A stretch of DNA of 64,000 bases from Actinobacteria bacterium OV320 (GTDB taxonomy: Bacteria; Actinomycetota; Actinomycetes; Streptomycetales; Streptomycetaceae), in NCBI GenBank assembly GCA_001298545.1, contig LJCX01000001.1, forward strand, positions 62,001-126,000, written 5' to 3'. Shown here in pieces: positions 1 to 64,000 of this stretch. The position numbers and the translations under genes were made by a program. Each line of letters opens with the position of its first letter. Position 1 is the first letter of the stretch. Below the pieces are notes generated by a model. It saw only the letters and a program-made list of their open reading frames with translations. It ran no database searches and was not told the origin of the DNA.

Positions 1-76
1 GCCCTGCACCATGTTCACCTGGCGGTGCAGCTGACGGGCGACCGGGCCGCGGCGAACGACGTCGAGTCCTCACGGC

Positions 77-907
77 TCAGGGGGCGATGGGCAGCCGGCG
101 CTTGTGGTCCGTGAGCCGGTAGCGGTCGACGATCGTTCTGAAGACGCCTTCGTCCACGGGCTTGCCTTCCAGGAAGTCGTCGATGTCGTCGTAGGCGACC
201 CCGAGCGCGTCCTCGTCGGTCTTGCCGGGATCGAGGGTCTCCAGATCGGCGGTCGGGACCTTGTGCACCAGCTCGGCCGGCGCCCCCAGCGCGTCCGCGA
301 CGGCTCGCACCCGGCGTTTGGTCAGGCCGTACAGCGGGACGAGGTCCGCCGCGCCGTCACCGAACTTGGTGAAGAAGCCGGAGACCGCCTCGGCGGCGTG
401 GTCGGTGCCGACGACCAGCCCGTGGTGGCCGCCGGCCACGGCGTACTGGGCGATCATGCGCTGCCGGGCCTTGATGTTGCCCAGCACGAAGTCCTGGTGG
501 TAGACGTCGCGGAAGCTCACCTCGGCGCCCAGCACGGCCTCGAGCGCGGCGTCGCTCGCGGGCTTGATGTCCACGGTCAGCACGTGGTCGGGCTGGATGA
601 AGGAGAGCGCGAGCTGGGCGTCGTGCTCGTCGGCCTGGACGCCGTAGGGCAGCCGCATCGCGTAGAACCGTGCCTCGTGCCCGGCGTCGCGGGCTCGCCC
701 GACCGCGAGCCGGCACAGGCGGCCGGCGGTGGTGGAGTCGACGCCGCCGCTGATGCCGAGCACGAGCGAGGAGAGGCCGGTGGAGGTCAGCCGCTCCGCG
801 AGGAACGCCACTCGGCGTTCGATCTCCGCCTCGGCCTCGAAGGTCTCGGCGACCTCGAGTTCCCGGGCGATCTCCTGTTGAAGGGTGAGGAAGGCCGGGT
901 CGTTCAC
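77..907 (-). CDS. nadE: NH3-dependent NAD(+) synthetase
   Basis: This enzyme makes NAD from nicotinic acid adenine dinucleotide, ATP and ammonia, the last step of NAD biosynthesis in the cytoplasm. The 276-residue length matches the ammonia-using single-domain NadE family (about 275 residues) and there is no glutaminase domain. The PP-loop ATP pyrophosphatase motif SGGVDS lies at residues 53-58, and the C-terminal half has the family segment VVGTDHAAEAVSGFFTKFGD. The GTG start at 907 is supported by AGGAG a few bases upstream. It is transcribed alone. Bases 1-76 beyond its stop hold nothing I can assign. Confidence 0.95.
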   Translation of the reverse strand: MNDPAFLTLQQEIARELEVAETFEAEAEIERRVAFLAERLTSTGLSSLVLGISGGVDSTTAGRLCRLAVGRARDAGHEARFYAMRLPYGVQADEHDAQLALSFIQPDHVLTVDIKPASDAALEAVLGAEVSFRDVYHQDFVLGNIKARQRMIAQYAVAGGHHGLVVGTDHAAEAVSGFFTKFGDGAADLVPLYGLTKRRVRAVADALGAPAELVHKVPTADLETLDPGKTDEDALGVAYDDIDDFLEGKPVDEGVFRTIVDRYRLTDHKRRLPIAP

Positions 908-999
908 ATCTGCTCCTGGTTCTGGTTCGCGTGGTGCCGGCGCCCGCCCGTTGAGGACGGGGGGAGGGGGACCGCCGGTGGCTCAGTGTCGGACAGCGG

Positions 1000-1053
1000 C
1001 GACCGTCCGGCGCCGGGGCGCGCAGGACGGAGTGCCCCGGCGCCGGACGGTCG
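1000..1053 (-). terminator. Perfect 20-bp hairpin downstream of the SMP-30 gene
   Basis: Arms 1000-1019 and 1034-1053 are exact 20-base complements with a 14-base loop. The hairpin begins about 10 bases past the stop codon of the lactonase gene at 1064. It is long and GC-rich with no strong U-tract, as is common for Streptomyces terminators. Confidence 0.75.
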
Positions 1054-1063
1054 GACGTGCGCG

Positions 1064-1972
1064 CTAGACGCGGGGCGCTCCCGTCACCGACATCACCAGC
1101 GAGTACAGCGAGGTGGTGGCGGTGATGAACATGCGGTTGTTCTTCGGCCCGCCGAAGGTGATGTTGGAGACCGGTTCCGGCACCCGGAGCCGTCCGATGA
1201 GGGTGCCGTCGGGGTCGTAGCAGTGGACGCCGTCCTCCAGGGCGGCGGCCCACATGCGGCCCTGGTCGTCGAGGCGGATGTTGTCGAAGTGGACGCCCGC
1301 TCGTGCTTCGGCGAACACCTCCTGTCCGGAGAGCGTGCCGTCGGCGTGGACGTCGAAGGCGTGGATACGGGCGCCTCGCGAGTCGGAGACGTACAGGCGC
1401 TTCTCGTCCGGTGACAGGATGACGCCGTTGGGTCCGTCGAAGCCGTCGGCTGCGAGGTGCACCTCGCCGGTCGCCGGGTCGACCCGGTAGACGTTGCAGG
1501 CGCCGATCTCGGACTCGGCCCGATGACCCTCGTAGTCGCTGGTGATGCCGAAGTCCGGGTCGGAGAACCAGAGCGTGCCGTCGGAGCGCACGACGGAGTC
1601 GTTGGGGCTGTTGAGCCGCTTGCCCTCGAAACGCTCGGCCAGGACCGTCACCGTGCCGTCCGGCTCGGTACGGGTGACCCGGCGGTTGCCCTGCTCGCAG
1701 CTGACCAGGCGGCCCTGCCGGTCGAGGGTGTTGCCGTTGGTGTGTCCGGCCGGGTCGCGGAAGACGCCGACCGTCCCGGTGGCCTCGTCCCAGCGCAGGA
1801 TGCGGTCGTTCGGGATGTCGCTCCAGATCACCTGGCGCCAGGCGGGCAGGTACAGCGGACCCTCCGCCCAACGGCAGTCGTCGTACAGCACCTCCAGCCT
1901 GCCGTCGCCGTTCGTGCAGCGTCCGGTACGGAAGCGGTCGTCCAGGATCTCGTACAGGCCATCGGCGGGCAT
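1064..1972 (-). CDS. SMP-30/gluconolactonase-family lactonase
   Basis: This is a 302-residue cytoplasmic beta-propeller of the SMP-30/gluconolactonase/LRE family, probably a metal-dependent sugar lactonase. Visible family features are the N-terminal AEGPL segment with the candidate metal ligand Glu37, NSPNDSVV in the middle, and GPNGV followed by VSDS, which carry the Asn and Asp ligands in known members. I chose the ATG at 1972 because GAAGGGA lies just upstream; an in-frame TTG at 2011 would add 13 residues but has poor support. It is divergent from the AsnC regulator at 2050, which may control it. The substrate cannot be read from sequence. Confidence 0.85.
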   Translation of the reverse strand: MPADGLYEILDDRFRTGRCTNGDGRLEVLYDDCRWAEGPLYLPAWRQVIWSDIPNDRILRWDEATGTVGVFRDPAGHTNGNTLDRQGRLVSCEQGNRRVTRTEPDGTVTVLAERFEGKRLNSPNDSVVRSDGTLWFSDPDFGITSDYEGHRAESEIGACNVYRVDPATGEVHLAADGFDGPNGVILSPDEKRLYVSDSRGARIHAFDVHADGTLSGQEVFAEARAGVHFDNIRLDDQGRMWAAALEDGVHCYDPDGTLIGRLRVPEPVSNITFGGPKNNRMFITATTSLYSLVMSVTGAPRV

Positions 1973-2038
1973 CGGCGTCCCTTCGCCTTCACTGATCAGG
2001 ATCTGATTCAACGTAACACGTAGATCACCGAACAGGAT

Positions 2039-2051
2039 ATGGTCATACCAT
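2039..2051. promoter_or_regulatory. Inverted repeat ATGGT-N3-ACCAT in the lactonase/AsnC divergent promoter
   Basis: A perfect 5-3-5 inverted repeat overlaps the start codon of the AsnC-type gene and lies 67 bases from the lactonase start. AsnC/Lrp proteins often autoregulate from the divergent intergenic region, so this is a candidate operator. It is short and could be chance. Confidence 0.35.
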
Positions 2052-2496
2052 GAAGCCGATAGATGACATCGACCGTGGCTTGATCGCGCTGCTCCAGAAG
2101 GACGCGACCCGGTCCTATGCCGAGTTGGGCAGGGGGGTCGGCCTGTCGGCGGGTGCCGCCCATGAGCGAGTGCGCAGGCTGCGGGAGCACGGGGTCATCA
2201 GGGCCACGACGGTCGACGTGGACCCCGCTGCCCTCGACCGCGGGGTCCTCGCCTTCGTGCTCGTCGACTCGACGGCCTGGATGGGCGACCGCGCCGAGGA
2301 CTTCGCCGGCGTACCGGAGATCCAGGAGGCCCACGTCATCGCGGGCAGCGCGTCGGTCCTGGTGAAGGTGCGCACGGCGAGCACCGAACAACTCCAGGAC
2401 GTCCTGCGCCGCCTGTACGCGATCGACGGGGTCAGCGGCACCCAGGCGACCGTCGTCCTGGAAACGTTCTTCGAACGACCGCTGGACGCGGGCTAG
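2050..2496 (+). CDS. Lrp/AsnC-family transcriptional regulator
   Basis: At 148 residues this is the usual size for an Lrp/AsnC regulator. Residues 5-60 form the N-terminal winged helix-turn-helix (IDRGLIALLQKDATRSYAEL, then LSAGAAHERVRRLREHGVI), and residues about 67-145 form the RAM effector-binding domain (VIAGSASVLVKV, TQATVVLETF). It probably senses a small metabolite and controls the divergent SMP-30 lactonase gene. The ATG at 2050 has AGGA about 12 bases upstream. Confidence 0.9.
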   Translation: MKPIDDIDRGLIALLQKDATRSYAELGRGVGLSAGAAHERVRRLREHGVIRATTVDVDPAALDRGVLAFVLVDSTAWMGDRAEDFAGVPEIQEAHVIAGSASVLVKVRTASTEQLQDVLRRLYAIDGVSGTQATVVLETFFERPLDAG

Positions 2497-2638
2497 GCGC
2501 GGCGCGCGCCTGCGGCAAGGAGCGGGGGCGAGGCACGGTGGATCGACCGTCGTCGCGTGGTGAGGAAAGCGCTGGAGGGATGATGATCGGGCTGGTAGCT
2601 TGCAGTCGACCGTGACACCGCCCCAGGAGGTGAGACCC

Positions 2639-2692
2639 ATGAACGCTGTATCGACGTGGGTGCTCCCCCTTCCCGTCACGGCCGGCGACTGA
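2639..2692 (+). CDS. 17-residue leader peptide upstream of the hydrolase gene
   Basis: An ATG at 2639 follows the near-ideal Shine-Dalgarno AGGAGGTGA at optimal spacing and encodes MNAVSTWVLPLPVTAGD before a TGA at 2690-2692. Two bases after the stop begins a nested hairpin (2694-2749) that encloses the ribosome binding site and start of the next gene. The arrangement looks like a translational attenuation or coupling leader. The peptide has no run of one regulated amino acid. No homologue is recognised; expression is inferred from the strength of the ribosome binding site. Confidence 0.5.
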   Translation: MNAVSTWVLPLPVTAGD

Positions 2693-2693
2693 C

Positions 2694-2749
2694 GCAGGTG
2701 TCGCCGGGAGCGCCTCGACCACAAGGCACTCCCGAAAGGCAACACCTGT
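2694..2749 (+). promoter_or_regulatory. Nested leader hairpin enclosing the hydrolase ribosome binding site
   Basis: Outer stem: GCAGGTGT (2694-2701) pairs with ACACCTGT (2742-2749), including one G-U pair, and overlaps the GTG start at 2748. Inner stem: 2705-2714 pairs with 2725-2734 with one mismatch and a 10-base loop. The likely ribosome binding site AAAGG (2735-2739) lies between the two 3' arms. A ribosome finishing the leader ORF at 2692 would cover the 5' outer arm and so expose the start codon. Confidence 0.45.
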
Positions 2750-3512
2750 GCACTCACCGCAGTTCACCGCCGAGTCGTCGTCGAACGGCATGATCGAGCG
2801 CGACTTCACCGTGGGCGACGTCCCCGGCGTTCTCCGGTCGCCGGCCTCCGGCGCCGACCGCGCGCCCCTGGTCCTGCTGGGCCACGGCGGCGGCAACCAC
2901 AAGAAGCATCCGGCGATGGCGGGCCGCGCCCACCTTCTCGTGACCGGCTGTGGCTTCCATGTCGCCGTCATCGACGCGCCCGGTCACGGCGACCGGCCGC
3001 GCACCGCGCGCGACGATCAGGAGATCGCCGAACTGCGCAAGGCGCAGGCGGCGGGCGAACCGGAAGGTCCGATCGTCGTCCGTTACAACGCCCGGCTTGC
3101 GGAGCTCGCCGTGCCCGAGTGGCAGGCGACCCTGGACGCCCTTCAGCAGCTTCCGGAGATCGGCGCCGACGGGCCGGTGGGCTACTTCGGCGTCGGCCTG
3201 GGCACCGCGATCGGTGTGCCACTGGTGGCGGTCGAGCCCAGGATCACGGCCGCGGTCTTCGGCCTGATGTGGCCCGATGCCCTGATCGAGACGGCGAAGC
3301 GGATCACCGTCCCGATCGAGTTCGACCTGCAGTGGGACGACGAGCGCATCCCGCGCGAGGCCGGCCTCGCGCTGTTCGACGCCTTCGCCTCGCAGGAGAA
3401 GACGTTGCACGCCAACGCGGGCAGGCACTTCGACTTCCCCAGGTTCGAGGCCGACAGCGCGGTCCGGTTCTTCGCCCGGCATCTGAGCCAGGGAGGCACC
3501 TCAACGGCCTGA
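2748..3512 (+). CDS. Alpha/beta hydrolase-fold protein lacking the nucleophile serine
   Basis: This 254-residue cytoplasmic protein resembles dienelactone-hydrolase/esterase-type alpha/beta hydrolases. The oxyanion-region segment LLGHGGGNHKKH is present at about residues 43-54. The nucleophile elbow reads GVGLG where the family has G-x-S-x-G, so residue 150 is Gly (codon GGC, bases 3195-3197; one base from AGC). Plausible acid and histidine positions remain in WDDE and GRHFDF near the C-terminus. It may be a catalytically dead binding protein, use another mechanism, or be decaying. The GTG start at 2748 has AAAGG 8 bases upstream, and the preceding leader ORF and hairpin suggest translational control. 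Confidence 0.75.
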   Translation: MHSPQFTAESSSNGMIERDFTVGDVPGVLRSPASGADRAPLVLLGHGGGNHKKHPAMAGRAHLLVTGCGFHVAVIDAPGHGDRPRTARDDQEIAELRKAQAAGEPEGPIVVRYNARLAELAVPEWQATLDALQQLPEIGADGPVGYFGVGLGTAIGVPLVAVEPRITAAVFGLMWPDALIETAKRITVPIEFDLQWDDERIPREAGLALFDAFASQEKTLHANAGRHFDFPRFEADSAVRFFARHLSQGGTSTA

Positions 3513-3525
3513 AGGTGAGCGGCAG

Positions 3526-3554
3526 CGGCGTCCGGTCCGCCCATCGGGCGCCGC
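3526..3554 (+). terminator. Hairpin after the hydrolase gene
   Basis: GCGGCGTCCG (3526-3535) pairs with CGGGCGCCGC (3545-3554) with one G-U pair and a 9-base loop, starting 14 bases past the stop codon. It probably separates the hydrolase from the methyltransferase transcript. Confidence 0.55.
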
Positions 3555-3622
3555 CCTGCCCGCCGTTGCCGAGATCGTGATTCTCCCGGCTCGCCCCGCG
3601 GCCAGGAACTACTGTCGCGTGC

Positions 3623-4288
3623 ATGGTCGAACACAGTGCCCTCAGTGTCACCCGCCAGGGATACGACGCTGTCGCCCTCACCTATGCGCAGATGTTCCGC
3701 GACTCGCTGCGTGACAGTCCCCTGGACCGCGCGATCCTGGGTGTCTTCGCCGAGGTAGTCCGTACCGGTGGGGACGACGGTCAGGTCGCGGACCTGGGGT
3801 GCGGGCCCGGTCATGTCACCGCTCATCTGCACGAGTTGGGGCTGTCGGCGTTCGGTGTCGACGCCTCCACGGCGATGATCGAGTTGGCTCGACAGGCTTA
3901 TCCGCGCCTGCGGTTCGACGTGGGCTCGATGGCCGCGTTGGACATCGCCGACGGTGCGCTGGGCGGTGTGCTCGCACGGTGGTCCGTCATCCACACCCCG
4001 CCGCCGGAACTTCCCGTCGTCCTGGCGGAGTTCCATCGTGTGCTGGCCCCCGGCGGCCACCTTCTGGTCGGCTTCTCGGCCACCGATGGTCTGTCGCACC
4101 CGACGCAGGTCTTCGACCACACCGTCGCACCCGCCTATCGGTGGTGGCCCGATCACCTCGCCGCGATGCTGCGCGAGTCCGGGTTGGCCGAGGTGGCCCG
4201 GACGGTCCGCGAGCCGCAGCCCACCGACCGGCGGCAGTTCCGGGAGGTTCACCTGCTGGCCCGCAAAGCCCGGGCAGGTGACGCCTGA
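3623..4288 (+). CDS. Class I SAM-dependent methyltransferase
   Basis: A 221-residue methyltransferase of the Methyltransf_11/25 type. SAM-binding motif I is VADLGCGPG at residues 55-63; motif II is FGVDASTAMI and the post-motif HRVLAPGGHLLVGF is also clear. The substrate is unknown and no neighbour suggests one. Upstream there is no good ribosome binding site, but TACTGT sits about 8 bases before the ATG, so transcription may start at or near the start codon (leaderless mRNA); this is an inference. Confidence 0.85.
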   Translation: MVEHSALSVTRQGYDAVALTYAQMFRDSLRDSPLDRAILGVFAEVVRTGGDDGQVADLGCGPGHVTAHLHELGLSAFGVDASTAMIELARQAYPRLRFDVGSMAALDIADGALGGVLARWSVIHTPPPELPVVLAEFHRVLAPGGHLLVGFSATDGLSHPTQVFDHTVAPAYRWWPDHLAAMLRESGLAEVARTVREPQPTDRRQFREVHLLARKARAGDA

Positions 4289-4315
4289 CACAGCTGTTCC
4301 GGGGAGGCAGGCCTT

Positions 4316-4422
4316 GCCCAACCTGCGCAGGGTTCACCGCGACCCCCGGCACGGCGAGCCAGGAGAAGCTCGCGCTGCTCACCGTGCTGGGCACCGACCG
4401 GTTCCCCGTCGACACCGAGTGA
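4316..4422 (+). other. Possible C-terminal gene fragment, unassigned
   Basis: One frame reads a protein-like tail, ATPGTASQEKLALLTVLG followed by TDRFPVDTE and a TGA at 4420-4422, with no start or upstream domain. It could be a remnant of a lost gene or chance coding in GC-rich DNA. No family is recognised. Confidence 0.15.
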
Positions 4423-4537
4423 CGCGGGGCCGGGTGACCGTCCCGTGCCGTCGCCCCGTCCCCGGCGGTCGCGCTGCCGGGAACGGGGCGTGGTCGCACT
4501 GAGCACCGGTCACGGCCGGGGCTGCTCGCGCGGTGGG

Positions 4538-5287
4538 TCAGGAGGCGACGAAGTCGGCGATCTGGCCGAGCACGACCGTGTCCGTCAGGTAGCCGATGTG
4601 GGTCTGGCAGACCACGTTGTTGTTCGTCGCGCCGTCCAGTCGGGTGCTGGTGTACGGGATGATGATGCCGTCGCACGCCGAGTACCAGGTGGCGTACCGG
4701 GTGGTCCCCGGCGTTTCGTCGCCCGCGGTGATCTGGGCGATGAACGACGAGCCCGGGTACATCTGCTGACAGGTCGTGTAGATGAGGCAGGCGCCGGCGT
4801 AGGTGGTTCCGTGGTTCGCGCCGGCGATCGAGGCGAGGTGGCTGACGCTGGTGTTGCCGCCCAGGACCTTCAGGTAGTACTGACTGACCAGGCCGCCCAT
4901 CGAGTGGTTGACGATGGCGACCTTGCTCGCTCCGGTCCGCGCCTTCACGGTGTTGACGAAGGTCGCGAGCCCCTGGGCGTTGGTGATGTTGTTGCCGTAG
5001 GAGTTGTACTCGTAGGCGAACAGGTTGGAGCTGGACCAGCCGTTGAGCCGGAAGACGCTCATGGCGGTGGTCCAGTTGGACGCGTTGCCGGTGTAGCCGT
5101 GGACGAAGACGACCGGTGTGCTCGTCGACAGCGGCTGGGCGGCCGCCTCGGCCGACCGGGCGGTGGAGCCGACCGACGCGGCGGCCGTGGGGGTGGCGCC
5201 TGCCGTCGGCGCTGCGGAGAACAGGGTGAACGCGAGGGTGGCGGTCGCGAGAACACCGAGGATCCGGCGCGGGGCATGACGACGCAT
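4538..5287 (-). CDS. Secreted lipase/esterase (alpha/beta hydrolase, lipase class 2 type)
   Basis: A 249-residue exported lipase resembling the small Streptomyces triacylglycerol lipases. Residues 1-30 are a signal peptide with paired arginines and a hydrophobic core. The oxyanion HG is at 63-64, the nucleophile elbow NHSMGG places Ser129, and Asp206 (ACDGII) and His230 (CQTHIG) complete a plausible triad. Four cysteines (167, 173, 205, 227) could form two disulfides, as expected outside the cell. I set the start at 5287 because AGGAGGG precedes it and a signal peptide follows directly; the longer frame to 5368 has no support. Confidence 0.9.
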   Translation of the reverse strand: MRRHAPRRILGVLATATLAFTLFSAAPTAGATPTAAASVGSTARSAEAAAQPLSTSTPVVFVHGYTGNASNWTTAMSVFRLNGWSSSNLFAYEYNSYGNNITNAQGLATFVNTVKARTGASKVAIVNHSMGGLVSQYYLKVLGGNTSVSHLASIAGANHGTTYAGACLIYTTCQQMYPGSSFIAQITAGDETPGTTRYATWYSACDGIIIPYTSTRLDGATNNNVVCQTHIGYLTDTVVLGQIADFVAS

Positions 5288-5551
5288 GGAGCCCTCCTGA
5301 CGAGGATGCGGGTGGCTGGACCTGACCAGCGTCGTGGCGCCGGGCCCGGCAGCAATCGGCGAAATCACCGGCGTGCGCGGGGCCGCCGGGCATCCCGGAT
5401 CGTGGAGCCTTCATGCTGGTCGGCAGCCCGTCAGGTGGCTTCCCGCCGGGGCGGGCGACGTCGCGTCCGCGGTCGGGCTCTGCCTGAGCACGCCTGCCGT
5501 CCGCCCCTCGGCCTCCGCACTCGGCGGCAGGCGCCGCCCCGTCGCCCGTTT

Positions 5552-5572
5552 CCGCCGCCCGCGGACCGGCGG
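5552..5572 (-). terminator. Short hairpin after the DUF3237 gene
   Basis: CCGCCG (5552-5557) pairs with CGGCGG (5567-5572), directly past the last gene of the long minus-strand ABC operon. It is a likely operon end, though the stem is only six base pairs. The rest of 5288-5551 shows nothing further. Confidence 0.4.
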
Positions 5573-5575
5573 CGT

Positions 5576-6034
5576 TCAGTCCACCGTGTAGCAGCGGATC
5601 ACGATGTGTCCGTCCTCCTCCCGGGCGAGGCCCACGAAGACCGTGCGTGCGAGCCAGCGGTGTTGCGGGGCGTCCGTGCGGAAGACGGGAGCGGTGCGGA
5701 AGTACGTGCCGGATTCGGCGAGGCGAAGGGTGCCGTCGTACAGGTCGGGGCTGCCGGCGTGCTCGTGGTAATAGCCGCGGTTGACGATGTCGATCACGGC
5801 ACCGTCGTCGGCCCGCAGGAGGTAGCGGGCCTCGAGTTCGCAGACGGTGCCGCGGGTGTTGGACCAGTCGCCTCCGCCGGCCAGGACGGTGCCGCCCAGC
5901 CGGGGGCCGTGGACCGTTCCGCCGGTGATGGGGGTGAACTCGGTGCGCTCGCCGTCGCCGTGGCCGATGTGCAGACTGGGGGCGACCGCCGCGCGGATCT
6001 CGAAGGCGTAGGTCAGGGAAGGTGTCACGGTCAT
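5576..6034 (-). CDS. DUF3237 (UPF0311) family protein
   Basis: A 152-residue protein matching DUF3237, a small beta-barrel family without an assigned reaction. Recognisable parts are the N-terminal LTYAFEIRAAV strand, the central ITGGTVHGPRLGGTVLAGGGDW segment, and NRGYY followed by FRTAPVF. It is the last gene of the minus-strand operon, and its start overlaps the end of the ATPase gene (stop at 6031), which implies translational coupling. Members occur in small-molecule catabolic clusters, so a role in processing the transported compound is a guess from context. Confidence 0.8.
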   Translation of the reverse strand: MTVTPSLTYAFEIRAAVAPSLHIGHGDGERTEFTPITGGTVHGPRLGGTVLAGGGDWSNTRGTVCELEARYLLRADDGAVIDIVNRGYYHEHAGSPDLYDGTLRLAESGTYFRTAPVFRTDAPQHRWLARTVFVGLAREEDGHIVIRCYTVD

Positions 6035-6852
6035 GCCTGGCTTCCGTTCTGTGCGGTGCGGCGGGTCGGCTTCCAGCCCCGGCGGGGCACGGAGTCCCGC
6101 AGCCGACGGGTGTAGGGGGCTTCGGGGTCGGTCAGGACCGTCTCGGCGGGTCCGCGTTCGACGACGCGGCCGCGGTGCATGACCAGTACGTCGTCGCAGA
6201 CGTGCCGGACGATGCCGAGATCGTGGGTGATGAACAGGTAGGCCACTTCGGTGCGTCGGCGGATGTCGGTGAGCAGGGTGAGGATCTGGGCCTGGACGGA
6301 GACGTCCAGTGCGGCGACCGCCTCGTCGAGGACGAGGAGACGCGGCCGGACCGCCAACGCGCGCGCGATGGCGACCCGTTGCCGTTGCCCGCCGGACAAC
6401 GCCCGTGGCAGCGCGGCACCCTGGCGCTCATCGAGGCCCACCTGGTCGAGCAGTTCGGCCACGCGGTCCGCGAGGGGCGCGCCGCGCAGGTCCGTGTGCA
6501 GGGCGAGGATCTCGGCCAGGCTGTCGCCCACCTTCTGCCTGCGGTCGAGCGAGGCGTACGGGTCCTGGAAGACCATCTGCACCTCCCGGGCGAAGCGCCT
6601 GCGCTCGGCGGTGGAGGCCCGGTGGCCCGGATGGGCCCGGCCGCCGAGGAGCACCGTGCCGGCGGTGGGCTCCTCCAGGCCGACGATCATCCGCGCGGTG
6701 GTGGTCTTGCCCGACCCCGACTCGCCGACGACGGCCAGGGACCCGCCCGGCACGATCTCCAGGTCGACGCCGTCGACGGCGACGAAGTCCCCGAAGGTCT
6801 TGCGCAGGCCGGTGACCCGGAGGGCGGGAAGGGAGGACGGTTCATCGGCCAT
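6031..6852 (-). CDS. Oligopeptide/dipeptide-type ABC transporter ATPase (DppF/OppF-like)
   Basis: A 273-residue ATP-binding subunit powering the two permeases upstream. Walker A GESGSGKT is at residues 43-50, the signature LSGGQRQRVAIARAL and Walker B LLVLDEAVAALD follow, and the H-loop is FITHDLGI. It has the RRFAREVQMVFQDPYASLD stretch typical of the Opp/Dpp subfamily. It starts 11 bases inside the preceding ATPase gene, so the pair is likely coupled. The C-terminal peptide-transporter domain is short compared with the partner ATPase. Confidence 0.92.
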   Translation of the reverse strand: MADEPSSLPALRVTGLRKTFGDFVAVDGVDLEIVPGGSLAVVGESGSGKTTTARMIVGLEEPTAGTVLLGGRAHPGHRASTAERRRFAREVQMVFQDPYASLDRRQKVGDSLAEILALHTDLRGAPLADRVAELLDQVGLDERQGAALPRALSGGQRQRVAIARALAVRPRLLVLDEAVAALDVSVQAQILTLLTDIRRRTEVAYLFITHDLGIVRHVCDDVLVMHRGRVVERGPAETVLTDPEAPYTRRLRDSVPRRGWKPTRRTAQNGSQA

Positions 6853-7861
6853 GGGGGGTGCTCCTCGCGCCGGGCTGCGGTGTCACGCGGGCGTCGGCGG
6901 CCGGGAAGTGGCACGCGGCCAGGCCCTCCCCGGCCGGTGACAGCGACGGTCGTTCGGTGTGGCAGAGGTCCTGGGCGTGCGCGCAGCGCGGCGCGAAGGC
7001 GCAGCCCGGACCGGTCTCGAAGGCGGACAGCGGGCGACCGGGGACGGCCCGCAGCGGCTCGGCCGTGGCCGCCGGATCGGGCCGTGAGGCGAGCAGCGCC
7101 CGGGTGTAGGGGTGAGCGGCCCGCTCGTGCAGGTGCCGGGCGGGCAGCTCTTCCACCACGCCGCCCGCGTACATGACGGCGATCCGGTCGCAGACCGCCG
7201 CGGCGAGCGCCAGGTCGTGGGTGATGAACAGCATGGCCAGACCGCGCTCGGCCCGTGCCTCGTCGATGATCGCCATGACCTCGGCCTGGGTGGTGACGTC
7301 CAGCGCGGTGGTGGGTTCGTCGGCGATCAGCAGGCGGGGTTCACCCGCCAGCGCCGCGGTGATCATCACGCGTTGCAGCAGACCGCCGGAGAGCTCCGGG
7401 GGCCGCTGGCGCATCCTGCGGGACGCGTCCGCGATGCCCACCTCGCGCAGGAGGGCGGTCACCTTGGCCTCGGCCGCGCGGGGCCGCACCCCCCGGGTGG
7501 TGATCAGCGCCTCCGTGAGGAAGTCACCGACCGTACGCACGGGATTGATGTGGGCCCGCGGGTCCTGGAAGACCATCGCCACGTCGTGGGCGCGCAGTCG
7601 GCGCAGACCGGCCGCGCCCAGCGTGGTCACCTCGCTTCCGTCGAAGCGGACGGAACCGGTGGTGCGGGCCCGCGAGGGCAGCAGCCGCAGCACCGCTCGG
7701 GCCGTCATCGACTTGCCGGATCCCGACTCGCCCACCAGGGCGACGGCCGTTCCGGCGGGCACGGTCAGGTCGGCCCGGTGGATCACCCGGCGCATGCCGT
7801 CCCGGGTCGGCAGGTCGACGCGCAGATCGTCGACGACGAGCAGGGGCGGGGAACCGGTCAT
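6842..7861 (-). CDS. Oligopeptide/dipeptide-type ABC transporter ATPase (DppD/OppD-like)
   Basis: A 339-residue ATPase with Walker A GESGSGKS at residues 44-51, signature LSGGLLQRVMI and Walker B LLIADEPTTALD. The C-terminus carries the oligopeptide-transporter domain with four cysteines (GCAFAPRCAHAQDLC and CHF), seen in DppD/OppD proteins where it can hold an Fe-S cluster. The ATG at 7861 overlaps the TGA of the upstream permease in an ATGA junction (7858-7861); the much longer open frame extending to 8689 overlaps that permease and is not real. Confidence 0.92.
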   Translation of the reverse strand: MTGSPPLLVVDDLRVDLPTRDGMRRVIHRADLTVPAGTAVALVGESGSGKSMTARAVLRLLPSRARTTGSVRFDGSEVTTLGAAGLRRLRAHDVAMVFQDPRAHINPVRTVGDFLTEALITTRGVRPRAAEAKVTALLREVGIADASRRMRQRPPELSGGLLQRVMITAALAGEPRLLIADEPTTALDVTTQAEVMAIIDEARAERGLAMLFITHDLALAAAVCDRIAVMYAGGVVEELPARHLHERAAHPYTRALLASRPDPAATAEPLRAVPGRPLSAFETGPGCAFAPRCAHAQDLCHTERPSLSPAGEGLAACHFPAADARVTPQPGARSTPHGR

Positions 7862-8733
7862 CGGTCGTCTCCCAGGAGCTGTCGGGACAGGCCGCCGCCG
7901 AGGAGGCTGCAGGCGATCACGAAGACGACGATCACCGCGCCGGCGTACAGCGACTGCTCGGCGCGCCCGGCCAGGATCCCGGTGGAGCCGTTCGCCACCA
8001 TCAGCCCCCATTCGGCGGTCGGCGGCTGGGCGCCGAGTCCTATGAAAGAGAACGCGGCGACGTCGAGCAGGGCGTAGCCGAAGGAGGTCGCCACCTGCAC
8101 CAGCACCAGGGGCAGCAGATTGGGAGTCAGGTGGCGCAGGCAGATCCGCCGTCCGGACATGCCGAGCATGCGCAGCGCCGACACGTACGGCAGGTTCCGC
8201 TCGCGCAGCGCGGCGCTGCGCACCACCCGTCCGATGTAGGGCAGGTAGGCGAGGGACAGCGTCACCACCGCCACTTGCAGGCCCGCGCCGAAGACGGCGG
8301 CGGCCACCACGGCCAGCACCAGACCGGGGAACCCGAAGACGATGTCCAGCAGGGCGGACACCAGCCGGTCGTACCAGCCGCCGAGCCAGGCGGCGCTCAC
8401 CGCCAGGACCGTGCCGCCGAGTCCGGCGGTCAGGGTGACGGCGGCCGGGGCCAGCAGGCTGGGGCGGGCGCCGTACAGGAGCCGGGACAGGATGTCCCGT
8501 CCGGTGTCGTCGGTGCCGAGCCAGTGCGCGGCGGAGCTGCCCTGGTAGACGGCGGCCGGGTCCACGGCATCCGGATCGTAGGGGGCCAGCAGGGGTGCGA
8601 ACAGGGCGGCGAGGACGGCCACGGCGACGACGGCGCACGCCACGACGAGCACCCCGCGCCCGCGGGTCAGCCGGCGCAGCCGCGACCACCGGGCGCCGCC
8701 CCGTCCGAGGGCGGCGATCTGATACGTGGTCAT
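7858..8733 (-). CDS. ABC transporter permease (DppC/OppC-like)
   Basis: A 291-residue inner-membrane permease with an N-terminal transmembrane segment (LVVACAVVAVAVLAALFAPL), the Opp/Dpp N-terminal hallmark APYDPDAVDP, and the binding-protein-dependent transport domain from about residue 95 with five predicted helices. The LGTDDTGRDILSRLLYGAR motif is characteristic of DppC-type subunits. It overlaps its upstream neighbour by four bases (ATGA at 8730-8733). Confidence 0.92.
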   Translation of the reverse strand: MTTYQIAALGRGGARWSRLRRLTRGRGVLVVACAVVAVAVLAALFAPLLAPYDPDAVDPAAVYQGSSAAHWLGTDDTGRDILSRLLYGARPSLLAPAAVTLTAGLGGTVLAVSAAWLGGWYDRLVSALLDIVFGFPGLVLAVVAAAVFGAGLQVAVVTLSLAYLPYIGRVVRSAALRERNLPYVSALRMLGMSGRRICLRHLTPNLLPLVLVQVATSFGYALLDVAAFSFIGLGAQPPTAEWGLMVANGSTGILAGRAEQSLYAGAVIVVFVIACSLLGGGLSRQLLGDDR

Positions 8734-9680
8734 GCGGTGCCCTCCAGGGAGACCCGGTGGTCGAGCGCGGCCGTGACCACGTCGACCAGGGTGTTGACCA
8801 CGACGAAGACCACCACGGTGATCAGGGCGAGAGCCTGGACGACGGCCAGGTCCTGCTTGGCGGCGCTCTGGACGAGCAGGGCGCCGATGCCGTTGATCCC
8901 GAAGGCCTGCTCGACGATGGAACAGCCGGCGATCAGTCCGGCGACGGCCACGCCGGAGACGGAGAACAGCGGTCCGGCGGCATTGCGCAGGACGTGCTTG
9001 CGCACCACGAAGCGTTCGGGGACGCCCCGGGCCCACGCCGTCTCGACGTGCTCCGAGGCCAGTTCGGCGCGCACCGCCGACCTGGTCACCTGGGCGACGT
9101 AGGCCAGCCAGGCCGTGGCCAGGGCGAGCGCGGGCAGGGTGAGGTGTTCGAGGCGCCCGGTGAAGCCTTCGCCGGCGCCGTAGGCGGGGAGCCAGTCCCA
9201 CTGGACGGACAGCCACCAGATGAGCACCACCGACATGACGAACGTGGGCACCGCCATGAGGGCGGTGGTCACGACCGTCACCAGGGTGTCGCCGAAGCCG
9301 CCGCGCAGGGCCGCGACCGTGCCCAGGGTGACGCCGGGCACGATGATCAGGACGGCCGCGTACGCCACGAGGAAGGCGGTGTTGCCGATGCGTTCGGTCA
9401 CCAGGTGGGTGACGGAGTCCTTGTAGGTGAGGGACTGTCCGGCGTCGCCGTGCAGCATCCCGCCGAGCCAGCGCAGGTAGCCCTGGAGGAACGGGTCGTC
9501 GAGGTGGTACTGGCGGTGGATCTCGGCGAGCAGTTGGGGGCTGGGCGGCTTCCCGCCGCCGATGAGGAGCGTGGCGGGATCGCCGGGGGCGATGAACAGG
9601 GCGCCGTACACGGCGACGCTCGCCACGAGCGCGGTCGCCACCAGCATGGCCGCCCGCCGGGCGACGAAGCGTCCGATCAT
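8730..9680 (-). CDS. ABC transporter permease (DppB/OppB-like)
   Basis: A 316-residue permease pairing with the DppC-like subunit. It has the N-terminal helix, the periplasm-facing segment APGDPATLLIGG typical of DppB, and the transport domain with the EAA-like loop (LASEHVETAWARGVPE). Its start lies inside the end of the binding-protein gene (ATGA at 9677-9680), continuing the chain of four-base overlaps in this operon. Confidence 0.92.
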   Translation of the reverse strand: MIGRFVARRAAMLVATALVASVAVYGALFIAPGDPATLLIGGGKPPSPQLLAEIHRQYHLDDPFLQGYLRWLGGMLHGDAGQSLTYKDSVTHLVTERIGNTAFLVAYAAVLIIVPGVTLGTVAALRGGFGDTLVTVVTTALMAVPTFVMSVVLIWWLSVQWDWLPAYGAGEGFTGRLEHLTLPALALATAWLAYVAQVTRSAVRAELASEHVETAWARGVPERFVVRKHVLRNAAGPLFSVSGVAVAGLIAGCSIVEQAFGINGIGALLVQSAAKQDLAVVQALALITVVVFVVVNTLVDVVTAALDHRVSLEGTA

Positions 9681-11332
9681 GACGTGCCCTCGCCCGTGCC
9701 GCCGAGCTGGGCCGCCCAGGGCATGTTGATGTAGGCGAAGGACGCGGGGGCGCCGCTGAGGCGCTTGTTGAGGAACATGCGCTCGTAGGGGACGGCGATC
9801 GGCACGATCGCCAGGTCCTCGGTGTACAGGGCCTGGGCCCGGGTGAACAGCTCGGCGGACTTCTCCGGGTCCAGCGCGGCGCGGGCCTGGGTCAGCAGCG
9901 AGGTCACCTCGGCGTTGTCGTAGCGCGTCCAGTTCATGGGGGACGCGGGCGAGGTGAACATCTCGGCGTACGACAGCGGGTCGGGGATCTCGACGTAGCC
10001 GAGGGCCATGGTCGCGTCGAGGCCCTCGCGCAGCGAGGCGTCGTAGAACAGGCCGGACATCTGGGTGGGCTGGAGTTGCTTGATGACGATGCTCAGCCCG
10101 ATCTTCTTCGCGCCCGCCTGGAGGAAGGTGAGGATCTGGAGCGACTGCTGGTCGCCGGCGCCCATCGCGACGGTGACGGTGCGCTTCTTCGGGGCGGCCT
10201 GCGCGACGAGCTTCTTGGCGCGGGCGACGTCGGCGTCCGGGACGGCGGGCAGGGCGTCGTAGCCCTTGTCGTAGACGTCGGAGGCCTCGCCCGTCTTCCA
10301 CACGAGGGACGGGATGAACGTCTTCTCCTTGCGGGCGGCGCCGTCGAAGACGTTGCGCACCAGGGCGTCGCGGTCGAGCACCAGGGAGAGCGCCTGGGTG
10401 ATGCGCGGGTCGGCGAGGGGCGAGTCCGGGCCGGTGGGGGAGACGAACACGGTCTGCGCGGAGGGCCCGTAGTAGAGGGTGCCGGCGTCGGAGGAGCGCA
10501 GGGCCTTGGCGACGGTGGAGGGGATCTCGTAGCTGCCGTCGATCTGGCCCGACAGCAGGGCGCTGGTGAGGGTGCTCGCGTCGGTGATGAACTTGAAGGT
10601 CAGCTCGGCGGCCTTGGGCCTGAGGGCGGTGTCCCAGTAGGCGTCGTTGCGGACGGCGGTGAGGGACTCGCCGGACTTCCAGCTCTTCAGCTCGAAGGGG
10701 CCGGTGCACATCAGACCGCCCTTGGCGGTGCCGTAGGCCGCGCCGGCCTTCTTGACGTACGCGGCCTCGCTGACCGCGCCGAAGCCGTTGACGAGGTACT
10801 TGAGGAACAGCTCGTCGGGGGTCTTGAAGCGGACGGTGACCTGGTGGTCGCCGGTCGCGGTGATGGTGCTGACGGTGGACAGGACCTGGGTGTTGACGCT
10901 CTGGGTGGCGGGGTTGCGCTGCCGTTCGAGGCCGGCCACCACGTCCTTCGCGGTCATGGGGTGGCCGTTCCAGAAGGTGACGTCGTCGCGCAGTTCGAGC
11001 ACAAGAGTCTTGGGGTCCGGGCGCTTCCAGGAGGTGGCCAGACCGGGGGCGACGGAGTAGTCGGCCTTCAGCCGCAGCAGCGGATCGCAGAGGTTGGAGA
11101 CCACGGTGCTGGGGGAGTAGTCGCCGACCTTGGCCGGGTCGAGGGTCGTGGGCTCGCCCAGGGGCAGGTTCCAGGTGACCTCGTCCAGGGCGCCGGACGC
11201 CGCGGGCGTGGTGGTGGTCAGCTTCGGTTTCTGCGGCGAGGACGACGTGCTGCCGCCGCCCGACGAACAGGCGGAGAGCGTGAGGAGGGTGGACAGGACG
11301 GTGACGGCGAGGGCGGTTCTGGGAGCGTGCAT
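9677..11332 (-). CDS. Lipoprotein substrate-binding protein, SBP family 5
   Basis: A 551-residue extracytoplasmic binding protein of the peptide/nickel family (SBP_bac_5), delivering substrate to the permeases downstream. The lipobox LTLSAC places the lipidated cysteine at residue 22. The mature protein starts with a Ser/Gly-rich linker and includes LRDDVTFWNGHPMTAKDV, a family signature. CAGGAG precedes the ATG at 11332. The presence of two hydrolases in the same regulatory unit suggests the ligand is a peptide-like or other amide/ester compound, but family 5 proteins also bind opines, sugars and metals. Confidence 0.9.
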   Translation of the reverse strand: MHAPRTALAVTVLSTLLTLSACSSGGGSTSSSPQKPKLTTTTPAASGALDEVTWNLPLGEPTTLDPAKVGDYSPSTVVSNLCDPLLRLKADYSVAPGLATSWKRPDPKTLVLELRDDVTFWNGHPMTAKDVVAGLERQRNPATQSVNTQVLSTVSTITATGDHQVTVRFKTPDELFLKYLVNGFGAVSEAAYVKKAGAAYGTAKGGLMCTGPFELKSWKSGESLTAVRNDAYWDTALRPKAAELTFKFITDASTLTSALLSGQIDGSYEIPSTVAKALRSSDAGTLYYGPSAQTVFVSPTGPDSPLADPRITQALSLVLDRDALVRNVFDGAARKEKTFIPSLVWKTGEASDVYDKGYDALPAVPDADVARAKKLVAQAAPKKRTVTVAMGAGDQQSLQILTFLQAGAKKIGLSIVIKQLQPTQMSGLFYDASLREGLDATMALGYVEIPDPLSYAEMFTSPASPMNWTRYDNAEVTSLLTQARAALDPEKSAELFTRAQALYTEDLAIVPIAVPYERMFLNKRLSGAPASFAYINMPWAAQLGGTGEGTS

Positions 11333-11424
11333 GGTGGTGCTCCTGAGGCGGGACGGTGGCCGGGTGACGGATCCTTCGGCGTGGGGGAGCGCGGGCGCGC
11401 GGGGGTCCGCGGGGTCGAGGTGTG

Positions 11425-13131
11425 TCAGCCGGCGGGCGGGGTGAGGACGGTGACGGTCAGCCGGGACGGGGTGGCGCCGCCGGTGGCCAGGGTCTGCGTG
11501 CTCGGCTTCGGGACGAGGGTCGTCCAGGGGTTCTCCTCGCTGCCCGAGCACGGCAGGTACATGGGGTAGTCGCTGCTCGCCAGGAGCAGCGCCGGCCGGT
11601 GACCGGCGCGCAGCCGGTAGCCGGTGTGGCCGCACTCGACGCGTACCTCGCGGGAGGTGCCGTCGCCCCGGACGGAGACCTGGCCGCGCACCACGAGCCG
11701 TGCCGTGCCGTCGGGGGCGAGGTCCAGCACCTTGGCGAAGACGTCGAACACCGGGGCCGTACCGGCGAGATGAAGGTCCAGGCGCACCGGTCCGGCGAGG
11801 TCGAGCGGGTCGGCCAGGACCGGTCCGGTGAAGGCGAGGACGTCGTCACGGGCGGCGAGAGGGCCGGCGTCGGGGTGGTCGCGGAGGTAGGAGAAGGAGT
11901 CGGGGACCAGGGACGGGACGAGGTCGTCCGGGTCGTAGGCCCACTGCGTGCGGTCCTCGTCCACGACGGGGGCGCCGAGGAGCGCTCCGCCCGGCAGGGG
12001 TCCGGCCGCCGTGGCCCGACCGGTGAGCCAGAAGGTGCGCTCTCCACTGTCCGCCGGGGGCCAGGCGGGCTCCGTACGCCAGCCGGCGTGCCCCAGTTCC
12101 CAGGTCACCTTGGCCAGGGTGGTCACCGGGCGGCTGCCCTTGAGGAAGACGTCGAAGAAGTCCAGCGCCGGGCCGGCGTACTCGGGCAGCAGCCGGTCGA
12201 GGGCCGCCTCGCTGGTGGCGTGGTCGGTGTCCTCGGTGACGGGTGCGTGGTCGAGGCGGTAGTTCTCGTGGTCGACGGCGCCGGCCCACAGGTACTGGAC
12301 GGCGTCCCAGCCGGGCCGGGCGGCGAGTGCGAGGTAGTCGTTCATGTGCGGGATGCCGATGTTGTCGTACCAGCCGACACAGTGCAGGACGGGCACGGGC
12401 CGGGAGTCGAAGGGGTGCCTGCCGAGGGCGTGCAGCACGTCGGTCTGGCGCGGGGCGAGGAGGTCGAACCAGGCGGAGCGGGCGCCGATGGCCTCGAAGG
12501 CCCGCTCGTACTGGTCGATGACAGGGCGGACGCGCCGGTCGGGCTCCCAGTCGTAGCTGTCCTGGTCCACCCAGTGGTGGGCGTAGTACTCGATGCCCTC
12601 GACCCACACCGGCCGGCCGACGCCGGTGTCCGTTGCACGTGGGTCCAGGGCCGTGGTCGCGTTGAAGTCCACCGTGGTCACGCGCGGCACGATGGCGCGC
12701 AGGGCGGGGTGCTGGGAGGCCACCGCGGCCCACTGCGTGAAGCCGTAGTAGGAGTCGCCGAACATGCCGACCGCGCCGTCGGACCAGGGTTGGTGGGTGA
12801 TCCAGTCGAGGGTGTCGTAGCCGTCGTCGGGCTCGCGCAGGAAGGGCAGGGTGCGACCGCCGGAGCGGAACTTGCCGCGTACGTCCTGCACGACGAGGGC
12901 GTAGCCGCGGGCGATGAAGAGCCGGGCCACCTTGTCGAAGTAGACGTAGCGGCTGTTCTTGTCGTACGGGAGGCGGACCAGTACGGCGGGCAGGGCTCGG
13001 TCCGCGGCGGCGGTGCCCTCGGGCAGGTAGACGTCCGTGGCCAGACGCGTCCCGTCCCGCATGCGCACCAGGTGCTGGACGGCGTGATCGGGGACGGGAG
13101 CGGCTCCCGTGCGGGCGAAAGGAACTCTCAT
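11425..13131 (-). CDS. CocE/NonD-family hydrolase (X-Pro dipeptidyl-peptidase/cocaine esterase type)
   Basis: A 568-residue cytoplasmic serine hydrolase. The N-terminal half is the CocE/NonD alpha/beta hydrolase domain with nucleophile elbow GDSYYG (Ser127) after VQDVRGKFRSGG; the VDHENY segment carries the likely catalytic histidine. The C-terminal third is the jellyroll X-Pro dipeptidyl-peptidase domain. Members hydrolyse esters (cocaine, acyl esters) or X-Pro peptides. GGAG supports the ATG at 13131, and the open frame upstream runs through the tandem repeats and is not coding. It is first in the minus-strand operon, 92 bases before the binding-protein gene. Confidence 0.88.
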   Translation of the reverse strand: MRVPFARTGAAPVPDHAVQHLVRMRDGTRLATDVYLPEGTAAADRALPAVLVRLPYDKNSRYVYFDKVARLFIARGYALVVQDVRGKFRSGGRTLPFLREPDDGYDTLDWITHQPWSDGAVGMFGDSYYGFTQWAAVASQHPALRAIVPRVTTVDFNATTALDPRATDTGVGRPVWVEGIEYYAHHWVDQDSYDWEPDRRVRPVIDQYERAFEAIGARSAWFDLLAPRQTDVLHALGRHPFDSRPVPVLHCVGWYDNIGIPHMNDYLALAARPGWDAVQYLWAGAVDHENYRLDHAPVTEDTDHATSEAALDRLLPEYAGPALDFFDVFLKGSRPVTTLAKVTWELGHAGWRTEPAWPPADSGERTFWLTGRATAAGPLPGGALLGAPVVDEDRTQWAYDPDDLVPSLVPDSFSYLRDHPDAGPLAARDDVLAFTGPVLADPLDLAGPVRLDLHLAGTAPVFDVFAKVLDLAPDGTARLVVRGQVSVRGDGTSREVRVECGHTGYRLRAGHRPALLLASSDYPMYLPCSGSEENPWTTLVPKPSTQTLATGGATPSRLTVTVLTPPAG

Positions 13132-13175
13132 CGAGTGCTCTCCGGGTGGTTCGGGCTCAGAAACCGGGCTCAGAA

Positions 13176-13259
13176 AACGAGATCGGGAACGGGATCGGCA
13201 ACGAGATCGGGAACGGGATCGGCAACGGGATCGGGAACGGCATCGGGAACGGCATCGGG
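13176..13259. repeat. Seven tandem 12-bp repeats in the CocE leader
   Basis: Seven head-to-tail units of the form AACGRGATCGGS (some with GGCATCGGG) run from 13176 to 13259, with a degraded eighth up to 13270. They lie between the CocE start codon and the putative operator, in what should be the 5' untranslated region of the CocE transcript. The remainder of 13132-13438 is promoter DNA. Confidence 0.85.
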
Positions 13260-13365
13260 AGGGGATCGGGAACGTGCGCAGAGATCGGGCGGGGCTCGGG
13301 ATGCGAGCCCGGATCCGGGAGCGAGCCCGGGATTCAGGCTCGGGAATTCGAGATGAAACGTCGTT

Positions 13366-13388
13366 GTGTAACGGCGTTGTATGACAAC
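13366..13388. promoter_or_regulatory. Candidate TetR operator between the CocE and TetR genes
   Basis: GTGTAACGGCGTTGTAT (13366-13382) aligns with the perfect palindrome at 14081-14097: both share AAC-N3-GTT and GTT[G/T]TAT. An overlapping inverted repeat GTTGT-ATG-ACAAC occupies 13376-13388. The site is 51 bases upstream of the TetR start and in the leader/promoter of the divergent CocE operon, the usual place for TetR autoregulation. Binding is inferred. Confidence 0.5.
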
Positions 13389-13438
13389 ATTGCAGCTCCT
13401 TGTAAACGGGGTCAACCCTCTGCGTTAAGGTCTGCGAC

Positions 13439-14026
13439 ATGCCGATCGAGGTAGACGAGGCGCGACGGCTCGACGAGATCGCCGCCGCCACCCTCCATGT
13501 GGCCCGGGAACGGGGCGTCCGTTCCGTCACCATCCGGGCCGTCGCCGCCCGACTGGGCGGCTCGACGGCCATGGTGACCAACTATGTGGCCAGCCGGTCC
13601 GCTCTCATGATCAATGCCATGCGGTGGGCGGAGCGGGAGTGGGGCGCCCAGATGGACGGTGCCTTGGTCGGTCTGACCGGCGAGGCCCGCCTGGAGGCCG
13701 CGCTGAAGTGGATGTGCACCACCGAGCCCGACGACGAGATCCTGCGCCGGCTCCTGATGGAGATCGCGAGCGAGGGGCCCGATGCCGGCCCGGCGGTCGA
13801 GGACGTCCGGCGCACCACCTCCCGGCGCAACCGGGACGAGCTGAGCGCCCTCGCCGCCGAGGCCGGACTGCCCGACCCCGCACTGGCCGGTGACGTCCTT
13901 CATCTGCTCACCCGGGGGTACTGGCTCACCACGCTGGAGGATCCGGAGGGCTGGCCCGAGGAGCGTGCCGCACGCACCCTGCTCGCGGTGGCCGCCCTGC
14001 TGCGGGGCGCGTCTCCCGCGGACTGA
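13439..14026 (+). CDS. TetR-family transcriptional regulator
   Basis: A 195-residue regulator with an N-terminal TetR helix-turn-helix at about residues 12-58 (VTIRAVAARLGGSTAMVTNYV) and a C-terminal ligand domain of the BetI-like type. AAGG precedes the ATG. Its location between the CocE/ABC operon and the amidase, with related operator-like sites in front of both, suggests it represses uptake and hydrolysis genes until an amide or ester substrate binds. Confidence 0.9.
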   Translation: MPIEVDEARRLDEIAAATLHVARERGVRSVTIRAVAARLGGSTAMVTNYVASRSALMINAMRWAEREWGAQMDGALVGLTGEARLEAALKWMCTTEPDDEILRRLLMEIASEGPDAGPAVEDVRRTTSRRNRDELSALAAEAGLPDPALAGDVLHLLTRGYWLTTLEDPEGWPEERAARTLLAVAALLRGASPAD

Positions 14027-14041
14027 CACCGCCGACGGGGC

Positions 14042-14097
14042 TTGACACCCGAGGGTGCCCGGGCGCAGGCTGACCGCGAAATAAAACGCTGTTTTAT
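14042..14097 (+). promoter_or_regulatory. Amidase promoter with palindromic operator
   Basis: TTGACA at 14042-14047 is a good -35 box; CAGGCT at 14067-14072 is a possible -10 with a 19-base spacer. Directly downstream lies the perfect 7-3-7 palindrome ATAAAAC-GCT-GTTTTAT (14081-14097), unusually AT-rich for this genome and placed to block transcription. It resembles the site at 13366-13382. Confidence 0.55.
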
Positions 14098-14120
14098 GAC
14101 GGACGGCGTCGACACCGTCG

Positions 14121-14180
14121 CCCCGCCGGGTCCCGCCGGGTCCCGCCGGGTCCCGCCGGGTCCCGCCGGGTCCCGCCGGG
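14121..14180. repeat. Six tandem 10-bp repeats in the amidase leader
   Basis: Six copies of TCCCGCCGGG (the first with C at position 1) follow immediately after the operator, then degrade into imperfect CTGCCGGT/CCGCCGTG units to about 14230. They would lie in the untranslated leader of the amidase mRNA. The rest of 14231-14503 shows no gene. Confidence 0.85.
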
Positions 14181-14503
14181 TCCTGCCGGTCCCGCCGTGT
14201 CCTGCCGTGTCCTGCCGGTCCCGCCGTGTCCGGTCAGGGCCGGCGCATTCCGCTCCGTCCGGTGCGACGGTGGACGGTGGTCGGTCGACCGGCGTCGCCG
14301 GCCCCCCAGGCGGGGGCGGGAGCGGCCGTGCTGGCGTCCCGGCCCGGCTGCGACCGGCCTGCCGCGCGAACCCGCCCGGATGCCGTTCCTTCCGCCCCTC
14401 CCTCCCGTTCCGACCGTTTCCCCTCCGTCTCCTCCCCGGCCTCACCCACCGACGCCCGCCCGTGCCGCCGCCGGGCCGGCCCCCGCAAGCGAAGAGGTAT
14501 CCG

Positions 14504-15961
14504 ATGGCGACTTCTCCCCGCCCGACCCAGCCGTGGCAGCTTTCCGCGACCGAACTCGCCGCCGCCGTCCGGGCCCGTGAGATCTCCTCCACCGAACTGG
14601 TGCGCTCCTGCCTGGAACGCGTCGAGGAGACCAACCCCCGACTGAACGCGCTCGTCGACCTGCGGCCCGAGGAAGCGCTGGAGGAGGCCCGCCGGGCGGA
14701 CGAGCGGACCGTCTCGGGCGCCGAACTGGGGCCCCTGCACGGCGTGCCCGTCTCCATCAAGATCAACACCGAGCAGCGGGGGCACGCCACCAGCAACGGG
14801 ATCCCCGCCCTCGCCCATCGCCCCGCCGAGGGTGACGCCGCCTGCGTCACCGCCCTGCGCACCGCCGGCGCCGTACCGCTCGGCAGGAGCAACTCGCCCG
14901 CCTTCTCCTTCCGCTGGTTCTCCACCAACGAACTGCACGGGCGCACGCTCAATCCCTGGGACGCCGGACGCACCCCCGGCGGGTCCAGCGGCGGAGCCGC
15001 CGCGAGCCTGGCCGCCGGGATGACGCCGCTGGCCCAGGGCAACGACATCGGCGGTTCCATCCGCTTCCCGGCCGCCTGCTGCGGCGTCGTCGGGGTGCGC
15101 CCCACCGTCGGCCGGATCTCCGACTGGGCCCCGCCCGCGTACGCCGACACCCCCGCGGGGCCGGTCCAGCTCGACTTCCCGCCCACCGTGCACTCCTGCG
15201 CGGTGCAGGGCCCGCTGGCCCGGACCGTGGCGGACGCGCGGCTCGCCCTGCACGCCATGACCACACCGGACCTGCGCGACTCCGCCGGCGTCCCCGCCGT
15301 TCCCCTGCGGCCCCGCCCCGCAGGTCCCGCACGGGTACTGCTCGTTCGCGGCAACGGCACGGTCAAGAACCACCCGGCCGTCGACCGCGCGCTCGACCGG
15401 GCGGCGGCGCACCTCGACGACGCCGGACACGGGGTCGAGGAGGTGGCCGAACTGCCCCTGCTGGCCGAGGCCGCGCGGCTGTGGGCGCTGCTGATCACCG
15501 AGGACATCCGTCCGATGCTGCCCGTGGTGCACCAACTCGGCGGGGACGACATCCGCACCGCACTGGAAGGCCACTTCGCGGCCGCCGCCGAACTGTGGGG
15601 CGAGCGGCCTGATCTGGAGACCTACATCAACGGATGGGCGCGGCGGGCGACGCTCGTCACCCGGCTCCAGGAACTCCTGGGCGGCGACCGGATCCTGCTC
15701 ACCCCGGTGTGCGCAGAACCTCCCTTCGAGCAGGACGCCGACATCACGGACCGGGATCGCGCGCTGCAGCTCTTCCCCGCCATGTGGCCGATGACCGCCG
15801 TGCCCGTCCTCGGCTTCCCCGCCGTCACCGTGCCGGTCCACGTCGAGAACGGCCTGCCGTTCAGTGTGCAGCTGATCGGCGGCCGCTTCGAGGAGGACCT
15901 CGTCCTCGACGCCGCACAGGCCGTCGAGGACCGGTCCGAGGTGCCACGGCTCTGGGACTGA
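14504..15961 (+). CDS. Amidase-signature family amidase
   Basis: A 485-residue amidase-signature enzyme, hydrolysing a carboxamide to acid and ammonia. The Ser-cisSer-Lys triad is visible: Lys86 in PVSIKIN, Ser161 or Ser162 in TPGGSSGGAAA, and Ser185 in NDIGGSIR. The ATG at 14504 has AGAGG upstream and begins the homologous region (WQLSATELAAAVRAREISS), so longer open frames are rejected. It probably acts on the compound imported by the Dpp-like transporter under the same TetR regulator; the substrate is unknown. Confidence 0.9.
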   Translation: MATSPRPTQPWQLSATELAAAVRAREISSTELVRSCLERVEETNPRLNALVDLRPEEALEEARRADERTVSGAELGPLHGVPVSIKINTEQRGHATSNGIPALAHRPAEGDAACVTALRTAGAVPLGRSNSPAFSFRWFSTNELHGRTLNPWDAGRTPGGSSGGAAASLAAGMTPLAQGNDIGGSIRFPAACCGVVGVRPTVGRISDWAPPAYADTPAGPVQLDFPPTVHSCAVQGPLARTVADARLALHAMTTPDLRDSAGVPAVPLRPRPAGPARVLLVRGNGTVKNHPAVDRALDRAAAHLDDAGHGVEEVAELPLLAEAARLWALLITEDIRPMLPVVHQLGGDDIRTALEGHFAAAAELWGERPDLETYINGWARRATLVTRLQELLGGDRILLTPVCAEPPFEQDADITDRDRALQLFPAMWPMTAVPVLGFPAVTVPVHVENGLPFSVQLIGGRFEEDLVLDAAQAVEDRSEVPRLWD

Positions 15962-16065
15962 CCGCAGAGGCATGCCGACACCCCGGCTCCGGGACCGACC
16001 CGCAGGGGCCGGCCGGCCTCCGGGGACTCCGGGACCGACCGCAGAGGCATGCCCACACCCCGGCT
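15960..16065. repeat. Direct repeat pair after the amidase gene
   Basis: A 29-base sequence beginning GACCGCAGAGGCATGCC occurs at 15960-15988 and again at 16037-16065 with one mismatch, starting at the amidase stop codon. A related CTCCGGGACCGACC also repeats between them. This looks like a local duplication. The remaining bases to 16206 carry no gene. Confidence 0.7.
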
Positions 16066-16206
16066 CGCCACCGACCCGCTCGACCTGCCTCGCCGCGACC
16101 GCCGCGACCGGCGTGACCGGCGCGGCGCCCGCCGACCCCGCCGGGGCGGAATCTCCGTTGCCGGGAAGCCGCACCGCCGCGATCCTGAGGCGATGAGGTA
16201 CTCCGT

Positions 16207-16878
16207 ATGCGGCTGAGGCTGCAACAGTTCAGGCCCCGGACCGGGCCGCACGAGCACCGGGTCGTCCAGCCGAGGAAGCCCCTTCGCCACACGACGCTCA
16301 GTGCCCCCGAGCCCATCGGCCTGTTGCTGGGCGACCATGACGGGCTGAACCGGCTCGCGGGTCTGTTCTCCTTCGCCGCGTACTCCCGGCACACGATCGT
16401 CCATGTGCCGCTGCGCGACAGCCTTCGGCCCGACGAGGGCTTCGGCACGCCGGTCGATCTCGTCCTGGTCCACGACACGCTGGGTCTGCGTCCCAGCAAG
16501 TGGCCCGAGCTGCGCCGCAAGCTGGTGAACGGCACTCCGCTGACCGTCGGCACCGTCGAGGAACGCACGGCCAGGGACGCCGCCGGATGGCGTGAGCGCG
16601 GGACCCGGGCCAACTTCCGGGACGAACTGCGGCACGCCACCCACGCCCGCACGTTCTTCCTGTTCGGCAACCGTGAGGTGTTCGCCGAGACCGCCACCTC
16701 CCTTGCCCACGCGGCGGGTTGGGGCCCGCGCCAGAAGGGCGTCACCCAAGGCCACTCGGCCCTGATGACGGCCCTGCCGACACTGGTCCAGGAACCCGGC
16801 GGCGGGCACCCCGTGGAGGTGTTGGTCTGCTTCAAGCCGTACCCGCCCTACGCCCACTTCCAGCGGCCGGGACGTTGA
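16207..16878 (+). CDS. Hypothetical protein, unrecognised
   Basis: A 223-residue protein with coding-like codon use and a GAGG ribosome binding site before the ATG. It has no signal peptide, no membrane segment and no motif I can name. The N-terminus is basic (MRLRLQQFRPRTGPHEHRVV); a hydrophobic stretch IGLLLGDHDGLNRLAGLFSF lies near residues 37-56, and the C-terminus contains VEVLVCFKPYPPY. It sits between the amidase and a GNAT gene with no operon link to either. Confidence 0.6.
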   Translation: MRLRLQQFRPRTGPHEHRVVQPRKPLRHTTLSAPEPIGLLLGDHDGLNRLAGLFSFAAYSRHTIVHVPLRDSLRPDEGFGTPVDLVLVHDTLGLRPSKWPELRRKLVNGTPLTVGTVEERTARDAAGWRERGTRANFRDELRHATHARTFFLFGNREVFAETATSLAHAAGWGPRQKGVTQGHSALMTALPTLVQEPGGGHPVEVLVCFKPYPPYAHFQRPGR

Positions 16879-16940
16879 GCAGCCAGCCCGACTCACGTGC
16901 TCCGGGCGGACCTTCGCCCGCGACGGCCGAGGCGCCTGCC

Positions 16941-17414
16941 ATGATCGTCACCATGGGCATACAGATCGCCTCGGCCGGCGTGGCCGACTTTCACCAGGTC
17001 CTGACCGATCACGCCCGTTACTGGGGCGAACGCGACCTGCGATCGCTGCACCTTCTGGCACTGGTGCAGGAGTTCGGTTCCACCTGCCTCGTCGCCCGGG
17101 TCGAGGACGGAATCCGTGGGTACGTCTTCGGGTTCGTGACGCCGGAAGGCACCGGGTACGTGCATCTGATCGCCACGCGGGACGACGCCCGTGGCACGGG
17201 TCTCGGGCGCCGTCTGTACGCGGCGTTCGCCGAAGCGGCGCACCGTCAAGGCGCCCGGCGGTTGAAGGCGATCACATCGGTCGCGAACACCGGCTCGATC
17301 GCGTTCCACCGCAGTCTCGGCTTCGAGGTGAAGATCGTCGACGACTACAACGGGCCGGGCCTGACCATGGCCGTCTTCGACCGTGATCTGGCCGTGCCCG
17401 TCCTGGTTCCGTAG
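16941..17414 (+). CDS. GNAT-family N-acetyltransferase
   Basis: A 157-residue GNAT enzyme that would transfer an acetyl group from acetyl-CoA to an unknown amine. The acetyl-CoA pyrophosphate loop is RGTGLGRRL (motif A), and the tail VANTGSIAFHRSLGFEV is the standard motif B region. I chose the ATG at 16941; the ATG at 16953 is an alternative, and neither has a strong ribosome binding site. Its stop is one base from the stop of the convergent hydrolase gene. Confidence 0.85.
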   Translation: MIVTMGIQIASAGVADFHQVLTDHARYWGERDLRSLHLLALVQEFGSTCLVARVEDGIRGYVFGFVTPEGTGYVHLIATRDDARGTGLGRRLYAAFAEAAHRQGARRLKAITSVANTGSIAFHRSLGFEVKIVDDYNGPGLTMAVFDRDLAVPVLVP

Positions 17415-17415
17415 C

Positions 17416-18243
17416 TCAGCCGCGCGCGAATTCGAGGAGGTCCGTGTCGAACTTCTCGGCGTACTTCGGCACCATGGCCAATCCGTGGGGCGCGCCGGAA
17501 TACACCTTGTACACCGCGTCCTTGACCAGCTTCGAGCTCTTGTCGCCCGAAGCGACGATCGGAACGATCTGGTCGTCGTCCCCGTGCACGATCAGTGTCG
17601 GGACGTCGATCTTCTTGAGGTCCTCGGTGAGGTCCGTCTCGGAGAACGCCTTGATGCAGTCGTACGCGCCCTTGATGCCCACCGTCATTCCCCACAGCCA
17701 GAACTCGTCGCGCGTTCCCTGGGTGACGGTCGAATCGTCGCGGTTGGCGCCGTAGAAGGGCGCGCTGAGGTCCTTGTAGTACTGGGAGCGGTCCGTTGCC
17801 ACGCCCGCACGGATCTCGTCGAAGACCTCGATCGGCAGCCCCTCCGGATTCGCGTCCGTCTTCAGCATCAGGGGAGGGATGGCGCCGACCAGGACGGCCT
17901 TGGCGACCCGGCTCGAACCGTGTCGCCCGATGTAGCGGGTCACTTCACCGCCGCCGGTGGAGTGTCCGACGAGAATGACGTCGTGCAGGTCGAGTTCTTC
18001 GATGACCGCGGCGAGATCGTCGGCGTAGGTGTCGAGGTTGTTGCCCTCCCAGCTCTGTCCTGAGCGGCCGCCGCCTCTGCGGTCGTGGGCGATGGCCCGG
18101 AATCCGTTGTCCGCCATCAGCTTCAGTTGCGGATCCCAGGCGTCGGCGGTGAGTGGCCAGCCGTGGGAGAACACGACAGGTTGTCCCGAGCCCCAGTCCT
18201 TGAAGAAGATGCTGGTGCCGTCCTTGGCGGAAGCAAAGGGCAT
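17416..18243 (-). CDS. Alpha/beta hydrolase, non-heme chloroperoxidase type
   Basis: A 275-residue protein of the cofactor-free haloperoxidase/esterase group. The nucleophile elbow GHSTGG gives Ser95; the acid is in HGDDDQIVP and the histidine in [22 protein letters not shown] and [10 protein letters not shown] are characteristic of the group. Such enzymes are mainly esterases and perhydrolases, so halogenation is unlikely to be the physiological role. GGGAGAAAG precedes the ATG at 18243. It is transcribed alone. Confidence 0.9.
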
Positions 18244-18716
18244 GACTTTCTCCCTCTCGTGCCGTTCCGGAACTCCGCAGTGGCGGGTTCGATGCTCGAA
18301 TGGGGTTGTCGAAACCGTGCCGCGCCCGGCGGGGGAACGCACGCGGTGGACGGGCCAGGTCAGCGGCGAAGGGCGACCGTGCGAGCACGTCTCAGGGGAA
18401 ACTCTAGTCGAGGGGCCGGTGCGCGGCGCGTCGGCCGTGCGGCCGGAGCAGGGCAACAGCGGCGTACGTCGACGGATCACGGCAACAGCCCGCGGACGCC
18501 GACGGGCTGACCGGCAGCCTTCGGCGGCGCCCATGGCCGTCTCGGCGGTGGACCGGCGACCCGGTCACGGACGACACTTCTCCCGACCCGTTCGCGGACG
18601 GCACTTCCTCCGGTTGTGTCGCGGCCCCAAGATGTGCGGACCGGCCCGCCGGACGGGCGCTCGCACCCCGTGCGACGGCCGTCCGTCACCCGCCTTGTCA
18701 GTGTGGCGAGGACGCC
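18244..18716. other. Long non-coding stretch upstream of the LacI gene
   Basis: No convincing gene is present between the hydrolase start and the LacI operator; open frames here are GC-driven and lack ribosome binding sites. Two imperfect copies of a sequence around CGGACG[A/G]CACTTC lie near 18567-18610. The stretch presumably holds the promoter of the minus-strand hydrolase. Confidence 0.4.
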
Positions 18717-18734
18717 TGTATAACGTTGTAAAAG
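18717..18734. promoter_or_regulatory. LacI operator-like site upstream of the LacI regulator gene
   Basis: TATAACGTTGTA (18719-18730) is a near-palindrome centred on a CpG, as expected for LacI-family operators, and is followed by AAA. The core AACGTTG recurs at 20194 (AACGATG) and 31091 (AACGTTG). It lies about 95 bases before the regulator start and suggests autoregulation. Confidence 0.55.
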
Positions 18735-18824
18735 TCCAGTATGGGGGCTCGGCGCTCGCCCACGGTGACGACCCCGTAGCCGCACCGGCCATCATCTTGT
18801 CGGGACGCTGCGAAAGGGAATGCC

Positions 18825-19859
18825 GTGCGGGTCAGCCTCAAGGACGTCGCCGCGCACGCGGGGGTCTCCATCAAGACCGTCTCCAACGTGGTGAACAACT
18901 ACCAGCACGTCACGCCCGCCATGCGCGAGCGCGTCCAGCGGTCCATCGACGTGCTCGGCTACCGACCGAACCTGGCCGCCCGGCACCTGCGCAAAGGGCG
19001 TACGGGCATCATCGCGCTCGCCCTGCCCGAACTCGGCAACCCCTATTTCGCCGAGCTGGCGGCCGCCGGCATCGACGCCGCCGCCGCACACGACTACATC
19101 GTGCTGCTCGACCACACCGGAGGGCACCGCGAGCAGGAGATCCTGGTCAGCCAGGGTTTCCGGGCGCGGGTCATCGACGGCCTCATCCTCAGCCCGATCG
19201 AGCTGGAGACCGAGGACCTGCTCGACCGGGCGGAGAACGTACCGCTGGTGCTGCTCGGCGAACGCGACTACGACCTGCCGTACGACCACATCGCCATCGA
19301 CAACGTCGCCGCCGCCCGCGACGCCGTCCGGCATCTGAACGGGCTCGGGCGGCGGGAGGTGGCCTTCATCGGCGCCCGGCGCGGTCGCAGCGAGCCGGCG
19401 CAACTGCGCGTGCGCGGCTGGCGCGAGGAACTGACCGCGGCCGGCCTTCCGGCCGACGACGGGCTCGTCGCCGCCACCGACGGGTGGGGCCACGCGGACG
19501 GAGCGGCCGCCATGAACCGCATCCTGGAATCCGGACGGCGCCCCGACGCGGTTTTCGCCTACAACGATCCGATGGCCATCGGCGCGATGCGTGTCCTGCA
19601 CGAACGGGGACTGCGCGTCCCCGAGGACATCGCCGTCGTCGGCTTCGACGACGTGGTCGAGGGCCGCTTCGGCGCGGTGACCCTCACCTCCGTGTCGCCG
19701 GACAAGGAGGCCATCGGCCGCCTCGCGGTCGAGTCGGTGCTGGCACGGCTCGGCGGCAACGAGATGCCCGAGCCGCGCCGTGTCCGGGCGGACCACCGCC
19801 TCGTGGAGCGCGAGAGCACCCTGGGCCGGGCGGCGGCGAACGGCGGCGGACGCGGGTGA
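18825..19859 (+). CDS. LacI-family regulator of the galactofuranose-type locus
   Basis: A 344-residue repressor with an N-terminal LacI helix-turn-helix (residues 1-50, SLKDVAAHAGVSIKTVSNVV and the hinge YRPNLAARHLR) and a periplasmic-binding-like sugar domain (GIIALALPELGNPYFAELAA to the C-terminus). The GTG start follows AAGGGA. It stands directly upstream of the sugar transporter operon, and three related operator-like sites mark its own promoter, the transporter operon and the PA14-GH2-LamG gene. The inducer is presumably the transported sugar. Confidence 0.9.
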   Translation: MRVSLKDVAAHAGVSIKTVSNVVNNYQHVTPAMRERVQRSIDVLGYRPNLAARHLRKGRTGIIALALPELGNPYFAELAAAGIDAAAAHDYIVLLDHTGGHREQEILVSQGFRARVIDGLILSPIELETEDLLDRAENVPLVLLGERDYDLPYDHIAIDNVAAARDAVRHLNGLGRREVAFIGARRGRSEPAQLRVRGWREELTAAGLPADDGLVAATDGWGHADGAAAMNRILESGRRPDAVFAYNDPMAIGAMRVLHERGLRVPEDIAVVGFDDVVEGRFGAVTLTSVSPDKEAIGRLAVESVLARLGGNEMPEPRRVRADHRLVERESTLGRAAANGGGRG

Positions 19860-20189
19860 CTCCCGGGGCGGTGCGCGTGCGCATCGCCCGCCGCCCGAAC
19901 CCTCGCTGGGCCGCGTGACGCGTCCTGACGTCCGCGGCCGAGTGCCGTCGCCAACCCCACTGTGCTGAACGGGCATTGCTCTTTGCAGGTGCGGTCGTGA
20001 GCGGTGCGGTCCCGGGCGGCGCGTCCGCGCCGAGCGGGCCGGTCGCTGAACGGGCCGCGGAGGCACCTGAATTTCCCGGCCGTGACACGCCCCCCTCCGT
20101 CGCAGATGAGAGCGCAGAGGCGGGTGGTGTCGGCCGACTCGCTCGCGGCGAGCCCCGCACAGTGCGTGCACAGGGGGTTTACAGCACTC

Positions 20190-20206
20190 TTCCAACGATG
20201 TAAAAA
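20190..20206 (+). promoter_or_regulatory. LacI operator-like site upstream of the transporter operon
   Basis: TTCCAACGATGTAAAAA shares AACGWTG followed by K-AAA with the sites at 18719 and 31086. It lies 173 bases before the binding-protein start, within the 520-base region 19860-20378 that otherwise holds only a short tandem duplication of GCACGGCTACT near 20261-20298 and no gene. Confidence 0.5.
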
Positions 20207-20378
20207 CCTCTGTGCGGCGGGTCGAACGACCTTTCCCGCCAGGGGAGAAGCACTTTTCTCGGCACGGCTACTGCACGGCTACTGCTCGGCTACGGCACGA
20301 CCTTGCTCGACCTGTTCGACCTCTGCTCGTTCACCACCTCCCCAGTGTTCCTTCCGCGTCGCCCGGATCGGGGTCACC

Positions 20379-21473
20379 ATGCAGCGCACCACTCACCGTC
20401 GTCGTCTTCTCGCCCGTCCCGTGGTCGTCTCCCTGGCCGCGGCGGTGGCGTTGACCGCCACCTCCTGCGCGAAGTCGGAGGACGACACGTCGAGCGACAC
20501 CAAGTCCTCGGCCGCCGCCGACGCCGCACAGAAGGTCGCCTCGCCCGCGCCGGGCGGCAAGGCCTGCACCGTCGACGCGTACGGCGGTGCGAAGCTCGAC
20601 CTCGAGAACGCCACCGTCGGCTTCTCCCAGTCGGAGAAGGAAGCCAACCCGTTCCGCATCGCCGAGACGCAGTCCATCAAGGACGAGGCGAAGAAGCGGG
20701 GCGTCAAGCTGCTGACGGCCAACGCCCAGTCGCAGTTCTCCAAGCAGATCAGCGACGTCCAGGACCTGTTGGCGAAGGGCGCCGACCTGCTGGTCATCGC
20801 CCCGCTCAACTCCGACGGCTGGGACCCGGTGCTCCAGGCCGCCGCGGCCAAGAAGGTCCCCATCGTCACGATCGACCGCAAGATCAACGCCACGGCCTGC
20901 AAGGACTACGTCTCGTTCATCGCCTCCGACTTCGTCGAGCAGGGCCGGCGCGCCGCCGACCAGATGATCGAGGCGACCGGCGGCAAGGGCGAGGTCGCGA
21001 TCCTCCTCGGCTCGGCGGGCAACAACGTCACCACCGAGCGCACCAAGGGCTTCAAGGACCGGATCGCCGAGAAGGCGCCGGACCTGAAGGTGGTCTTCGA
21101 GCAGACCGGCGACTTCGCCCGCGAGAAGGGCCAGCAGGTCACCGAGCAGCTCATCCAGTCGAAGCCCGGCATCAAGGGGATCTACGCCGAGAACGACGAG
21201 ATGGGGCTGGGCGCGGTGGCCGCGCTGAAGGGTGCCGGCAAGAAGGCGGGCGATGTCGAGATCGTCACCGTGGACGGCACCCGCAACGCCGTCCAGGGCA
21301 TCGTGGACGGCTGGATCAGCGGTGTCGTCGAGTCCAATCCGCGCTTCGGACCGCTGGCCTTCCAGACGCTAGACACCTTCACCAAGGGGGAGAGCGTCGC
21401 GCAGGACATCGTCATCGAGGACGGCGCCTACACCTCCGGCAACGCCAAGTCGGGTATCGGCAAGGCCTACTGA
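20379..21473 (+). CDS. Sugar ABC transporter substrate-binding lipoprotein, YtfQ-like
   Basis: A 364-residue periplasmic-binding-protein type 1 lipoprotein (CUT2 class). The lipobox LTATSC places the lipidated cysteine at residue 30. The mature protein shows VGFSQSEKEANPFRIAETQS, characteristic of YtfQ, the galactofuranose-binding protein of E. coli, and LVIAPLNSDGWDPVL and VTIDRKINA fit the same subfamily. With one ATPase and two different permeases downstream, the set has the YtfQ-R-T-YjfF layout. Ribose- or arabinose-type ligands remain possible. Confidence 0.85.
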   Translation: MQRTTHRRRLLARPVVVSLAAAVALTATSCAKSEDDTSSDTKSSAAADAAQKVASPAPGGKACTVDAYGGAKLDLENATVGFSQSEKEANPFRIAETQSIKDEAKKRGVKLLTANAQSQFSKQISDVQDLLAKGADLLVIAPLNSDGWDPVLQAAAAKKVPIVTIDRKINATACKDYVSFIASDFVEQGRRAADQMIEATGGKGEVAILLGSAGNNVTTERTKGFKDRIAEKAPDLKVVFEQTGDFAREKGQQVTEQLIQSKPGIKGIYAENDEMGLGAVAALKGAGKKAGDVEIVTVDGTRNAVQGIVDGWISGVVESNPRFGPLAFQTLDTFTKGESVAQDIVIEDGAYTSGNAKSGIGKAY

Positions 21474-21589
21474 TTGTTCGTCAGGGGCCCGCCCGCCCTG
21501 CCCACCGCGGGCCCCTGCCGCTCGCCTTCGCTTCTTCACCGCCGCACCGCATCGCTCCACACGCACCGCATCGCATCCTGGAGGCACAG

Positions 21590-23149
21590 GTGGCACCCCC
21601 TGCCGAAGTGCTCGCCGTCCGCGGACTGAGCAAGACCTTCCCCGGCGTCCGGGCCCTGGACGACGTGGACCTGACCCTGCACGCCGGTGAGATCCACGCC
21701 CTGATCGGCGAGAACGGCGCCGGCAAGTCGACCCTCATCAAGCTCCTCACCGGCGTGTACCGGCCCGACGCGGGCGAGATCGTCTTCCAGGGCCGCAAGG
21801 TCTCCTTCGCCACACCGCTGGAGGCCCAGAAGGCCGGGATCTCGACCATCTACCAAGAGGTCAACCTGATCCCGCTGCTCAGCGTGGCCCGCAACCTCTT
21901 CCTCGGCCGCGAGCCGCGCAACCGGTTCGGCCTGCTGGACATGGGCCGCATGAACCGCGAGGCAGAACAGACCCTGAGCACCTACGGGGTACGGGTGGAC
22001 GTTCGCAGGCCGCTGCGCACCCTCGGGGTCGGCGCCCAGCAGATGGTCGCCCTGGCCCGGGCGGTCGCCACCGAGGCGCGCGTCGTCGTCATGGACGAGC
22101 CGACGTCCTCCCTCGAACCGCGTGAGGTCGAGACCCTGTTCTCGGTGATCCGGGGCCTGCGGGACGCGGGCATCGCGGTCGTCTACGTCAGCCACCGCCT
22201 GGACGAGCTGTACGCCGTGTGCAGCACCGTCACCGTGCTGCGCGACGGCCGGCGGGTGCACCGCGGCCGGCTCGCCGACCTGGACCGCCTCTCCCTGGTG
22301 TCGACGATGCTCGGCCGGGACCTGGGGGAGGTCCGCGAGGAGGGCCTCACCAAGTTCACCGGCGAGCACGGCGCCGCCGACGCCGAACCGGTGCTCACCG
22401 CCTCGGACCTGACGGTTCCGCACAAGCTGCACGGCGTCTCCCTCAGCATCCGCCCCGGCGAGGTCGTCGGCCTCGGCGGACTGCTCGGCTCCGGACGCAC
22501 AGAGACCGCGAAGACCATCGCCGGCGCCCTGCCCGCACGCTCGGGCGGCGTCACGGTGGCCGGCGTGCCGCTGCGCGCCGGCTCGACCCCGGCGGCCATC
22601 CGCGCCGGGATCAGCCTGCTGCCCGAGGACCGCAAGAGCGAGGGCATCGTCCCCGGCCTGTCGGTGCGGGAGAACATCGCGCTGGCCGCGCTGCCCCGGC
22701 TCTCCCGCTTCGGTCTGGTCTCCGAGGCCCGTGTCGACAGCGTCGTCGACACCTTCATCGAACGGCTGCGCATCAAGGCCTCCTCACCGCACCAGAAGGT
22801 GGGCGAACTGTCCGGCGGCAACCAGCAGAAGGTGCTGCTCGCCCGGTGGCTCGCGATGAACCCCAAGGTGCTTCTGCTCGACGAGCCCACCCGGGGCATC
22901 GACGTCGGCGCCAAGGCCGAGGTGCAGAAACTGGTCGACGAACTGGCCGCGGACGGCCTGGGTGTCCTGCTCATCTCCTCCGACCTGGAGGAACTCATCG
23001 AAGGGTCCGACCGCGTGGTCGTACTGAAGGACGGCGCCGTCGTCGGCGAGCTGACCGGCGACGACGTCACGGAGGACAAGCTCATGCGGACCATCGCCGG
23101 GAACGACCCCGCGCGGGACGCGGGCAAGGAGGCGGCCGTCGATGGCTGA
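21590..23149 (+). CDS. Sugar ABC transporter ATPase with two nucleotide-binding domains, YtfR-like
   Basis: A 519-residue fused ATPase of the RbsA/MglA/YtfR family. The first domain has Walker A GENGAGKS (residues 40-47) and Walker B VVVMDEPTSSLE. The second has the usual degenerate P-loop region GLGGLLGSGRTE and retains LSGGNQQKVLLARWL and LLLDEPTRGIDVG. The GTG at 21590 has GGAGG upstream. The gene overlaps the first permease by 8 bases. Confidence 0.9.
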   Translation: MAPPAEVLAVRGLSKTFPGVRALDDVDLTLHAGEIHALIGENGAGKSTLIKLLTGVYRPDAGEIVFQGRKVSFATPLEAQKAGISTIYQEVNLIPLLSVARNLFLGREPRNRFGLLDMGRMNREAEQTLSTYGVRVDVRRPLRTLGVGAQQMVALARAVATEARVVVMDEPTSSLEPREVETLFSVIRGLRDAGIAVVYVSHRLDELYAVCSTVTVLRDGRRVHRGRLADLDRLSLVSTMLGRDLGEVREEGLTKFTGEHGAADAEPVLTASDLTVPHKLHGVSLSIRPGEVVGLGGLLGSGRTETAKTIAGALPARSGGVTVAGVPLRAGSTPAAIRAGISLLPEDRKSEGIVPGLSVRENIALAALPRLSRFGLVSEARVDSVVDTFIERLRIKASSPHQKVGELSGGNQQKVLLARWLAMNPKVLLLDEPTRGIDVGAKAEVQKLVDELAADGLGVLLISSDLEELIEGSDRVVVLKDGAVVGELTGDDVTEDKLMRTIAGNDPARDAGKEAAVDG

Positions 23150-24104
23150 AGCCGCCCTGCGCACCGCCCCGCTGGACAGGACCCGCCTCGTGCAGTGGCT
23201 CCAGACCTACGGCGTCTACGCCGGTGTGGCGGCGCTGCTCGTGGTCAACACCGTCATCACCCCGCGCTTCCTGACCACGGAGAACTTCCGCACCCAGGCC
23301 GTCCAGGTCGCCCCCGTCATCATCGTCGCCCTCGGCATGGCCCTGGTCATCGGCACCGAGGGCGTCGACCTGTCGGTGGGCGCCGTGATGGCACTGGCGG
23401 CCTCCGTGACCGCCCTCTACCTCGGCTACGGGCTGCTGCCCTCGCTGCTGGTGGTCGCGCTGTTCGCCGCGGGGGTCGGGCTGGCCAACGGCGCGCTGGT
23501 CGCGTTCGTCGGGGTGCAGCCGATCGTCGCCACGCTGGCGCTCATGGTCGGCGGTCGCGGACTCGCCCTGGTGCTGCTGCCGCAGCTCAAGGACCTGCGC
23601 AACCCCTCGCTGGCCTCCCTGGGCTCCGGCGACGTCCTCGGCGTCCCGTACCTGATCCTCATCGCCGCGGCCCTGGCGCTGCTGGTGGCCTTCGTCGTGC
23701 GCCGCACCACCTTCGGGCGTCAGCTCCTCGCCATCGGCGACAGCCGGCCCGCCGCCCAGCTCGCCGGGCTGCCCGTGCGACCGGTGCTGATCATCGTGTA
23801 CGTCGTCTGCGCGCTCCTCGCGGCGGTCGCGGGCGTGCTGGCCACCGCCCGCCTCCAGGCCAGCGACCCCACCTCGCTGGGCAACCTGATGGAGCTGTCC
23901 GCGATCACCGCGGTCGTCGTCGGCGGGACCCCGCTGACCGGCGGCCGGGTCAACATCGGCGGCACCGTGGCGGGAGCCGTCCTCATCCAGCTCCTCACCG
24001 CCACCCTCATCAAGCACGATCTGCCGCCCTCCTGGACCCAGATCGCCCAGGCCATCGTGATCGTCGCCGCGGTCTACGCGGCGCGGGGACGGGGGAAGCG
24101 TTGA
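23142..24104 (+). CDS. Sugar ABC transporter permease, YtfT-like
   Basis: A 320-residue BPD_transp_2 permease with about ten hydrophobic segments. Family signatures include ALGMALVIGTEGVDLSVGAV near residues 64-83 and AVVVGGTPLTGGRVNIGGT near the C-terminus. It is translationally coupled to the ATPase (overlap 23142-23149) and to the second permease (stop at 24102-24104 overlaps the TTG at 24101). Confidence 0.9.
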   Translation: MAEAALRTAPLDRTRLVQWLQTYGVYAGVAALLVVNTVITPRFLTTENFRTQAVQVAPVIIVALGMALVIGTEGVDLSVGAVMALAASVTALYLGYGLLPSLLVVALFAAGVGLANGALVAFVGVQPIVATLALMVGGRGLALVLLPQLKDLRNPSLASLGSGDVLGVPYLILIAAALALLVAFVVRRTTFGRQLLAIGDSRPAAQLAGLPVRPVLIIVYVVCALLAAVAGVLATARLQASDPTSLGNLMELSAITAVVVGGTPLTGGRVNIGGTVAGAVLIQLLTATLIKHDLPPSWTQIAQAIVIVAAVYAARGRGKR

Positions 24105-25135
24105 CCACCACGAACACGGACGTACCCGTGACCACTGCCGGTGTCGAACCGCCGCGGGACGCCCACCCGGTGGGCTCCGCACGCTCCGAACGGCTGAGCG
24201 CCCTCGTCCAGCAGCACGGCGCTCTGGCCGTCCTGCTGATCGTGTCCCTGGTGGCGTCGTTCTCCTTCGGCTCCTTCGCCACCGGCGACAACATCAGCAA
24301 CATGGCGACCAGTTCGGCCTTCCTGGCGATCGTCGCGCTCGGCATGACCTTCGTCATCATCACCGGCGGGATCGACCTGTCCGTCGGCTCCCTGTTCGCC
24401 CTCGGCGGCGTGCTGGCGGCCTGGGGGTCGCGCCACGGCACCCTGGTGGCTTTGCTGCTGCCGCTCGCCGTCTGCGGGTTGATCGGCGTCGTCAACGGCC
24501 TGCTGGTCGCCCGCTCCCGCCTCGCGCCCTTCATCGTCACGCTCGCGGCCATGCTCGGCGCGCGCGGACTGATGCTGGCGCTCACCGACGAGGGCGCCGA
24601 CACCTACCTCATCCGCAAGGGCTCCCTTCTCGCCGAGCTCGGCCAGGGCAGCACCCTCGGCCTCGCCAACCCGGTGTGGATCACGCTGGCCCTGTTCGTC
24701 GCCGGAGCCGTCGTCCTGCGCCGGACCCGGTTCGGGCAGCACGTCTACGCGGTCGGCGGCAACGAGGACGCCGCCGCCCTGATGGGTGCCCCGGTGGCCC
24801 GCACCAAGATCCTCGTCTACGCCCTGTCGGGACTGCTCGCCGGGCTGGCGGGCGCCCTCAACGCCGCCTGGCTCGCCTCCGGCGTGACCATCCTGGGCAG
24901 CGGCATGGAACTGGAGGCCATCTCCGCCGTCGTCATCGGCGGCACCCTGCTGACCGGTGGGCTCGGCTACGTCAGCGGCTCGCTCGTCGGCGTTCTGCTG
25001 CTGAAGGTGATCCAGAACGTCATCAACCAGATCGGTTCGCTCGACTCCTCCTACCAGCAGGTCGTCAGCGGCACCTTCCTGGCGGTGGTCGTCGTCGCCC
25101 AGACCTGGCTGGGGCGCCGCCGACAACTCATGTGA
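24101..25135 (+). CDS. Sugar ABC transporter permease, YjfF-like
   Basis: A second BPD_transp_2 permease, 344 residues with this start, distinct from the first and so giving the heterodimeric permease pair typical of YtfT/YjfF systems. It has MTFVIITGGIDLSVGSLFAL and AVVIGGTLLTGGLGYVSG. I prefer the TTG at 24101, which overlaps the preceding stop and has GGGGGAAG just upstream; a GTG at 24128 would shorten the soluble N-terminus by nine residues. Confidence 0.88.
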   Translation: MTTTNTDVPVTTAGVEPPRDAHPVGSARSERLSALVQQHGALAVLLIVSLVASFSFGSFATGDNISNMATSSAFLAIVALGMTFVIITGGIDLSVGSLFALGGVLAAWGSRHGTLVALLLPLAVCGLIGVVNGLLVARSRLAPFIVTLAAMLGARGLMLALTDEGADTYLIRKGSLLAELGQGSTLGLANPVWITLALFVAGAVVLRRTRFGQHVYAVGGNEDAAALMGAPVARTKILVYALSGLLAGLAGALNAAWLASGVTILGSGMELEAISAVVIGGTLLTGGLGYVSGSLVGVLLLKVIQNVINQIGSLDSSYQQVVSGTFLAVVVVAQTWLGRRRQLM

Positions 25136-25266
25136 CAGGCCCCGGACCGGCCCCGGACGGCTGCGGAGCCCCCGCCCCGCCACGAGTCCGGTGCCAGGCG
25201 CCCGGACCTCCCCCGGCCGCCTTCTGCACGCGCACGTCTCCCCACCCCACGAGTCAAGGAGGCACG

Positions 25267-27630
25267 ATGCGTCGAGTACCCGCAGGCCGAAGGCTGTCGG
25301 CCTGGACGGGACGACGAGCGCGGTGGGCCACCACCGCGCTCGCCGCGCTCACCCTGGTCGGCGGCACGGCACTGACCGCCACCGCCCCCGCGGCCGCCGC
25401 CGCACAGGCGTGGACGCCCAAGCCGTCGCCGATGACCACCCCGTGGACGAACCAGGTCCCCACCGACACCCCCCTCCCCGAATATCCACGCCCGCAGCTG
25501 ACCCGCCCGGACTGGGCCAACCTCAACGGCATCTGGGACTTCGCGGTCACCTCGGCGGACGCCGGCCGGCCCGCCTCGTTCACCGAACAGATCCGGGTCC
25601 CGTTCGTCGCCGAGTCCGCGCTCTCCGGCATCCAGCGCAAGATCACCCAGAACGACAAGCTCTGGTACAAGCGCGGCTTCACCGTCCCGACGAACTGGAA
25701 CGGCCGACGCGTCCAGCTCAACTTCGGCGCCGGTGACTGGCGCACCACCGTCTGGGTCAACGGCCGCCAGGCCGGGGCCGCCCACAGCGGCGGCTACGAC
25801 GCCTTCTCCTACGACATCACCGATCTGCTGAACGGCGGCACCAACACCGTCGTCGTCTCCGTCTGGGACCCCACCCAGACCGGCTCCCAGGCGGTCGGCA
25901 AGCAGCACATCAACGACGTCGCCCCGCACGCCGGGGGCGGAATCTTCTACACCGCCGCGTCCGGTCTCTGGCAGACGGTGTGGCTGGAGCCGACCGCGCC
26001 CGCGTACGTCGGCCGCCTCGACCTGGTCCCGGACCCGGCGAACAGCCGCCTCAAGGTGACCGTCCGGGGCACCGGGACCAGCGGCCACCAGGCCCGCGTC
26101 ACGGTCTCCACCGGCGGCACGACCGTGGGCACGGCCACCGGCGCCGTCGGTACCGAGTTCACCGTGCCCGTCCCGAACCCGCACCTGTGGAGCCCTGACG
26201 ACCCGTTCCTCTACGACGTCAGGGCCGACCTGCTCGCCGGCACCACGACCGTCGACTCCGTCGGCAGCTACACCGGCATGCGCACCATCGGCCTGGCCAG
26301 TGTGGGCGGCATGCAACGCCCGGTCCTGAACGGGAAGTTCGTCTTCCAGACCGGCACCCTGGACCAGGGCTACTGGCCGGACGGCATCTACACCGCGCCC
26401 ACCGACGCGGCCCTGAGGTACGACCTCCAGAAGCACAAGGACCTGGGCTTCAACATGGTCCGCAAGCACATCAAGGTCGAACCGCAGCGCTGGTTCTACT
26501 GGGCCGACCGGCTCGGTCTGCTGGTCTGGCAGGACATGCCGGCCATGGACCTGCGCACCCCCGACACCGCGGCGCGCGCCCAGTGGGAGGCCGAGTACGA
26601 CCGTGTCATCGACCAGCACCGCAGCTCGCCGTCCCTGGTGATGTGGGTCGACCAGAACGAGGGCTGGGGCCAGTACGACCAGGCCCGCATCGCCGCCAAG
26701 GTCAAGGCGTACGACCCGACGCGCCTGGTGAACAACATGAGCGGCGTCAACTGCTGCGGCTCGGTCGACGGCGGCAACGGCGACGTCGTGGACCACCACG
26801 TCTACGTCGGCCCCGGCACCACCGTGCCCAGCGCGACCCGTGCCGCCGTGCTCGGCGAGTTCGGCGGGCTCGGGTTCAAGGTCGCCGGACACGAGTGGTA
26901 CCCCGGCGGCGGCTTCAGCTACGAGGACCAGTCCGACCTCGCGCACCTGGACAACCGGTTCGTCGGTCTGCTGGACGCGATCCGCGAAGTGCGCATGCCG
27001 CGCGGGCTGTCGGCGTCGGTCTACACCGAGATCACCGACGTCGAGAACGAGGCCAACGGCCTGCTCACCTACGACCGCCAGGTGGTCAAGGTCGACGAGG
27101 CCCGGGTCAGGGCCGCCAACCGCGCGCTCATCGACGCGTCCCAGGCCTCGACCACCCCGGTCACCCTGCCCGCCGGCCAGTACAGGTCCCTGCGGGTGAC
27201 GACCCCCGGCTACACCGACCGGTATCTGCGCCACCGGGACGGCGCTGGCTTCACGGAGGTGGTCACCGCCGGCAGCGACGCGCTGCTGAGGAACGACGCC
27301 ACCTGGAAGATCGTTTCCGGCCTGGCCGACAGCGGCTGCTACAGCTTCGAGTCGCGCAACTACCCCGGCCAGTATCTGCGTCACCGCGAGTACCGCGTCT
27401 ACAAGGAGTCCGGCAGCACGGACCTGTTCCGCGCCGACGCCACCTTCTGCCCCGTCCGCGGCGCGAACGGCGCCGTGCGGCTGTCCGCGTACCACTTCCC
27501 GGAGCAGTATCTGCGGCACTACGACGCCGAGTTGTGGCTGGCCACGCCGGGCGGTACGCACACCTGGGACACCCCCGCCCTGTTCGCCGAGGACACGACG
27601 TGGTCCGTGGAGGCGCCCTGGGCGCCGTGA
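25267..27630 (+). CDS. Secreted GH2 glycoside hydrolase with C-terminal CBM42 (AbfB) domain
   Basis: A 787-residue secreted enzyme. Residues 1-46 are a Tat-like signal peptide with several arginines. A GH2 sugar-binding jellyroll (about 60-220), an immunoglobulin-like domain (about 225-330) and a TIM barrel (about 335-620) follow. The acid/base Glu465 is in DQNEGWG and the candidate nucleophile Glu531 in LGEFGG. The last 150 residues form three AbfB-type repeats marked by RYLRHR, QYLRHR and QYLRHY, a fold that binds arabinofuranose side chains. AAGGAGG precedes the ATG. It follows a YtfQRT/YjfF-type transporter, and GH2 beta-D-galactofuranosidases are known from Streptomyces, so a Galf-releasing enzyme is the leading guess; arabinofuranosidase-like activity is the alternative. 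Confidence 0.82.
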   Translation: MRRVPAGRRLSAWTGRRARWATTALAALTLVGGTALTATAPAAAAAQAWTPKPSPMTTPWTNQVPTDTPLPEYPRPQLTRPDWANLNGIWDFAVTSADAGRPASFTEQIRVPFVAESALSGIQRKITQNDKLWYKRGFTVPTNWNGRRVQLNFGAGDWRTTVWVNGRQAGAAHSGGYDAFSYDITDLLNGGTNTVVVSVWDPTQTGSQAVGKQHINDVAPHAGGGIFYTAASGLWQTVWLEPTAPAYVGRLDLVPDPANSRLKVTVRGTGTSGHQARVTVSTGGTTVGTATGAVGTEFTVPVPNPHLWSPDDPFLYDVRADLLAGTTTVDSVGSYTGMRTIGLASVGGMQRPVLNGKFVFQTGTLDQGYWPDGIYTAPTDAALRYDLQKHKDLGFNMVRKHIKVEPQRWFYWADRLGLLVWQDMPAMDLRTPDTAARAQWEAEYDRVIDQHRSSPSLVMWVDQNEGWGQYDQARIAAKVKAYDPTRLVNNMSGVNCCGSVDGGNGDVVDHHVYVGPGTTVPSATRAAVLGEFGGLGFKVAGHEWYPGGGFSYEDQSDLAHLDNRFVGLLDAIREVRMPRGLSASVYTEITDVENEANGLLTYDRQVVKVDEARVRAANRALIDASQASTTPVTLPAGQYRSLRVTTPGYTDRYLRHRDGAGFTEVVTAGSDALLRNDATWKIVSGLADSGCYSFESRNYPGQYLRHREYRVYKESGSTDLFRADATFCPVRGANGAVRLSAYHFPEQYLRHYDAELWLATPGGTHTWDTPALFAEDTTWSVEAPWAP

Positions 27631-27642
27631 CCGGAAAGGAGG

Positions 27643-27672
27643 GCGGCCTCGCCCCGTGAGGGACGAGGCCGC
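27643..27672. terminator. Bidirectional terminator between convergent GH2 genes
   Basis: GCGGCCTCG (27643-27651) and CGAGGCCGC (27664-27672) form a perfect 9-bp stem with a 12-base loop in the 65-base gap between the two convergent GH2 genes. Confidence 0.7.
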
Positions 27673-27695
27673 GACCGTCTGCCGGACACGGTGCC

Positions 27696-30600
27696 TCAGG
27701 GCTTCTCCTCGGTGTGGAGGGTGCTCACCTCCTCGGTGGTCAGTGCCCGGTCGACGGCGTGGACCTCGTCGACCGCGCCGTTCCAGAAGTCGACGTTCGC
27801 GCCGTTCCAGTGGGCGCGCCCCACGGTCAGCGGTCCGGTGCTCGGAAGTGCGGTGCCGCCGGTGGCCGTCGCCGCGAGCTTTCCGTCGACGTACAGCCGG
27901 ATCTGGTTGCTCGCGGCGTCCCGCACGCCGACCAGGTGGTACCAGCGGCCCGTCTCCGCGGGGACGGCCACCTGGGCGCGGTGCTCGCCGGGCGTGCTGA
28001 AGGCGAAGGTGCCGTGGCCGTACTGCAGGTAGAAGGAGTTGGCCGTGGCGCGGGAGTCCTGGCTGACCGCGGTGGCGTAGTTGCCGGGGATCGCGTCGAG
28101 CCGGACCCAGGCGGCCACCGAGTAGCTGCCGCTGGTGTCGAGCACCGGTCCCGCGGTCTCGGCGTACTGCTTTTGACCGTCGAACTCCAGGGCGCTGCCG
28201 CTGATGCCGGGGGTCCAGGAGGCGCCCTCGTGGAGGGTGAGAGGCCTGGCGTTCGGGCCCCCGTCCTCGGCCAGGGTGCCGGTGCCCTCGTCGAGGCTCC
28301 AGTGCCCGCCGCCCTTCAGCGGCCCCGCGCGGCCCGCGGCGGCACCGGCGGCGATCACCTCTCGGTTGACCTTCCGCACCTGGTCGGGATCGACCTTCAT
28401 CTCGCGGCGGTCGTATGTGTACAGGCCGTTGAGCTCGTTCTCCAGGTCGGTGATCTGCGTGTACACCGAACCCGACAGTTCGGCGCCGGCCTGCTCGACA
28501 TAGAACTGCCGGGTGTTCTCGACGTACTTGCGGGTCAGCTCCTCCTTGGTGTTGACACCGCTGTAGATCACCGTCGGGGCGCCCGGCCACATGTGGCCCG
28601 GCGTGCGCAGGACGAAGCCGCCGTGCTCACCGTCCATGGCCGCCCGGCCGTCGTCGGGGAAGGCGGGGTCGGTGTTGTTGTAGTCGTGGTGGTCGATGAT
28701 GTCGCCCTTGCCCGAATCCCCCTTGGAGTTGCAGCAGTTGACGCCGCTGTGGGCGTTGACGACACGGGAGGGGTCGGCGGCCTGGACGGACTCGGTGATG
28801 CGGCCGGTCTCCTCGCGGTTCCACTCGCCCCAGCCCTCGTTGAAGACGATCCAGCCGATGACGGAGGGCGAGTTGTGGTGCTGGCGCACGATCTCCTTGC
28901 CCTGGTCGACGAACGCCTTCTGGCCGGTGGCGCTGGTGAGGTTCCCGGAGACGAAGTCCTGCCAGACCAGCAGGCCGAGCCGGTCCGCGTGGTAGAACCA
29001 GCGCTGCGGCTCGACCTTGATGTGCTTGCGGACGGCGTTGAAGCCGAGCTTCTTGTGTGCCTCGAGGTCGAAGGCCAGGGCTTCGTCGCTGGGCGCGGTG
29101 TAGAGGCCGTCGGGCCAGAAACCCTGGTCGAGGGTGGCGAGGGAGAAGATCGGCTTGCCGTTGAGGACGAGCTTGTCGAAGCCGCCCACCTTCTCGATGC
29201 CGACCTCGCGCATGCCGAAGTAGCTGCCGACCCTGTCGGTCGACCTGCCGTCGGTGAGCGTGACGTCGAGGTCGTAGAGGTAGGGGTCGTCCGGGCTCCA
29301 CAGATGCTGCTTCGCCACCGGCAGGCGCAGTGCGCTGCCCGCCGGTCCGGTGACCTTGCCGACGACCTTCCCGCGGGTGTCGCGGGCGACGGCCTCGACC
29401 CGGGCGGCGGGGGAGGCGTCCTCGGAGTTCACCGTCACCGCGAGGGTGCCGGTGTCGATGTCGGGCGTCGTGACGATGCCGTCGATCGCGGCGGGCGCGA
29501 CGGGCTCCATCCACACGGTCTGCCAGATGCCGGACGTCTGGGTGTAGAAGATGCCGCCCGGGTTCGTGGACTGCTTGCCCATGGGCTGGTCGGCGCCTCC
29601 GGTGTCGGTGACGGCGACGACGATCTCCTGCGGTCCGGTGCCCTTGAGCGCGTCGGTGATGTCGGCGCTGAAGGCGTTGTAGCCGCCGGTGTGTTCGGCG
29701 ACCTTCGTGCCGTTGACGTAGACGCGGGCCTGGTAGTCGACGGCGCCGAAGTTGAGCCTCAGCCGGTCGGCCCGGCCGCTCCTGCCCACCTTCCAGCTCT
29801 CGGGCACGTCGACGAGCCTGCGGTAGAACATGTGGTCCTCGTGCCGCTCGAGCCCGGACAGCTGGGACTCGACCGGGAACGGCACGATGATCGTCTCGTC
29901 GAGTCTCTTGCCGAAGACCGGCTCCTCTCCGGCCTCGGCCGCGCCGAACTGCCAGGGGCCGTTGAGGTTCTTCCACCGGGACCGCACCTGCTGGGGGCGC
30001 GGGTACTCCGGGAGCGGGTGCTTCTTGTCGAGGTCGTCGCCCCACTCGGTGGTGAGGCGGTGGGTGGAGGCGTTGTCGGCGTAGCGGATGACCTTCGGCA
30101 CGCTCTCGCCTCCGGCGGTCAGCCCGCCCGCACCGTCGTAGAAGGCCCTGACCAGTTGGCTGCGCTGGATCGGCTCCGTGAGGTCGACGTTCAGGGAGGT
30201 GGGGTCGCCGGGGACGGCCGTCACCGATCTGATCGGCATGGCGGTCGTGTCGGCCTCGACCTTCAGATGGTCCTTGACGCCCTGGAGACCGCCCACCCGG
30301 CCGTCGAACCGGGCGCGCAGCCGCCGTCCGTTCTCGGCGACCGACATCTCGACCGGGTACACCTCGAAGTCGGCCGGTGGGGTGAACGCGGACATCGGCA
30401 CGATCTGCTTGGACATCGTCGGTGTCGACCAGCGCAGGTACATGTTGGCGCCACCGGTGTCCTGGAACAGCTCCAGACGGAAGTCGTGCTGCTCGCCGGC
30501 GGTCAGCCGGACCGCGGCACCGGTCTGTTCCCGGTCCCAGTCGCCCACCCAGTGGTCGATGACGGGCCGGTCGTCGATGTAGAGCCGGAAGCCGTTGTCG

Positions 30601-30971
30601 CCGATGGCGTAGAAGGTGTAGTCGCCGGTGGCCGGTGCCTCGATACGGCCCGTCCAGCGCGCGGTGGTGTGCTCGGTCCGCCCGGTCAACTCCTCGAACG
30701 TACCGGTCAGTCCGGAGAAGTTGATCTGCGGGTCGAGCAGGGTGCCGCCGAGTCGGTCGAAGTCCCGGGCGCCGGGCGCCGACATGGCGAAGTACTCGCC
30801 CTTCAGGCCGTGCGTCTCGACGGCGGCCCGTTCGGCGGCGGGAGCCGACGCGCTGCTCGGCTGCTCCGCGGCGGCCGCGGTGGGAAGCAGCCCGCTCGGG
30901 GGCAGGATCAGGGCCGCCGCTGCGAGCAGCGCCCACACTCTGGCTCTGGGGCGGGTGGCGTGTCGTGTCAT
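27696..30971 (-). CDS. Secreted PA14-GH2-LamG glycoside hydrolase
   Basis: A 1091-residue secreted enzyme. After a signal peptide (about 1-36) come a PA14 domain (about 55-190, with LKGEYF and GDNGFRLYIDDRPVIDHW), a linker domain, a GH2 sugar-binding domain (about 335-500), an Ig-like domain and a TIM barrel. The acid/base is Glu712 in FNEGWGE and the candidate nucleophile Glu782 in DGEHGGF. A C-terminal LamG/concanavalin-like domain (about 905-1085) ends the protein. Its catalytic core is paralogous to the convergent GH2 protein (shared KHIKVEPQRWFY and HSGVNCC or MSGVNCC). GAGGAAGGG precedes the ATG, and a LacI-type site lies 115 bases upstream. Confidence 0.85.
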   Translation of the reverse strand: MTRHATRPRARVWALLAAAALILPPSGLLPTAAAAEQPSSASAPAAERAAVETHGLKGEYFAMSAPGARDFDRLGGTLLDPQINFSGLTGTFEELTGRTEHTTARWTGRIEAPATGDYTFYAIGDNGFRLYIDDRPVIDHWVGDWDREQTGAAVRLTAGEQHDFRLELFQDTGGANMYLRWSTPTMSKQIVPMSAFTPPADFEVYPVEMSVAENGRRLRARFDGRVGGLQGVKDHLKVEADTTAMPIRSVTAVPGDPTSLNVDLTEPIQRSQLVRAFYDGAGGLTAGGESVPKVIRYADNASTHRLTTEWGDDLDKKHPLPEYPRPQQVRSRWKNLNGPWQFGAAEAGEEPVFGKRLDETIIVPFPVESQLSGLERHEDHMFYRRLVDVPESWKVGRSGRADRLRLNFGAVDYQARVYVNGTKVAEHTGGYNAFSADITDALKGTGPQEIVVAVTDTGGADQPMGKQSTNPGGIFYTQTSGIWQTVWMEPVAPAAIDGIVTTPDIDTGTLAVTVNSEDASPAARVEAVARDTRGKVVGKVTGPAGSALRLPVAKQHLWSPDDPYLYDLDVTLTDGRSTDRVGSYFGMREVGIEKVGGFDKLVLNGKPIFSLATLDQGFWPDGLYTAPSDEALAFDLEAHKKLGFNAVRKHIKVEPQRWFYHADRLGLLVWQDFVSGNLTSATGQKAFVDQGKEIVRQHHNSPSVIGWIVFNEGWGEWNREETGRITESVQAADPSRVVNAHSGVNCCNSKGDSGKGDIIDHHDYNNTDPAFPDDGRAAMDGEHGGFVLRTPGHMWPGAPTVIYSGVNTKEELTRKYVENTRQFYVEQAGAELSGSVYTQITDLENELNGLYTYDRREMKVDPDQVRKVNREVIAAGAAAGRAGPLKGGGHWSLDEGTGTLAEDGGPNARPLTLHEGASWTPGISGSALEFDGQKQYAETAGPVLDTSGSYSVAAWVRLDAIPGNYATAVSQDSRATANSFYLQYGHGTFAFSTPGEHRAQVAVPAETGRWYHLVGVRDAASNQIRLYVDGKLAATATGGTALPSTGPLTVGRAHWNGANVDFWNGAVDEVHAVDRALTTEEVSTLHTEEKP

Positions 30972-31085
30972 CGAACCCTTCCTCGTACAGAGGCCGTGAC
31001 CACGCCCGGCGGGAGTGCGGGCTCCTGGCCGGGAGCCCGCGGGGGACAACTGCACACCGGTGTCGGGACGCTCGGTCCAGCGGCC

Positions 31086-31101
31086 TTTTCAACGTTGGAA
31101 A
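31086..31101 (-). promoter_or_regulatory. LacI operator-like palindrome upstream of the PA14-GH2-LamG gene
   Basis: TTTTCAACGTTGGAAA is nearly a perfect palindrome centred on AACGTT and matches the cores at 18719 and 20190. It sits about 115 bases before the ATG at 30971 and points to control by the LacI protein encoded at 18825. The rest of 30972-31291 shows no gene. Confidence 0.6.
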
Positions 31102-31291
31102 TTCTGTGACAGCGGTATGACAGCACGCTCACAGGGGAGTGTCCAGACCTCGCGCAGCGCTCTGTCCGTCGCCGTTCCCACGCGCCACGGTCAAGCTGGT
31201 GCGAAGCCGTCGCCTTCGACGGAGCGGGCCCGCAGTCGGCCTGCCGCACCCTCGTGGGCTTCGCCGCGGCCCGGCGAAGGGATACGGCCGG

Positions 31292-31786
31292 TCAGCGGCT
31301 TCTGCGTGCGGAGCGGGGCCGATCGGGGCTGGTCGGCTCGATGCGGCGGGACTGGACGTGCTCGTAGATCATCGTGGTCTGCACGTCGGCGACCTCGCGG
31401 CGTTCGGTGAGGCGATCGATGACGAAGGCGTACACGCTGTCGACATCCGGGACGGCGATGTGGATGAGGAAGTCGTGCGGGCCCGAGGTGACGAAGAGGC
31501 CGATCACCTCGGGCAGTCGCGCGGCCCACTCGCGGAACCCCTCGATGACGGGGCGGGCCGGAGGCCGGATGCGTACCGAGATCAGTGCTTGGACGGGTCG
31601 GCCGGCGGCGTCGAGGTCCAGGGCCGCGTGGTAGCCGGTGATGACGCCGTGCTCGCGGAGCAGCCTGACGCGTTCCAGCGAGGTCGAGGGGGAGACCCCG
31701 GTCTTGGCCGCCAGGTCGCGGTTGGTCTGCCGTGCATCGTTCTGGAGTTCCCGCAGCAGGGCCCGGTCCAGTGCATCAAGTTCCAT
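31292..31786 (-). CDS. Lrp/AsnC-family transcriptional regulator
   Basis: A 164-residue Lrp/AsnC regulator: helix-turn-helix at about residues 4-55 (LDALDRALLRELQNDARQTN, SPSTSLERVRLLREHGVI) and a RAM ligand domain (VIGLFVTSGPHDFLIHIAV). The ATG at 31786 begins the conserved MELDALDRALL; the longer frame to 31870 overlaps the divergent promoter. It is divergent from an EamA transporter gene 72 bases away, a common arrangement for regulators of amino-acid export. Confidence 0.9.
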   Translation of the reverse strand: MELDALDRALLRELQNDARQTNRDLAAKTGVSPSTSLERVRLLREHGVITGYHAALDLDAAGRPVQALISVRIRPPARPVIEGFREWAARLPEVIGLFVTSGPHDFLIHIAVPDVDSVYAFVIDRLTERREVADVQTTMIYEHVQSRRIEPTSPDRPRSARRSR

Positions 31787-31858
31787 GAGTTCCACCGTAT
31801 GCCAGACAAAGTTCGGCAAGCGGTCGGCCCGGCCGGATTCCTGCCTAGCCTCGCGGCC

Positions 31859-32878
31859 ATGGATGTACAAAGGAACGGTCCGGCCTTCGGTGCGGGGCTG
31901 GTGCTGGCGGCGGCGGTGCTGTGGGGCACGGTCGGCCCCGCTCAGGTCCTGGTGGCCGGCCCCATGACGCCGGCGGCCCTCGGCGGCTGGCGGCTGGTCG
32001 TGGGCGGGCTGGTCCTCGGCGCGTTCACCGCCTGTCGCCCGAAGAGGCTCCGGGTCCTCGCCGAGGGCAGGGTCCTGCGCCCGCTGCTGGTCTGCGCGGT
32101 CTCGACGGGCGTCTACCAGGCGGCGTTCCTCTCCTCGGTGTCGCGGACCGGGGCGGCCCTGGCCACGGTGATCGCGCTGGGCACCGCGCCCGCGGTGACC
32201 GGTGTGTGCGCCCGGGTGGTCACCGGTGGGCGGATGGGCGTCGGCCGGACGGCCGGCACCCTCGCGGCCGTCGCCGGCTGCGCCCTGCTGATGGCCCCGG
32301 GCAGCGGAGCCCGCGTGGACCCGCTCGGCCTGCTCCTGGCGGTGGCCGCGGGCACCTGCTACGGCCTGTACACCGTCTTCGCCAAGAAGTTGGCGACCGC
32401 CGACCGCGCCGCCGACCTGCCCATGCTCTCCGCCCTCTCCCTGCTGCTGGGCTCACTCCCCTTGCTGCCCTGGATGATCACCGACAGCGCCCCCCTGCGC
32501 GACGGCGCGACCCTCGCCCTGATCGCCTGGCTCGGCGTGGCCACCACCGCCGCCGCGTACTGGCTGTTCACCGCGGGCCTCGTCCGGGTGCGGGCGACCG
32601 CGGCCGGGACGCTCAGCCTCGCCGAGCCCCTGGCCGCGGCCCTGATCGGCGTGCTGCTTCTCCATGAGCACCTCTCGCCCTCGGCGTGGGCCGGCTGCGC
32701 ACTGATCCTCGCCGGAATGATCCCCACGTGCCTGCCCGCGCTGTCTCGCGGCCGGTCCTCCACACGGGCTGCGGAGTTTCCGCCCGATCGCCGCATCATG
32801 TTCGCCGGGGGACCCGAGCGCCCCTCCCGCGGCGAACGACATGCGGAGAAACGGCCTGAATCCAGTACATCCGTCTAG
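31859..32878 (+). CDS. EamA/DMT-superfamily transporter
   Basis: A 339-residue membrane protein with about ten transmembrane helices in two EamA repeats (residues about 10-140 and 150-290; typical VLWGTVGPAQVL and GTCYGLYTVFAKK). Such proteins export amino acids or other metabolites, or import small molecules. TAGCCT at 31847-31852 lies seven bases before the ATG, so the mRNA may be leaderless. Control by the divergent AsnC regulator is likely. The last 45 residues are hydrophilic and outside the domain. Confidence 0.88.
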   Translation: MDVQRNGPAFGAGLVLAAAVLWGTVGPAQVLVAGPMTPAALGGWRLVVGGLVLGAFTACRPKRLRVLAEGRVLRPLLVCAVSTGVYQAAFLSSVSRTGAALATVIALGTAPAVTGVCARVVTGGRMGVGRTAGTLAAVAGCALLMAPGSGARVDPLGLLLAVAAGTCYGLYTVFAKKLATADRAADLPMLSALSLLLGSLPLLPWMITDSAPLRDGATLALIAWLGVATTAAAYWLFTAGLVRVRATAAGTLSLAEPLAAALIGVLLLHEHLSPSAWAGCALILAGMIPTCLPALSRGRSSTRAAEFPPDRRIMFAGGPERPSRGERHAEKRPESSTSV

Positions 32879-32916
32879 CATTCCCTGGTCCGTCCGCATG
32901 AGTGAAGAGGAATGCG

Positions 32917-33405
32917 ATGTCAGTGCTGAACACGCCGAGCACGGTGACGGTGGGGTTCGCGCCGGAGGAGGTGGACTTCACGATGTCCACCCGCCGGGCC
33001 CGGCTGAAGTGGGTCGTGGTCGTCGACGCCGACCTGCCTCCCGGCCGGGCCGCCAACGCCGCCATCTGCGCCGCCGCACCCACGGTGGCGTCGATCCCCG
33101 GCCTGCTGGGCACCGACGCCACCGACGCGGAAGGCACCATGCATCCGGGCCTGCCCTGGGCGGGCTGCTCGGTGCTCGTCGCCGACTCCGCCACGCTGCG
33201 CGCCATCCGTGCCAAGGCGGCCTCCCGCACCGACACCTTCGTGGCCGACGTGCCCGCCGCCGCCCAGAGCACTCGCGTCTACGGCGACTTCATCGCGGCT
33301 GTGGGCAAGACCCGGACCGCGGACTTCGACTACTGCGCGGTCAGCATCGTCGGTCCCCGCAACCCGGTCGACAAGATCGTCGGCAAGCTTCCGCTCATGC
33401 CCTGA
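32917..33405 (+). CDS. DUF2000 family protein
   Basis: A 162-residue protein of the DUF2000 family, a fold related to peptidyl-tRNA hydrolase II without known function. The family signature DADLPPGRAANAAICAAA is at about residues 31-48, followed by HPGLPWAGCSVLVAD. I use the ATG at 32917 with GAGG upstream rather than the GTG at 32902. It lies 38 bases after the EamA gene and is probably co-transcribed with it under AsnC control. Confidence 0.8.
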   Translation: MSVLNTPSTVTVGFAPEEVDFTMSTRRARLKWVVVVDADLPPGRAANAAICAAAPTVASIPGLLGTDATDAEGTMHPGLPWAGCSVLVADSATLRAIRAKAASRTDTFVADVPAAAQSTRVYGDFIAAVGKTRTADFDYCAVSIVGPRNPVDKIVGKLPLMP

Positions 33406-33444
33406 CCCAGGATCGACCCCACGCCCGTCACGAGTGCCGCGGGG

Positions 33445-33488
33445 CCGCGGACGGGCTGCTCACCCCCGTGGGAGCAGCCCGTCCGCGG
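33445..33488 (+). terminator. Perfect 17-bp terminator hairpin after DUF2000
   Basis: CCGCGGACGGGCTGCTC (33445-33461) and its exact complement at 33472-33488 flank a 10-base loop, 40 bases past the stop codon. It ends the EamA-DUF2000 transcript. Confidence 0.8.
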
Positions 33489-33925
33489 TGAGCGCAAGGA
33501 GCACCGTGAGGAGTGTCCTTCGCGCCGTGGATGGGTTCACACGCGCCGGTTGTTCGAGGCGGCGGTGTGCCCGTACACGCTGTTCGCCGGGGAGCCGTCG
33601 TACCGGCTTCCGAGAGAGCACGAAGAGGTGCGGGGTGTCGCCGTGGACCACGCCGGGGCCGCCCGAGCCGTTGACGCCGAGGCAGGCGCACGGTCCTCCG
33701 GACGGACGCTCCGGGAGCCGCTTCGTTCTCCGTCTTCCTTCCTCGGCCGGTGGCCCCCACGGGACTCAAGTCCGCGTGTGGTGAGGCGGATCGGTTGCCA
33801 GGAACACGGTGCACCGGGGAGGTGGTCGACAACCTTGCCCAAACCTTGCCTCGTAGGTGACCGGGTGGTTGGGTGACGCCTGCTGGGGAAGGGCGACGCG
33901 CGCGGGGTGGGGCGGGGGAGAAGGC
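33489..33925. other. Non-coding stretch upstream of the SARP gene
   Basis: No supported gene. Several overlapping open frames exist on both strands, but none has a ribosome binding site, a domain or coherent codon bias. The stretch presumably contains the SARP promoter. Confidence 0.4.
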
Positions 33926-36900
33926 GTGACGGGATTTCGGCTGCTGGGGCCTGTGGAGTTATGGGCGGCGGGCCGCCCTGTGGATCTGGGCCCCGCCAAA
34001 CGGCGTACGGTCCTGGCGGCACTGCTGGTGGACGCGGGCCGCTGGGTGGCGGCCGAGACGCTGATCGACCGGGTCTGGGGCGAGGACCCGCCCGCACAGG
34101 TGCGCGCCACGCTCTACGCCCACATCGCCCGGGTCCGCCGTGTCCTTCTGGAGGCGACCTTGCACCTCACCGGCGGCGCCGAAGGCCCGCCCACCGCGCC
34201 GTCGTTGCTGCGCGGCTCGGGAGGCTATCGACTCGACGTGCCCAGGGACCTGGTCGACGTGCACCGTTTTCGGGGCCTGGTCGAGCGGGCCCGGCGGACC
34301 GACCACTCCGATGCGGTACGGGTGGCGACCCTGCGGGAGGCGATGCGCCTGTGGCAGGGCGAGCCGCTTGCCGGACTGCCCGGCGACTGGGCGGCACGCA
34401 CCCGGGAGAGCTGGCTGCATCTGCGCCTCGACGCCGTCCTGGCCTGGGCGGACGCCGAACTCCGGGTCGGCGGCCACGTCGTGGTGGTCGACACGCTGTC
34501 GGTCCTGGTCGCCGAGCACCCGCTGACCGAGCCGCTCGCCGTGGCGTTGATGCGGGGGCTGCATGCCGCCGGGCGCGCCCCGGAGGCGCTCGCCTGCTAC
34601 GCGGCCCTGCAGAAGCGGCTGGCCGACGAACTGGGAACCGCTCCGGGAGCCGAGGCGCGGCGGGAACACGCGGCGATCCTGAGCGGGCGGGCCGCCGCAC
34701 CGACCGCCCGTCGGACACCGCCCGGCACCGGCACCGGCACCGGCACCGGCACAGGCACGAGCGCGGCCACCGGCACCGGCCTTGGCATCGGCATCGGGAG
34801 CGTCGGAGCCGTGCCCGCACAACTGCCCATGGAGGCAGCGGGGTTCACCGGTCGCGAGGAGGAACTGGCGCGGCTGGAGAAGGTCCTGGTCGCGGCGGCG
34901 GAGCGGCCGACGGCGGTGGTGGTCTCGGCGGTGTCCGGGACGGCGGGCGTGGGCAAGACGGCCCTGGCGGTCCACTGGGCGCACCGGGCCCGGGACCGTT
35001 TCCCGGACGGCCAGTTGTACGTGAACCTGCGCGGCTACGACCCCGAGCGGCCCATGACCGCCCTCGACGCGCTGGGCCGGTTCCTGACCGCGCTCGGGGT
35101 GTCCGGACAGGACATCCCGCTGGAGGCGGACGACCGTGCGGCGCGCTACCGCACCGAGGTCGCGGGCCGGCGCATGCTGATCGTTCTCGACAACGCCGCC
35201 ACCGTCGAGCAGGTCCGCCCGCTGCTCCCCGGCACCGGCTCCTGCGCGGTCCTGGTCACCAGCCGCGACAGCCTCGCCGGGCTGGTCGCACGCGAGGGCG
35301 CCCACCGCCTCGACCTCGATCTGCTGCCCGCCGCCGTCGCCCGCACCCTGCTGCGGCGGCTCGTCGGCCCCCGCGCCGAGGCCGAACCCGACGCCGTCGA
35401 CGCCCTCGCCGAGCAGTGCGCCCGACTGCCCCTGGCACTGCGGGTCGCCGCGGAGCTCGCCGCCGCCCGCCCCGCCACCCCGCTCGCCGACCTCGTCACC
35501 GAACTCACCGACCAGCAGCGGCGGCTGGACCTGCTCGACGCGGACGGCGACCCCCGGGCCGCCGTCGCCGTCGTGTTCTCCTGGTCGCTGCGGCACCTCC
35601 CGGCGGACGTGGCGCGCACCTTCCGGCTGCTCGGCCTGCACCCCGGCCCCGACCTCGACGTCCACGCCGCCGCCGCGCTGACCGGCAGCAGCCCGGCGGA
35701 CCCCCGCCGTGCCCTCGACGTCCTCGCCCGAGCCCATCTGGTCCAGCCCATGGAAGCCGCCCGGTACGGCATGCACGACCTGCTGCGCGCCTACGCCACC
35801 CGGCTCGCCACCGCAGAGGACGCGCCGCGGCTCCGCGAGGCGGCGCTCGACCGGCTCTTCGACCACTACCTCGCCACCGCGGCCGCCGCCATGAACTGCC
35901 TCCACCCGGCCGAGGCCCACTTACGGCCCGCCGCTCCCGAACCCGCCACGCCCGTGCCCGACCTGTCCGATCCCGACGCCGCGCGCGCCTGGCTGAACAC
36001 CGAGCGGACGTGTCTGACGGCGGTGTCCGCCCACTCCGCCGCCCGCGGCCGGCCCACCCACGCCATCCGGCTCTCCCTCACCCTGTACCGCTACCTCATC
36101 AGCGGCCATCACACCGACGGCCTCACGATGCACGGCCACGCCCGGGACGCCGCTCGCCTGCTCGCCGACCCGGTGAGCGAGGCCCGGGCGCTGCTCGGCC
36201 TCGGTACCGCCTACTGGCAACTGGCCCGACACGAACCGGCACGTCAGCACCTGCAGGAGGCGCTGGCGTTGTTCCGGCGGGTCGGTGACCCGACCGGCCA
36301 GGCCCGTGCCCTGGTCAACCTCGGCCTCCTCGAGGAACGGCTGGGCCGCTTCCTGCCCGCCGTCGCGTACCTGGAACAGGCGCTGTCGCTGTACCGGAGC
36401 GCCGGCGACCGGTGGGGCGAAGCGATCGCCCTCAAGGACCTGGCCTCCGTCGAGGGGCAGTTGGGCGACTACGGCCAGGCCGCCGACCATCTCCAGCAGG
36501 CCCTGACCCTGCTCCGGCTGGCCGGCAACCCCTACCTGGAAGCCCATGCGCTCAACGACCTCGGCACGGTCGAGACGCGACTCGGCCGGCTGGGGTCGGC
36601 CGCGCGCCGCCAGGAGCAGGCCCTCACCCTGTTCCGCGAAGTCGGTGACCGGTACGGCGAGGCCGGGGCGCTGCACAGCCTGGGCGTCGTCCACTCGCGG
36701 CGGGACCAGCACGCGCAGGCCGCCGAATGCCAGCGGGAGGCGCTCACCCTCTACTGCCAGAACGGCGACCGGGACGGCGAGGCCAGGGCGCTCAACGGGC
36801 TCGGCGAGGCCGTCTGCGCCGCCGGCCGGCTCGCCGAGGCCCTCGTCCACCACACCGACGCCCTTGCCATCGCCGAGGACATCGGCAGCCCAGGCCAGCA

Positions 36901-37066
36901 GGCCCGCGCCCTCGGCGGACTCGGCGCGGCCCATCACGCGCTCGGCGACACCGCCCCCGCCCTCGGCCGCTACGAGCGGGCGCTCACCCTCTACGCCGAA
37001 CTCGGCATGCCCGAGGCCGACGCCATCAGGACCAGGCTGGCCACGGTGACCGGGCCCCGTCCGTAG
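33926..37066 (+). CDS. AfsR/SARP-family regulator with NB-ARC and TPR domains
   Basis: A 1046-residue regulator. Residues 1-95 are an OmpR-type winged helix (FRLLGPVELWAAGRPVDLG), about 105-255 the BTAD activation domain (DLVDVHRFRGLVERARR to LGTAPGAEARREH), then a Gly-Thr linker, an NB-ARC ATPase (about 300-560; P-loop GTAGVGKTALA, Walker B MLIVLDNA) and at least seven C-terminal TPR units (about 740-1040, repeating QALTLFREVGDRYGEAGAL). Such proteins activate secondary metabolism or development. The GTG at 33926 has GGAGAAGG nearby. No biosynthetic cluster is visible beside it, so its targets lie elsewhere or are the neighbouring methyltransferase. Confidence 0.92.
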   Translation: MTGFRLLGPVELWAAGRPVDLGPAKRRTVLAALLVDAGRWVAAETLIDRVWGEDPPAQVRATLYAHIARVRRVLLEATLHLTGGAEGPPTAPSLLRGSGGYRLDVPRDLVDVHRFRGLVERARRTDHSDAVRVATLREAMRLWQGEPLAGLPGDWAARTRESWLHLRLDAVLAWADAELRVGGHVVVVDTLSVLVAEHPLTEPLAVALMRGLHAAGRAPEALACYAALQKRLADELGTAPGAEARREHAAILSGRAAAPTARRTPPGTGTGTGTGTGTSAATGTGLGIGIGSVGAVPAQLPMEAAGFTGREEELARLEKVLVAAAERPTAVVVSAVSGTAGVGKTALAVHWAHRARDRFPDGQLYVNLRGYDPERPMTALDALGRFLTALGVSGQDIPLEADDRAARYRTEVAGRRMLIVLDNAATVEQVRPLLPGTGSCAVLVTSRDSLAGLVAREGAHRLDLDLLPAAVARTLLRRLVGPRAEAEPDAVDALAEQCARLPLALRVAAELAAARPATPLADLVTELTDQQRRLDLLDADGDPRAAVAVVFSWSLRHLPADVARTFRLLGLHPGPDLDVHAAAALTGSSPADPRRALDVLARAHLVQPMEAARYGMHDLLRAYATRLATAEDAPRLREAALDRLFDHYLATAAAAMNCLHPAEAHLRPAAPEPATPVPDLSDPDAARAWLNTERTCLTAVSAHSAARGRPTHAIRLSLTLYRYLISGHHTDGLTMHGHARDAARLLADPVSEARALLGLGTAYWQLARHEPARQHLQEALALFRRVGDPTGQARALVNLGLLEERLGRFLPAVAYLEQALSLYRSAGDRWGEAIALKDLASVEGQLGDYGQAADHLQQALTLLRLAGNPYLEAHALNDLGTVETRLGRLGSAARRQEQALTLFREVGDRYGEAGALHSLGVVHSRRDQHAQAAECQREALTLYCQNGDRDGEARALNGLGEAVCAAGRLAEALVHHTDALAIAEDIGSPGQQARALGGLGAAHHALGDTAPALGRYERALTLYAELGMPEADAIRTRLATVTGPRP
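34722..34757. repeat. Hexanucleotide repeat tract encoding a Gly-Thr linker
   Basis: A run of GGCACC units, the last drifting to GGCACA and GGCACG, encodes six Gly-Thr pairs between the BTAD and NB-ARC domains of the SARP protein. Repeat number could vary by slippage without breaking the frame. Confidence 0.85.
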
Positions 37067-37115
37067 CCCCGGCCGGGTCGGTCGGGCCTGCGCACCCCGG
37101 GGCCGCACGGCCGCG

Positions 37116-37135
37116 GCACCGCGATTTTGCGGTGC
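37116..37135 (+). terminator. Hairpin after the SARP gene
   Basis: GCACCGC (37116-37122) and GCGGTGC (37129-37135) flank the loop GATTTT, 50 bases past the SARP stop codon. Confidence 0.55.
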
Positions 37136-37287
37136 AGCAGCCCCGTCCACGGGCGGGGCGGGGCGCGTCGAACCGTGAGACAGTCGAGAGAAGGCGCCGG
37201 AGTCGGCGAGGCTCGGGCGCGGCGGTCCGAGGCGGTGGCCCCCGCCCGGAACCGAAGGCGAACGGTGCCGCAGCGGAGGGATCCGTC

Positions 37288-38121
37288 ATGTCCGAGGCGA
37301 GTGAGGCGACCCGGGCCGACCGGGCCCTGAAGGCGAAGCACCGAGCGATGTGGGCACTGGGCGACTATCCCCTCGTTGCCTCGGACGTCATCCCGGACCT
37401 GGGACCGGAGCTGGTGCGCGAGAGCGGCGTGCAGCCGGGGACCCGGGTGCTCGACGTCGCGGCCGGTTCGGGGAACGCCGCCATCCCCGCCGCCCTCGCC
37501 GGGGCCGACGTGGTGGCCGTGGACCTGACCCCGGAACTGCTGGAGGCCGGCCGCCGGCTCGCCGCGGAGCGTGGTGCCAAGCTGGAGTGGCGTGAGGGCG
37601 ACGCCGAGGAACTGCCGTTCGCGGACGCGGATTTCGACACCGTGGTGTCCTGCGTCGGCGTCATGTTCGCTCCGCACCACCAGCGGGCCGCCGACGAACT
37701 GGTCCGTGTCTGCCGACCCGGCGGGAAGATCGGCCTCGTCAACTGGACTCCGGAGGGCTTCGTCGGGCAGATGTTCGCCGCCATGCGCCCGTACGCGCCC
37801 CCGCCGCCGCCCGGAGCGCAGCCACCGCCGCTGTGGGGCGACGAGGGCCACGTGCGTTCTCTGCTCGGCGACCGCGTGACCGGCGTCGACGCCCGTCGTC
37901 AGTTGCTGCGCATCGACGCGTTCTCCGGCCCGGAGGACTTCCGGGAGTTCTTCAAGCGCTGCTACGGCCCGACCCTCGCCGTCTATGCCGCCATCGCCGA
38001 CGACCCCGACAAGGTGACCGCCCTCGACACGGCGCTCGTGGAGCTGGCCGCCAGGCACCTCGCGGACGGGGCCATGGATTGGGAGTACTTGCTGGTCACG
38101 GCCGACAGGGCCCCCGACTAG
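37288..38121 (+). CDS. Class I SAM-dependent methyltransferase (Methyltransf_11)
   Basis: A 277-residue methyltransferase with SAM motif I VLDVAAGSGNAAIP (about residues 55-68), VVAVDLTPELLEAG, WREGDAEELPFADADFDTVV and CRPGGKIGLVNW. It resembles UbiE/COQ5-type enzymes annotated broadly across Streptomyces; the substrate is not inferable. GGAGGG precedes the ATG at 37288. It follows the SARP gene in the same direction with a terminator-like hairpin between them. Confidence 0.88.
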   Translation: MSEASEATRADRALKAKHRAMWALGDYPLVASDVIPDLGPELVRESGVQPGTRVLDVAAGSGNAAIPAALAGADVVAVDLTPELLEAGRRLAAERGAKLEWREGDAEELPFADADFDTVVSCVGVMFAPHHQRAADELVRVCRPGGKIGLVNWTPEGFVGQMFAAMRPYAPPPPPGAQPPPLWGDEGHVRSLLGDRVTGVDARRQLLRIDAFSGPEDFREFFKRCYGPTLAVYAAIADDPDKVTALDTALVELAARHLADGAMDWEYLLVTADRAPD

Positions 38122-38247
38122 ACGAGGCGCGACCCGACGAGGCGCGACCGGGCGAAGTCACCCGGGCGAAGTCGTCCGGCGCTCGCGCCCGAGCGGGCGA
38201 TCCGCGGAGCGGGGTGGAGCGGGGGTGGAGCGGAACGGCGAGGGAGC

Positions 38248-38275
38248 GGTGGGCCCCCGCTCTCGGGGGCCCACC
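38248..38275. terminator. 12-bp terminator between convergent genes
   Basis: GGTGGGCCCCCG (38248-38259) and its exact complement (38264-38275) flank a 4-base loop, just before the stop of the minus-strand GH87-like gene and after the methyltransferase. Upstream, GACGAGGCGCGACC occurs twice between 38121 and 38150. Confidence 0.75.
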
Positions 38276-38283
38276 GGTCGTGC

Positions 38284-41200
38284 TCAGTAGGCGTCGCGTC
38301 GTCCCGTCGCCCCGTTCGGGGTGCCGGTGATCGTGAACTGCGAGCCCGGTTCGACGAGTACGTCACCCTGGGCCGAGCCGGTGATCGTCACACCGGACAG
38401 GGTGGCGCTGCCGCGGGCGCCGCTCATCGCGAGGATGCCGGAGCCGTTGTTGGATCTGTCGATGCGCACGTTCGTGATCTTCACGCCCGGCATCGCGCCG
38501 CCACCCGTCTTGAACTGGATGCCGTCGTACGTCGAGTCGTGGATCTCGGTGTCCCGGATGGTGACGCCCGGGATGTCCTGGCCCTGAGCGAACAGGGTGA
38601 TCGCGCCGAACTCCTGGTCCTCGTTCCAGAACGCGCCGCCCGTGCGGTACAGGGCGTTGCCCGCGATCAGGGTCTCACCGGTGAAGGGCAGCGGGTCGTG
38701 GTCGGTGGCCAGCATGATGCCCGGGTAGTTCATGGTGTCGGAGACGACGTTGTTCTCGATGGTGTTGCCGTGACCGCCGTACACCGCGATGCCGTTGGCC
38801 CGCCAGGGCAGCTGGATCGTGTTGTTGCGGAAGTGGTTGTCGTGGCCGACGTCCACCGAGGTGTCCTTCACGTACTTGCTGGCCCACACGGCGAGCGCGT
38901 CGTCGCCGGTGTTGCGGAAGGAGGAGTTGTAGACGGTCGAGTTGCGGGTGCCGTTGGCGAAGTTGATGCCGTCGGCGTAGGTGTCGCGGATGCGTACCCC
39001 GGAGAACTCCAGCCCGTCGCCGGGGCCCCACAGCTCGGGGATGTTGGAGTAGTCGCGGCCTGCCCAGACACCGACGTTGGCGTGCTCGATCCACACGTTG
39101 GTGATCTTCGTGCCCTTGCCGAAGCGGCCGTTGAGGCCGACGCCGCCCTCGGCGTTGCCGTCGCCGCCGCGGATGGTGCCCGAGCCGAAGATGGCGATGT
39201 CGGAGATCTGGGTGTTGGAGTCGATGTCGAAGCCGAAGTTGCCCTCGTGCGGGTGGTTGATGCCGCCCGCCTCCTGCGGCGGGGTCAGCGTGTACAGCTG
39301 GGAGTGCCACATGCCCGCGCCGCGGACGGTGACGTCCCGGATGCCCACCTGGTTGAACTGCCCCCGGTTCAGCGGGTCGTCGGTGAGGATCTTCTGCTCC
39401 TGACGCCACTGCCCGGCCGGGATCCACACACAGGAGATCTGGCCGTTCTGATCGGCGGTGACCGCCCGCTGGATGGCGTCGGTGTCGTCGAGGCCGTCGT
39501 TCGGTACGGCGCCGTACTCCGTGATCGAGGTGCAGGCGGCAGGCTTGGACGCGGCGGGAGCCACCTGCTCCAGGTCGACCAGGTCGATCACCTGGAAGGC
39601 GGCCGAGTCGCCCGCGTCGCGCTGGAGGCGGAACACGGTGCCCGCCGGATAGCTCCTCGACAGCAGCGCGTGCGACTCGTCGAACAGGCGCCGCGCGTCG
39701 CCGCCCGGCCGGTTGGTCAGTCCCTCGGGGTCGTCGGTGGTGCCGTACAGCCAGCTGTGCTTGGACGACAGGGACAGCTTCTGCACGAAGGCGCCGTCCG
39801 CGTACAGGCTGACGGTGGCGTCCGCGCCGCCGCCGGACGCGGAGTCCGGGACGGAGTTGCGCACCACGAGGGAGTTGGCCGCGTTCGTGGAGGTGAACTC
39901 CACGTACTGGCCGGTCGAGGTGAGCCGGACCGACCTGCGGCCGGAGGACTCGGTGGCGAAGTTGGTGTGCCCGAAGGTGCGTTGGGCGTCGGCGGTGAGG
40001 AGCGTGCCGGTGTAGCGGCCGTCCTCCGCCTCGTACTCGGTGTAGGGCACGGCGGCACCGCGGCCGACCACCAGGGACTTGGCGAGAACGTTGTTGTTCT
40101 CGTTCGTCTCGGCGACGATCCCGGTGGCGTCGGCGGTCGCGGTGAGGGCCGCCCCGCCCGCGGTGGCTGTCCAGGTCCCGCTGATCGCCACGTTCACCGT
40201 GGCGTCGGGGGCCACCTGGCCGGTGCTGCCGTTGAGGGTGGTCGAGCCGGCCTGGACCCGGGTCACCGAGCCGGCCGGAGCGGCGCTGATCCCGCGGTTG
40301 TGCACGGCGACGGTGAAGGAGACGGCCTGGCCGACGGCCGGATTGGCCGGGCTGGTGATGATCGAGGCCACCTCCAGGTCGGGGCCGGGCGCCTGGGTGA
40401 CGACCAGTCTGTTCGCGGACGTCCGGCTGTTGTTGCTGTCGTCCAGCTCCGGGACGGTGTTCCGGGGGTCGACGACGGCCGACACGCCGTAACTGCCCGC
40501 CGCTCGGGTGCCGGTGGCGACGTCCACGGTCGCCGAGGCGCCCGGGTCCAGCGCCGGGACGGCGGCGCCGCCCGCGACCGTGCCCTCCACGCTGACGTCG
40601 ACGGTGGTGGCGGCGGAGCGCGCGGTGCCCGCGTTGCGCACGGTGGCCTTGACGGTGACCGCGTCCCGCTCGCTGGGCGCGGCCGGCGTCCAGTCGAGCG
40701 TGGTGACCGTCAGGTCGGGCGCGGGGGCGGCGGTGCCCACGACCTGGAACTCGGCGACCTGCCCGCCGGGCGCACCGGAGTTGGCGGTGAAGTGCAGCCG
40801 TACGTCGGACCAGCGGCCGCTGACCGGGACGGTCACCGTGTTGCCGCTCGCCGGGCTGAAGGAGTACGACTTCGCGGCGGCCAGCGAGGTGAAGCCGCTC
40901 GACGACTGCTGCCGGCCGAGGACCTGGATGGTCTGGGTGCGGGCCGCCCATACCGGGTCGGGGTTGAGCTTGACCACCACGCCGGTCACGTCGGCGTCGG
41001 CACCCAGCGCGACGGTGAGATCCGCAGGGTGACCGGCCGCCTCCCAGTAGGTGGAGACGGAGTCGTCGGTGGCGTTGGCGGCCACATAGGTCTGCGCGGT
41101 GGAGGTGGCCTCGACCGGCTTGTTGCGGGCCAGGTTGGTGCCGGTGGGCGGCGGGTCGCCCGGGTCCGTGCCGCCGTCCTCGCCGTACACCTCCAGCTCG

Positions 41201-41712
41201 GAGAGCTGCGCGGCGTTCCAGCCGGTGTTGCCGGAGACGTTGACGCGGACGTACCGCACGTCCGCCGGGGAGGCGAGGGCGACGGACACCGTGTTGGCCC
41301 GGTCCGGGTCGAACACCCGGACCGCCGAGGCCGCGAGAGTGCTGAAGCCGGAGCCGTCGCTGCTGCCCTGCAGTGACAGGGTCTCGTTGCGGCTGCCCCA
41401 GCCGGTCGGGAGTTTGAGCACCACCCGGTCCACCTCCCGGGCCGCGCCGAGGTCGATCTGGGCCCACTGCGGGAAGGACCCCGCCGGGCCCTCCCAGTAG
41501 GAGGCCTGGACACCGTCGGTGAGGTTGCGGGCGGGGTATTCGGCGTGCGCGCCGCCCGCCGTGGCGGGGCGGCCGAGGGCGAGGTTGACGTCGGCCGCGG
41601 CGGGAGCCGCCTGGGCGGGGGAGGCGAAGGCCAGCGGAAGCAGGCCGGTCGACAGGAGCCCGGCGACGACCGCGCCGGTCACGGGCCGACGGCCCGGTGG
41701 TCTCCAACTCAT
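38284..41712 (-). CDS. Secreted multidomain GH87-like alpha-1,3-glucanase/mycodextranase
   Basis: A 1142-residue secreted protein. Order: signal peptide (1-36), two F5/8 C (discoidin) domains (about 40-170 and 182-320, with NLALGRPAT and NLARNKPVE), two CARDB domains (about 322-430 and 440-550), a CBM6/35-like domain (about 557-720, starting EYEAEDG), and a C-terminal right-handed beta-helix (about 730-1142, starting TEYGAVPNDGLDDTDAI). In the beta-helix, Asp914 (ADGIN) and Asp937-Asp938 (TGDDA) keep the 23/24-residue spacing of the three catalytic Asp of characterised GH87 alpha-1,3-glucanases. AGAGGACC precedes the ATG at 41712. It is divergent from a larger homologue. Confidence 0.78.
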   Translation of the reverse strand: MSWRPPGRRPVTGAVVAGLLSTGLLPLAFASPAQAAPAAADVNLALGRPATAGGAHAEYPARNLTDGVQASYWEGPAGSFPQWAQIDLGAAREVDRVVLKLPTGWGSRNETLSLQGSSDGSGFSTLAASAVRVFDPDRANTVSVALASPADVRYVRVNVSGNTGWNAAQLSELEVYGEDGGTDPGDPPPTGTNLARNKPVEATSTAQTYVAANATDDSVSTYWEAAGHPADLTVALGADADVTGVVVKLNPDPVWAARTQTIQVLGRQQSSSGFTSLAAAKSYSFSPASGNTVTVPVSGRWSDVRLHFTANSGAPGGQVAEFQVVGTAAPAPDLTVTTLDWTPAAPSERDAVTVKATVRNAGTARSAATTVDVSVEGTVAGGAAVPALDPGASATVDVATGTRAAGSYGVSAVVDPRNTVPELDDSNNSRTSANRLVVTQAPGPDLEVASIITSPANPAVGQAVSFTVAVHNRGISAAPAGSVTRVQAGSTTLNGSTGQVAPDATVNVAISGTWTATAGGAALTATADATGIVAETNENNNVLAKSLVVGRGAAVPYTEYEAEDGRYTGTLLTADAQRTFGHTNFATESSGRRSVRLTSTGQYVEFTSTNAANSLVVRNSVPDSASGGGADATVSLYADGAFVQKLSLSSKHSWLYGTTDDPEGLTNRPGGDARRLFDESHALLSRSYPAGTVFRLQRDAGDSAAFQVIDLVDLEQVAPAASKPAACTSITEYGAVPNDGLDDTDAIQRAVTADQNGQISCVWIPAGQWRQEQKILTDDPLNRGQFNQVGIRDVTVRGAGMWHSQLYTLTPPQEAGGINHPHEGNFGFDIDSNTQISDIAIFGSGTIRGGDGNAEGGVGLNGRFGKGTKITNVWIEHANVGVWAGRDYSNIPELWGPGDGLEFSGVRIRDTYADGINFANGTRNSTVYNSSFRNTGDDALAVWASKYVKDTSVDVGHDNHFRNNTIQLPWRANGIAVYGGHGNTIENNVVSDTMNYPGIMLATDHDPLPFTGETLIAGNALYRTGGAFWNEDQEFGAITLFAQGQDIPGVTIRDTEIHDSTYDGIQFKTGGGAMPGVKITNVRIDRSNNGSGILAMSGARGSATLSGVTITGSAQGDVLVEPGSQFTITGTPNGATGRRDAY

Positions 41713-42244
41713 GAGGTCCTCTGTTCGGTCGGTGAACACGGGGGAGGGCACGGCTGGTCGGCCCCTGGAGGTGCGGGGAGACGCGGGAGGTGCGGGGAGG
41801 AGAGTGCGGGAGCGGCCCCGAGGGGCCGACCCGAGAGGGGAAACGCCGACCGTGCACGCAAATTGAGTTGAACAGTCGATTCTTTGCGGAAAGTACGCCC
41901 ACAGGTTTCTAGCGTGTCTCCGCTTTGTCAACGGTCCCGGCAGTAGCGGCAGTTGGCCACGCAAGCGGCTTGCGTTGCTTGCGGATCCGCTTGCGTCATC
42001 GTGAAAGCCCGCACGAAAGTCGCTGATCCCGGCCCATGGGCAGGTCGTCCAAGGAGGGAGCGGCCGGATCCAGCGCTGTCCCGACGGTGGACGAACCCCT
42101 ATCGGTCTGCAACTCTCTGAGCGATTCACGCAAAAGCGGTGCCCTGTCCCGCACATTGAGGCGTGTCCGGTGCACCGTCGAGCCGACCCATCCAGCAACC
42201 GCGTCCCTCCGCGCCACGGCGGACCGGACGGAGATCGGGGAGAG
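41713..42244. promoter_or_regulatory. Divergent promoter region of the GH87-like pair
   Basis: This 532-base gap holds no gene. Reading toward the minus-strand gene, TTGACA (complement of 41926-41931) and TAGAAA (complement of 41906-41911) could be a promoter, though the 14-base spacer is short. The LacI-type boxes at 41959-41995 lie just upstream of it and between the two genes. Confidence 0.5.
41959..41995. promoter_or_regulatory. Cluster of LacI-type operators (GCTTGCG boxes)
   Basis: ACGCAAGC-G-GCTTGCGT (41959-41975) is a perfect 8-1-8 palindrome. Two more GCTTGCG boxes follow at 41977-41983 and 41989-41995, around the palindrome GCGGATCCGC. The same half-site appears in the inverted repeat before the LacI gene at 46628, so that repressor is the likely ligand. 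Confidence 0.65.
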
Positions 42245-45200
42245 ATGAGACCGAAGCGCAGGGGATGGCGAGCCATGGCCGCCGTCCTCACGACCAGCCT
42301 GCTGATGCTGGGCGCGTCGTCACTGACCGACGCCTCGGCGGCCGACGGCCCCAACCTCGCGGCCGGACGGCCCACCGCGGCCGCCAGCGCGCACACCGAG
42401 TACGCCGCCCGCAACATCACCGACGGCGACCAGAACTCCTACTGGCAGAGCGCGGGCGGCGACCTGCCGCAATGGGTCCAGGCCGACCTCGGCTCCACCG
42501 CCCGCGTCGACGAGGTCGTGCTGAAGCTGCCCGCGTCCTGGGAGACCCGCAGCCAGACCCTGTCCGTGCAGGGCAGCGCCGACGGCACCGGCTTCAGCAC
42601 CCTGAAGGCGTCCGCCGCCTACACCTTCAGCTCCGGCTCGGCCAACACCGTCACGGTGGCCTTCCCGGCCGGGCAGACCCGCTACGTACGGATCGAGATC
42701 ACCGCCAACACCGGCTGGCAGGCCGCCCAGCTCTCGGAACTCGAGGTGCACGCGGCGGGCGAGTCCTCCACCGACCTCGCCCGCGGCCGCACCCTCACCG
42801 CGAGCAGCCACACCGAGACGTACGTGCCGTCCAACGCCGCGGACGGCAACAAGGCCAGCTACTGGGAGAGCCGCAACAACGAACTCCCCCAGTGGATCCG
42901 GGCCGACCTCGGCTCCTCCCTCGGCGTCAACCGGGTGGTGCTCAAGCTGCCCGACGGCTGGGGCGCCCGCACCCAGACCCTGAAGATCCAGGGCAGCGCC
43001 AACGGGACCGACTTCACCGACCTGACGGCGTCGAGGGCGTACCAGTTCGCCCCGGCCGACGGGAACACGGTGACGATCACCTTCGACACGGCCACCACGC
43101 GGTACGTCCAGGTCCTGGTCACCGCCAACACCGGTCAGCCGGCCGCCCAGTTGTCCGCGCTGGAGGTCTACGGCCCGGCGACCGGCGACACCCAGGCGCC
43201 CACCGCTCCCGCGAACCTGGCGTTCACCGAGCCTGCCGCCGGGCAGATCCGGCTGACCTGGAACGCCTCCACCGACAACACCGCCGTCACCGGCTACGAC
43301 GTCTACGCCGACAACACCCTGCTGACCTCGGTCGCCGGCAACGCCACCACCTACACCGACACCCGGCCCGCGAGCGCCACGGTCTCCTACTTCGTGCGCG
43401 CCAAGGACGCCGCCGGGAACGTCTCCGGCAACAGCAACACCGTCACCCGACGCGGCACGACGGGCGACACCCAGGCGCCCACCGCTCCCGCGGACCTGGC
43501 GTTCACCGAGCCTGCCGCCGGGCAGATCCGGCTGACCTGGAACGCCTCCACCGACAACACCGCCGTCACCGGCTACGAGGTGTACGGCAACAACACCCTG
43601 CTGACCACCGTCGCGGGCAACGTCACCACGTACACCGACAACCGCCCCGCCACCGTGACCGTGTCCTACGTCGTGCGGGCGAAGGACGCCGCCGGGAACG
43701 TCTCCGGCGACAGCAACTCCGTCACACGGACCGGCACTTCCGGCCCCGGCTCCAACCTCGCGGTCGGCAGGCCCATCACCGCCTCCTCGACCGTGCACAC
43801 CTTCGTGGCCGAGAACGCCAACGACAACTCCACCAGCACCTACTGGGAGGGCTCCGGCCACCCCGCCACGCTGACCGTGCAGCTCGGCGCCAACGCCGAC
43901 GTCACCTCACTGGTCCTGCGCCTCAACCCGGACAGCTCCTGGGGCCCGCGCACCCAGACCGTCCAGGTGCTCGGGCGTGAGCAGTCCGCGAGCGGCTTCA
44001 CCTCGCTGGTCGCCGCCAAGGAGTACGCCTTCAGCCCGGCGAGCGGCAACACGGTGACCATCCCGGTCGGCGCCCGCGTCGCCGATGTCCAGCTGCGGTT
44101 CACCGCCAACTCCGGTGCCCCGGCAGGGCAGATCGCCGAGTTCCAGGTGATCGGCACCGCCGCGCCCAACCCCGATCTGCAGGTCACCTCACTGACCGCC
44201 GCGCCGGTCTCGCCCGTCGAGTCGGACACCATCACCCTGGCCGCCACCGTCCGCAACAGCGGCGAGACCGCCGCGCCCGCCAGCAGCCTCGCGCTGCGGC
44301 TGAACGGCACCAAGGTCGCCAACGCTCCCGTGGGCGCCCTGGCCGCCGGCGCGCAGACCACCGTCAGCGCCTCGATCGGCGCCCGCGAGACGGGCACCTA
44401 CCAGCTCAGCGCCGTCGCGGACGACGGCGGCACGGTGATCGAGCAGAACGAGAGCAACAACACCTACACGGCGCCCACCGCGCTCGTCGTGCGCCCGGTC
44501 AGCAGCTCCGACCTGGTCCCGGTGATCACCACGTCCCCGTCCGGCCCGGCCGCGGGCGACACGGTCACCTTCCGGGTCGCCGTGCGCAACCAGGGCACCG
44601 TCGCCTCGGCGAGCGGCGCCCATGCCCTCACCCTCGCCCTGGTCGACTCCAAGGGGGCGACCGTCCGCACCGTGACCGGCTCCCACGACGGGGCGATCGC
44701 CGCCGGTGCCACCACCGCACCGGTCACCCTCGGCACCTGGACCGCCGTCAACGGCACCTACACGGTGCGCGCCACGGTCGCGGCCGACGGCAACGAGCTC
44801 CCCGTGAAACGGGAGAACAACACCGTCGAGCAGTCCCTGTTCGTCGGACGCGGCGCCAACATGCCCTACGACATGTACGAGGCCGAGGACGGCGCCACGG
44901 GCGGCGGCGCCACCACCGTCGGGCCCAACCGCACCGTCGGCGACCTCGCGGGCGAGGCGTCGGGACGCAAGGCCGTCACCCTGAACGACACCGGCCAGTA
45001 CGTGGAGTTCACCACCCGGGCGACCACCAACACCCTCGTGACCCGCTTCTCCATCCCGGACGCGCCGGGCGGCGGCGGCACCGACGCCACCTTGAACGTC
45101 TACGTCGACGGCACCCTCCGCAAGGCCCTGCCACTCACCTCGCGGTACGCCTGGCTGTACGGCGCCGAGGCCTCGCCCGGCAACGCGCCGTCCGCGGGAG

Positions 45201-46528
45201 CCCCGCGCCACATCTACGACGAGGCGCACCTGATGCTGGGCGAGACCGTCCCCGCAGGTGCGAAGATCCGGCTGCAGAAGGACGCCGCCAACACCTCGCG
45301 CTACGCGATCGACTTCGTCAGCCTGGAGCAGGTCGCGCCGGTCGCCAACCCCGACCCGGCGGCGTACGCCGTCCCGGCCGGCCTCACCCACCAGGACGTG
45401 CAGAACGCCCTCGACCGGGTCCGGATGGACACCACCGGCAAGCTCACCGGCGTCTACCTGCCGCCGGGCGACTACCAGACCTCGTCCAAGTTCCAGGTGT
45501 ACGGCAAGGCCGTGCAGGTGGTCGGCGCCGGACCCTGGTACACCCAGTTCCACGCCCCGGCCGGCCAGGAGAACACCGACGTCGGCTTCCGGGCCGAGGC
45601 GAGCGCCAAGGGCTCCGCGTTCCGCGGCTTCGCCTACTTCGGCAACTACACCTCGCGCATCGACGGGCCGGGCAAGGTGTTCGACTTCGCCAACGTCTCG
45701 GACATCGTCATCGACAACACCTGGACCGAGCACATGGTCTGCCTGTACTGGGGCGCCAACACCGACCGGATGACGGTCAGCAACGCGCGCATCCGCGACA
45801 CGTTCGCCGACGGCGTCAACATGACGAACGGGTCGACGGACAACCACGTCGTCAACAACGAGTCCCGCTCCTCCGGCGACGACAGCTTCGCGCTGTTCTC
45901 GGCCATCGACGCGGGCGGCGCCGACATGAAGGACAACGTCTACGAGAACCTGACCTCGCTGCTGACCTGGCGGGCCGCGGGCATCGCCGTGTACGGCGGC
46001 TACGACAACACCTTCCGCAACATCCACATCGCCGACACCCTGGTCTACTCCGGCATCACCATCAGCTCGCTGGACTTCGGCTATCCGATGAACGGCTTCG
46101 GCACCGACCCGACGACGGTGGAGAACGTCTCCGTGGTCCGCTCCGGCGGGCACTTCTGGGGCGCCCAGACCTTCCCCGGCATCTGGCTGTTCTCCGCGTC
46201 CAAGGTGTTCCAGGGCATCCGCGTCAACGACGTCGACATCGTCGACCCGACCTACTCCGGAATCATGTTCCAGACGCAGTACGTCGGCGGACAGCCGGTG
46301 AACCCGATCAAGGACACCGTCCTCACCGACATCTCGATCACCGGCGCCCGCAAGAGCGGTGACGCCTACGACGCCAAGTCCGGCTTCGGACTGTGGGCGA
46401 ACGAGCTGCCCGAGGCCGGCCAGGGTCCGGCGGTCGGGGAGGTCACCTTCAACGGACTGCGCCTGAACGGCAACGCCGTGGACATCCGGAACACCACCTC
46501 CACCTTCAAGATCAACATCAATCCCTGA
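42245..46528 (+). CDS. Secreted multidomain GH87-like alpha-1,3-glucanase/mycodextranase with FN3 domains
   Basis: A 1427-residue secreted protein. Order: signal peptide (1-34), two F5/8 C domains (about 36-165 and 178-312), two nearly identical FN3 domains (about 315-405 and 407-498), a third F5/8 C domain (about 503-640), two CARDB domains (about 641-750 and 754-870), a CBM6/35-like domain (about 875-1030, MYEAEDG) and a C-terminal beta-helix (about 1036-1427). Asp1189 (ADGVN) and Asp1212-Asp1213 (SGDDS) have the GH87 catalytic spacing. The array of binding modules fits action on insoluble cell-wall glucan. It is divergent from a smaller homologue and followed by a LacI gene, a sugar ABC transporter and a GH13 glucosidase. 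Confidence 0.78.
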   Translation: MRPKRRGWRAMAAVLTTSLLMLGASSLTDASAADGPNLAAGRPTAAASAHTEYAARNITDGDQNSYWQSAGGDLPQWVQADLGSTARVDEVVLKLPASWETRSQTLSVQGSADGTGFSTLKASAAYTFSSGSANTVTVAFPAGQTRYVRIEITANTGWQAAQLSELEVHAAGESSTDLARGRTLTASSHTETYVPSNAADGNKASYWESRNNELPQWIRADLGSSLGVNRVVLKLPDGWGARTQTLKIQGSANGTDFTDLTASRAYQFAPADGNTVTITFDTATTRYVQVLVTANTGQPAAQLSALEVYGPATGDTQAPTAPANLAFTEPAAGQIRLTWNASTDNTAVTGYDVYADNTLLTSVAGNATTYTDTRPASATVSYFVRAKDAAGNVSGNSNTVTRRGTTGDTQAPTAPADLAFTEPAAGQIRLTWNASTDNTAVTGYEVYGNNTLLTTVAGNVTTYTDNRPATVTVSYVVRAKDAAGNVSGDSNSVTRTGTSGPGSNLAVGRPITASSTVHTFVAENANDNSTSTYWEGSGHPATLTVQLGANADVTSLVLRLNPDSSWGPRTQTVQVLGREQSASGFTSLVAAKEYAFSPASGNTVTIPVGARVADVQLRFTANSGAPAGQIAEFQVIGTAAPNPDLQVTSLTAAPVSPVESDTITLAATVRNSGETAAPASSLALRLNGTKVANAPVGALAAGAQTTVSASIGARETGTYQLSAVADDGGTVIEQNESNNTYTAPTALVVRPVSSSDLVPVITTSPSGPAAGDTVTFRVAVRNQGTVASASGAHALTLALVDSKGATVRTVTGSHDGAIAAGATTAPVTLGTWTAVNGTYTVRATVAADGNELPVKRENNTVEQSLFVGRGANMPYDMYEAEDGATGGGATTVGPNRTVGDLAGEASGRKAVTLNDTGQYVEFTTRATTNTLVTRFSIPDAPGGGGTDATLNVYVDGTLRKALPLTSRYAWLYGAEASPGNAPSAGAPRHIYDEAHLMLGETVPAGAKIRLQKDAANTSRYAIDFVSLEQVAPVANPDPAAYAVPAGLTHQDVQNALDRVRMDTTGKLTGVYLPPGDYQTSSKFQVYGKAVQVVGAGPWYTQFHAPAGQENTDVGFRAEASAKGSAFRGFAYFGNYTSRIDGPGKVFDFANVSDIVIDNTWTEHMVCLYWGANTDRMTVSNARIRDTFADGVNMTNGSTDNHVVNNESRSSGDDSFALFSAIDAGGADMKDNVYENLTSLLTWRAAGIAVYGGYDNTFRNIHIADTLVYSGITISSLDFGYPMNGFGTDPTTVENVSVVRSGGHFWGAQTFPGIWLFSASKVFQGIRVNDVDIVDPTYSGIMFQTQYVGGQPVNPIKDTVLTDISITGARKSGDAYDAKSGFGLWANELPEAGQGPAVGEVTFNGLRLNGNAVDIRNTTSTFKININP
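43189..43560. repeat. Duplicated FN3 module inside the GH87-like gene
   Basis: The sequences beginning GGCGACACCCAGGCGCCCAC at 43189 and again at 43465 are almost identical for about 95 bases, encoding the two FN3 starts. This indicates a recent in-frame module duplication or gene conversion. Confidence 0.8.
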
Positions 46529-46588
46529 ACGCGGGTCCGCAAGAGAGCCATGGATCCTGACGGAAAATGAACATTGTGGCCCTGGTTG

Positions 46589-46620
46589 GCGCAAGCCGTT
46601 TGCGCGGCTTGCGCTAGCCT
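46589..46620 (+). promoter_or_regulatory. LacI autoregulatory operator and -10 region
   Basis: GCGCAAGCCG (46589-46598) and CGGCTTGCGC (46605-46614) are perfect 10-bp inverted arms around TTTGCG. The right arm abuts TAGCCT (46615-46620), a good -10 box, seven bases before the ATG at 46628. Binding would directly block this probably leaderless promoter. Confidence 0.65.
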
Positions 46621-46627
46621 TGCGCCC

Positions 46628-47638
46628 ATGACGCGACGACTTGCTCAGGTTGCCAAGAAGGTAGGGGTCAGCGAAGCCACGGTCAGCCGGGTGCTCAACG
46701 GCAAGCCGGGGGTCTCCGAGACCACCCGTCAGTCGGTGCTGACGGCCCTGGACGTGCTCGGCTACGAGCGCCCCACCCAGCTGCGCGGCGAACGCGCCCG
46801 CCTGGTGGGACTCGTCCTGCCGGAGCTGCAGAACCCGATCTTCCCGCTGCTCGCCGAGGTCATCGGCGGCGCGCTGGCCCAGCAGGGGCTGACCCCCGTG
46901 CTGTGCACCCAGACCAAGGGCGGCGTCTCGGAGGCGGACTACGTCGACCTCCTCCTTCAGCAGCACGTCTCCGGTGTGGTCTTCGCCGGAGGGCTGTTCG
47001 CGCAGGCCGACGCCCCGCACGAGCACTACCGGCAGCTCGCCGAGCGGCGCATCCCGGTGGTCCTGATCAACGCGCCCACGGAGGATCTGGACTTCCCGTG
47101 CGTCTCCTGCGACGACGCCGTCGCGGTGGAACAGGCCTGGCGCCACCTCTCCCTGCTCGGCCACGAGCGCATCGGGGTCGTCCTCGGGCCCCGCGACCAC
47201 ATGCCCTCCCGGCGCAAGCTCGCCGCCCTCCAGGCCGCGGCCGAGGCGGCAGGCTCCCCGCTCCCCGAAGACCGGGTGGAGCGCTCGATGTTCTCTCTGG
47301 AGGGCGGTCAGGCGGCCACCTCGCGCCTGCTGGACCGCGGGGTCACCGGCATCATCTGCGCCAGCGACCCGCTGGCCCTCGGCGCCATCAGGGCCGCCCG
47401 GCGGCGCGGCCTCGCGGTGCCCGAGCAGGTGTCCGTCGTCGGCTTCGACGACTCCGCCTTCATGAACTGCACGGAGCCTCCGCTGTCCACCGTGCGCCAG
47501 CCCATCGAGGCCATGGGGCGGGCCGCCGTGGACCTGCTGTGCACCCAGATCCAGGGCGGCGAAGTGCCGCCCGGTGAGCTGCTGTTCGAGCCCGAGCTGG
47601 TCGTGCGCGGCTCCACGGCCCAGGCGCCGCGCGACTGA
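46628..47638 (+). CDS. LacI-family regulator of the alpha-glucan locus
   Basis: A 336-residue repressor with the LacI helix-turn-helix at residues 1-50 (RRLAQVAKKVGVSEATVSRV, NGKPGVSETTRQ, LGYERP hinge) and a sugar-binding domain (LVGLVLPELQNPIFPLLAEV to the end; VVGFDDSAFMNCTEPPLSTV). The ATG at 46628 follows a -10 box without a ribosome binding site, so it is probably leaderless. GCTTGCG-type operators before itself and before the GH87-like pair suggest it controls alpha-1,3-glucan degradation; sensing of nigero- or maltooligosaccharides is a guess. Confidence 0.9.
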   Translation: MTRRLAQVAKKVGVSEATVSRVLNGKPGVSETTRQSVLTALDVLGYERPTQLRGERARLVGLVLPELQNPIFPLLAEVIGGALAQQGLTPVLCTQTKGGVSEADYVDLLLQQHVSGVVFAGGLFAQADAPHEHYRQLAERRIPVVLINAPTEDLDFPCVSCDDAVAVEQAWRHLSLLGHERIGVVLGPRDHMPSRRKLAALQAAAEAAGSPLPEDRVERSMFSLEGGQAATSRLLDRGVTGIICASDPLALGAIRAARRRGLAVPEQVSVVGFDDSAFMNCTEPPLSTVRQPIEAMGRAAVDLLCTQIQGGEVPPGELLFEPELVVRGSTAQAPRD

Positions 47639-47706
47639 CGCGGACCGCCCGGTTCGGCACGCCCCTCGCGTGCACCGCTCCTCGCGTACCCCGCCCGTCG
47701 CGTCAT

Positions 47707-47738
47707 CGGCCGGCCCACGGACCCCCGTGGGCCGGCCG
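47707..47738 (+). terminator. 14-bp terminator after the LacI gene
   Basis: CGGCCGGCCCACGG (47707-47720) and its exact complement (47725-47738) flank a 4-base loop and are followed by TTTC. Confidence 0.8.
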
Positions 47739-47846
47739 TTTCATGTCGTCGCCGGTCCGACGGCGGACGTCGGGAAGCGGTACGCGATGTTCCGTACTCG
47801 ACACCGACTTGCAGGGAATCACCGGGTGCCGGCCGTCCCATCTGCG

Positions 47847-47862
47847 TTGCTCTGTCAAGCAA
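47847..47862 (+). promoter_or_regulatory. Weak operator-like repeat upstream of the binding-protein gene
   Basis: TTGCT-N6-AGCAA is a short inverted repeat reminiscent of the GCTTGCG boxes, 117 bases before the binding-protein start. It is degenerate and may be chance. The rest of 47739-47978 shows no gene. Confidence 0.25.
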
Positions 47863-47978
47863 TTACGAAATCAGCGCGAGATATTGCGCAGTCTTGTTGG
47901 CGGTGATTGAGTGTGCGGCGCCCCACCTCGTACTGATGAGGGGGCGCCTTCCACGTTCATGCCCGAAGGGGACCACCC

Positions 47979-49394
47979 ATGAGAAGAGCTCGGTTCCGCC
48001 GCACCCGCCGCGCCGGCGCGGTCACCCTCGTCTCCGCTCTCACACTGACGGCGCTCGCCGCCTGCGGCACGAGCAGCAGCGACGACGGCGACAACGGCGA
48101 CGGGAACAGCGCGAACGCCGAGCCGGCCGCGCCGCTGGACCCCAAGACCAAGGTGACCATCACCATCGACTGCATGCCGCCGGCGGCCAAGAAGGCCGAG
48201 CTCAAGGAGTGGAACGAGGACGTCAAGGAGTTCAACAAGACGTACCCCAACGTCACCGTGCAGGGCCGCTCCACCCCGGGCCAGTGCCTGGAGCCGCCGC
48301 GGTTCACCGCGATGCTCAAGGCGAAGTCCCAACCGGACGTGTTCTACACCTACTTCACCGACCTCGACCAGGTCCTCGACAACGACGGCGCCCAGGACAT
48401 CAGCGCCTACGTCAACGACAGGACCGTGCCCCTGCTGAAGGACATCGACCCGGACGTCCTCGGTTCGCTCAAGAAGGACGGCAAGCTCTACGGCCTGCCC
48501 ACCAGCAACTACCGGATGGGCCTGCTCATCAACCGCTCGCTCTTCGAACGGGCCGGCCTCGACCCCGACACCCCGCCCGCCACCTGGGAGGACGTCCGGG
48601 CGGCGGCGAAGAAGATCGCCGGACTCGGCGGCGGCGTGGCCGGCTTCGGCGAGTACAGCGCCGGCAACACCGGCGGCTGGCACTTCACCGCGCAGATGTA
48701 CAGCCTCGGCGGTGAGGTCGTCGACTCCTCCGGCACGAAGGCCGCGTTCGACGACGCGATCGGCAAGCAGGTCGCCCAGAACCTCCACGCGATGCGCTGG
48801 GAGGACGACGCCATGGGCAAGACCCAGCTGCTGAAGTGGGGCGACCTGCAGAAGCAGATCGCCACCGACAAGCTCGGCATGTTCCTCGCCGCGCCCGACG
48901 ACGTGACCTACATGGTCCAGCAACTCGGCGCCAAGTACGAGAACTTCGGCATGGGCCCGATCCCCGGCGGCAAGAACACCCTCGCCGGCGGCAACAACTA
49001 CATGATCAAGAAGGGCATCTCGCCCGACAAGGTCAAGGCCGCGATCGCCTGGCTCAACTTCAAGTTCACCACCGTCGGCAAGGGACAGTACGACTGGGAG
49101 CGCACCAAGGCCGACAGCCTCCCCGTCGGACTCCCGCAGCCCAACCTGTGGCTGAACGACAGCAAGACCAAGGACGACGCCGCCCGTCAGCAGTTCGCCA
49201 CCATGCCGGTGCAGAACTTCAAGGCCTTCATGGACAACCCGGTCCCGGGCAAGGCCGAGCCGCCGAAGGCACAGGAGATCTACAAGGTCCTCGACAACGT
49301 GATGTCCGGCATCCTCACCAACGAGGACGCCGACATCGACAAGCTCCTGTCGACCGCGGAGACCCAGGTGAACCAGGTCCTCGCCAACCAGTGA
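47979..49394 (+). CDS. Sugar ABC transporter substrate-binding lipoprotein (SBP family 1, CUT1)
   Basis: A 471-residue oligosaccharide-binding lipoprotein. After a basic N-terminus and hydrophobic stretch, the lipobox LTALAAC places the lipidated cysteine near residue 28, followed by a Ser/Asp/Asn-rich linker. FTAMLKAKSQPDVFYTYF and LKKDGKLYGLPTSNYRMGLL are typical of extracellular solute-binding family 1. AAGGGG precedes the ATG. With two permeases downstream and a GH13 glucosidase, the ligand is likely an alpha-glucooligosaccharide. Confidence 0.9.
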   Translation: MRRARFRRTRRAGAVTLVSALTLTALAACGTSSSDDGDNGDGNSANAEPAAPLDPKTKVTITIDCMPPAAKKAELKEWNEDVKEFNKTYPNVTVQGRSTPGQCLEPPRFTAMLKAKSQPDVFYTYFTDLDQVLDNDGAQDISAYVNDRTVPLLKDIDPDVLGSLKKDGKLYGLPTSNYRMGLLINRSLFERAGLDPDTPPATWEDVRAAAKKIAGLGGGVAGFGEYSAGNTGGWHFTAQMYSLGGEVVDSSGTKAAFDDAIGKQVAQNLHAMRWEDDAMGKTQLLKWGDLQKQIATDKLGMFLAAPDDVTYMVQQLGAKYENFGMGPIPGGKNTLAGGNNYMIKKGISPDKVKAAIAWLNFKFTTVGKGQYDWERTKADSLPVGLPQPNLWLNDSKTKDDAARQQFATMPVQNFKAFMDNPVPGKAEPPKAQEIYKVLDNVMSGILTNEDADIDKLLSTAETQVNQVLANQ

Positions 49395-49404
49395 CCCCCG
49401 CGGG

Positions 49405-49429
49405 GCCGGGCGGTCTCCCGCCGCCCGGC
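49405..49429 (+). promoter_or_regulatory. Intra-operon hairpin between binding-protein and permease genes
   Basis: GCCGGGCGG (49405-49413) and CCGCCCGGC (49421-49429) form a 9-bp stem just past the binding-protein stop, in a 147-base gap. Such hairpins often give more binding protein than permease by partial termination or 3'-end protection. Confidence 0.5.
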
Positions 49430-49541
49430 TCGCGAGCGCGCCCCGACCCGCCCCCGACCGGCGGGCCCGGCGCCCGTCCGCCCACGTCACGCATCCGGAC
49501 CGTCCCGTCCGGCGACACCGCAGTCCGACCGAGGAGCACCC

Positions 49542-50504
49542 ATGTCGGCCCCCACCCTCACCCAGGACCCGGCGGCCAAGGAACGCCGTCCCCGCCGGCC
49601 GCGTGCCGGCACCGTCCGGCCCCCGGCCGGAGGCCTCGGCAAAGCCCTGCGCCGCAATGTCACCGCCCACGGATTCCTCATCGGCGCGGTGCTCTGCTTC
49701 GCCTTCTTCTCCTGGTACCCGATCGTCCGCGAGTTCCTGCTGGCCTTCCAGAAGACCGAGGACGGCCAGGTCAGCTGGACCGGCTGGGACAACTTCGTCA
49801 CCATCTGGAACGACCCCGCCTTCGGCCAGGCCTGGCGCAACACCCTCTGGTTCACGGCCCTGGCACTCGTCCTGGGCTTCGCCGTCCCCTTCGTCACGGC
49901 CCTCGTCATCAACGAGTTCCGGCACGGCCAGGGCTATCTGCGGCTCCTGGTCTACCTGCCCGTCATGCTGCCGCCCACCGCCTCGGTACTGCTCTTCAAG
50001 TACCTGTACGACCCCGGGTACGGCATGTTCAACGAGGTGCTGGACGTCTTCGGCATCCCCGCCCAGCAGTGGCTCCAGGACCCCGACACCGCGATGCTCT
50101 CCGTCGTCGTCGCCTCCACCTGGATGAACATGGGCGGCGCGACCCTCATCTACCTGGCCGCGCTCCAGAGCGTCCCGGGCGAACTGTACGAGGCCGCCGA
50201 ACTCGACGGGGCCGGCCTGCTGCGCAAGGTGTGGCACGTGACGATCCCGCAGACCCGGCTGATCCTGGCGCTGATGCTGCTCATGCAGATCATCGCCACG
50301 ATGCAGGTCTTCATCGAGCCCTTCCTGCTGACCGGCGGCGCCGGACCCGAGGGGTCCACCACGACCGTCGTCTACCTGATCTACCAGTACGCCTTCAACT
50401 TCAACAACTACGGTGCCGCGGCGGCGCTCGGCCTGATCCTGCTCGTCACGCTGGCCGTCTTCTCGGCCGTGTACGCCAGGCTCAACCGCGCCACCGAGGA
50501 GTAG
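49542..50504 (+). CDS. Sugar ABC transporter permease (MalF-like, CUT1)
   Basis: A 320-residue permease with six predicted membrane helices and the EAA loop YEAAELDGAGLLRKVWHVTIP typical of carbohydrate CUT1 transporters. The N-terminal 40 residues are soluble. GAGGAG precedes the ATG. It partners with the next gene. No ATPase gene is present in the cassette, so a shared MsiK-type ATPase must energise it. Confidence 0.92.
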   Translation: MSAPTLTQDPAAKERRPRRPRAGTVRPPAGGLGKALRRNVTAHGFLIGAVLCFAFFSWYPIVREFLLAFQKTEDGQVSWTGWDNFVTIWNDPAFGQAWRNTLWFTALALVLGFAVPFVTALVINEFRHGQGYLRLLVYLPVMLPPTASVLLFKYLYDPGYGMFNEVLDVFGIPAQQWLQDPDTAMLSVVVASTWMNMGGATLIYLAALQSVPGELYEAAELDGAGLLRKVWHVTIPQTRLILALMLLMQIIATMQVFIEPFLLTGGAGPEGSTTTVVYLIYQYAFNFNNYGAAAALGLILLVTLAVFSAVYARLNRATEE

Positions 50505-50523
50505 GACCGGGGGAGACACGGAC

Positions 50524-51399
50524 ATGTCCACACGCACGCTCATCTCGCCCGCCGCCCTCGCCCGTCCGCGCGGCAGGCTGCTGTACTGGCTGTGCTTCGC
50601 GCTCGTCGTCGTCCTGTTCACGCTGGCCTTCCTCGGCCCGCTCTACTGGATGGTGTCCGGCGGGCTCAAGACCACCCAGGAAGCCGTCCAGACACCCCCG
50701 ACCTGGGTGCCCGGCTCCGTCCACCCGGAGAACTACCGGCGGGCCTGGGGGGGGATGGACCTCGCCCGCCTGCTCCTGAACACCCTGTACTACGCGTTCG
50801 GCGCGCTCGCCTTCCAGCTGGTGCTGGACGTCGCCGCCGCCTACTCCCTGTCCAAGCTGCGGCCCGTCCTGGGCAAGGCGATCCTCGGGCTGATGCTCGT
50901 CACCCTGATGATCCCGGCGACCGTCCTCGTCGTCCCGCAGTACCTCACCGTGCTGGACATGCCGATCGTCGAGCGCAACCTGCTCAACTCGCCCTGGGCG
51001 ATCTGGCTTCCGTCGGTGACCAACGCCTTCAACATCTTCCTGCTGAAGCGGTTCTTCGACTCCATCCCCAAGGAACTCCTGGACGCGGCCTCCATGGACG
51101 GCGCGGGTCCGCTGCGCGTCCTGTGGTCGGTCGTCCTGCCGATCTCCCGGCCCATCCTCGGCGTGGTGTCGATCTTCGCGGTCGTCGGTGTCTGGAAGGA
51201 CTTCCTCTGGCCGATGCTGGTGCTGCCCGACCCCACCGGCCAGACCCTCGCCGTCGGCATCTACTCGCTCGCCACCAGCGTGCCCGAGAACGTCCTGATC
51301 GCGGCCCTCACCATCGCGTCCCTGCCGACCCTGCTGCTGTTCCTGCTCTTCCAGCGCAACATCATGAGCGGGCTGACCGCGGGCGGCCTCAAGGGCTGA
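50524..51399 (+). CDS. Sugar ABC transporter permease (MalG-like, CUT1)
   Basis: A 291-residue permease with about six membrane helices and the EAA loop LLDAASMDGAGPLRVLWSVVLP. It begins 19 bases after the first permease with GGGGGAG upstream, so the two are co-translated closely. The C-terminus LLLFLLFQRNIMSGLTAGGLKG is typical of CUT1 permeases. Confidence 0.92.
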   Translation: MSTRTLISPAALARPRGRLLYWLCFALVVVLFTLAFLGPLYWMVSGGLKTTQEAVQTPPTWVPGSVHPENYRRAWGGMDLARLLLNTLYYAFGALAFQLVLDVAAAYSLSKLRPVLGKAILGLMLVTLMIPATVLVVPQYLTVLDMPIVERNLLNSPWAIWLPSVTNAFNIFLLKRFFDSIPKELLDAASMDGAGPLRVLWSVVLPISRPILGVVSIFAVVGVWKDFLWPMLVLPDPTGQTLAVGIYSLATSVPENVLIAALTIASLPTLLLFLLFQRNIMSGLTAGGLKG

Positions 51400-51492
51400 A
51401 TCCGACCTGATCGACCGGCACCGGCGTTTCCCCGTTCCTCCCGCCGGCCGTGGTGCCGCGCCCACCAGGCCCGTCGGCACCCCTTCCGATCC

Positions 51493-51541
51493 TCCGCCGC
51501 CGCCCCGTATTCGACGCCCCGCTGTCCGGGGCGGCGGCGGA
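51493..51541 (+). promoter_or_regulatory. 14-bp intercistronic hairpin before the GH13 gene
   Basis: TCCGCCGCCGCCCC (51493-51506) and its exact complement (51528-51541) flank a 21-base loop in the 172-base gap between the second permease and the alpha-glucosidase gene. It may be an attenuator or processing site; it ends 30 bases before the GTG start. Confidence 0.5.
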
Positions 51542-51571
51542 GAACCACCCCTGCCCCGAAAGGACCGTCAC

Positions 51572-53188
51572 GTGGCAGCCCCGCACCCCGACAGGACCCC
51601 CGCCCCCTCGGACGACTGGTGGCGTGGCGCCGCCATCTACCAGGTGTATCCCCGCAGTTTCGCCGACGGCGACGGCGACGGCACCGGGGACCTGGCGGGC
51701 GTACGGGCGAGACTGCCCTATCTCGCCGAACTGGGCGTCGACGCCATCTGGTTCACCCCCTGGTACCTCTCCCCGCTCGCCGACGGCGGCTACGACGTCG
51801 CCGACTACCGCACCATCGACCCCGCCTTCGGCACCCTCGACGAGGCCGAGAAGCTGATCGGAGAGGCCCGGGCCCTCGGCATCCGCACCATCGTCGACAT
51901 CGTCCCCAACCACGTCTCCGACCAGCACCCGTGGTTCCGGGCCGCGCTCGCCGCCGGACCCGGCAGCCCCGAGCGCAAGCTGTTCCACTTCCGCCCCGGA
52001 CGCGGCGAGCACGGCGAACTGCCGCCCAACGACTGGCCGTCGCAGTTCGCCGGCCGGACCTGGACCCGGGTCGAGGACGGCGAGTGGTACCTGCACCTGT
52101 TCACCCCTCAGCAGCCCGACCTCAACTGGTCCCACCCGGCGGTCCGCGAGGAGCACGAGGACGTCCTGCGCTTCTGGTTCGAGCGGGGCGTCGCCGGCGT
52201 CCGCATCGACTCGGCCGCCCTGCCCGCCAAGGACCCCGACCTGCCGGACTTCGTCGAGGGCCGCGACCCCCACCCGTACATCGACCGCGACGAACTGCAC
52301 GAGATCTACCGCTCCTGGCGCAGCGTCGCCGACGCCTACGACGGTGTCTTCGTCGGCGAGGTCTGGCTGCCGGACGCCGAGCGCTTCGCCCGCTACCTGC
52401 GCCCCGACGAGCTGCACACCGCCTTCAACTTCAACTTCCTGGCCTGCCCCTGGGACGCGGACCGGCTGCGCCCGGCCATCGACGACACCCTGGCCGAGCA
52501 CGCCCCGGTCGGCGCGCCCGCCACCTGGGTGCTGTGCAACCACGACGTGACCCGCACGGTCACCCGCTACGGCCGTGCGGACACCGGATTCGACTTCGCG
52601 ACCAAGGAGTACGGCACTCCGACCGACCTGGCGCTCGGCACCCGCCGGGCCCGCGCCGCCGCCCTCCTCACCCTCGCCCTGCCCGGCTCCGTCTACCTCT
52701 ACCAGGGCGAGGAACTCGGCCTGCCCGAGGCGGACATCCCGCGCGAGCGCATCCAGGACCCGATGCACTTCCGTTCCGCCGGCGCCGACCCGGGCCGTGA
52801 CGGCTGCCGGGTCCCGCTGCCGTGGACCGCCGACGACCCGTACGCGGGCTTCGGTTCGCGCGCCGAACCCTGGCTGCCGCAACCCGCGGGCTGGTCGGCG
52901 TACGCGGCCGACCTCCAGGCCGCCGACCCCGGCTCGATGCTGGCCCTCTACCGCACCGCGCTGCGGCTGCGCCGTACCGAGGCGGGCCTCGGCGACGGCC
53001 CGCTGGAGTGGCTGCCCGCCCCCGCCGGGGTCCTCGCGTTCCGCCGGGCGCCCGACCTGATCTGCGTGGTCAACCTGGCCGCGGCCCCGGCCACTCTTCC
53101 CGAGCATGATCACGTCCTGCTCGCCGGCGGACCCCTGGACGCCGAGGGCCGACTGCCGGGCGACACCGCGATCTGGCTGCGCGCATGA
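51572..53188 (+). CDS. Intracellular GH13 alpha-glucosidase
   Basis: A 538-residue cytoplasmic glucosidase of GH13 (oligo-1,6-glucosidase/alpha-glucosidase group). The catalytic triad is Asp213 (GVRIDSA), Glu263 (GEVWLPD) and Asp325 (CNHDVTR); region I is DIVPNHV and the barrel start AIYQVYPRSFADGDGDGTGD is typical. There is no signal peptide. The GTG start has AAAGGACC upstream. Encoded with the sugar transporter, it would cleave imported alpha-glucooligosaccharides to glucose; linkage preference (1,3, 1,4 or 1,6) cannot be read reliably. Confidence 0.9.
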   Translation: MAAPHPDRTPAPSDDWWRGAAIYQVYPRSFADGDGDGTGDLAGVRARLPYLAELGVDAIWFTPWYLSPLADGGYDVADYRTIDPAFGTLDEAEKLIGEARALGIRTIVDIVPNHVSDQHPWFRAALAAGPGSPERKLFHFRPGRGEHGELPPNDWPSQFAGRTWTRVEDGEWYLHLFTPQQPDLNWSHPAVREEHEDVLRFWFERGVAGVRIDSAALPAKDPDLPDFVEGRDPHPYIDRDELHEIYRSWRSVADAYDGVFVGEVWLPDAERFARYLRPDELHTAFNFNFLACPWDADRLRPAIDDTLAEHAPVGAPATWVLCNHDVTRTVTRYGRADTGFDFATKEYGTPTDLALGTRRARAAALLTLALPGSVYLYQGEELGLPEADIPRERIQDPMHFRSAGADPGRDGCRVPLPWTADDPYAGFGSRAEPWLPQPAGWSAYAADLQAADPGSMLALYRTALRLRRTEAGLGDGPLEWLPAPAGVLAFRRAPDLICVVNLAAAPATLPEHDHVLLAGGPLDAEGRLPGDTAIWLRA

Positions 53189-53205
53189 GCGACCCGCACA
53201 CTGTC

Positions 53206-53235
53206 ACTGGGTCCGGGTCCGGGTCCGGGTCCGGG
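53206..53235. repeat. Hexanucleotide GGGTCC repeat tract
   Basis: Four to five copies of GGGTCC follow the GH13 gene. An ATG at 53185 would read through them as a Ser-Gly run, but that extension looks non-coding. Confidence 0.75.
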
Positions 53236-53307
53236 TTCGGGGTCTTCCGGCCGCCGGCCCGGCGCCGCGGGGGAGAAGAGTCGCGGGGGAGGGGAGTCGC
53301 TGCCGCG

Positions 53308-53808
53308 ATGGTGACGGCCGAGGACGTGCTGTCCGTGCTGGCGCTGCTGCGGGGTGCGGGCGCCGACGCCTGGATCGGGGGCGGATGGGGCATCGACGCC
53401 CTGGTGGGGGAGCAGACCCGCGACCACCGGGACCTGGACCTGATGCACCGCCTGGACCAGGAGCCCGACGTGGTGGCCGCGCTGGCGGCGGCCGGATTCA
53501 CCGAGACCCTGGACCGGCGGCCGGTGCGGTTCGTCGTCACGGACGACGCCGGACGGGAGATCGACCTCCACCCGCTGGTGTTCGCCGCCGACGGCTCCGC
53601 CACCCAGGCGTCCTTCGACCCCGACCGGCCGTTCCGCTACCCCGCCTCCTGCTTCGTGACCGGCACCATCGGCACGAGCACGGTCCCGTGCCTCTCCGCC
53701 GACCAACAGGTCTACTTCCACCAGGGCTACGAGCCGACCGGACGGGACCTGCACGACATGGGGCTCCTGCGCGGGAGGTTCGGCATCGCCACCCACTTCG
53801 ACCCGTGA
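53308..53808 (+). CDS. Nucleotidyltransferase, aminoglycoside/lincosamide adenylyltransferase-like
   Basis: A 166-residue protein of the small nucleotidyltransferase group that includes ANT(2'')- and LinB-type enzymes. WIGGGWGIDALVGEQTRDHRDLDLM carries the fold's GG-W motif and the metal-binding Asp-x-Asp, here DLD; REIDLHPLVF contains the third acidic position. Start choice: the ATG at 53308 begins the conserved region and has GGAGGGGAG upstream; the ATG at 53185 overlaps the GH13 stop but adds a low-complexity repeat-encoded extension. A resistance role is possible but unproven, since most genomic members are uncharacterised. Confidence 0.78.
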   Translation: MVTAEDVLSVLALLRGAGADAWIGGGWGIDALVGEQTRDHRDLDLMHRLDQEPDVVAALAAAGFTETLDRRPVRFVVTDDAGREIDLHPLVFAADGSATQASFDPDRPFRYPASCFVTGTIGTSTVPCLSADQQVYFHQGYEPTGRDLHDMGLLRGRFGIATHFDP

Positions 53809-54062
53809 GGCGGGATCGGCGAGCGAGCGCCGTCGAAGCGGTCGGCGGGCCGTGCGCGTATGCGTCCGGGCGGGCCGGCCGCTCGTGCGGGACCGAGAGG
53901 TGGCTGCCCAGGGCGTCACCGCGCGCGCGGACCCTCGGGCCGGTGCTGTCGCGGCATGGGCGCCCTGAGTCGCGTGGCGTGCCCGGCTCCCCTGCCCCGA
54001 CCGGGCCCGCCGTCGCCCTCCCCACCGCCCCCCTCCCCGCGCCCGACGTCGTGGCCCGCAGC

Positions 54063-55571
54063 TCAGGACTGGCGGGAGTGCAGGGGGTCATGGGCGACCT
54101 CGTCCGGACACTTCTCGTGCGGCCGCCGCGTCTGCCGGTCGCGCCGCCAGTCGACGGTCGCGAGGGCCAGCGACGCTGCCATCCCCGTCAGGGCGGCGAC
54201 CAGTGCGACGGTGAGGGCGGCGCGGTAGTCGTCACCCTCGCCGAGTGCCAGGTAGTACAGGCCGGGCAGGGCCGCGGTGCCCACCGCGGAGCCCAGGCGT
54301 TGACCGGTCTGGAGGGCGCCGCCCGCCGCGCCCGCCATCCGCACCGGCACGTCCCGCAGGGTCATGGTGATGTTCGGCGAGACCACGAAGCCGCCGCCGA
54401 TGCCGCCGAGGAAGAGCAGCGGTGCGGCTGCCCAGGGGGCGATGCCGAGGGGTGCGAAGCGGAGCAGCAGCGCGGCACCGCCCAGGCCGGTGATCACGCC
54501 CGTCAGGCCGCACACGGTGAGCAGGCGGCCGAACCGGTCCACGAGTCTGCCGGCGACGACGGCCGCGCTCGCCGATCCGATGGCGAAGGGTGTGACGGCG
54601 AGGCCGGACCGCAGCGGCGAGAAGCCGAGCCCGCCCTGATAGAACAGGGCGAAGACCAGCCAGACCCCGCTGAAGCCGATGAAGTACAGGGTGCCGACCC
54701 CGGCGCCGACGGCGTAACCGCGCACGGTGGTGAACAGGCGAGGATCGAGCAGTGGCTGGGCCTCCCGGGCGACGAGACGACGCTGCCACCGAACGAAGAC
54801 GCCGAGCAGCGCGGTGCCGAGGAGGAACAGCCACCACAGGTGGCCCAGCCCGCCGGAGTCCGCCTGGACCAGCGGGTACATGAGCGCGAGGACGCCGAGA
54901 CCGAGGAGCAGCACGCCGGGTACGTCCACGTGTCCCCGGCCGGACGGCTGGGTGCGGGGCAGCAGCCGGCGGCCGAGCAGGACGGCGAGAATGCCGATGG
55001 GGACGTTGACGTAGAAGATCCAGCGCCAGCCCTCGGAGCCGGAGGCCAGCGCGAGGATGGCGCCGCCGGTGAGCGGGCCGACGGCGGAGGAGATGCCGAC
55101 GGTGGCGCCGAAGAATCCGAAGGCCCGTCCGCGCTCGGCGCCCCGGAACATCTGCTGGATGAGCGCGGAGTTCTGTGGAGCCATGAAGCCGGCCGCCAGC
55201 CCCTGGGCGAGGCGGGCCACCACCAGCCAGGTGATGTCGGGGGCGGCGCCGCAGGCCGCGCTGAAGACCACGAAACCGCTCAGGGCCAGCAGGAAGATGC
55301 GGCGTCGGTCGAGGGCGTCACCGAGGCGGCCCGCGGTGACCAGGGCGAGGGCGAAGGTGAGGGCATACCCGGAGACCACCCATTGCACCTGGGCGGCGGA
55401 AGCGTGCAGCTCGCGCTGGACGGTGGGCAGGGCCACCGCCACGATCGTCACGTCCAGCAGGCTCATGAATCCGGCCACCAGGGTGACCCAGAGGGCCCGC
55501 CACCGGTTCGGGTCCTGTTCGGAACCGCTCTCCGGAGAGAGCGGACTTCCGTTCTTCGCCGACGCCGTCAC
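54063..55571 (-). CDS. DHA2-family MFS drug transporter
   Basis: A 502-residue major facilitator with about 14 membrane helices, as in the EmrB/QacA (DHA2) group. Motif A (AGRLGDALDRRRIFLL) and motif C region (GFFGATVGISSAVGPLTGGAI) are clear. It would export hydrophobic drugs or metabolites by proton antiport. The GTG start at 55571 follows GAGGAGG. The TetR gene upstream reads in the same direction with a terminator between, so co-regulation is possible but not shown. The 254-base gap to the convergent nucleotidyltransferase shows nothing. Confidence 0.9.
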   Translation of the reverse strand: MTASAKNGSPLSPESGSEQDPNRWRALWVTLVAGFMSLLDVTIVAVALPTVQRELHASAAQVQWVVSGYALTFALALVTAGRLGDALDRRRIFLLALSGFVVFSAACGAAPDITWLVVARLAQGLAAGFMAPQNSALIQQMFRGAERGRAFGFFGATVGISSAVGPLTGGAILALASGSEGWRWIFYVNVPIGILAVLLGRRLLPRTQPSGRGHVDVPGVLLLGLGVLALMYPLVQADSGGLGHLWWLFLLGTALLGVFVRWQRRLVAREAQPLLDPRLFTTVRGYAVGAGVGTLYFIGFSGVWLVFALFYQGGLGFSPLRSGLAVTPFAIGSASAAVVAGRLVDRFGRLLTVCGLTGVITGLGGAALLLRFAPLGIAPWAAAPLLFLGGIGGGFVVSPNITMTLRDVPVRMAGAAGGALQTGQRLGSAVGTAALPGLYYLALGEGDDYRAALTVALVAALTGMAASLALATVDWRRDRQTRRPHEKCPDEVAHDPLHSRQS

Positions 55572-55790
55572 ACAGCCTCCTCTCGCCGGGCCGCGTCCGA
55601 GAACACCTGGTCACGCGGTGGGGGCGCCCCGTTGTGGCTCCCAGTACCCCCTGCGCCGTCGTCCGGCACCCTGCTCGCCCCGCTGTGTCCTGAGTGAATT
55701 CTGAGCCGCATCGATCCTCCGGCGCACATCGGAGCTACTGCCCCGGATCGCCCGGGGTGCACCAACGCGGGGCGCTGCGGTCGCCGCTGC

Positions 55791-55808
55791 CCGGCCCGAC
55801 GGGGCCGG
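55791..55808 (-). terminator. Hairpin after the TetR gene
   Basis: CCGGCCC (55791-55797) and GGGCCGG (55802-55808) form a 7-bp stem with a 4-base loop immediately past the TetR stop at 55816. Confidence 0.5.
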
Positions 55809-55815
55809 CCCGGGA

Positions 55816-56535
55816 CTAAGGGCCGAGCACGTCACGTGCGGCGGTGAACAGGCGGGCGCAGCGCTCGGTCATGGCGTCCGCCGACTCGTCGGGATGGTTG
55901 ATCCACCAGCGGATCAGGGCGGTGGCAAGGCCCCGCCAGGCATGGCTGAGAGCGTCGGCGTCGAGGGCGTCGAAGGATTCGGCTGCCAGGAGTACATCGG
56001 CGGTGCCCACGGCCGCGCACTCGTCGATGGCGGCACGGTATCGCCGCGCACGGCGGGCCGCCTCGCTGTCCGCGGGGACCGAGGTGTCATAGAGGACGAA
56101 CCACGCCTCCCGCCGTCCTTCGAGCGCGGTGAAGACGCCGTGCATGACCCGCAGCGGTGTGGACGGCGCGACCGCCCACGACGGGTCGGCCTCCTCGGAA
56201 GGGCTCTCCCCTGCCGCGTCCTCCCGTGCCGAGCCCTCCCTTGTCGCGTCCTCCCTGGCCGTGTCGTGCCCGGCCGTGTCGTGCATGGCGGCCCGGATGG
56301 CCGACAGGATCCGGTCGGCGGCCGGGACGAGACAGGCGACATACAGGTCGTGCTTGGCGCCGAAGTACTGGTGCAGCAGCGTCTTGGTGACACCGACGCG
56401 GGCCGCGACGGCGGCGAGGGAGGTGCCTTCGTAACCGTTGCGCCCGAACTCCTCGGTCGCGGCGGCGAGGATCTGCTGCTCGCGCCGGGCGCGCGGGACG
56501 CCTTTGGTGCCTGCTCGTGCGGAAGGGGTTGTCAC
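55816..56535 (-). CDS. TetR-family transcriptional regulator
   Basis: A 239-residue TetR regulator; the helix-turn-helix is at about residues 18-65 (ILAAATEEFGRNGYEGTSLA, GVTKTLLHQYFGAKHDLY). Between the DNA-binding and ligand domains (about 86-112) lies a charged insert of near-repeats (AREDA, TREGS, AREDA). The GTG at 56535 has no ribosome binding site, and TAAATT lies 6 bases upstream, so translation may be leaderless. Twin TTACC-N4-GGTAA boxes in the divergent promoter make it the likely repressor of itself and of the FAD oxidase gene. Confidence 0.9.
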   Translation of the reverse strand: MTTPSARAGTKGVPRARREQQILAAATEEFGRNGYEGTSLAAVAARVGVTKTLLHQYFGAKHDLYVACLVPAADRILSAIRAAMHDTAGHDTAREDATREGSAREDAAGESPSEEADPSWAVAPSTPLRVMHGVFTALEGRREAWFVLYDTSVPADSEAARRARRYRAAIDECAAVGTADVLLAAESFDALDADALSHAWRGLATALIRWWINHPDESADAMTERCARLFTAARDVLGP

Positions 56536-56544
56536 GGATCGAAT

Positions 56545-56573
56545 TTACCATAGGGTAATTTACCGATTGGTAA
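56545..56573. promoter_or_regulatory. Twin TetR operators TTACC-N4-GGTAA
   Basis: Two perfect 14-bp palindromes, TTACC-ATAG-GGTAA (56545-56558) and TTACC-GATT-GGTAA (56560-56573), are separated by one base in the 59-base gap between the TetR and FAD oxidase genes. The same arms with different spacers, 15 bp centre to centre, argue for two repressor dimers binding side by side. Confidence 0.75.
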
Positions 56574-56594
56574 GTTCGGCGAGGGAGCCTGCCC

Positions 56595-58199
56595 ATGTCC
56601 GGCACCACCGCACCGCGCAGCACCCGTGACCGATCCTGGTGGGGATGGGGCTGGGCCGACGCCCACCCGGACGACGCCGAATGTGGCGCCCTGGGAGCCC
56701 TGGTCCCCGGCACTCCGGCGCGGCCGCTGCCCGTGCCCGAGGTGGCCGATCTGCACATCGGCAGACCGGCCGTCCAGGCGCCCCGCAGCCTCGCGTCCCT
56801 CGTGACGTACGACCCCCGACCCCGTGCCGCCCACGCCATGGGCAAGGCCTACCGCGACGTCGCGCGCGCCCTGCGCGGCCGGCCGGGCCGGATCCCCGAC
56901 CTCGTCGCCCATCCGACCTGCGACCGGCACGTGGCCGACCTCCTGGAGTGGGCCGCCGAGCGCGAAGTCGCCGTCATCCCCTACGGCGGCGGCTCGTCGG
57001 TCGTCGGCGGGGTGGAATACCGGGGGCACGCGCACCGTGCCGTGCTGTCCCTGGACCTGACGGCCATGGACCGGATCCTGGAGATCGACACCGTAAGCCG
57101 CGCCGCCCGCGTCCAGGCCGGAATCCTCGGCCCCGCGCTCGAAGCCCGCCTCCGCCCGCACGACCTGACGCTGCGTCATTTCCCGCAGAGCTTCGAGTTC
57201 TCCACCCTGGGCGGGTGGCTGGCGACCCGCGCGGGCGGCCACTACGCCACCGTGCGCACCCACATCGACGACTTCACCCAGTCCCTGAGCGTGGTCACGC
57301 CCGCCGGCACCAGTACGTCCTGGCGGCTGCCCGCCTCCGGAGCCGGCCCCTCGCCCGACCGCCTCTTCCTCGGCTCCGAAGGCTCCCTGGGCGTCATCAC
57401 CGAGGCATGGATGCGCTTGCAGGAACGCCCTCGGTACAAGGCCTCGGCCTCGGTGTCCTTCACCGACCTGCACGCCGCGCTGCCAGCGGTCCGCGCGCTC
57501 GCCCAGTCCGACCTCGCGCCGGCCAACTGCCGTCTCCTGGACCCCGGGGAGGCCGCTCTGGCGGGCGCGGCGCGGGACGGCCGTGCCGTGCTCGTCCTCG
57601 GCTTCGAGTCCCCGACGGCGCCCGTGGGCGAGCGCCTCGGCCAGGCACTGGACCTGGCCCGCGCCCACGGCGGGCGCCCCGACCCCGACCCGGCCGACTC
57701 GGCTGCGCCCGAGGATTCGGCCGTCGGCGCGTGGCGCTCGGCCTTCCTGCGTATGCCCTATCTGCGGGACGGGCTCGCCCGCATGGGAGCCGTCGCCGAG
57801 ACCTTCGAAACGGCCACCACATGGGACCGGCTGCCCGCGCTGATCGACGCGGTCCGGCAGGAGGTCGGTGCCGCCGCGCTCAAGGCCACCGGGCACCCCG
57901 CGATGGTCAACTGCCGCCTCACGCACGTCTATCCCGACGGCGCCGCGCCCTACTTCACCGTGATCGCCGGTGGACGTCCGGGCGACGAGGTCGCGGTCTG
58001 GGACGACCTCAAGGCCGTCGCGAGCGACGTCCTGCATCGCCACCGCGCGACCATCACCCACCACCACGCGGTCGGCCGCGACCACCGCCCCCACTACGAC
58101 CTGCAACGTCCGGACCCCTTCGCCCTGGCCCTGCACGCGGTGAAGCAGGCCCTCGACCCGCAGGGCGTCCTCAACCCCGGTGTCCTCGTGGGCGATTGA
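56595..58199 (+). CDS. FAD-linked oxidase, alkyldihydroxyacetonephosphate synthase-like
   Basis: A 534-residue flavoenzyme of the FAD_binding_4/FAD-oxidase_C type closest to AGPS. The FAD pyrophosphate loop is IPYGGGSSVVGGV (about residues 128-140), followed by FPQSFEFSTLGGWLATRAGG; the AGPS-like histidine cluster THHHAVGRDH is near the C-terminus. True AGPS builds ether lipids from acyl-DHAP, but bacterial homologues are mostly uncharacterised and may oxidise hydroxy acids. It is divergent from a TetR regulator, suggesting induction by a lipid-like or aromatic ligand. Confidence 0.85.
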   Translation: MSGTTAPRSTRDRSWWGWGWADAHPDDAECGALGALVPGTPARPLPVPEVADLHIGRPAVQAPRSLASLVTYDPRPRAAHAMGKAYRDVARALRGRPGRIPDLVAHPTCDRHVADLLEWAAEREVAVIPYGGGSSVVGGVEYRGHAHRAVLSLDLTAMDRILEIDTVSRAARVQAGILGPALEARLRPHDLTLRHFPQSFEFSTLGGWLATRAGGHYATVRTHIDDFTQSLSVVTPAGTSTSWRLPASGAGPSPDRLFLGSEGSLGVITEAWMRLQERPRYKASASVSFTDLHAALPAVRALAQSDLAPANCRLLDPGEAALAGAARDGRAVLVLGFESPTAPVGERLGQALDLARAHGGRPDPDPADSAAPEDSAVGAWRSAFLRMPYLRDGLARMGAVAETFETATTWDRLPALIDAVRQEVGAAALKATGHPAMVNCRLTHVYPDGAAPYFTVIAGGRPGDEVAVWDDLKAVASDVLHRHRATITHHHAVGRDHRPHYDLQRPDPFALALHAVKQALDPQGVLNPGVLVGD

Positions 58200-58269
58200 C
58201 CGCACCGCGAGCGGCGGGCCGGAGCGGCGGGGTCGCGGCCGTACGGCGCTCCGGCCCGGTCGCTCGATG

Positions 58270-58303
58270 CCGAGGCGCCGGCCGTGAAGGGCCGGCGCCT
58301 CGG
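58270..58303. terminator. 14-bp terminator between convergent genes
   Basis: CCGAGGCGCCGGCC (58270-58283) and its exact complement (58290-58303) flank a 6-base loop between the FAD oxidase and the aminopeptidase genes. Confidence 0.75.
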
Positions 58304-58320
58304 GGTCGGTGTCGGAACCG

Positions 58321-59955
58321 TCAGCGCACGGCGCCGACGCGTTCGACGCGCTCGTCGACGCCGTTGCGGAGCTCATTCAGTGTGGTGCCGGGCGGGGCCA
58401 CCTTCGGTGTCGAGGAAGGCGGCTGGGTCTCGTCCGCGCAGGTCTTGCCCTTGGCCGGGACCTTCAGGTCGACCAGGTAGGCGATGACCGCGTCCGTCGC
58501 GCAGGCGCTCCGCCCGAACGCGGTGTGCCCCTCCGCCTCGAACGTCAGCAGCGCGGCGTTGTCGAGCTGTCGCGACAGCGCCACCGCGTCCTGGTAGGGG
58601 GTGTCCGGGTCACCGGTGGTGCCGAGGACCAGGATCGGTGCCGAGCCCTTGGCCCGGTAGGAGCCGTCGTAGCGGCTGACCCGCTCGCCGGTCCACTGGA
58701 CGCAGGCGGTGGCGTGCTGGTGGTCGTACGTCGGCGGGCCGTACGCCATCGCGGGGCCGAGCAGCGGTGCGGCCTTCGCGTTCGCCGTGACGTTCCGCTC
58801 CAGCCGACGCAGATCGCGCGGGTAGTCCCGGTCGACGCACTCGACGGCCACGTTCGGGCCGAGGAAGTCGAAGCTCGCCGGGGACGGCGGCCGCAGCAAG
58901 AAGGAGGTGTTGTCCCGCAGTTGGGCCTTGCGCAGCGCCTCACCGAACGAGGGCCAGATGACCTTGCCCTCGTTGATGTTGAACATCAGCCGGTAGACCA
59001 GCGTGTAGCCGTTGGCCCGGCCGCCGTTCGCGGTCGGTACGGGATCGGCGTCCAGGTCGGCCTTCAGCTTCTCGAACGCCCCGCGCGGGTCGCCGTCGCC
59101 GAACCCGCAGGTCGCCTGATCGGCGGCGCACCAGTCGAGGAAGCGGCCCATCGCGCCGTCCAGCGCCAGGTACTGCGGCCGGTCGTAGGCGTACGGGCGG
59201 TTCGCGTAGTGGTCCGGGTCGTAGGCGCCGTCGAGCGTCAGTGCCCGCACCCGCTTCGGGAACATGGCCGCGTAGACGGTCCCGATGTACGACCCGAACG
59301 AACGCCCGTAGTACGTGAGTTGCTGCTCGCCGAGCGCCTGACGCAGCAGGTCGATGTCCCGGGCGACGTACTCGGTGCCGATGTACGGCAGCAGCTCGCC
59401 CGCGTTGTCCTCACAGGCCTGGTCGAACTCGGCGGCCTCCTGCAGCGCCGGCCCGTAGGCGTCCGGGCCGGGCACGCCCTTCGCCTGCGTGACCGCCTGG
59501 GTGTACCGCGCGTCGTCGAAGCACGTCAGCGCCGAACTGCGCCCGACACCACGCACGTCGTAGCCGAAGACGTCGAACGAGTCGCGGAGGGCGGCCGGCA
59601 GGTCCGCGTAGTTGTTGCGCACGAAGTCCACGCCGGAGTTGCCGGGCCCGCCCGGCTGCATGAAGAGCGTGCCCTTGCGCTTCGTGCTGTCCGCGGCCTT
59701 CTTCCGGACCACCGCGAGGGTGATGGTCCTGCCCTGCGGCTCGCGGTAGTCGAGCGGCACGTCGGCGTTCGCGCACTCGAATCCGCCCTGGCAGTCGCTC
59801 CAGGTGAGCGACGGCACGGGCGGGGTCGGGGGTGTCTCCGGTCCGGCCGTCGCCCGAGTCGCCGTCCCCGTCCCGGCGACCACGAGCGCCGTCAACGCGG
59901 CTCCGAGGACGCCGAGTCGCCCGAAGCGTCTCGGTATGCGGTGTGGAGTTGTCAT
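58321..59955 (-). CDS. Secreted tripeptidyl aminopeptidase (alpha/beta hydrolase with TAP-like C-terminus)
   Basis: A 544-residue exported peptidase of the Streptomyces Tap/SlpD/SlpE type, releasing tripeptides from protein N-termini outside the cell. Residues 1-38 form the signal peptide (RIPRRFGRLGVLGAALTALV). The oxyanion loop GGPGNSG is at 102-108, the nucleophile is Ser219 in YGRSFGSYIG, and the TAP C-terminal domain supplies the acid (GDPDTP) and the histidine (EGHTAFG). I chose the ATG at 59955 because GGGGAAGGA precedes it. Relatives are often anchored or secreted and act with subtilisin inhibitors; no partner is seen here. Confidence 0.9.
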   Translation of the reverse strand: MTTPHRIPRRFGRLGVLGAALTALVVAGTGTATRATAGPETPPTPPVPSLTWSDCQGGFECANADVPLDYREPQGRTITLAVVRKKAADSTKRKGTLFMQPGGPGNSGVDFVRNNYADLPAALRDSFDVFGYDVRGVGRSSALTCFDDARYTQAVTQAKGVPGPDAYGPALQEAAEFDQACEDNAGELLPYIGTEYVARDIDLLRQALGEQQLTYYGRSFGSYIGTVYAAMFPKRVRALTLDGAYDPDHYANRPYAYDRPQYLALDGAMGRFLDWCAADQATCGFGDGDPRGAFEKLKADLDADPVPTANGGRANGYTLVYRLMFNINEGKVIWPSFGEALRKAQLRDNTSFLLRPPSPASFDFLGPNVAVECVDRDYPRDLRRLERNVTANAKAAPLLGPAMAYGPPTYDHQHATACVQWTGERVSRYDGSYRAKGSAPILVLGTTGDPDTPYQDAVALSRQLDNAALLTFEAEGHTAFGRSACATDAVIAYLVDLKVPAKGKTCADETQPPSSTPKVAPPGTTLNELRNGVDERVERVGAVR

Positions 59956-60158
59956 GGTGTCCTTCCCCCTGGGCTGCTGTGTGGCCGGGTGCTCACGGGT
60001 CACGGTGAGTCCGGCTAGCTGAACAGAGGGGGAAAACGCGCGTGAGGTGCCACCGAGTCCGACTTTCCGCAGAAAATTCTCGGCACCTGATCAGGCCGAG
60101 AACGAGACGACCGACGAGCGTGCCGGGCCCGTCGTGCGCGCGCGTGGCGCGGGAGGCC

Positions 60159-60218
60159 TCAGAGGTGGCGCAGCACGTCGACCATGCGGCCGTTGGGGTC
60201 GCGTACGAAGAGCCGGGT
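60159..60218 (-). pseudogene. Remnant of a glyoxalase/VOC-family gene (C-terminus only)
   Basis: The minus strand reads TRLFVRDPNGRMVDVLRHL and a stop at 60159-60161. This is the usual C-terminal strand of vicinal-oxygen-chelate (glyoxalase/bleomycin resistance) proteins. No upstream part of the fold is present; directly beyond lies a terminator hairpin and then the lamin-tail gene, so the gene was truncated. Confidence 0.5.
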
Positions 60219-60255
60219 GGCCCCGGCCCGTGGGCGGGGGCCACGGGCCGGGGCC
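60219..60255 (-). terminator. 15-bp terminator after the lamin-tail gene
   Basis: GGCCCCGGCCCGTGG (60219-60233) and its exact complement (60241-60255) flank a 7-base loop, 16 bases past the stop of the lamin-tail protein gene. It abuts the VOC remnant. Confidence 0.75.
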
Positions 60256-60270
60256 ACATGAGTGGGGGCT

Positions 60271-61692
60271 TCAGCAGGTGATGGTGCCCTTGCGCAGCGC
60301 GTGTCCGCCGTCGTTGGAGTCGTCGGACCAGTAGACGGGCTTGGAGCCGGCGACGCACTCGTCGGAGCCGGCCGGCGCGAAGCCCTCGTTGTTGTAGTCG
60401 GGCATGCCGTTGGGGCGGTCGTAGACGGCGCTGGTGGTGAACGTGCCGGAGGCGTCGACCTTCAGCGTGCGGTGCAGGCCGTCGCAGGTGTCGTCGCAGA
60501 CGGCCCACAGACGAGCGGCCTGCGGCTCCCACTGGAGCTCCATCACCGCGGACAGGCCGCTGCTGAGCGAGGCGACGCGGGTGTAGGCGCCGGAGTCGGC
60601 CAGGACGTAGCCGTAGATCGTGCCGGTGCCCTCGACACCGACGAAGAACACGCCGCCGCTGTGGGCGCCGTAGCGGGCCGGGTCGTAGGCCGAGCCGGTC
60701 GTGGCGTCCTTGAAGCCGGCGCCGCTCAGGTAGGTGTCGGGAATCCAGGTGATCCCTTCGAGGCCGAGGTTGGACCCGGTCGAGGGCAGGTCGGAGGTGA
60801 GGTTCCATTCCCTGCTCGAGGTCAGGGTGGAGCCGCCGGGGGTGACGTCGTACCTCAGCACCGACAGGCGGCTGGTACCGGAGGCGTCGCCGTTGCGCTC
60901 GCTCGCGACGAACGCCCCGCCGGCGGAACCGGAGCCGGTGAAGGTGACGCCCTCGCTGTCGGGGCTTTCCGAACCGCCGGGGAAGCGCAGGGTCTTGCCG
61001 GAGGACCAGCCACCGCTGGTGTCCGGGGTCCAGCCGCCGGAGCCGTCATGCACCAGGCGCCACAGCTTGCCGCTGTTCTGCGCGCCCCACAGCACGCTGC
61101 CCTCCTGGTAGAGACCACTGAGGTCCTCACCGAACACGTCGGAGGCGTCCGCCGTCGCCACGGTGCCGCTGCCGGGCCACGCCACCGGGGTCGTACCCCC
61201 GCCGCCGGCACCGCAGTCGTTGGGGGCGCCGAGGGTCAGGGCCGCTTCCCCGAACGCGCCGGTCCCGTCGGGGCAGCGCGACCAGGAGGGGTCGGAGTGC
61301 CCGCTCCAGGCGAAGCCGTCGACCAGGGTGGTGCCGTCGGCGAGGTACAGGCGGGCCTCGTCGTCGGAGCCCAGACCGAACTTGCCGTGGACGTCGAACG
61401 CCCGGTACGCCCCCGGTGCCAGCGTGGTTCCGGAGGCGATCTTGTACTTGGAGCTGTTGTCGTCGTCCTTGAGGATCCAGCCCGAGACGTCGATGGTGGC
61501 GGTGCCCTTGTTGTACAGCTCGATCGAGTCGTTGACGTCTCCGGTGGTCACGACCTCGTTGACGCGGATGTCGTCGGCGGCCGCTGCGTGGGCGGCCGGG
61601 ACGCCGGTCAGGGCGCCGAGGGTCAGCAGCGGTCCGGCGACGAGGAAACGGGTAAGACCACGGCGCCGACGGCGGGCGATCGATGCAGTCAC
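60271..61692 (-). CDS. Secreted lamin-tail-domain protein with beta-propeller-like C-terminal domain
   Basis: A 473-residue secreted protein. A twin-arginine-like signal peptide (RRRRRGLTRFLVAGPLLTLG) precedes a lamin-tail domain (about 42-150: IRVNEVVTTGDVNDSIELYN, GWILKDDD). The remaining 300 residues look like an esterase-like phytase/beta-propeller domain (SPDSEGVTFTGSG, LEGITWIPD, ELQWEPQ), possibly phosphoesterase. I chose the GTG at 61692, with GGGATGGAAC upstream; an ATG at 61716 would add eight residues. Lamin-tail domains in bacteria often accompany secreted nucleases and phosphatases, but the activity here is unknown. Confidence 0.75.
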   Translation of the reverse strand: MTASIARRRRRGLTRFLVAGPLLTLGALTGVPAAHAAAADDIRVNEVVTTGDVNDSIELYNKGTATIDVSGWILKDDDNSSKYKIASGTTLAPGAYRAFDVHGKFGLGSDDEARLYLADGTTLVDGFAWSGHSDPSWSRCPDGTGAFGEAALTLGAPNDCGAGGGGTTPVAWPGSGTVATADASDVFGEDLSGLYQEGSVLWGAQNSGKLWRLVHDGSGGWTPDTSGGWSSGKTLRFPGGSESPDSEGVTFTGSGSAGGAFVASERNGDASGTSRLSVLRYDVTPGGSTLTSSREWNLTSDLPSTGSNLGLEGITWIPDTYLSGAGFKDATTGSAYDPARYGAHSGGVFFVGVEGTGTIYGYVLADSGAYTRVASLSSGLSAVMELQWEPQAARLWAVCDDTCDGLHRTLKVDASGTFTTSAVYDRPNGMPDYNNEGFAPAGSDECVAGSKPVYWSDDSNDGGHALRKGTITC

Positions 61693-61852
61693 GAAGTTCC
61701 ATCCCGAAGTTGTCATGAGCAAGGCGCCATGACGGTCCCTGAGCAGGCCGAACACGACTCCTGCGTGGAGTCGGACGGCCGGTGAACGACGGGCGAAGCT
61801 TGCGCGGCCGTGCTCCGCCCCGGAGCGGGCGCGGCCGGCGACTGTTCGTGGC

Positions 61853-61900
61853 TGTGGGGGCTGTGGGGGCTGTGGGGGCTGTGGTGGCTGTGGGGGCCGG
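61853..61900. repeat. Tandem GGGGGCTGTG repeats
   Basis: Four to five 9-10 bp units of GCTGTGGGGG, one changed to GCTGTGGTG, lie in the intergenic region between the lamin-tail gene and the next minus-strand gene. The rest of 61693-61953 holds no gene. Confidence 0.75.
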
Positions 61901-61953
61901 GGGCCTTATGGGCTCGGTCGCGGTGCGGCGCGGGAGGCCGCGGCTTCCCGTCC

Positions 61954-62619
61954 CTAGTGCTGCCGGCGCACCATCTCGTTGATCCAGACGGGCGCGAACG
62001 GGGAGGTGCAGCCCGGCGGCGTCGGGTAGTCCTTGAGCACCTCCAGGCGCTCACCGATGCCGACGGCGCGATCGCGGAGCTCGGCGTGCTCGATCCCGAT
62101 CTGAGCCAGGCAGTGGTTCATCGCCCACTGAAGGCGGTCCGGGGCGTCCTTCAGCTCCGCCTCGATGACGTCGAGCAGACCTTCGAGGTCGAGGCCCTCG
62201 GGCTTCTTCGCCACGCGTTCGGTGGTCAGCGCCCAGCCGGCGCTCGCGACCACCGGGTCCGGATCGGCGGACCAGTCCACGCGCAGCTCCTCCGCGTGCG
62301 GGCTCTTCTTCACCACGTAGTTCACGAGCCAGTCGTGCACCTTGGGTGTGCGCGCCTCGCGCAGCATGGAGTCCAGCTCGTCACGGTCGAACGCCTTCGG
62401 GCGGCAGATCAGGATCGCCAGCAGCCTCGCCGCGGTGTCGTCCGTCCGCCACAGCCGGCCCGCGAGTTCCTGCTGCGTCTTCAGCCGCTTCGCGAGCGCG
62501 CGCAGCTTGCCGAGGTTCACACCGTGATCGTCACCGTGCCTCTCGTTCACCGCGCGGATCTTCGGGTCCTCGAGCCCGGCCAGCTCGGTCATCACCTCGG
62601 CCAACGCCGTCTCGTCCAT
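61954..62619 (-). CDS. DNA alkylation repair enzyme-like HEAT-repeat protein
   Basis: A 221-residue alpha-helical protein resembling the DNA alkylation repair (AlkD-like) family, which excises bulky or alkylated bases with a HEAT-like fold. Supporting stretches are LGKLRALAKRLKTQQELAGR, LWRTDDTAARLLAILI and DWLVNYVVKKSPHAEELRVD. CAGGAGA precedes the ATG at 62619; a longer frame to 62655 is not supported. Some members without catalytic residues have other roles, so activity is uncertain. It is transcribed alone. Confidence 0.72.
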   Translation of the reverse strand: MDETALAEVMTELAGLEDPKIRAVNERHGDDHGVNLGKLRALAKRLKTQQELAGRLWRTDDTAARLLAILICRPKAFDRDELDSMLREARTPKVHDWLVNYVVKKSPHAEELRVDWSADPDPVVASAGWALTTERVAKKPEGLDLEGLLDVIEAELKDAPDRLQWAMNHCLAQIGIEHAELRDRAVGIGERLEVLKDYPTPPGCTSPFAPVWINEMVRRQH

Positions 62620-62662
62620 CTCGGTCTCCTGTCCACCACGTGCCGGATCCAGCATAGGTTTC

Positions 62663-62679
62663 GGCCGCCCGGGGCGGCC
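62663..62679 (-). terminator. Short hairpin after the DUF3533 gene
   Basis: GGCCGCC (62663-62669) and GGCGGCC (62673-62679) form a 7-bp stem with a 3-base loop, 22 bases past the stop of the membrane protein gene. Confidence 0.5.
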
Positions 62680-62700
62680 CCGAGCACCTGGGCCGATCGC

Positions 62701-63981
62701 TCAAGAGGGCTGCGGGGTGAGCCGCTTGTGGCCCTTGCGGTCGTAGTACGAGGTCATCGCGAAGCCGAAGAGGAGACCGATGGCCGCGCCGATCCCGATC
62801 ATGGTCCAGGCGCGGGCGAGTCCGGCGTCGCCGCGCGCGTCGAAGTAGAGGATGGCGCGGACCCCGTCGCTGAGCTGGCGCATGGGCTCGAAGTGGGACA
62901 GGAAGCGGTAGAACTCGGGGACGGCCTGGAGCGGAACCGTGGCGCCGGACGAGGGCAGGCCGAGCACGATGAACACGAACATGGACACCAGCTGGCCGAT
63001 CCCGCCGAAGGCCGCGTTGATGGCCTGGACGCCGAGGCCGACCGCGAGGGCCGCGCAGTAGGAGTAGATCCACAGCAGGGGGATGTGGGTGGCGTCCATG
63101 CCGAGGACGCCGACACAGGCGAGCAGGACGAGGGAGACGCTGAGGACCGTGATGCCGGCCGTCATGGCCATCTTCAGCAGCAGCGTCTGGGTGCGGCTGA
63201 TCGGCACCGTGGGCAGCCGGGTGTGCCAGGGGCCGATCTCGTTGTCCGCGTAGCCGAGGGCGGTGTCCACACCGTTGCTGATGACGTTGCCGCCCATGAA
63301 GCCGGCCAGTACGAGCAGCAGGGTGTAGTAGAAGGCGCTCAGGCCGAGGCCGCTGTTGTCGCCGAGGGGGTGGCCGACCTGGGTGACGACGCTCACCGGG
63401 TCGGCGAGCAGCAGTTCGGTGGTGGAGTCCGCTCCCGAGGCGGCGGCGGTCAGCTGTTTGCCGATGGTCCGGGAGGCCTGCTGGGCCGCCGTGGTCGTGA
63501 TCTTGCTGGCGAGGGAGGAACCGAGGCTGCCCTTGGCGGGGTTGGTCAGCACGGTCATCGTGGGCCGCGCGGTCGCGTTCGCGCCGGTGAGGGCGGCGAC
63601 GGAGTCGGTGAAGTCCGCGGGGATGACCAGCGCGCCGTAGACCTTGCCCGAGTTCAGCTCGTCCTGGGCCTGGGCCCGGGTCAGCCGCCGCCAGTCGGCC
63701 GTCTCGCTCGACGTGTCCGAGACGATGGCCGCGGCCACCTGGGTGCCGAGGTTCTGCTTCTGCCCCTTCGGCGGCCGGCCGGTGTCGCTGTTGACGAGTG
63801 CGATCGGCAGGTCGTGCAGGTCGTGCTGCGGGCTGACGATGCCGCCCATGTACAGCAGCGACAGCAGCAGGGCGAGCAGTCCGGTGAGGATCGTGGGCAC
63901 CAGCCACAGCTTGGGGCGGCGCAGGAGCGTGGTGGCGTGTACGAGCGGGCCGGTGTCGGGGGTCGTGTCGTCGGCGGTCAT
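62701..63981 (-). CDS. YhgE/Pip- or DUF3533-type ABC-2-like membrane protein
   Basis: A 426-residue membrane protein: one N-terminal helix (VPTILTGLLALLLSLLYMGG), a large extracytoplasmic domain (about 55-205) and five or six C-terminal helices from about residue 215. The layout and LPIALVNSDTG motif match the YhgE/Pip and SNG1/DUF3533 proteins, which are related to ABC-2 permeases and may export small molecules or proteins. No ATPase is adjacent in the window. The remaining bases to 64000 hold only its ribosome binding region. Confidence 0.82.
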   Translation of the reverse strand: MTADDTTPDTGPLVHATTLLRRPKLWLVPTILTGLLALLLSLLYMGGIVSPQHDLHDLPIALVNSDTGRPPKGQKQNLGTQVAAAIVSDTSSETADWRRLTRAQAQDELNSGKVYGALVIPADFTDSVAALTGANATARPTMTVLTNPAKGSLGSSLASKITTTAAQQASRTIGKQLTAAASGADSTTELLLADPVSVVTQVGHPLGDNSGLGLSAFYYTLLLVLAGFMGGNVISNGVDTALGYADNEIGPWHTRLPTVPISRTQTLLLKMAMTAGITVLSVSLVLLACVGVLGMDATHIPLLWIYSYCAALAVGLGVQAINAAFGGIGQLVSMFVFIVLGLPSSGATVPLQAVPEFYRFLSHFEPMRQLSDGVRAILYFDARGDAGLARAWTMIGIGAAIGLLFGFAMTSYYDRKGHKRLTPQPS

Positions 63982-64000
63982 GGTTCTCCGTCGTGTCTGG

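Follow-up and report, generated by a model that had tools for sequence, protein, structure and literature searches.

A putative LacI-controlled alpha-1,3-glucan utilisation locus with two GH87 enzymes in a Streptomyces

Introduction

Alpha-1,3-glucan, a polymer of glucose, occurs in the walls of fungi and in dental plaque. To our knowledge, its sensing and use by bacteria are poorly known. The closest described enzymes are Agl-KA of Bacillus circulans (5ZRU), Agl-FH1 of Paenibacillus glycanilyticus (6K0M) and a Streptomyces thermodiastaticus enzyme (7C7D). Like the two proteins considered here (P1 and P2), these combine a CatAgl_D1 domain with a right-handed beta-helix (D2) and carry an Asp triad with 23/24 spacing. 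Agl-KA also shares discoidin-type accessory domains with P1 and P2, and its discoidin and CBM modules are reported to bind alpha-1,3-glucan (PMC6814745).

The Lachnoclostridium phytofermentans cluster, as presented in PMC9061262, includes a GH65 nigerose phosphorylase, a GH31_u1 alpha-1,3-glucosidase, an ABC importer and a LacI regulator, with a putative GH87 nearby; nigerose degradation has been proposed for it. A predicted mutan PUL with PmGH87 in Prevotella melaninogenica (PMC13421300) has the idea of a GH87-centred utilisation locus in common with the present work but is described as the TonB/surface-binding type of Bacteroidota, unlike the Streptomyces locus. In July 2026 its authors stated that, to their knowledge, no GH87-containing PUL had been experimentally characterised (PMC13421300). 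Actinobacterial MalR/AcrC-type regulators belong to the same LacI family as the regulator encoded here, and their reported sites are likewise CTTGC-type half-sites in direct and inverted repeats (PMC5526262).

The locus described here lies in a 64,000-nucleotide stretch of DNA (the window) from a soil bacterium. Compared with Agl-KA, Agl-FH1 and 7C7D, it has a head-to-head GH87 pair from two branches together with a regulator, an importer and a GH13 enzyme, and the GH87 proteins have CARDB and fn3 modules (Pfam). As in the reported L. phytofermentans cluster, GH87 occurs near an ABC importer and a LacI regulator; the differences from that description are a GH13 alpha-glucosidase instead of GH65/GH31, two GH87 genes and the candidate operator arrays given here. 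Relative to the reported MalR/AcrC-type sites, the half-site is CTTGCG, and a four-half-site array is found at the GH87 and lacI promoters. What is new is the setting (lacI, ABC importer and GH13 after P2, and the candidate operator arrays), not the type of enzyme. At the level of titles and abstracts in the open-access literature, we recognised no description of a Streptomyces GH87-LacI-ABC-GH13 locus.

Two divergent GH87 proteins

Both open reading frames reported in the first-pass annotation were recovered at the same positions. P1 (38284..41712, minus strand) is predicted from Pfam and a structure model to be a secreted multimodular GH87 protein. Its open reading frame extends too far upstream; translation probably begins at ATG 41712, which gives about 1142 aa and a signal-peptide-like N-terminus (MSWRPPGRRPVTGAVVAGLL...), followed by two F5/8-type C modules, two CARDB modules, CatAgl_D1 and the CatAgl_D2 beta-helix. 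P2 (42245..46528, plus strand), predicted to be of the same kind from Pfam and alignment with PDB relatives, has 1427 aa from its likely start, ATG 42245, within a frame open from 42170. It contains three F5/8-type C, two fn3 and two CARDB modules before CatAgl_D1 and CatAgl_D2. Given these starts, the genes do not overlap and diverge across an unstranded intergenic region of about 532 bp (41713..42244). Pfam delimits four accessory modules in P1 and seven in P2, not five to eight in each as first proposed; that range is reached only if CatAgl_D1, which is part of the catalytic unit, is counted.

The catalytic units, from CatAgl_D1 to CatAgl_D2, span 38443..40050 on the minus strand in P1 (Pfam residues 791-953 and 991-1326 of the extended frame) and 44858..46480 on the plus strand in P2 (897-1055 and 1075-1437 of the frame from 42170). 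Against the GH87 profiles PF22815 and PF22816 (CatAgl; curated cut-off 27 bits), P1 scores 166 bits for CatAgl_D1 and 117.9 bits for CatAgl_D2, both above the cut-off, and P2 scores 263.8 and 347.1 bits. Other beta-helix families are outscored in both proteins: Beta_helix and Pect-lyase_RHGA_epim reach 41.6 and 26.5 bits in P1 (Pfam), and Beta_helix 21.2 bits in P2. The best solved relatives are Agl-KA for P1 and Agl-FH1 for P2.

The model of the P1 catalytic unit (pLDDT 85.8) has a galactose-binding-like D1 and a right-handed beta-helix D2, the fold of GH87; P2 is assigned by sequence. Superposition of the P1 model on the seven GH87 structure entries among the matches listed gave Z of 41.6-43.6 over 512-544 residues, far above AlgE epimerases and polygalacturonases (next family, Z 28.6). 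Pectate lyase/rhamnogalacturonase, polygalacturonase and AlgE epimerase were rejected as weaker in sequence and fold. Also rejected was P2 as exoglucanase CbhB (NCBIfam, 114.7 bits against a cut-off of 1950), a match confined to the fn3 region (336-527).

An Asp triad is present in each protein, as D914, D937 and D938 of P1 (ADGIN ... GDD; 38899..38973, minus strand) and D1189, D1212 and D1213 of P2 (ADGVN ... GDD; 45809..45883, plus strand), numbered from the likely start Met. The first Asp precedes the pair by 23 and 24 residues in both, as had been noted from the sequence, and the GH87 spacing cited at that time is indeed that of Agl-KA, whose D1067, D1090 and D1091 are identically spaced. 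P1 was aligned at the triad with 5zru, and P2 with 6k0m and the mutant chain 6k0q (title: D1068A). Substitution of the Agl-KA residues (D1067A, D1090A, D1091A) is reported to abolish nearly all activity (PMC6814745). In six frames of the window, ADG[IV]N-19 residues-DD occurs exactly twice, once per protein; relaxing it to DG-21-DD gives four hits, two of which fall outside P1 and P2. The motif AD[GA][IV]N-19-DD is kept in 80/80 P2 and 15/15 P1 orthologues, including six P2 orthologues that have ADA instead of ADG with their Asp intact. These counts leave out 85 weaker matches to the P1 query, among which P2 copies recur.

The Pfam matches, the fold of the P1 model and the aligned triad bear out the initial reading of a divergent GH87-like pair. 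The expectation that the proteins would be annotated only as discoidin proteins holds for NCBIfam, which gives no GH87 match, but not for Pfam, which names the GH87 family outright. By sequence, and for P1 also by modelled fold, P1 and P2 are assigned to GH87 and as enzymes to known kinds. Their catalytic units are only 37% identical, and the proteins appear to be members of different GH87 branches. We infer that both are secreted and cut alpha-1,3-glucan, including the insoluble form.

Regulator, importer and glucosidase

Downstream of P2 is a gene for a LacI-family regulator (46628..47638, plus strand) with predicted HTH (PF00356, 49.6 bits) and periplasmic-binding-like effector (PF13377, 125.3 bits) domains. 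Elsewhere in the genome it has a MalR-like paralogue (55% identity), at a locus with its own ABC and GH13 genes that could serve maltose. The existence of this paralogue, together with the CTTGCG form of the half-sites described below, tends to argue against the regulator itself being the MalR orthologue. Also present, all on the plus strand, are a terminator-like hairpin of 14 pairs (47707..47738) and genes for the ABC importer, namely an extracellular sugar-binding protein (47979..49394), permease 1 (49542..50504) and permease 2 (50524..51399). These are followed by a GH13 alpha-glucosidase (51572..53188, plus strand) in which no signal peptide is evident by eye. Its best PDB relatives are 8yif/8yie, alpha-glucosidase (535 bits), from which no linkage specificity can be derived.

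The neighbourhood recurs. A lacI orthologue is present in 55/80 P2 loci, and in 38/80 it lies no more than 400 bp 3' of P2. Binding protein, permease and GH13 occur together in 46/80; with lacI added, 37/80 loci combine the secreted hydrolase with importer, regulator and intracellular glycosidase, the recurrent linkage by which a Gram-positive-type PUL is recognised. Many relatives lack parts of the lacI-importer-GH13 set. Within the DNA covered, neither lacI nor GH13 was found in 16/80 loci (11/63 of those with full flanks), so GH87 does not need these partners.

Candidate operators

Two candidate LacI operator arrays of four half-sites were identified on the plus strand. Array A (41960..41995; CGCAAG-CGG-CTTGCG-TTG-CTTGCG-GATCCG-CTTGCG) lies between P1 and P2. 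Array B (46590..46624; CGCAAG-CCG-TTTGCG-CGG-CTTGCG-CTAGC-CTTGCG) stops 3 bp short of the lacI ATG and overlaps a TAGCCT -10-like box. The four-half-site array is found exactly at these two places in the window and nowhere else in it (0 in 100 shuffles), and its exact triple core marks only the same two places in the 10.1-Mb genome. A candidate importer-operon operator (47875..47888, plus strand; CGCGA-GATA-TTGCG) is a palindrome related to these arrays, with a 4-bp spacer. An earlier pattern, CGCAAGCNGNTTGCG, was dropped as too strict; with one mismatch it matched the genome 12 times forward and 12 times reverse, fewer than the control (39 and 45), and thus weight is given only to the two exact matches.

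Related loci show the same signals. CGCAA-N5-TTGCG occurs exactly, with varying spacers, upstream of P2 in 26/80 loci (4/4000 shuffles) and upstream of lacI in 21/60 copies (1/3000 shuffles), and is absent in exact form upstream of 54/80 P2 and 39/60 lacI copies. Spacers of 3 or 6 bp show no excess, nor do sites before permease 1 or GH13. The importer promoter palindrome was found in 39/50 promoters (5/2000 shuffles) with a pattern written after viewing six related promoters.

Among 150 genomes of the same genus, 36 carry the array core, at 41 sites in total (control, 4). A lacI orthologue begins 3 bp after 32 of these sites, another 6 lie within 1.5 kb of GH87 and 3 are at neither; the 38 at lacI or GH87 comprise 31 and 5 of the 39 sites elsewhere plus one of each from the window. 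CatAgl_D2 is present in 34/36 core-bearing genomes and in 53 of the 114 in which the exact core is absent. No GH87 was found in the examined flanks (3 to 20 kb) of 9/31 lacI-type sites, and one genome (G034) has core, lacI, importer and GH13 with no CatAgl_D2 anywhere. From these counts, the half-site arrays at the P1/P2 and lacI promoters and the importer palindrome are judged non-random.

Proposed function and alternatives

These genes probably form a LacI-controlled Streptomyces locus for the use of alpha-1,3-glucan, with two GH87 enzymes, an importer and GH13. P1 and P2 would be endo-alpha-1,3-glucanases that bind insoluble alpha-1,3-glucan via discoidin-type modules and cut it through inverting hydrolysis by the ADG[IV]N...GDD Asp triad. 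The ABC importer would bring the released oligosaccharides into the cell, where the GH13 alpha-glucosidase, putatively intracellular, would break them down to glucose. A LacI repressor related to MalR may occupy CTTGCG half-sites in the P1/P2 gap and in the promoters of its own gene and of the importer, with release once an imported alpha-glucoside is present. The hairpin that parts lacI from the importer counts against this reading.

The association could be incidental, with ordinary GH87 genes beside an unrelated maltose-like alpha-glucoside importer and a LacI that controls only the importer and itself. Importer, GH13 and lacI do occur with no GH87 in the examined stretch (L122, L126, L132), and the 16 P2 loci that have neither lacI nor GH13 point the same way. 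We consider this unlikely, as the core is found at both GH87 and lacI in the host genome and in G032, G148 and G167 (two sites each, among the 150), and in G157 also at a P1 orthologue (L124) that is some 30 kb away from the site at lacI; further, nearly all core-bearing genomes have GH87, and a distinct paralogous locus of this genome already fits maltose. The arrays might instead be read by the MalR-type paralogue, as general alpha-glucoside control. Because both regulators have the same recognition helix, these sites might also be bound by the paralogue, and MalR of S. lividans is reported on CTTGCAG direct and inverted repeats (PMC5526262). The position of 32/41 core sites 3 bp before the start of orthologues of the neighbouring LacI argues otherwise, as do the 2 kb around the paralogue's gene start, which have CTTGCA-type half-sites and no CTTGCG; this reader seems quite unlikely.

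Other alternatives concern the substrate and its use. One GH87, most likely P1, may be a mycodextranase (acting on nigeran, alternating alpha-1,3/1,4) or a mixed-alpha-glucan enzyme, with labour shared on a composite wall glucan. Characterised GH87 enzymes are all described as mutanases or mycodextranases (PMC13421300), actinomycete mycodextranases are reported to form their own cluster (PMC10696023), and the low identity of the two catalytic units would fit such a division; the best solved relatives of P1, by contrast, are alpha-1,3-glucanases, and we regard this as possible but doubtful. It is also conceivable, if quite unlikely, that the enzymes are used more for attacking living fungi (lysis, competition) than for nutrition, the importer then being a by-product route. 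Fungal cell walls are a reported GH87 target (PMC6814745, PMC10696023), but mutan is described as a carbon source for soil Streptomyces isolated on it (PMC11475409), and linkage to an importer and intracellular alpha-glucosidase indicates growth on the product.

Extending the feeding locus proposed here to the genus, we see an even chance of a Streptomyces-wide alpha-1,3-glucan regulon, in which one LacI sub-family would read a fixed CTTGCG array and run interchangeable modules, with three or more GH87 branches and two dissimilar ABC importers swapped behind a conserved lacI-GH13 core. Should this hold, the regulon would rank with the earliest GH87 utilisation systems to undergo testing. Because the locus supplies candidates for the regulator, its sites, the importer and the intracellular enzyme, the whole pathway becomes testable in a laboratory Streptomyces; the locus can also guide searches for more systems with GH87. 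As a LacI-controlled utilisation locus, it would make an ordinary enzyme pair part of a testable feeding circuit.

Divergent GH87 pair

The genes for P1 (38284-41712, minus strand) and P2 (42245-46528, plus strand), two secreted multimodular proteins, are divergent and separated by about 532 bp. The listed P1 open reading frame extends to 42420 merely through an open upstream GTG, and a signal-peptide-like stretch follows the ATG at 41712. The closest relatives place the host in Streptomyces. Both proteins carry CatAgl_D1 and CatAgl_D2, which together form the catalytic unit, far over the Pfam cut-off and with scores far exceeding those of every other beta-helix profile listed, which bears out the first-pass annotation of the pair as GH87-like. 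By sequence, the top solved relative of P1 is Agl-KA (5zru, E 1.4e-72) and that of P2 is Agl-FH1 (6k0m, E 2.8e-127); the two catalytic units share 37% identity. The modeled P1 catalytic unit (593 residues, pLDDT 85.8, pTM 0.89) superposes on GH87 structures with Z 43.6 over 544 residues (5zru), 43.0 (7c7d) and 41.6-42.3 (five 6k0 entries), compared with 28.6 over 337 residues for the next family in the ranking, AlgE epimerase. Foldseek gave the same family ranking. P1 and P2 are new members of GH87.

The motif ADG[IV]N-19-DD appears in exactly two places when all six frames of the window are read, once in P1 and once in P2. Its Asp residues match D1067, D1090 and D1091 of Agl-KA, so the catalytic triad that had been proposed from spacing holds in the alignment. 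Replacement of these residues by Ala was reported to leave residual activities of 0.09, 2.84 and 3.12%, respectively, after 18 h (PMC6814745). The equivalent of D1068 was directly identified when P2 was aligned with the mutant chain 6k0q. If ADA is accepted for ADG, the triad is kept in 80/80 P2 and 15/15 P1 orthologues. ADA adjoins the first catalytic Asp in six P2 orthologues (L033, L035, L036, L095, L097 and L102), four of which rank among the closest relatives of the window P2. Four GH87 copies of a third type (L072, L074, L080 and L084), have D[GA]LN and DD at unchanged spacing.

Gene neighborhood and its conservation

Genes 3' of P2 encode a LacI regulator, an ABC importer (binding protein and two permeases) and a GH13 alpha-glucosidase. 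A search with P2 yielded 285 candidate loci, the best 80 of which were kept (63 with full flanks). Among these 80, a lacI orthologue is present in 55, and within 400 bp 3' of P2 in 38; the binding protein, permease and GH13 occur together in 46, and with lacI in 37. Both lacI and GH13 are missing from 16 of the 80 (11 of the 63 with full flanks). A P1 orthologue lies near P2 in 15 of the 80, head-to-head in 3 and in tandem in 12, so head-to-head pairing is the less common arrangement within a broader locus type. L127 and L128 are two further head-to-head cases.

Also present is a plus-strand gene (53185-53808) that overlaps the GH13 end by 4 bases. Its product matches the aminoglycoside 2''-adenylyltransferase/lincosamide nucleotidyltransferase family (Pfam, 205.9 bits) and scores far under the listed NCBIfam resistance cut-offs. 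Near the locus is an AfsR/SARP-type regulator with NB-ARC and TPR (33857-37066, plus strand), under the NCBIfam AfsR cut-off. Elsewhere in the window, a large GH2-type protein (27696-31055, minus strand) carries PA14 and Laminin_G_3 modules, and a further LacI regulator is accompanied by a Peripla_BP_4 binding protein and BPD_transp_2 permease (18825-24104, plus strand).

Candidate operators

A four-half-site array, CGCAAG-N3-YTTGCG-N3-CTTGCG-N5/6-CTTGCG, was identified between P1 and P2 (41960-41995) and before lacI (46590-46624). It did not occur in 100 shuffles of the window, and its last three half-sites have no further exact copy in the 10.1-Mb genome. The P1-P2 site is only partly conserved in the other head-to-head loci (L033, L034 and L095), where the first, inverted half-site is degenerate and the direct repeats are kept. 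The exact palindrome CGCAA-N5-TTGCG, with highly varied spacers, is found 5' of P2 in 26/80 loci (best 80 of 285; 4/4000 shuffles) and 5' of lacI in 21/60 copies (1/3000 shuffles). It precedes the binding-protein gene in 2/50, permease 1 in 0/47 and GH13 in 0/48. Conserved columns before lacI include TA...T at -13 to -8 relative to the start codon, which suggests that the last half-site covers a -10 box and that the transcript is leaderless.

A terminator-like hairpin 3' of lacI (47707-47738) indicates that the importer is probably transcribed from a separate promoter. This region contains CGCGA-GATA-TTGCG (47875-47888), and a palindrome with a 4-bp spacer is found at the importer promoter in 39/50 loci versus 5/2000 shuffles. 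Its arms are constant and its spacers are GATA, TATC, GATC, CATC or TATA. The pattern was written after viewing six related promoters and is thus weaker evidence than the array.

The same genome encodes a 55% identical LacI paralogue beside its own ABC genes, at what is presumably the maltose (MalR) locus. The GH13 there is 55-58% identical to that of the P1/P2 locus, and the two regulators have the same recognition helix. MalR of S. lividans has been reported to bind CTTGCAG repeats (PMC5526262). Cross-talk between the locus LacI and the MalR-type paralogue is possible.

Distribution of the core

The core TTGCG-N3-CTTGCG-N5/6-CTTGCG, defined from the two window sites, was searched for in 150 same-genus genomes, the window's genome among them. 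We found 41 sites in 36 genomes, against 4 sites for a reversed-pattern control. Outside the window, 31 of 39 sites are positioned 3 bp ahead of a lacI orthologue, 5 are within 1.5 kb of a GH87 gene and 3 are at neither; with the two window sites, 38/41 are at a lacI orthologue or GH87. Within the stretch examined around each of the 31 lacI-type sites, GH87 is present in 22 and absent from 9. CatAgl_D2 was detected in 34/36 core-bearing genomes versus 53/114 others (Fisher p 6e-8, relatedness ignored), the 34 including two (G145 and G187) with the core solely at a place lacking lacI and GH87. The genome set apparently overlaps the loci of the P2 search (G032, G041 and G126), and the two tests are therefore not fully independent. 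The three sites away from both lacI and GH87 are in L129, L130 and L138; those of L129 and L138 have an identical 26-base sequence.

A second version of the operon (L115-L118, L121, L131 and others) has a core-bearing lacI 80-82% identical to the window gene and a GH13 78-82% alike, but an importer just 41-59% alike; its GH87 shares 36-38% identity with the third-type copy of L072. This points to retention of the regulator and GH13, with the importer and GH87 swapped. The same LacI and core also occur in L119, L145, L146, L148 and L150, where the stretch examined contains no importer, GH13 or GH87; the last four are characterized by lacI and core only. In L119 (10813-11860), the core-bearing lacI stands alone between sensor kinase and citrate synthase genes.

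Proposed role

In Lachnoclostridium phytofermentans, GH65, GH31, ABC and LacI genes have been described as a cluster that has a GH87 close by (PMC9061262). A GH87-containing PUL of Prevotella is a prediction, and that report states that, to its authors' knowledge, no such PUL has been characterized by experiment (PMC13421300). Among the matches listed from the open-access literature, we recognized no description of the Streptomyces locus or its operator arrays.

The likeliest course is that the GH87 pair, once induced, would bind and cut alpha-1,3-glucan outside the cell. Released oligosaccharides would be taken in through the ABC importer, with GH13 predicted to yield glucose from them, and the imported sugar may free LacI from DNA. 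The locus probably serves LacI-controlled utilization of alpha-1,3-glucan.
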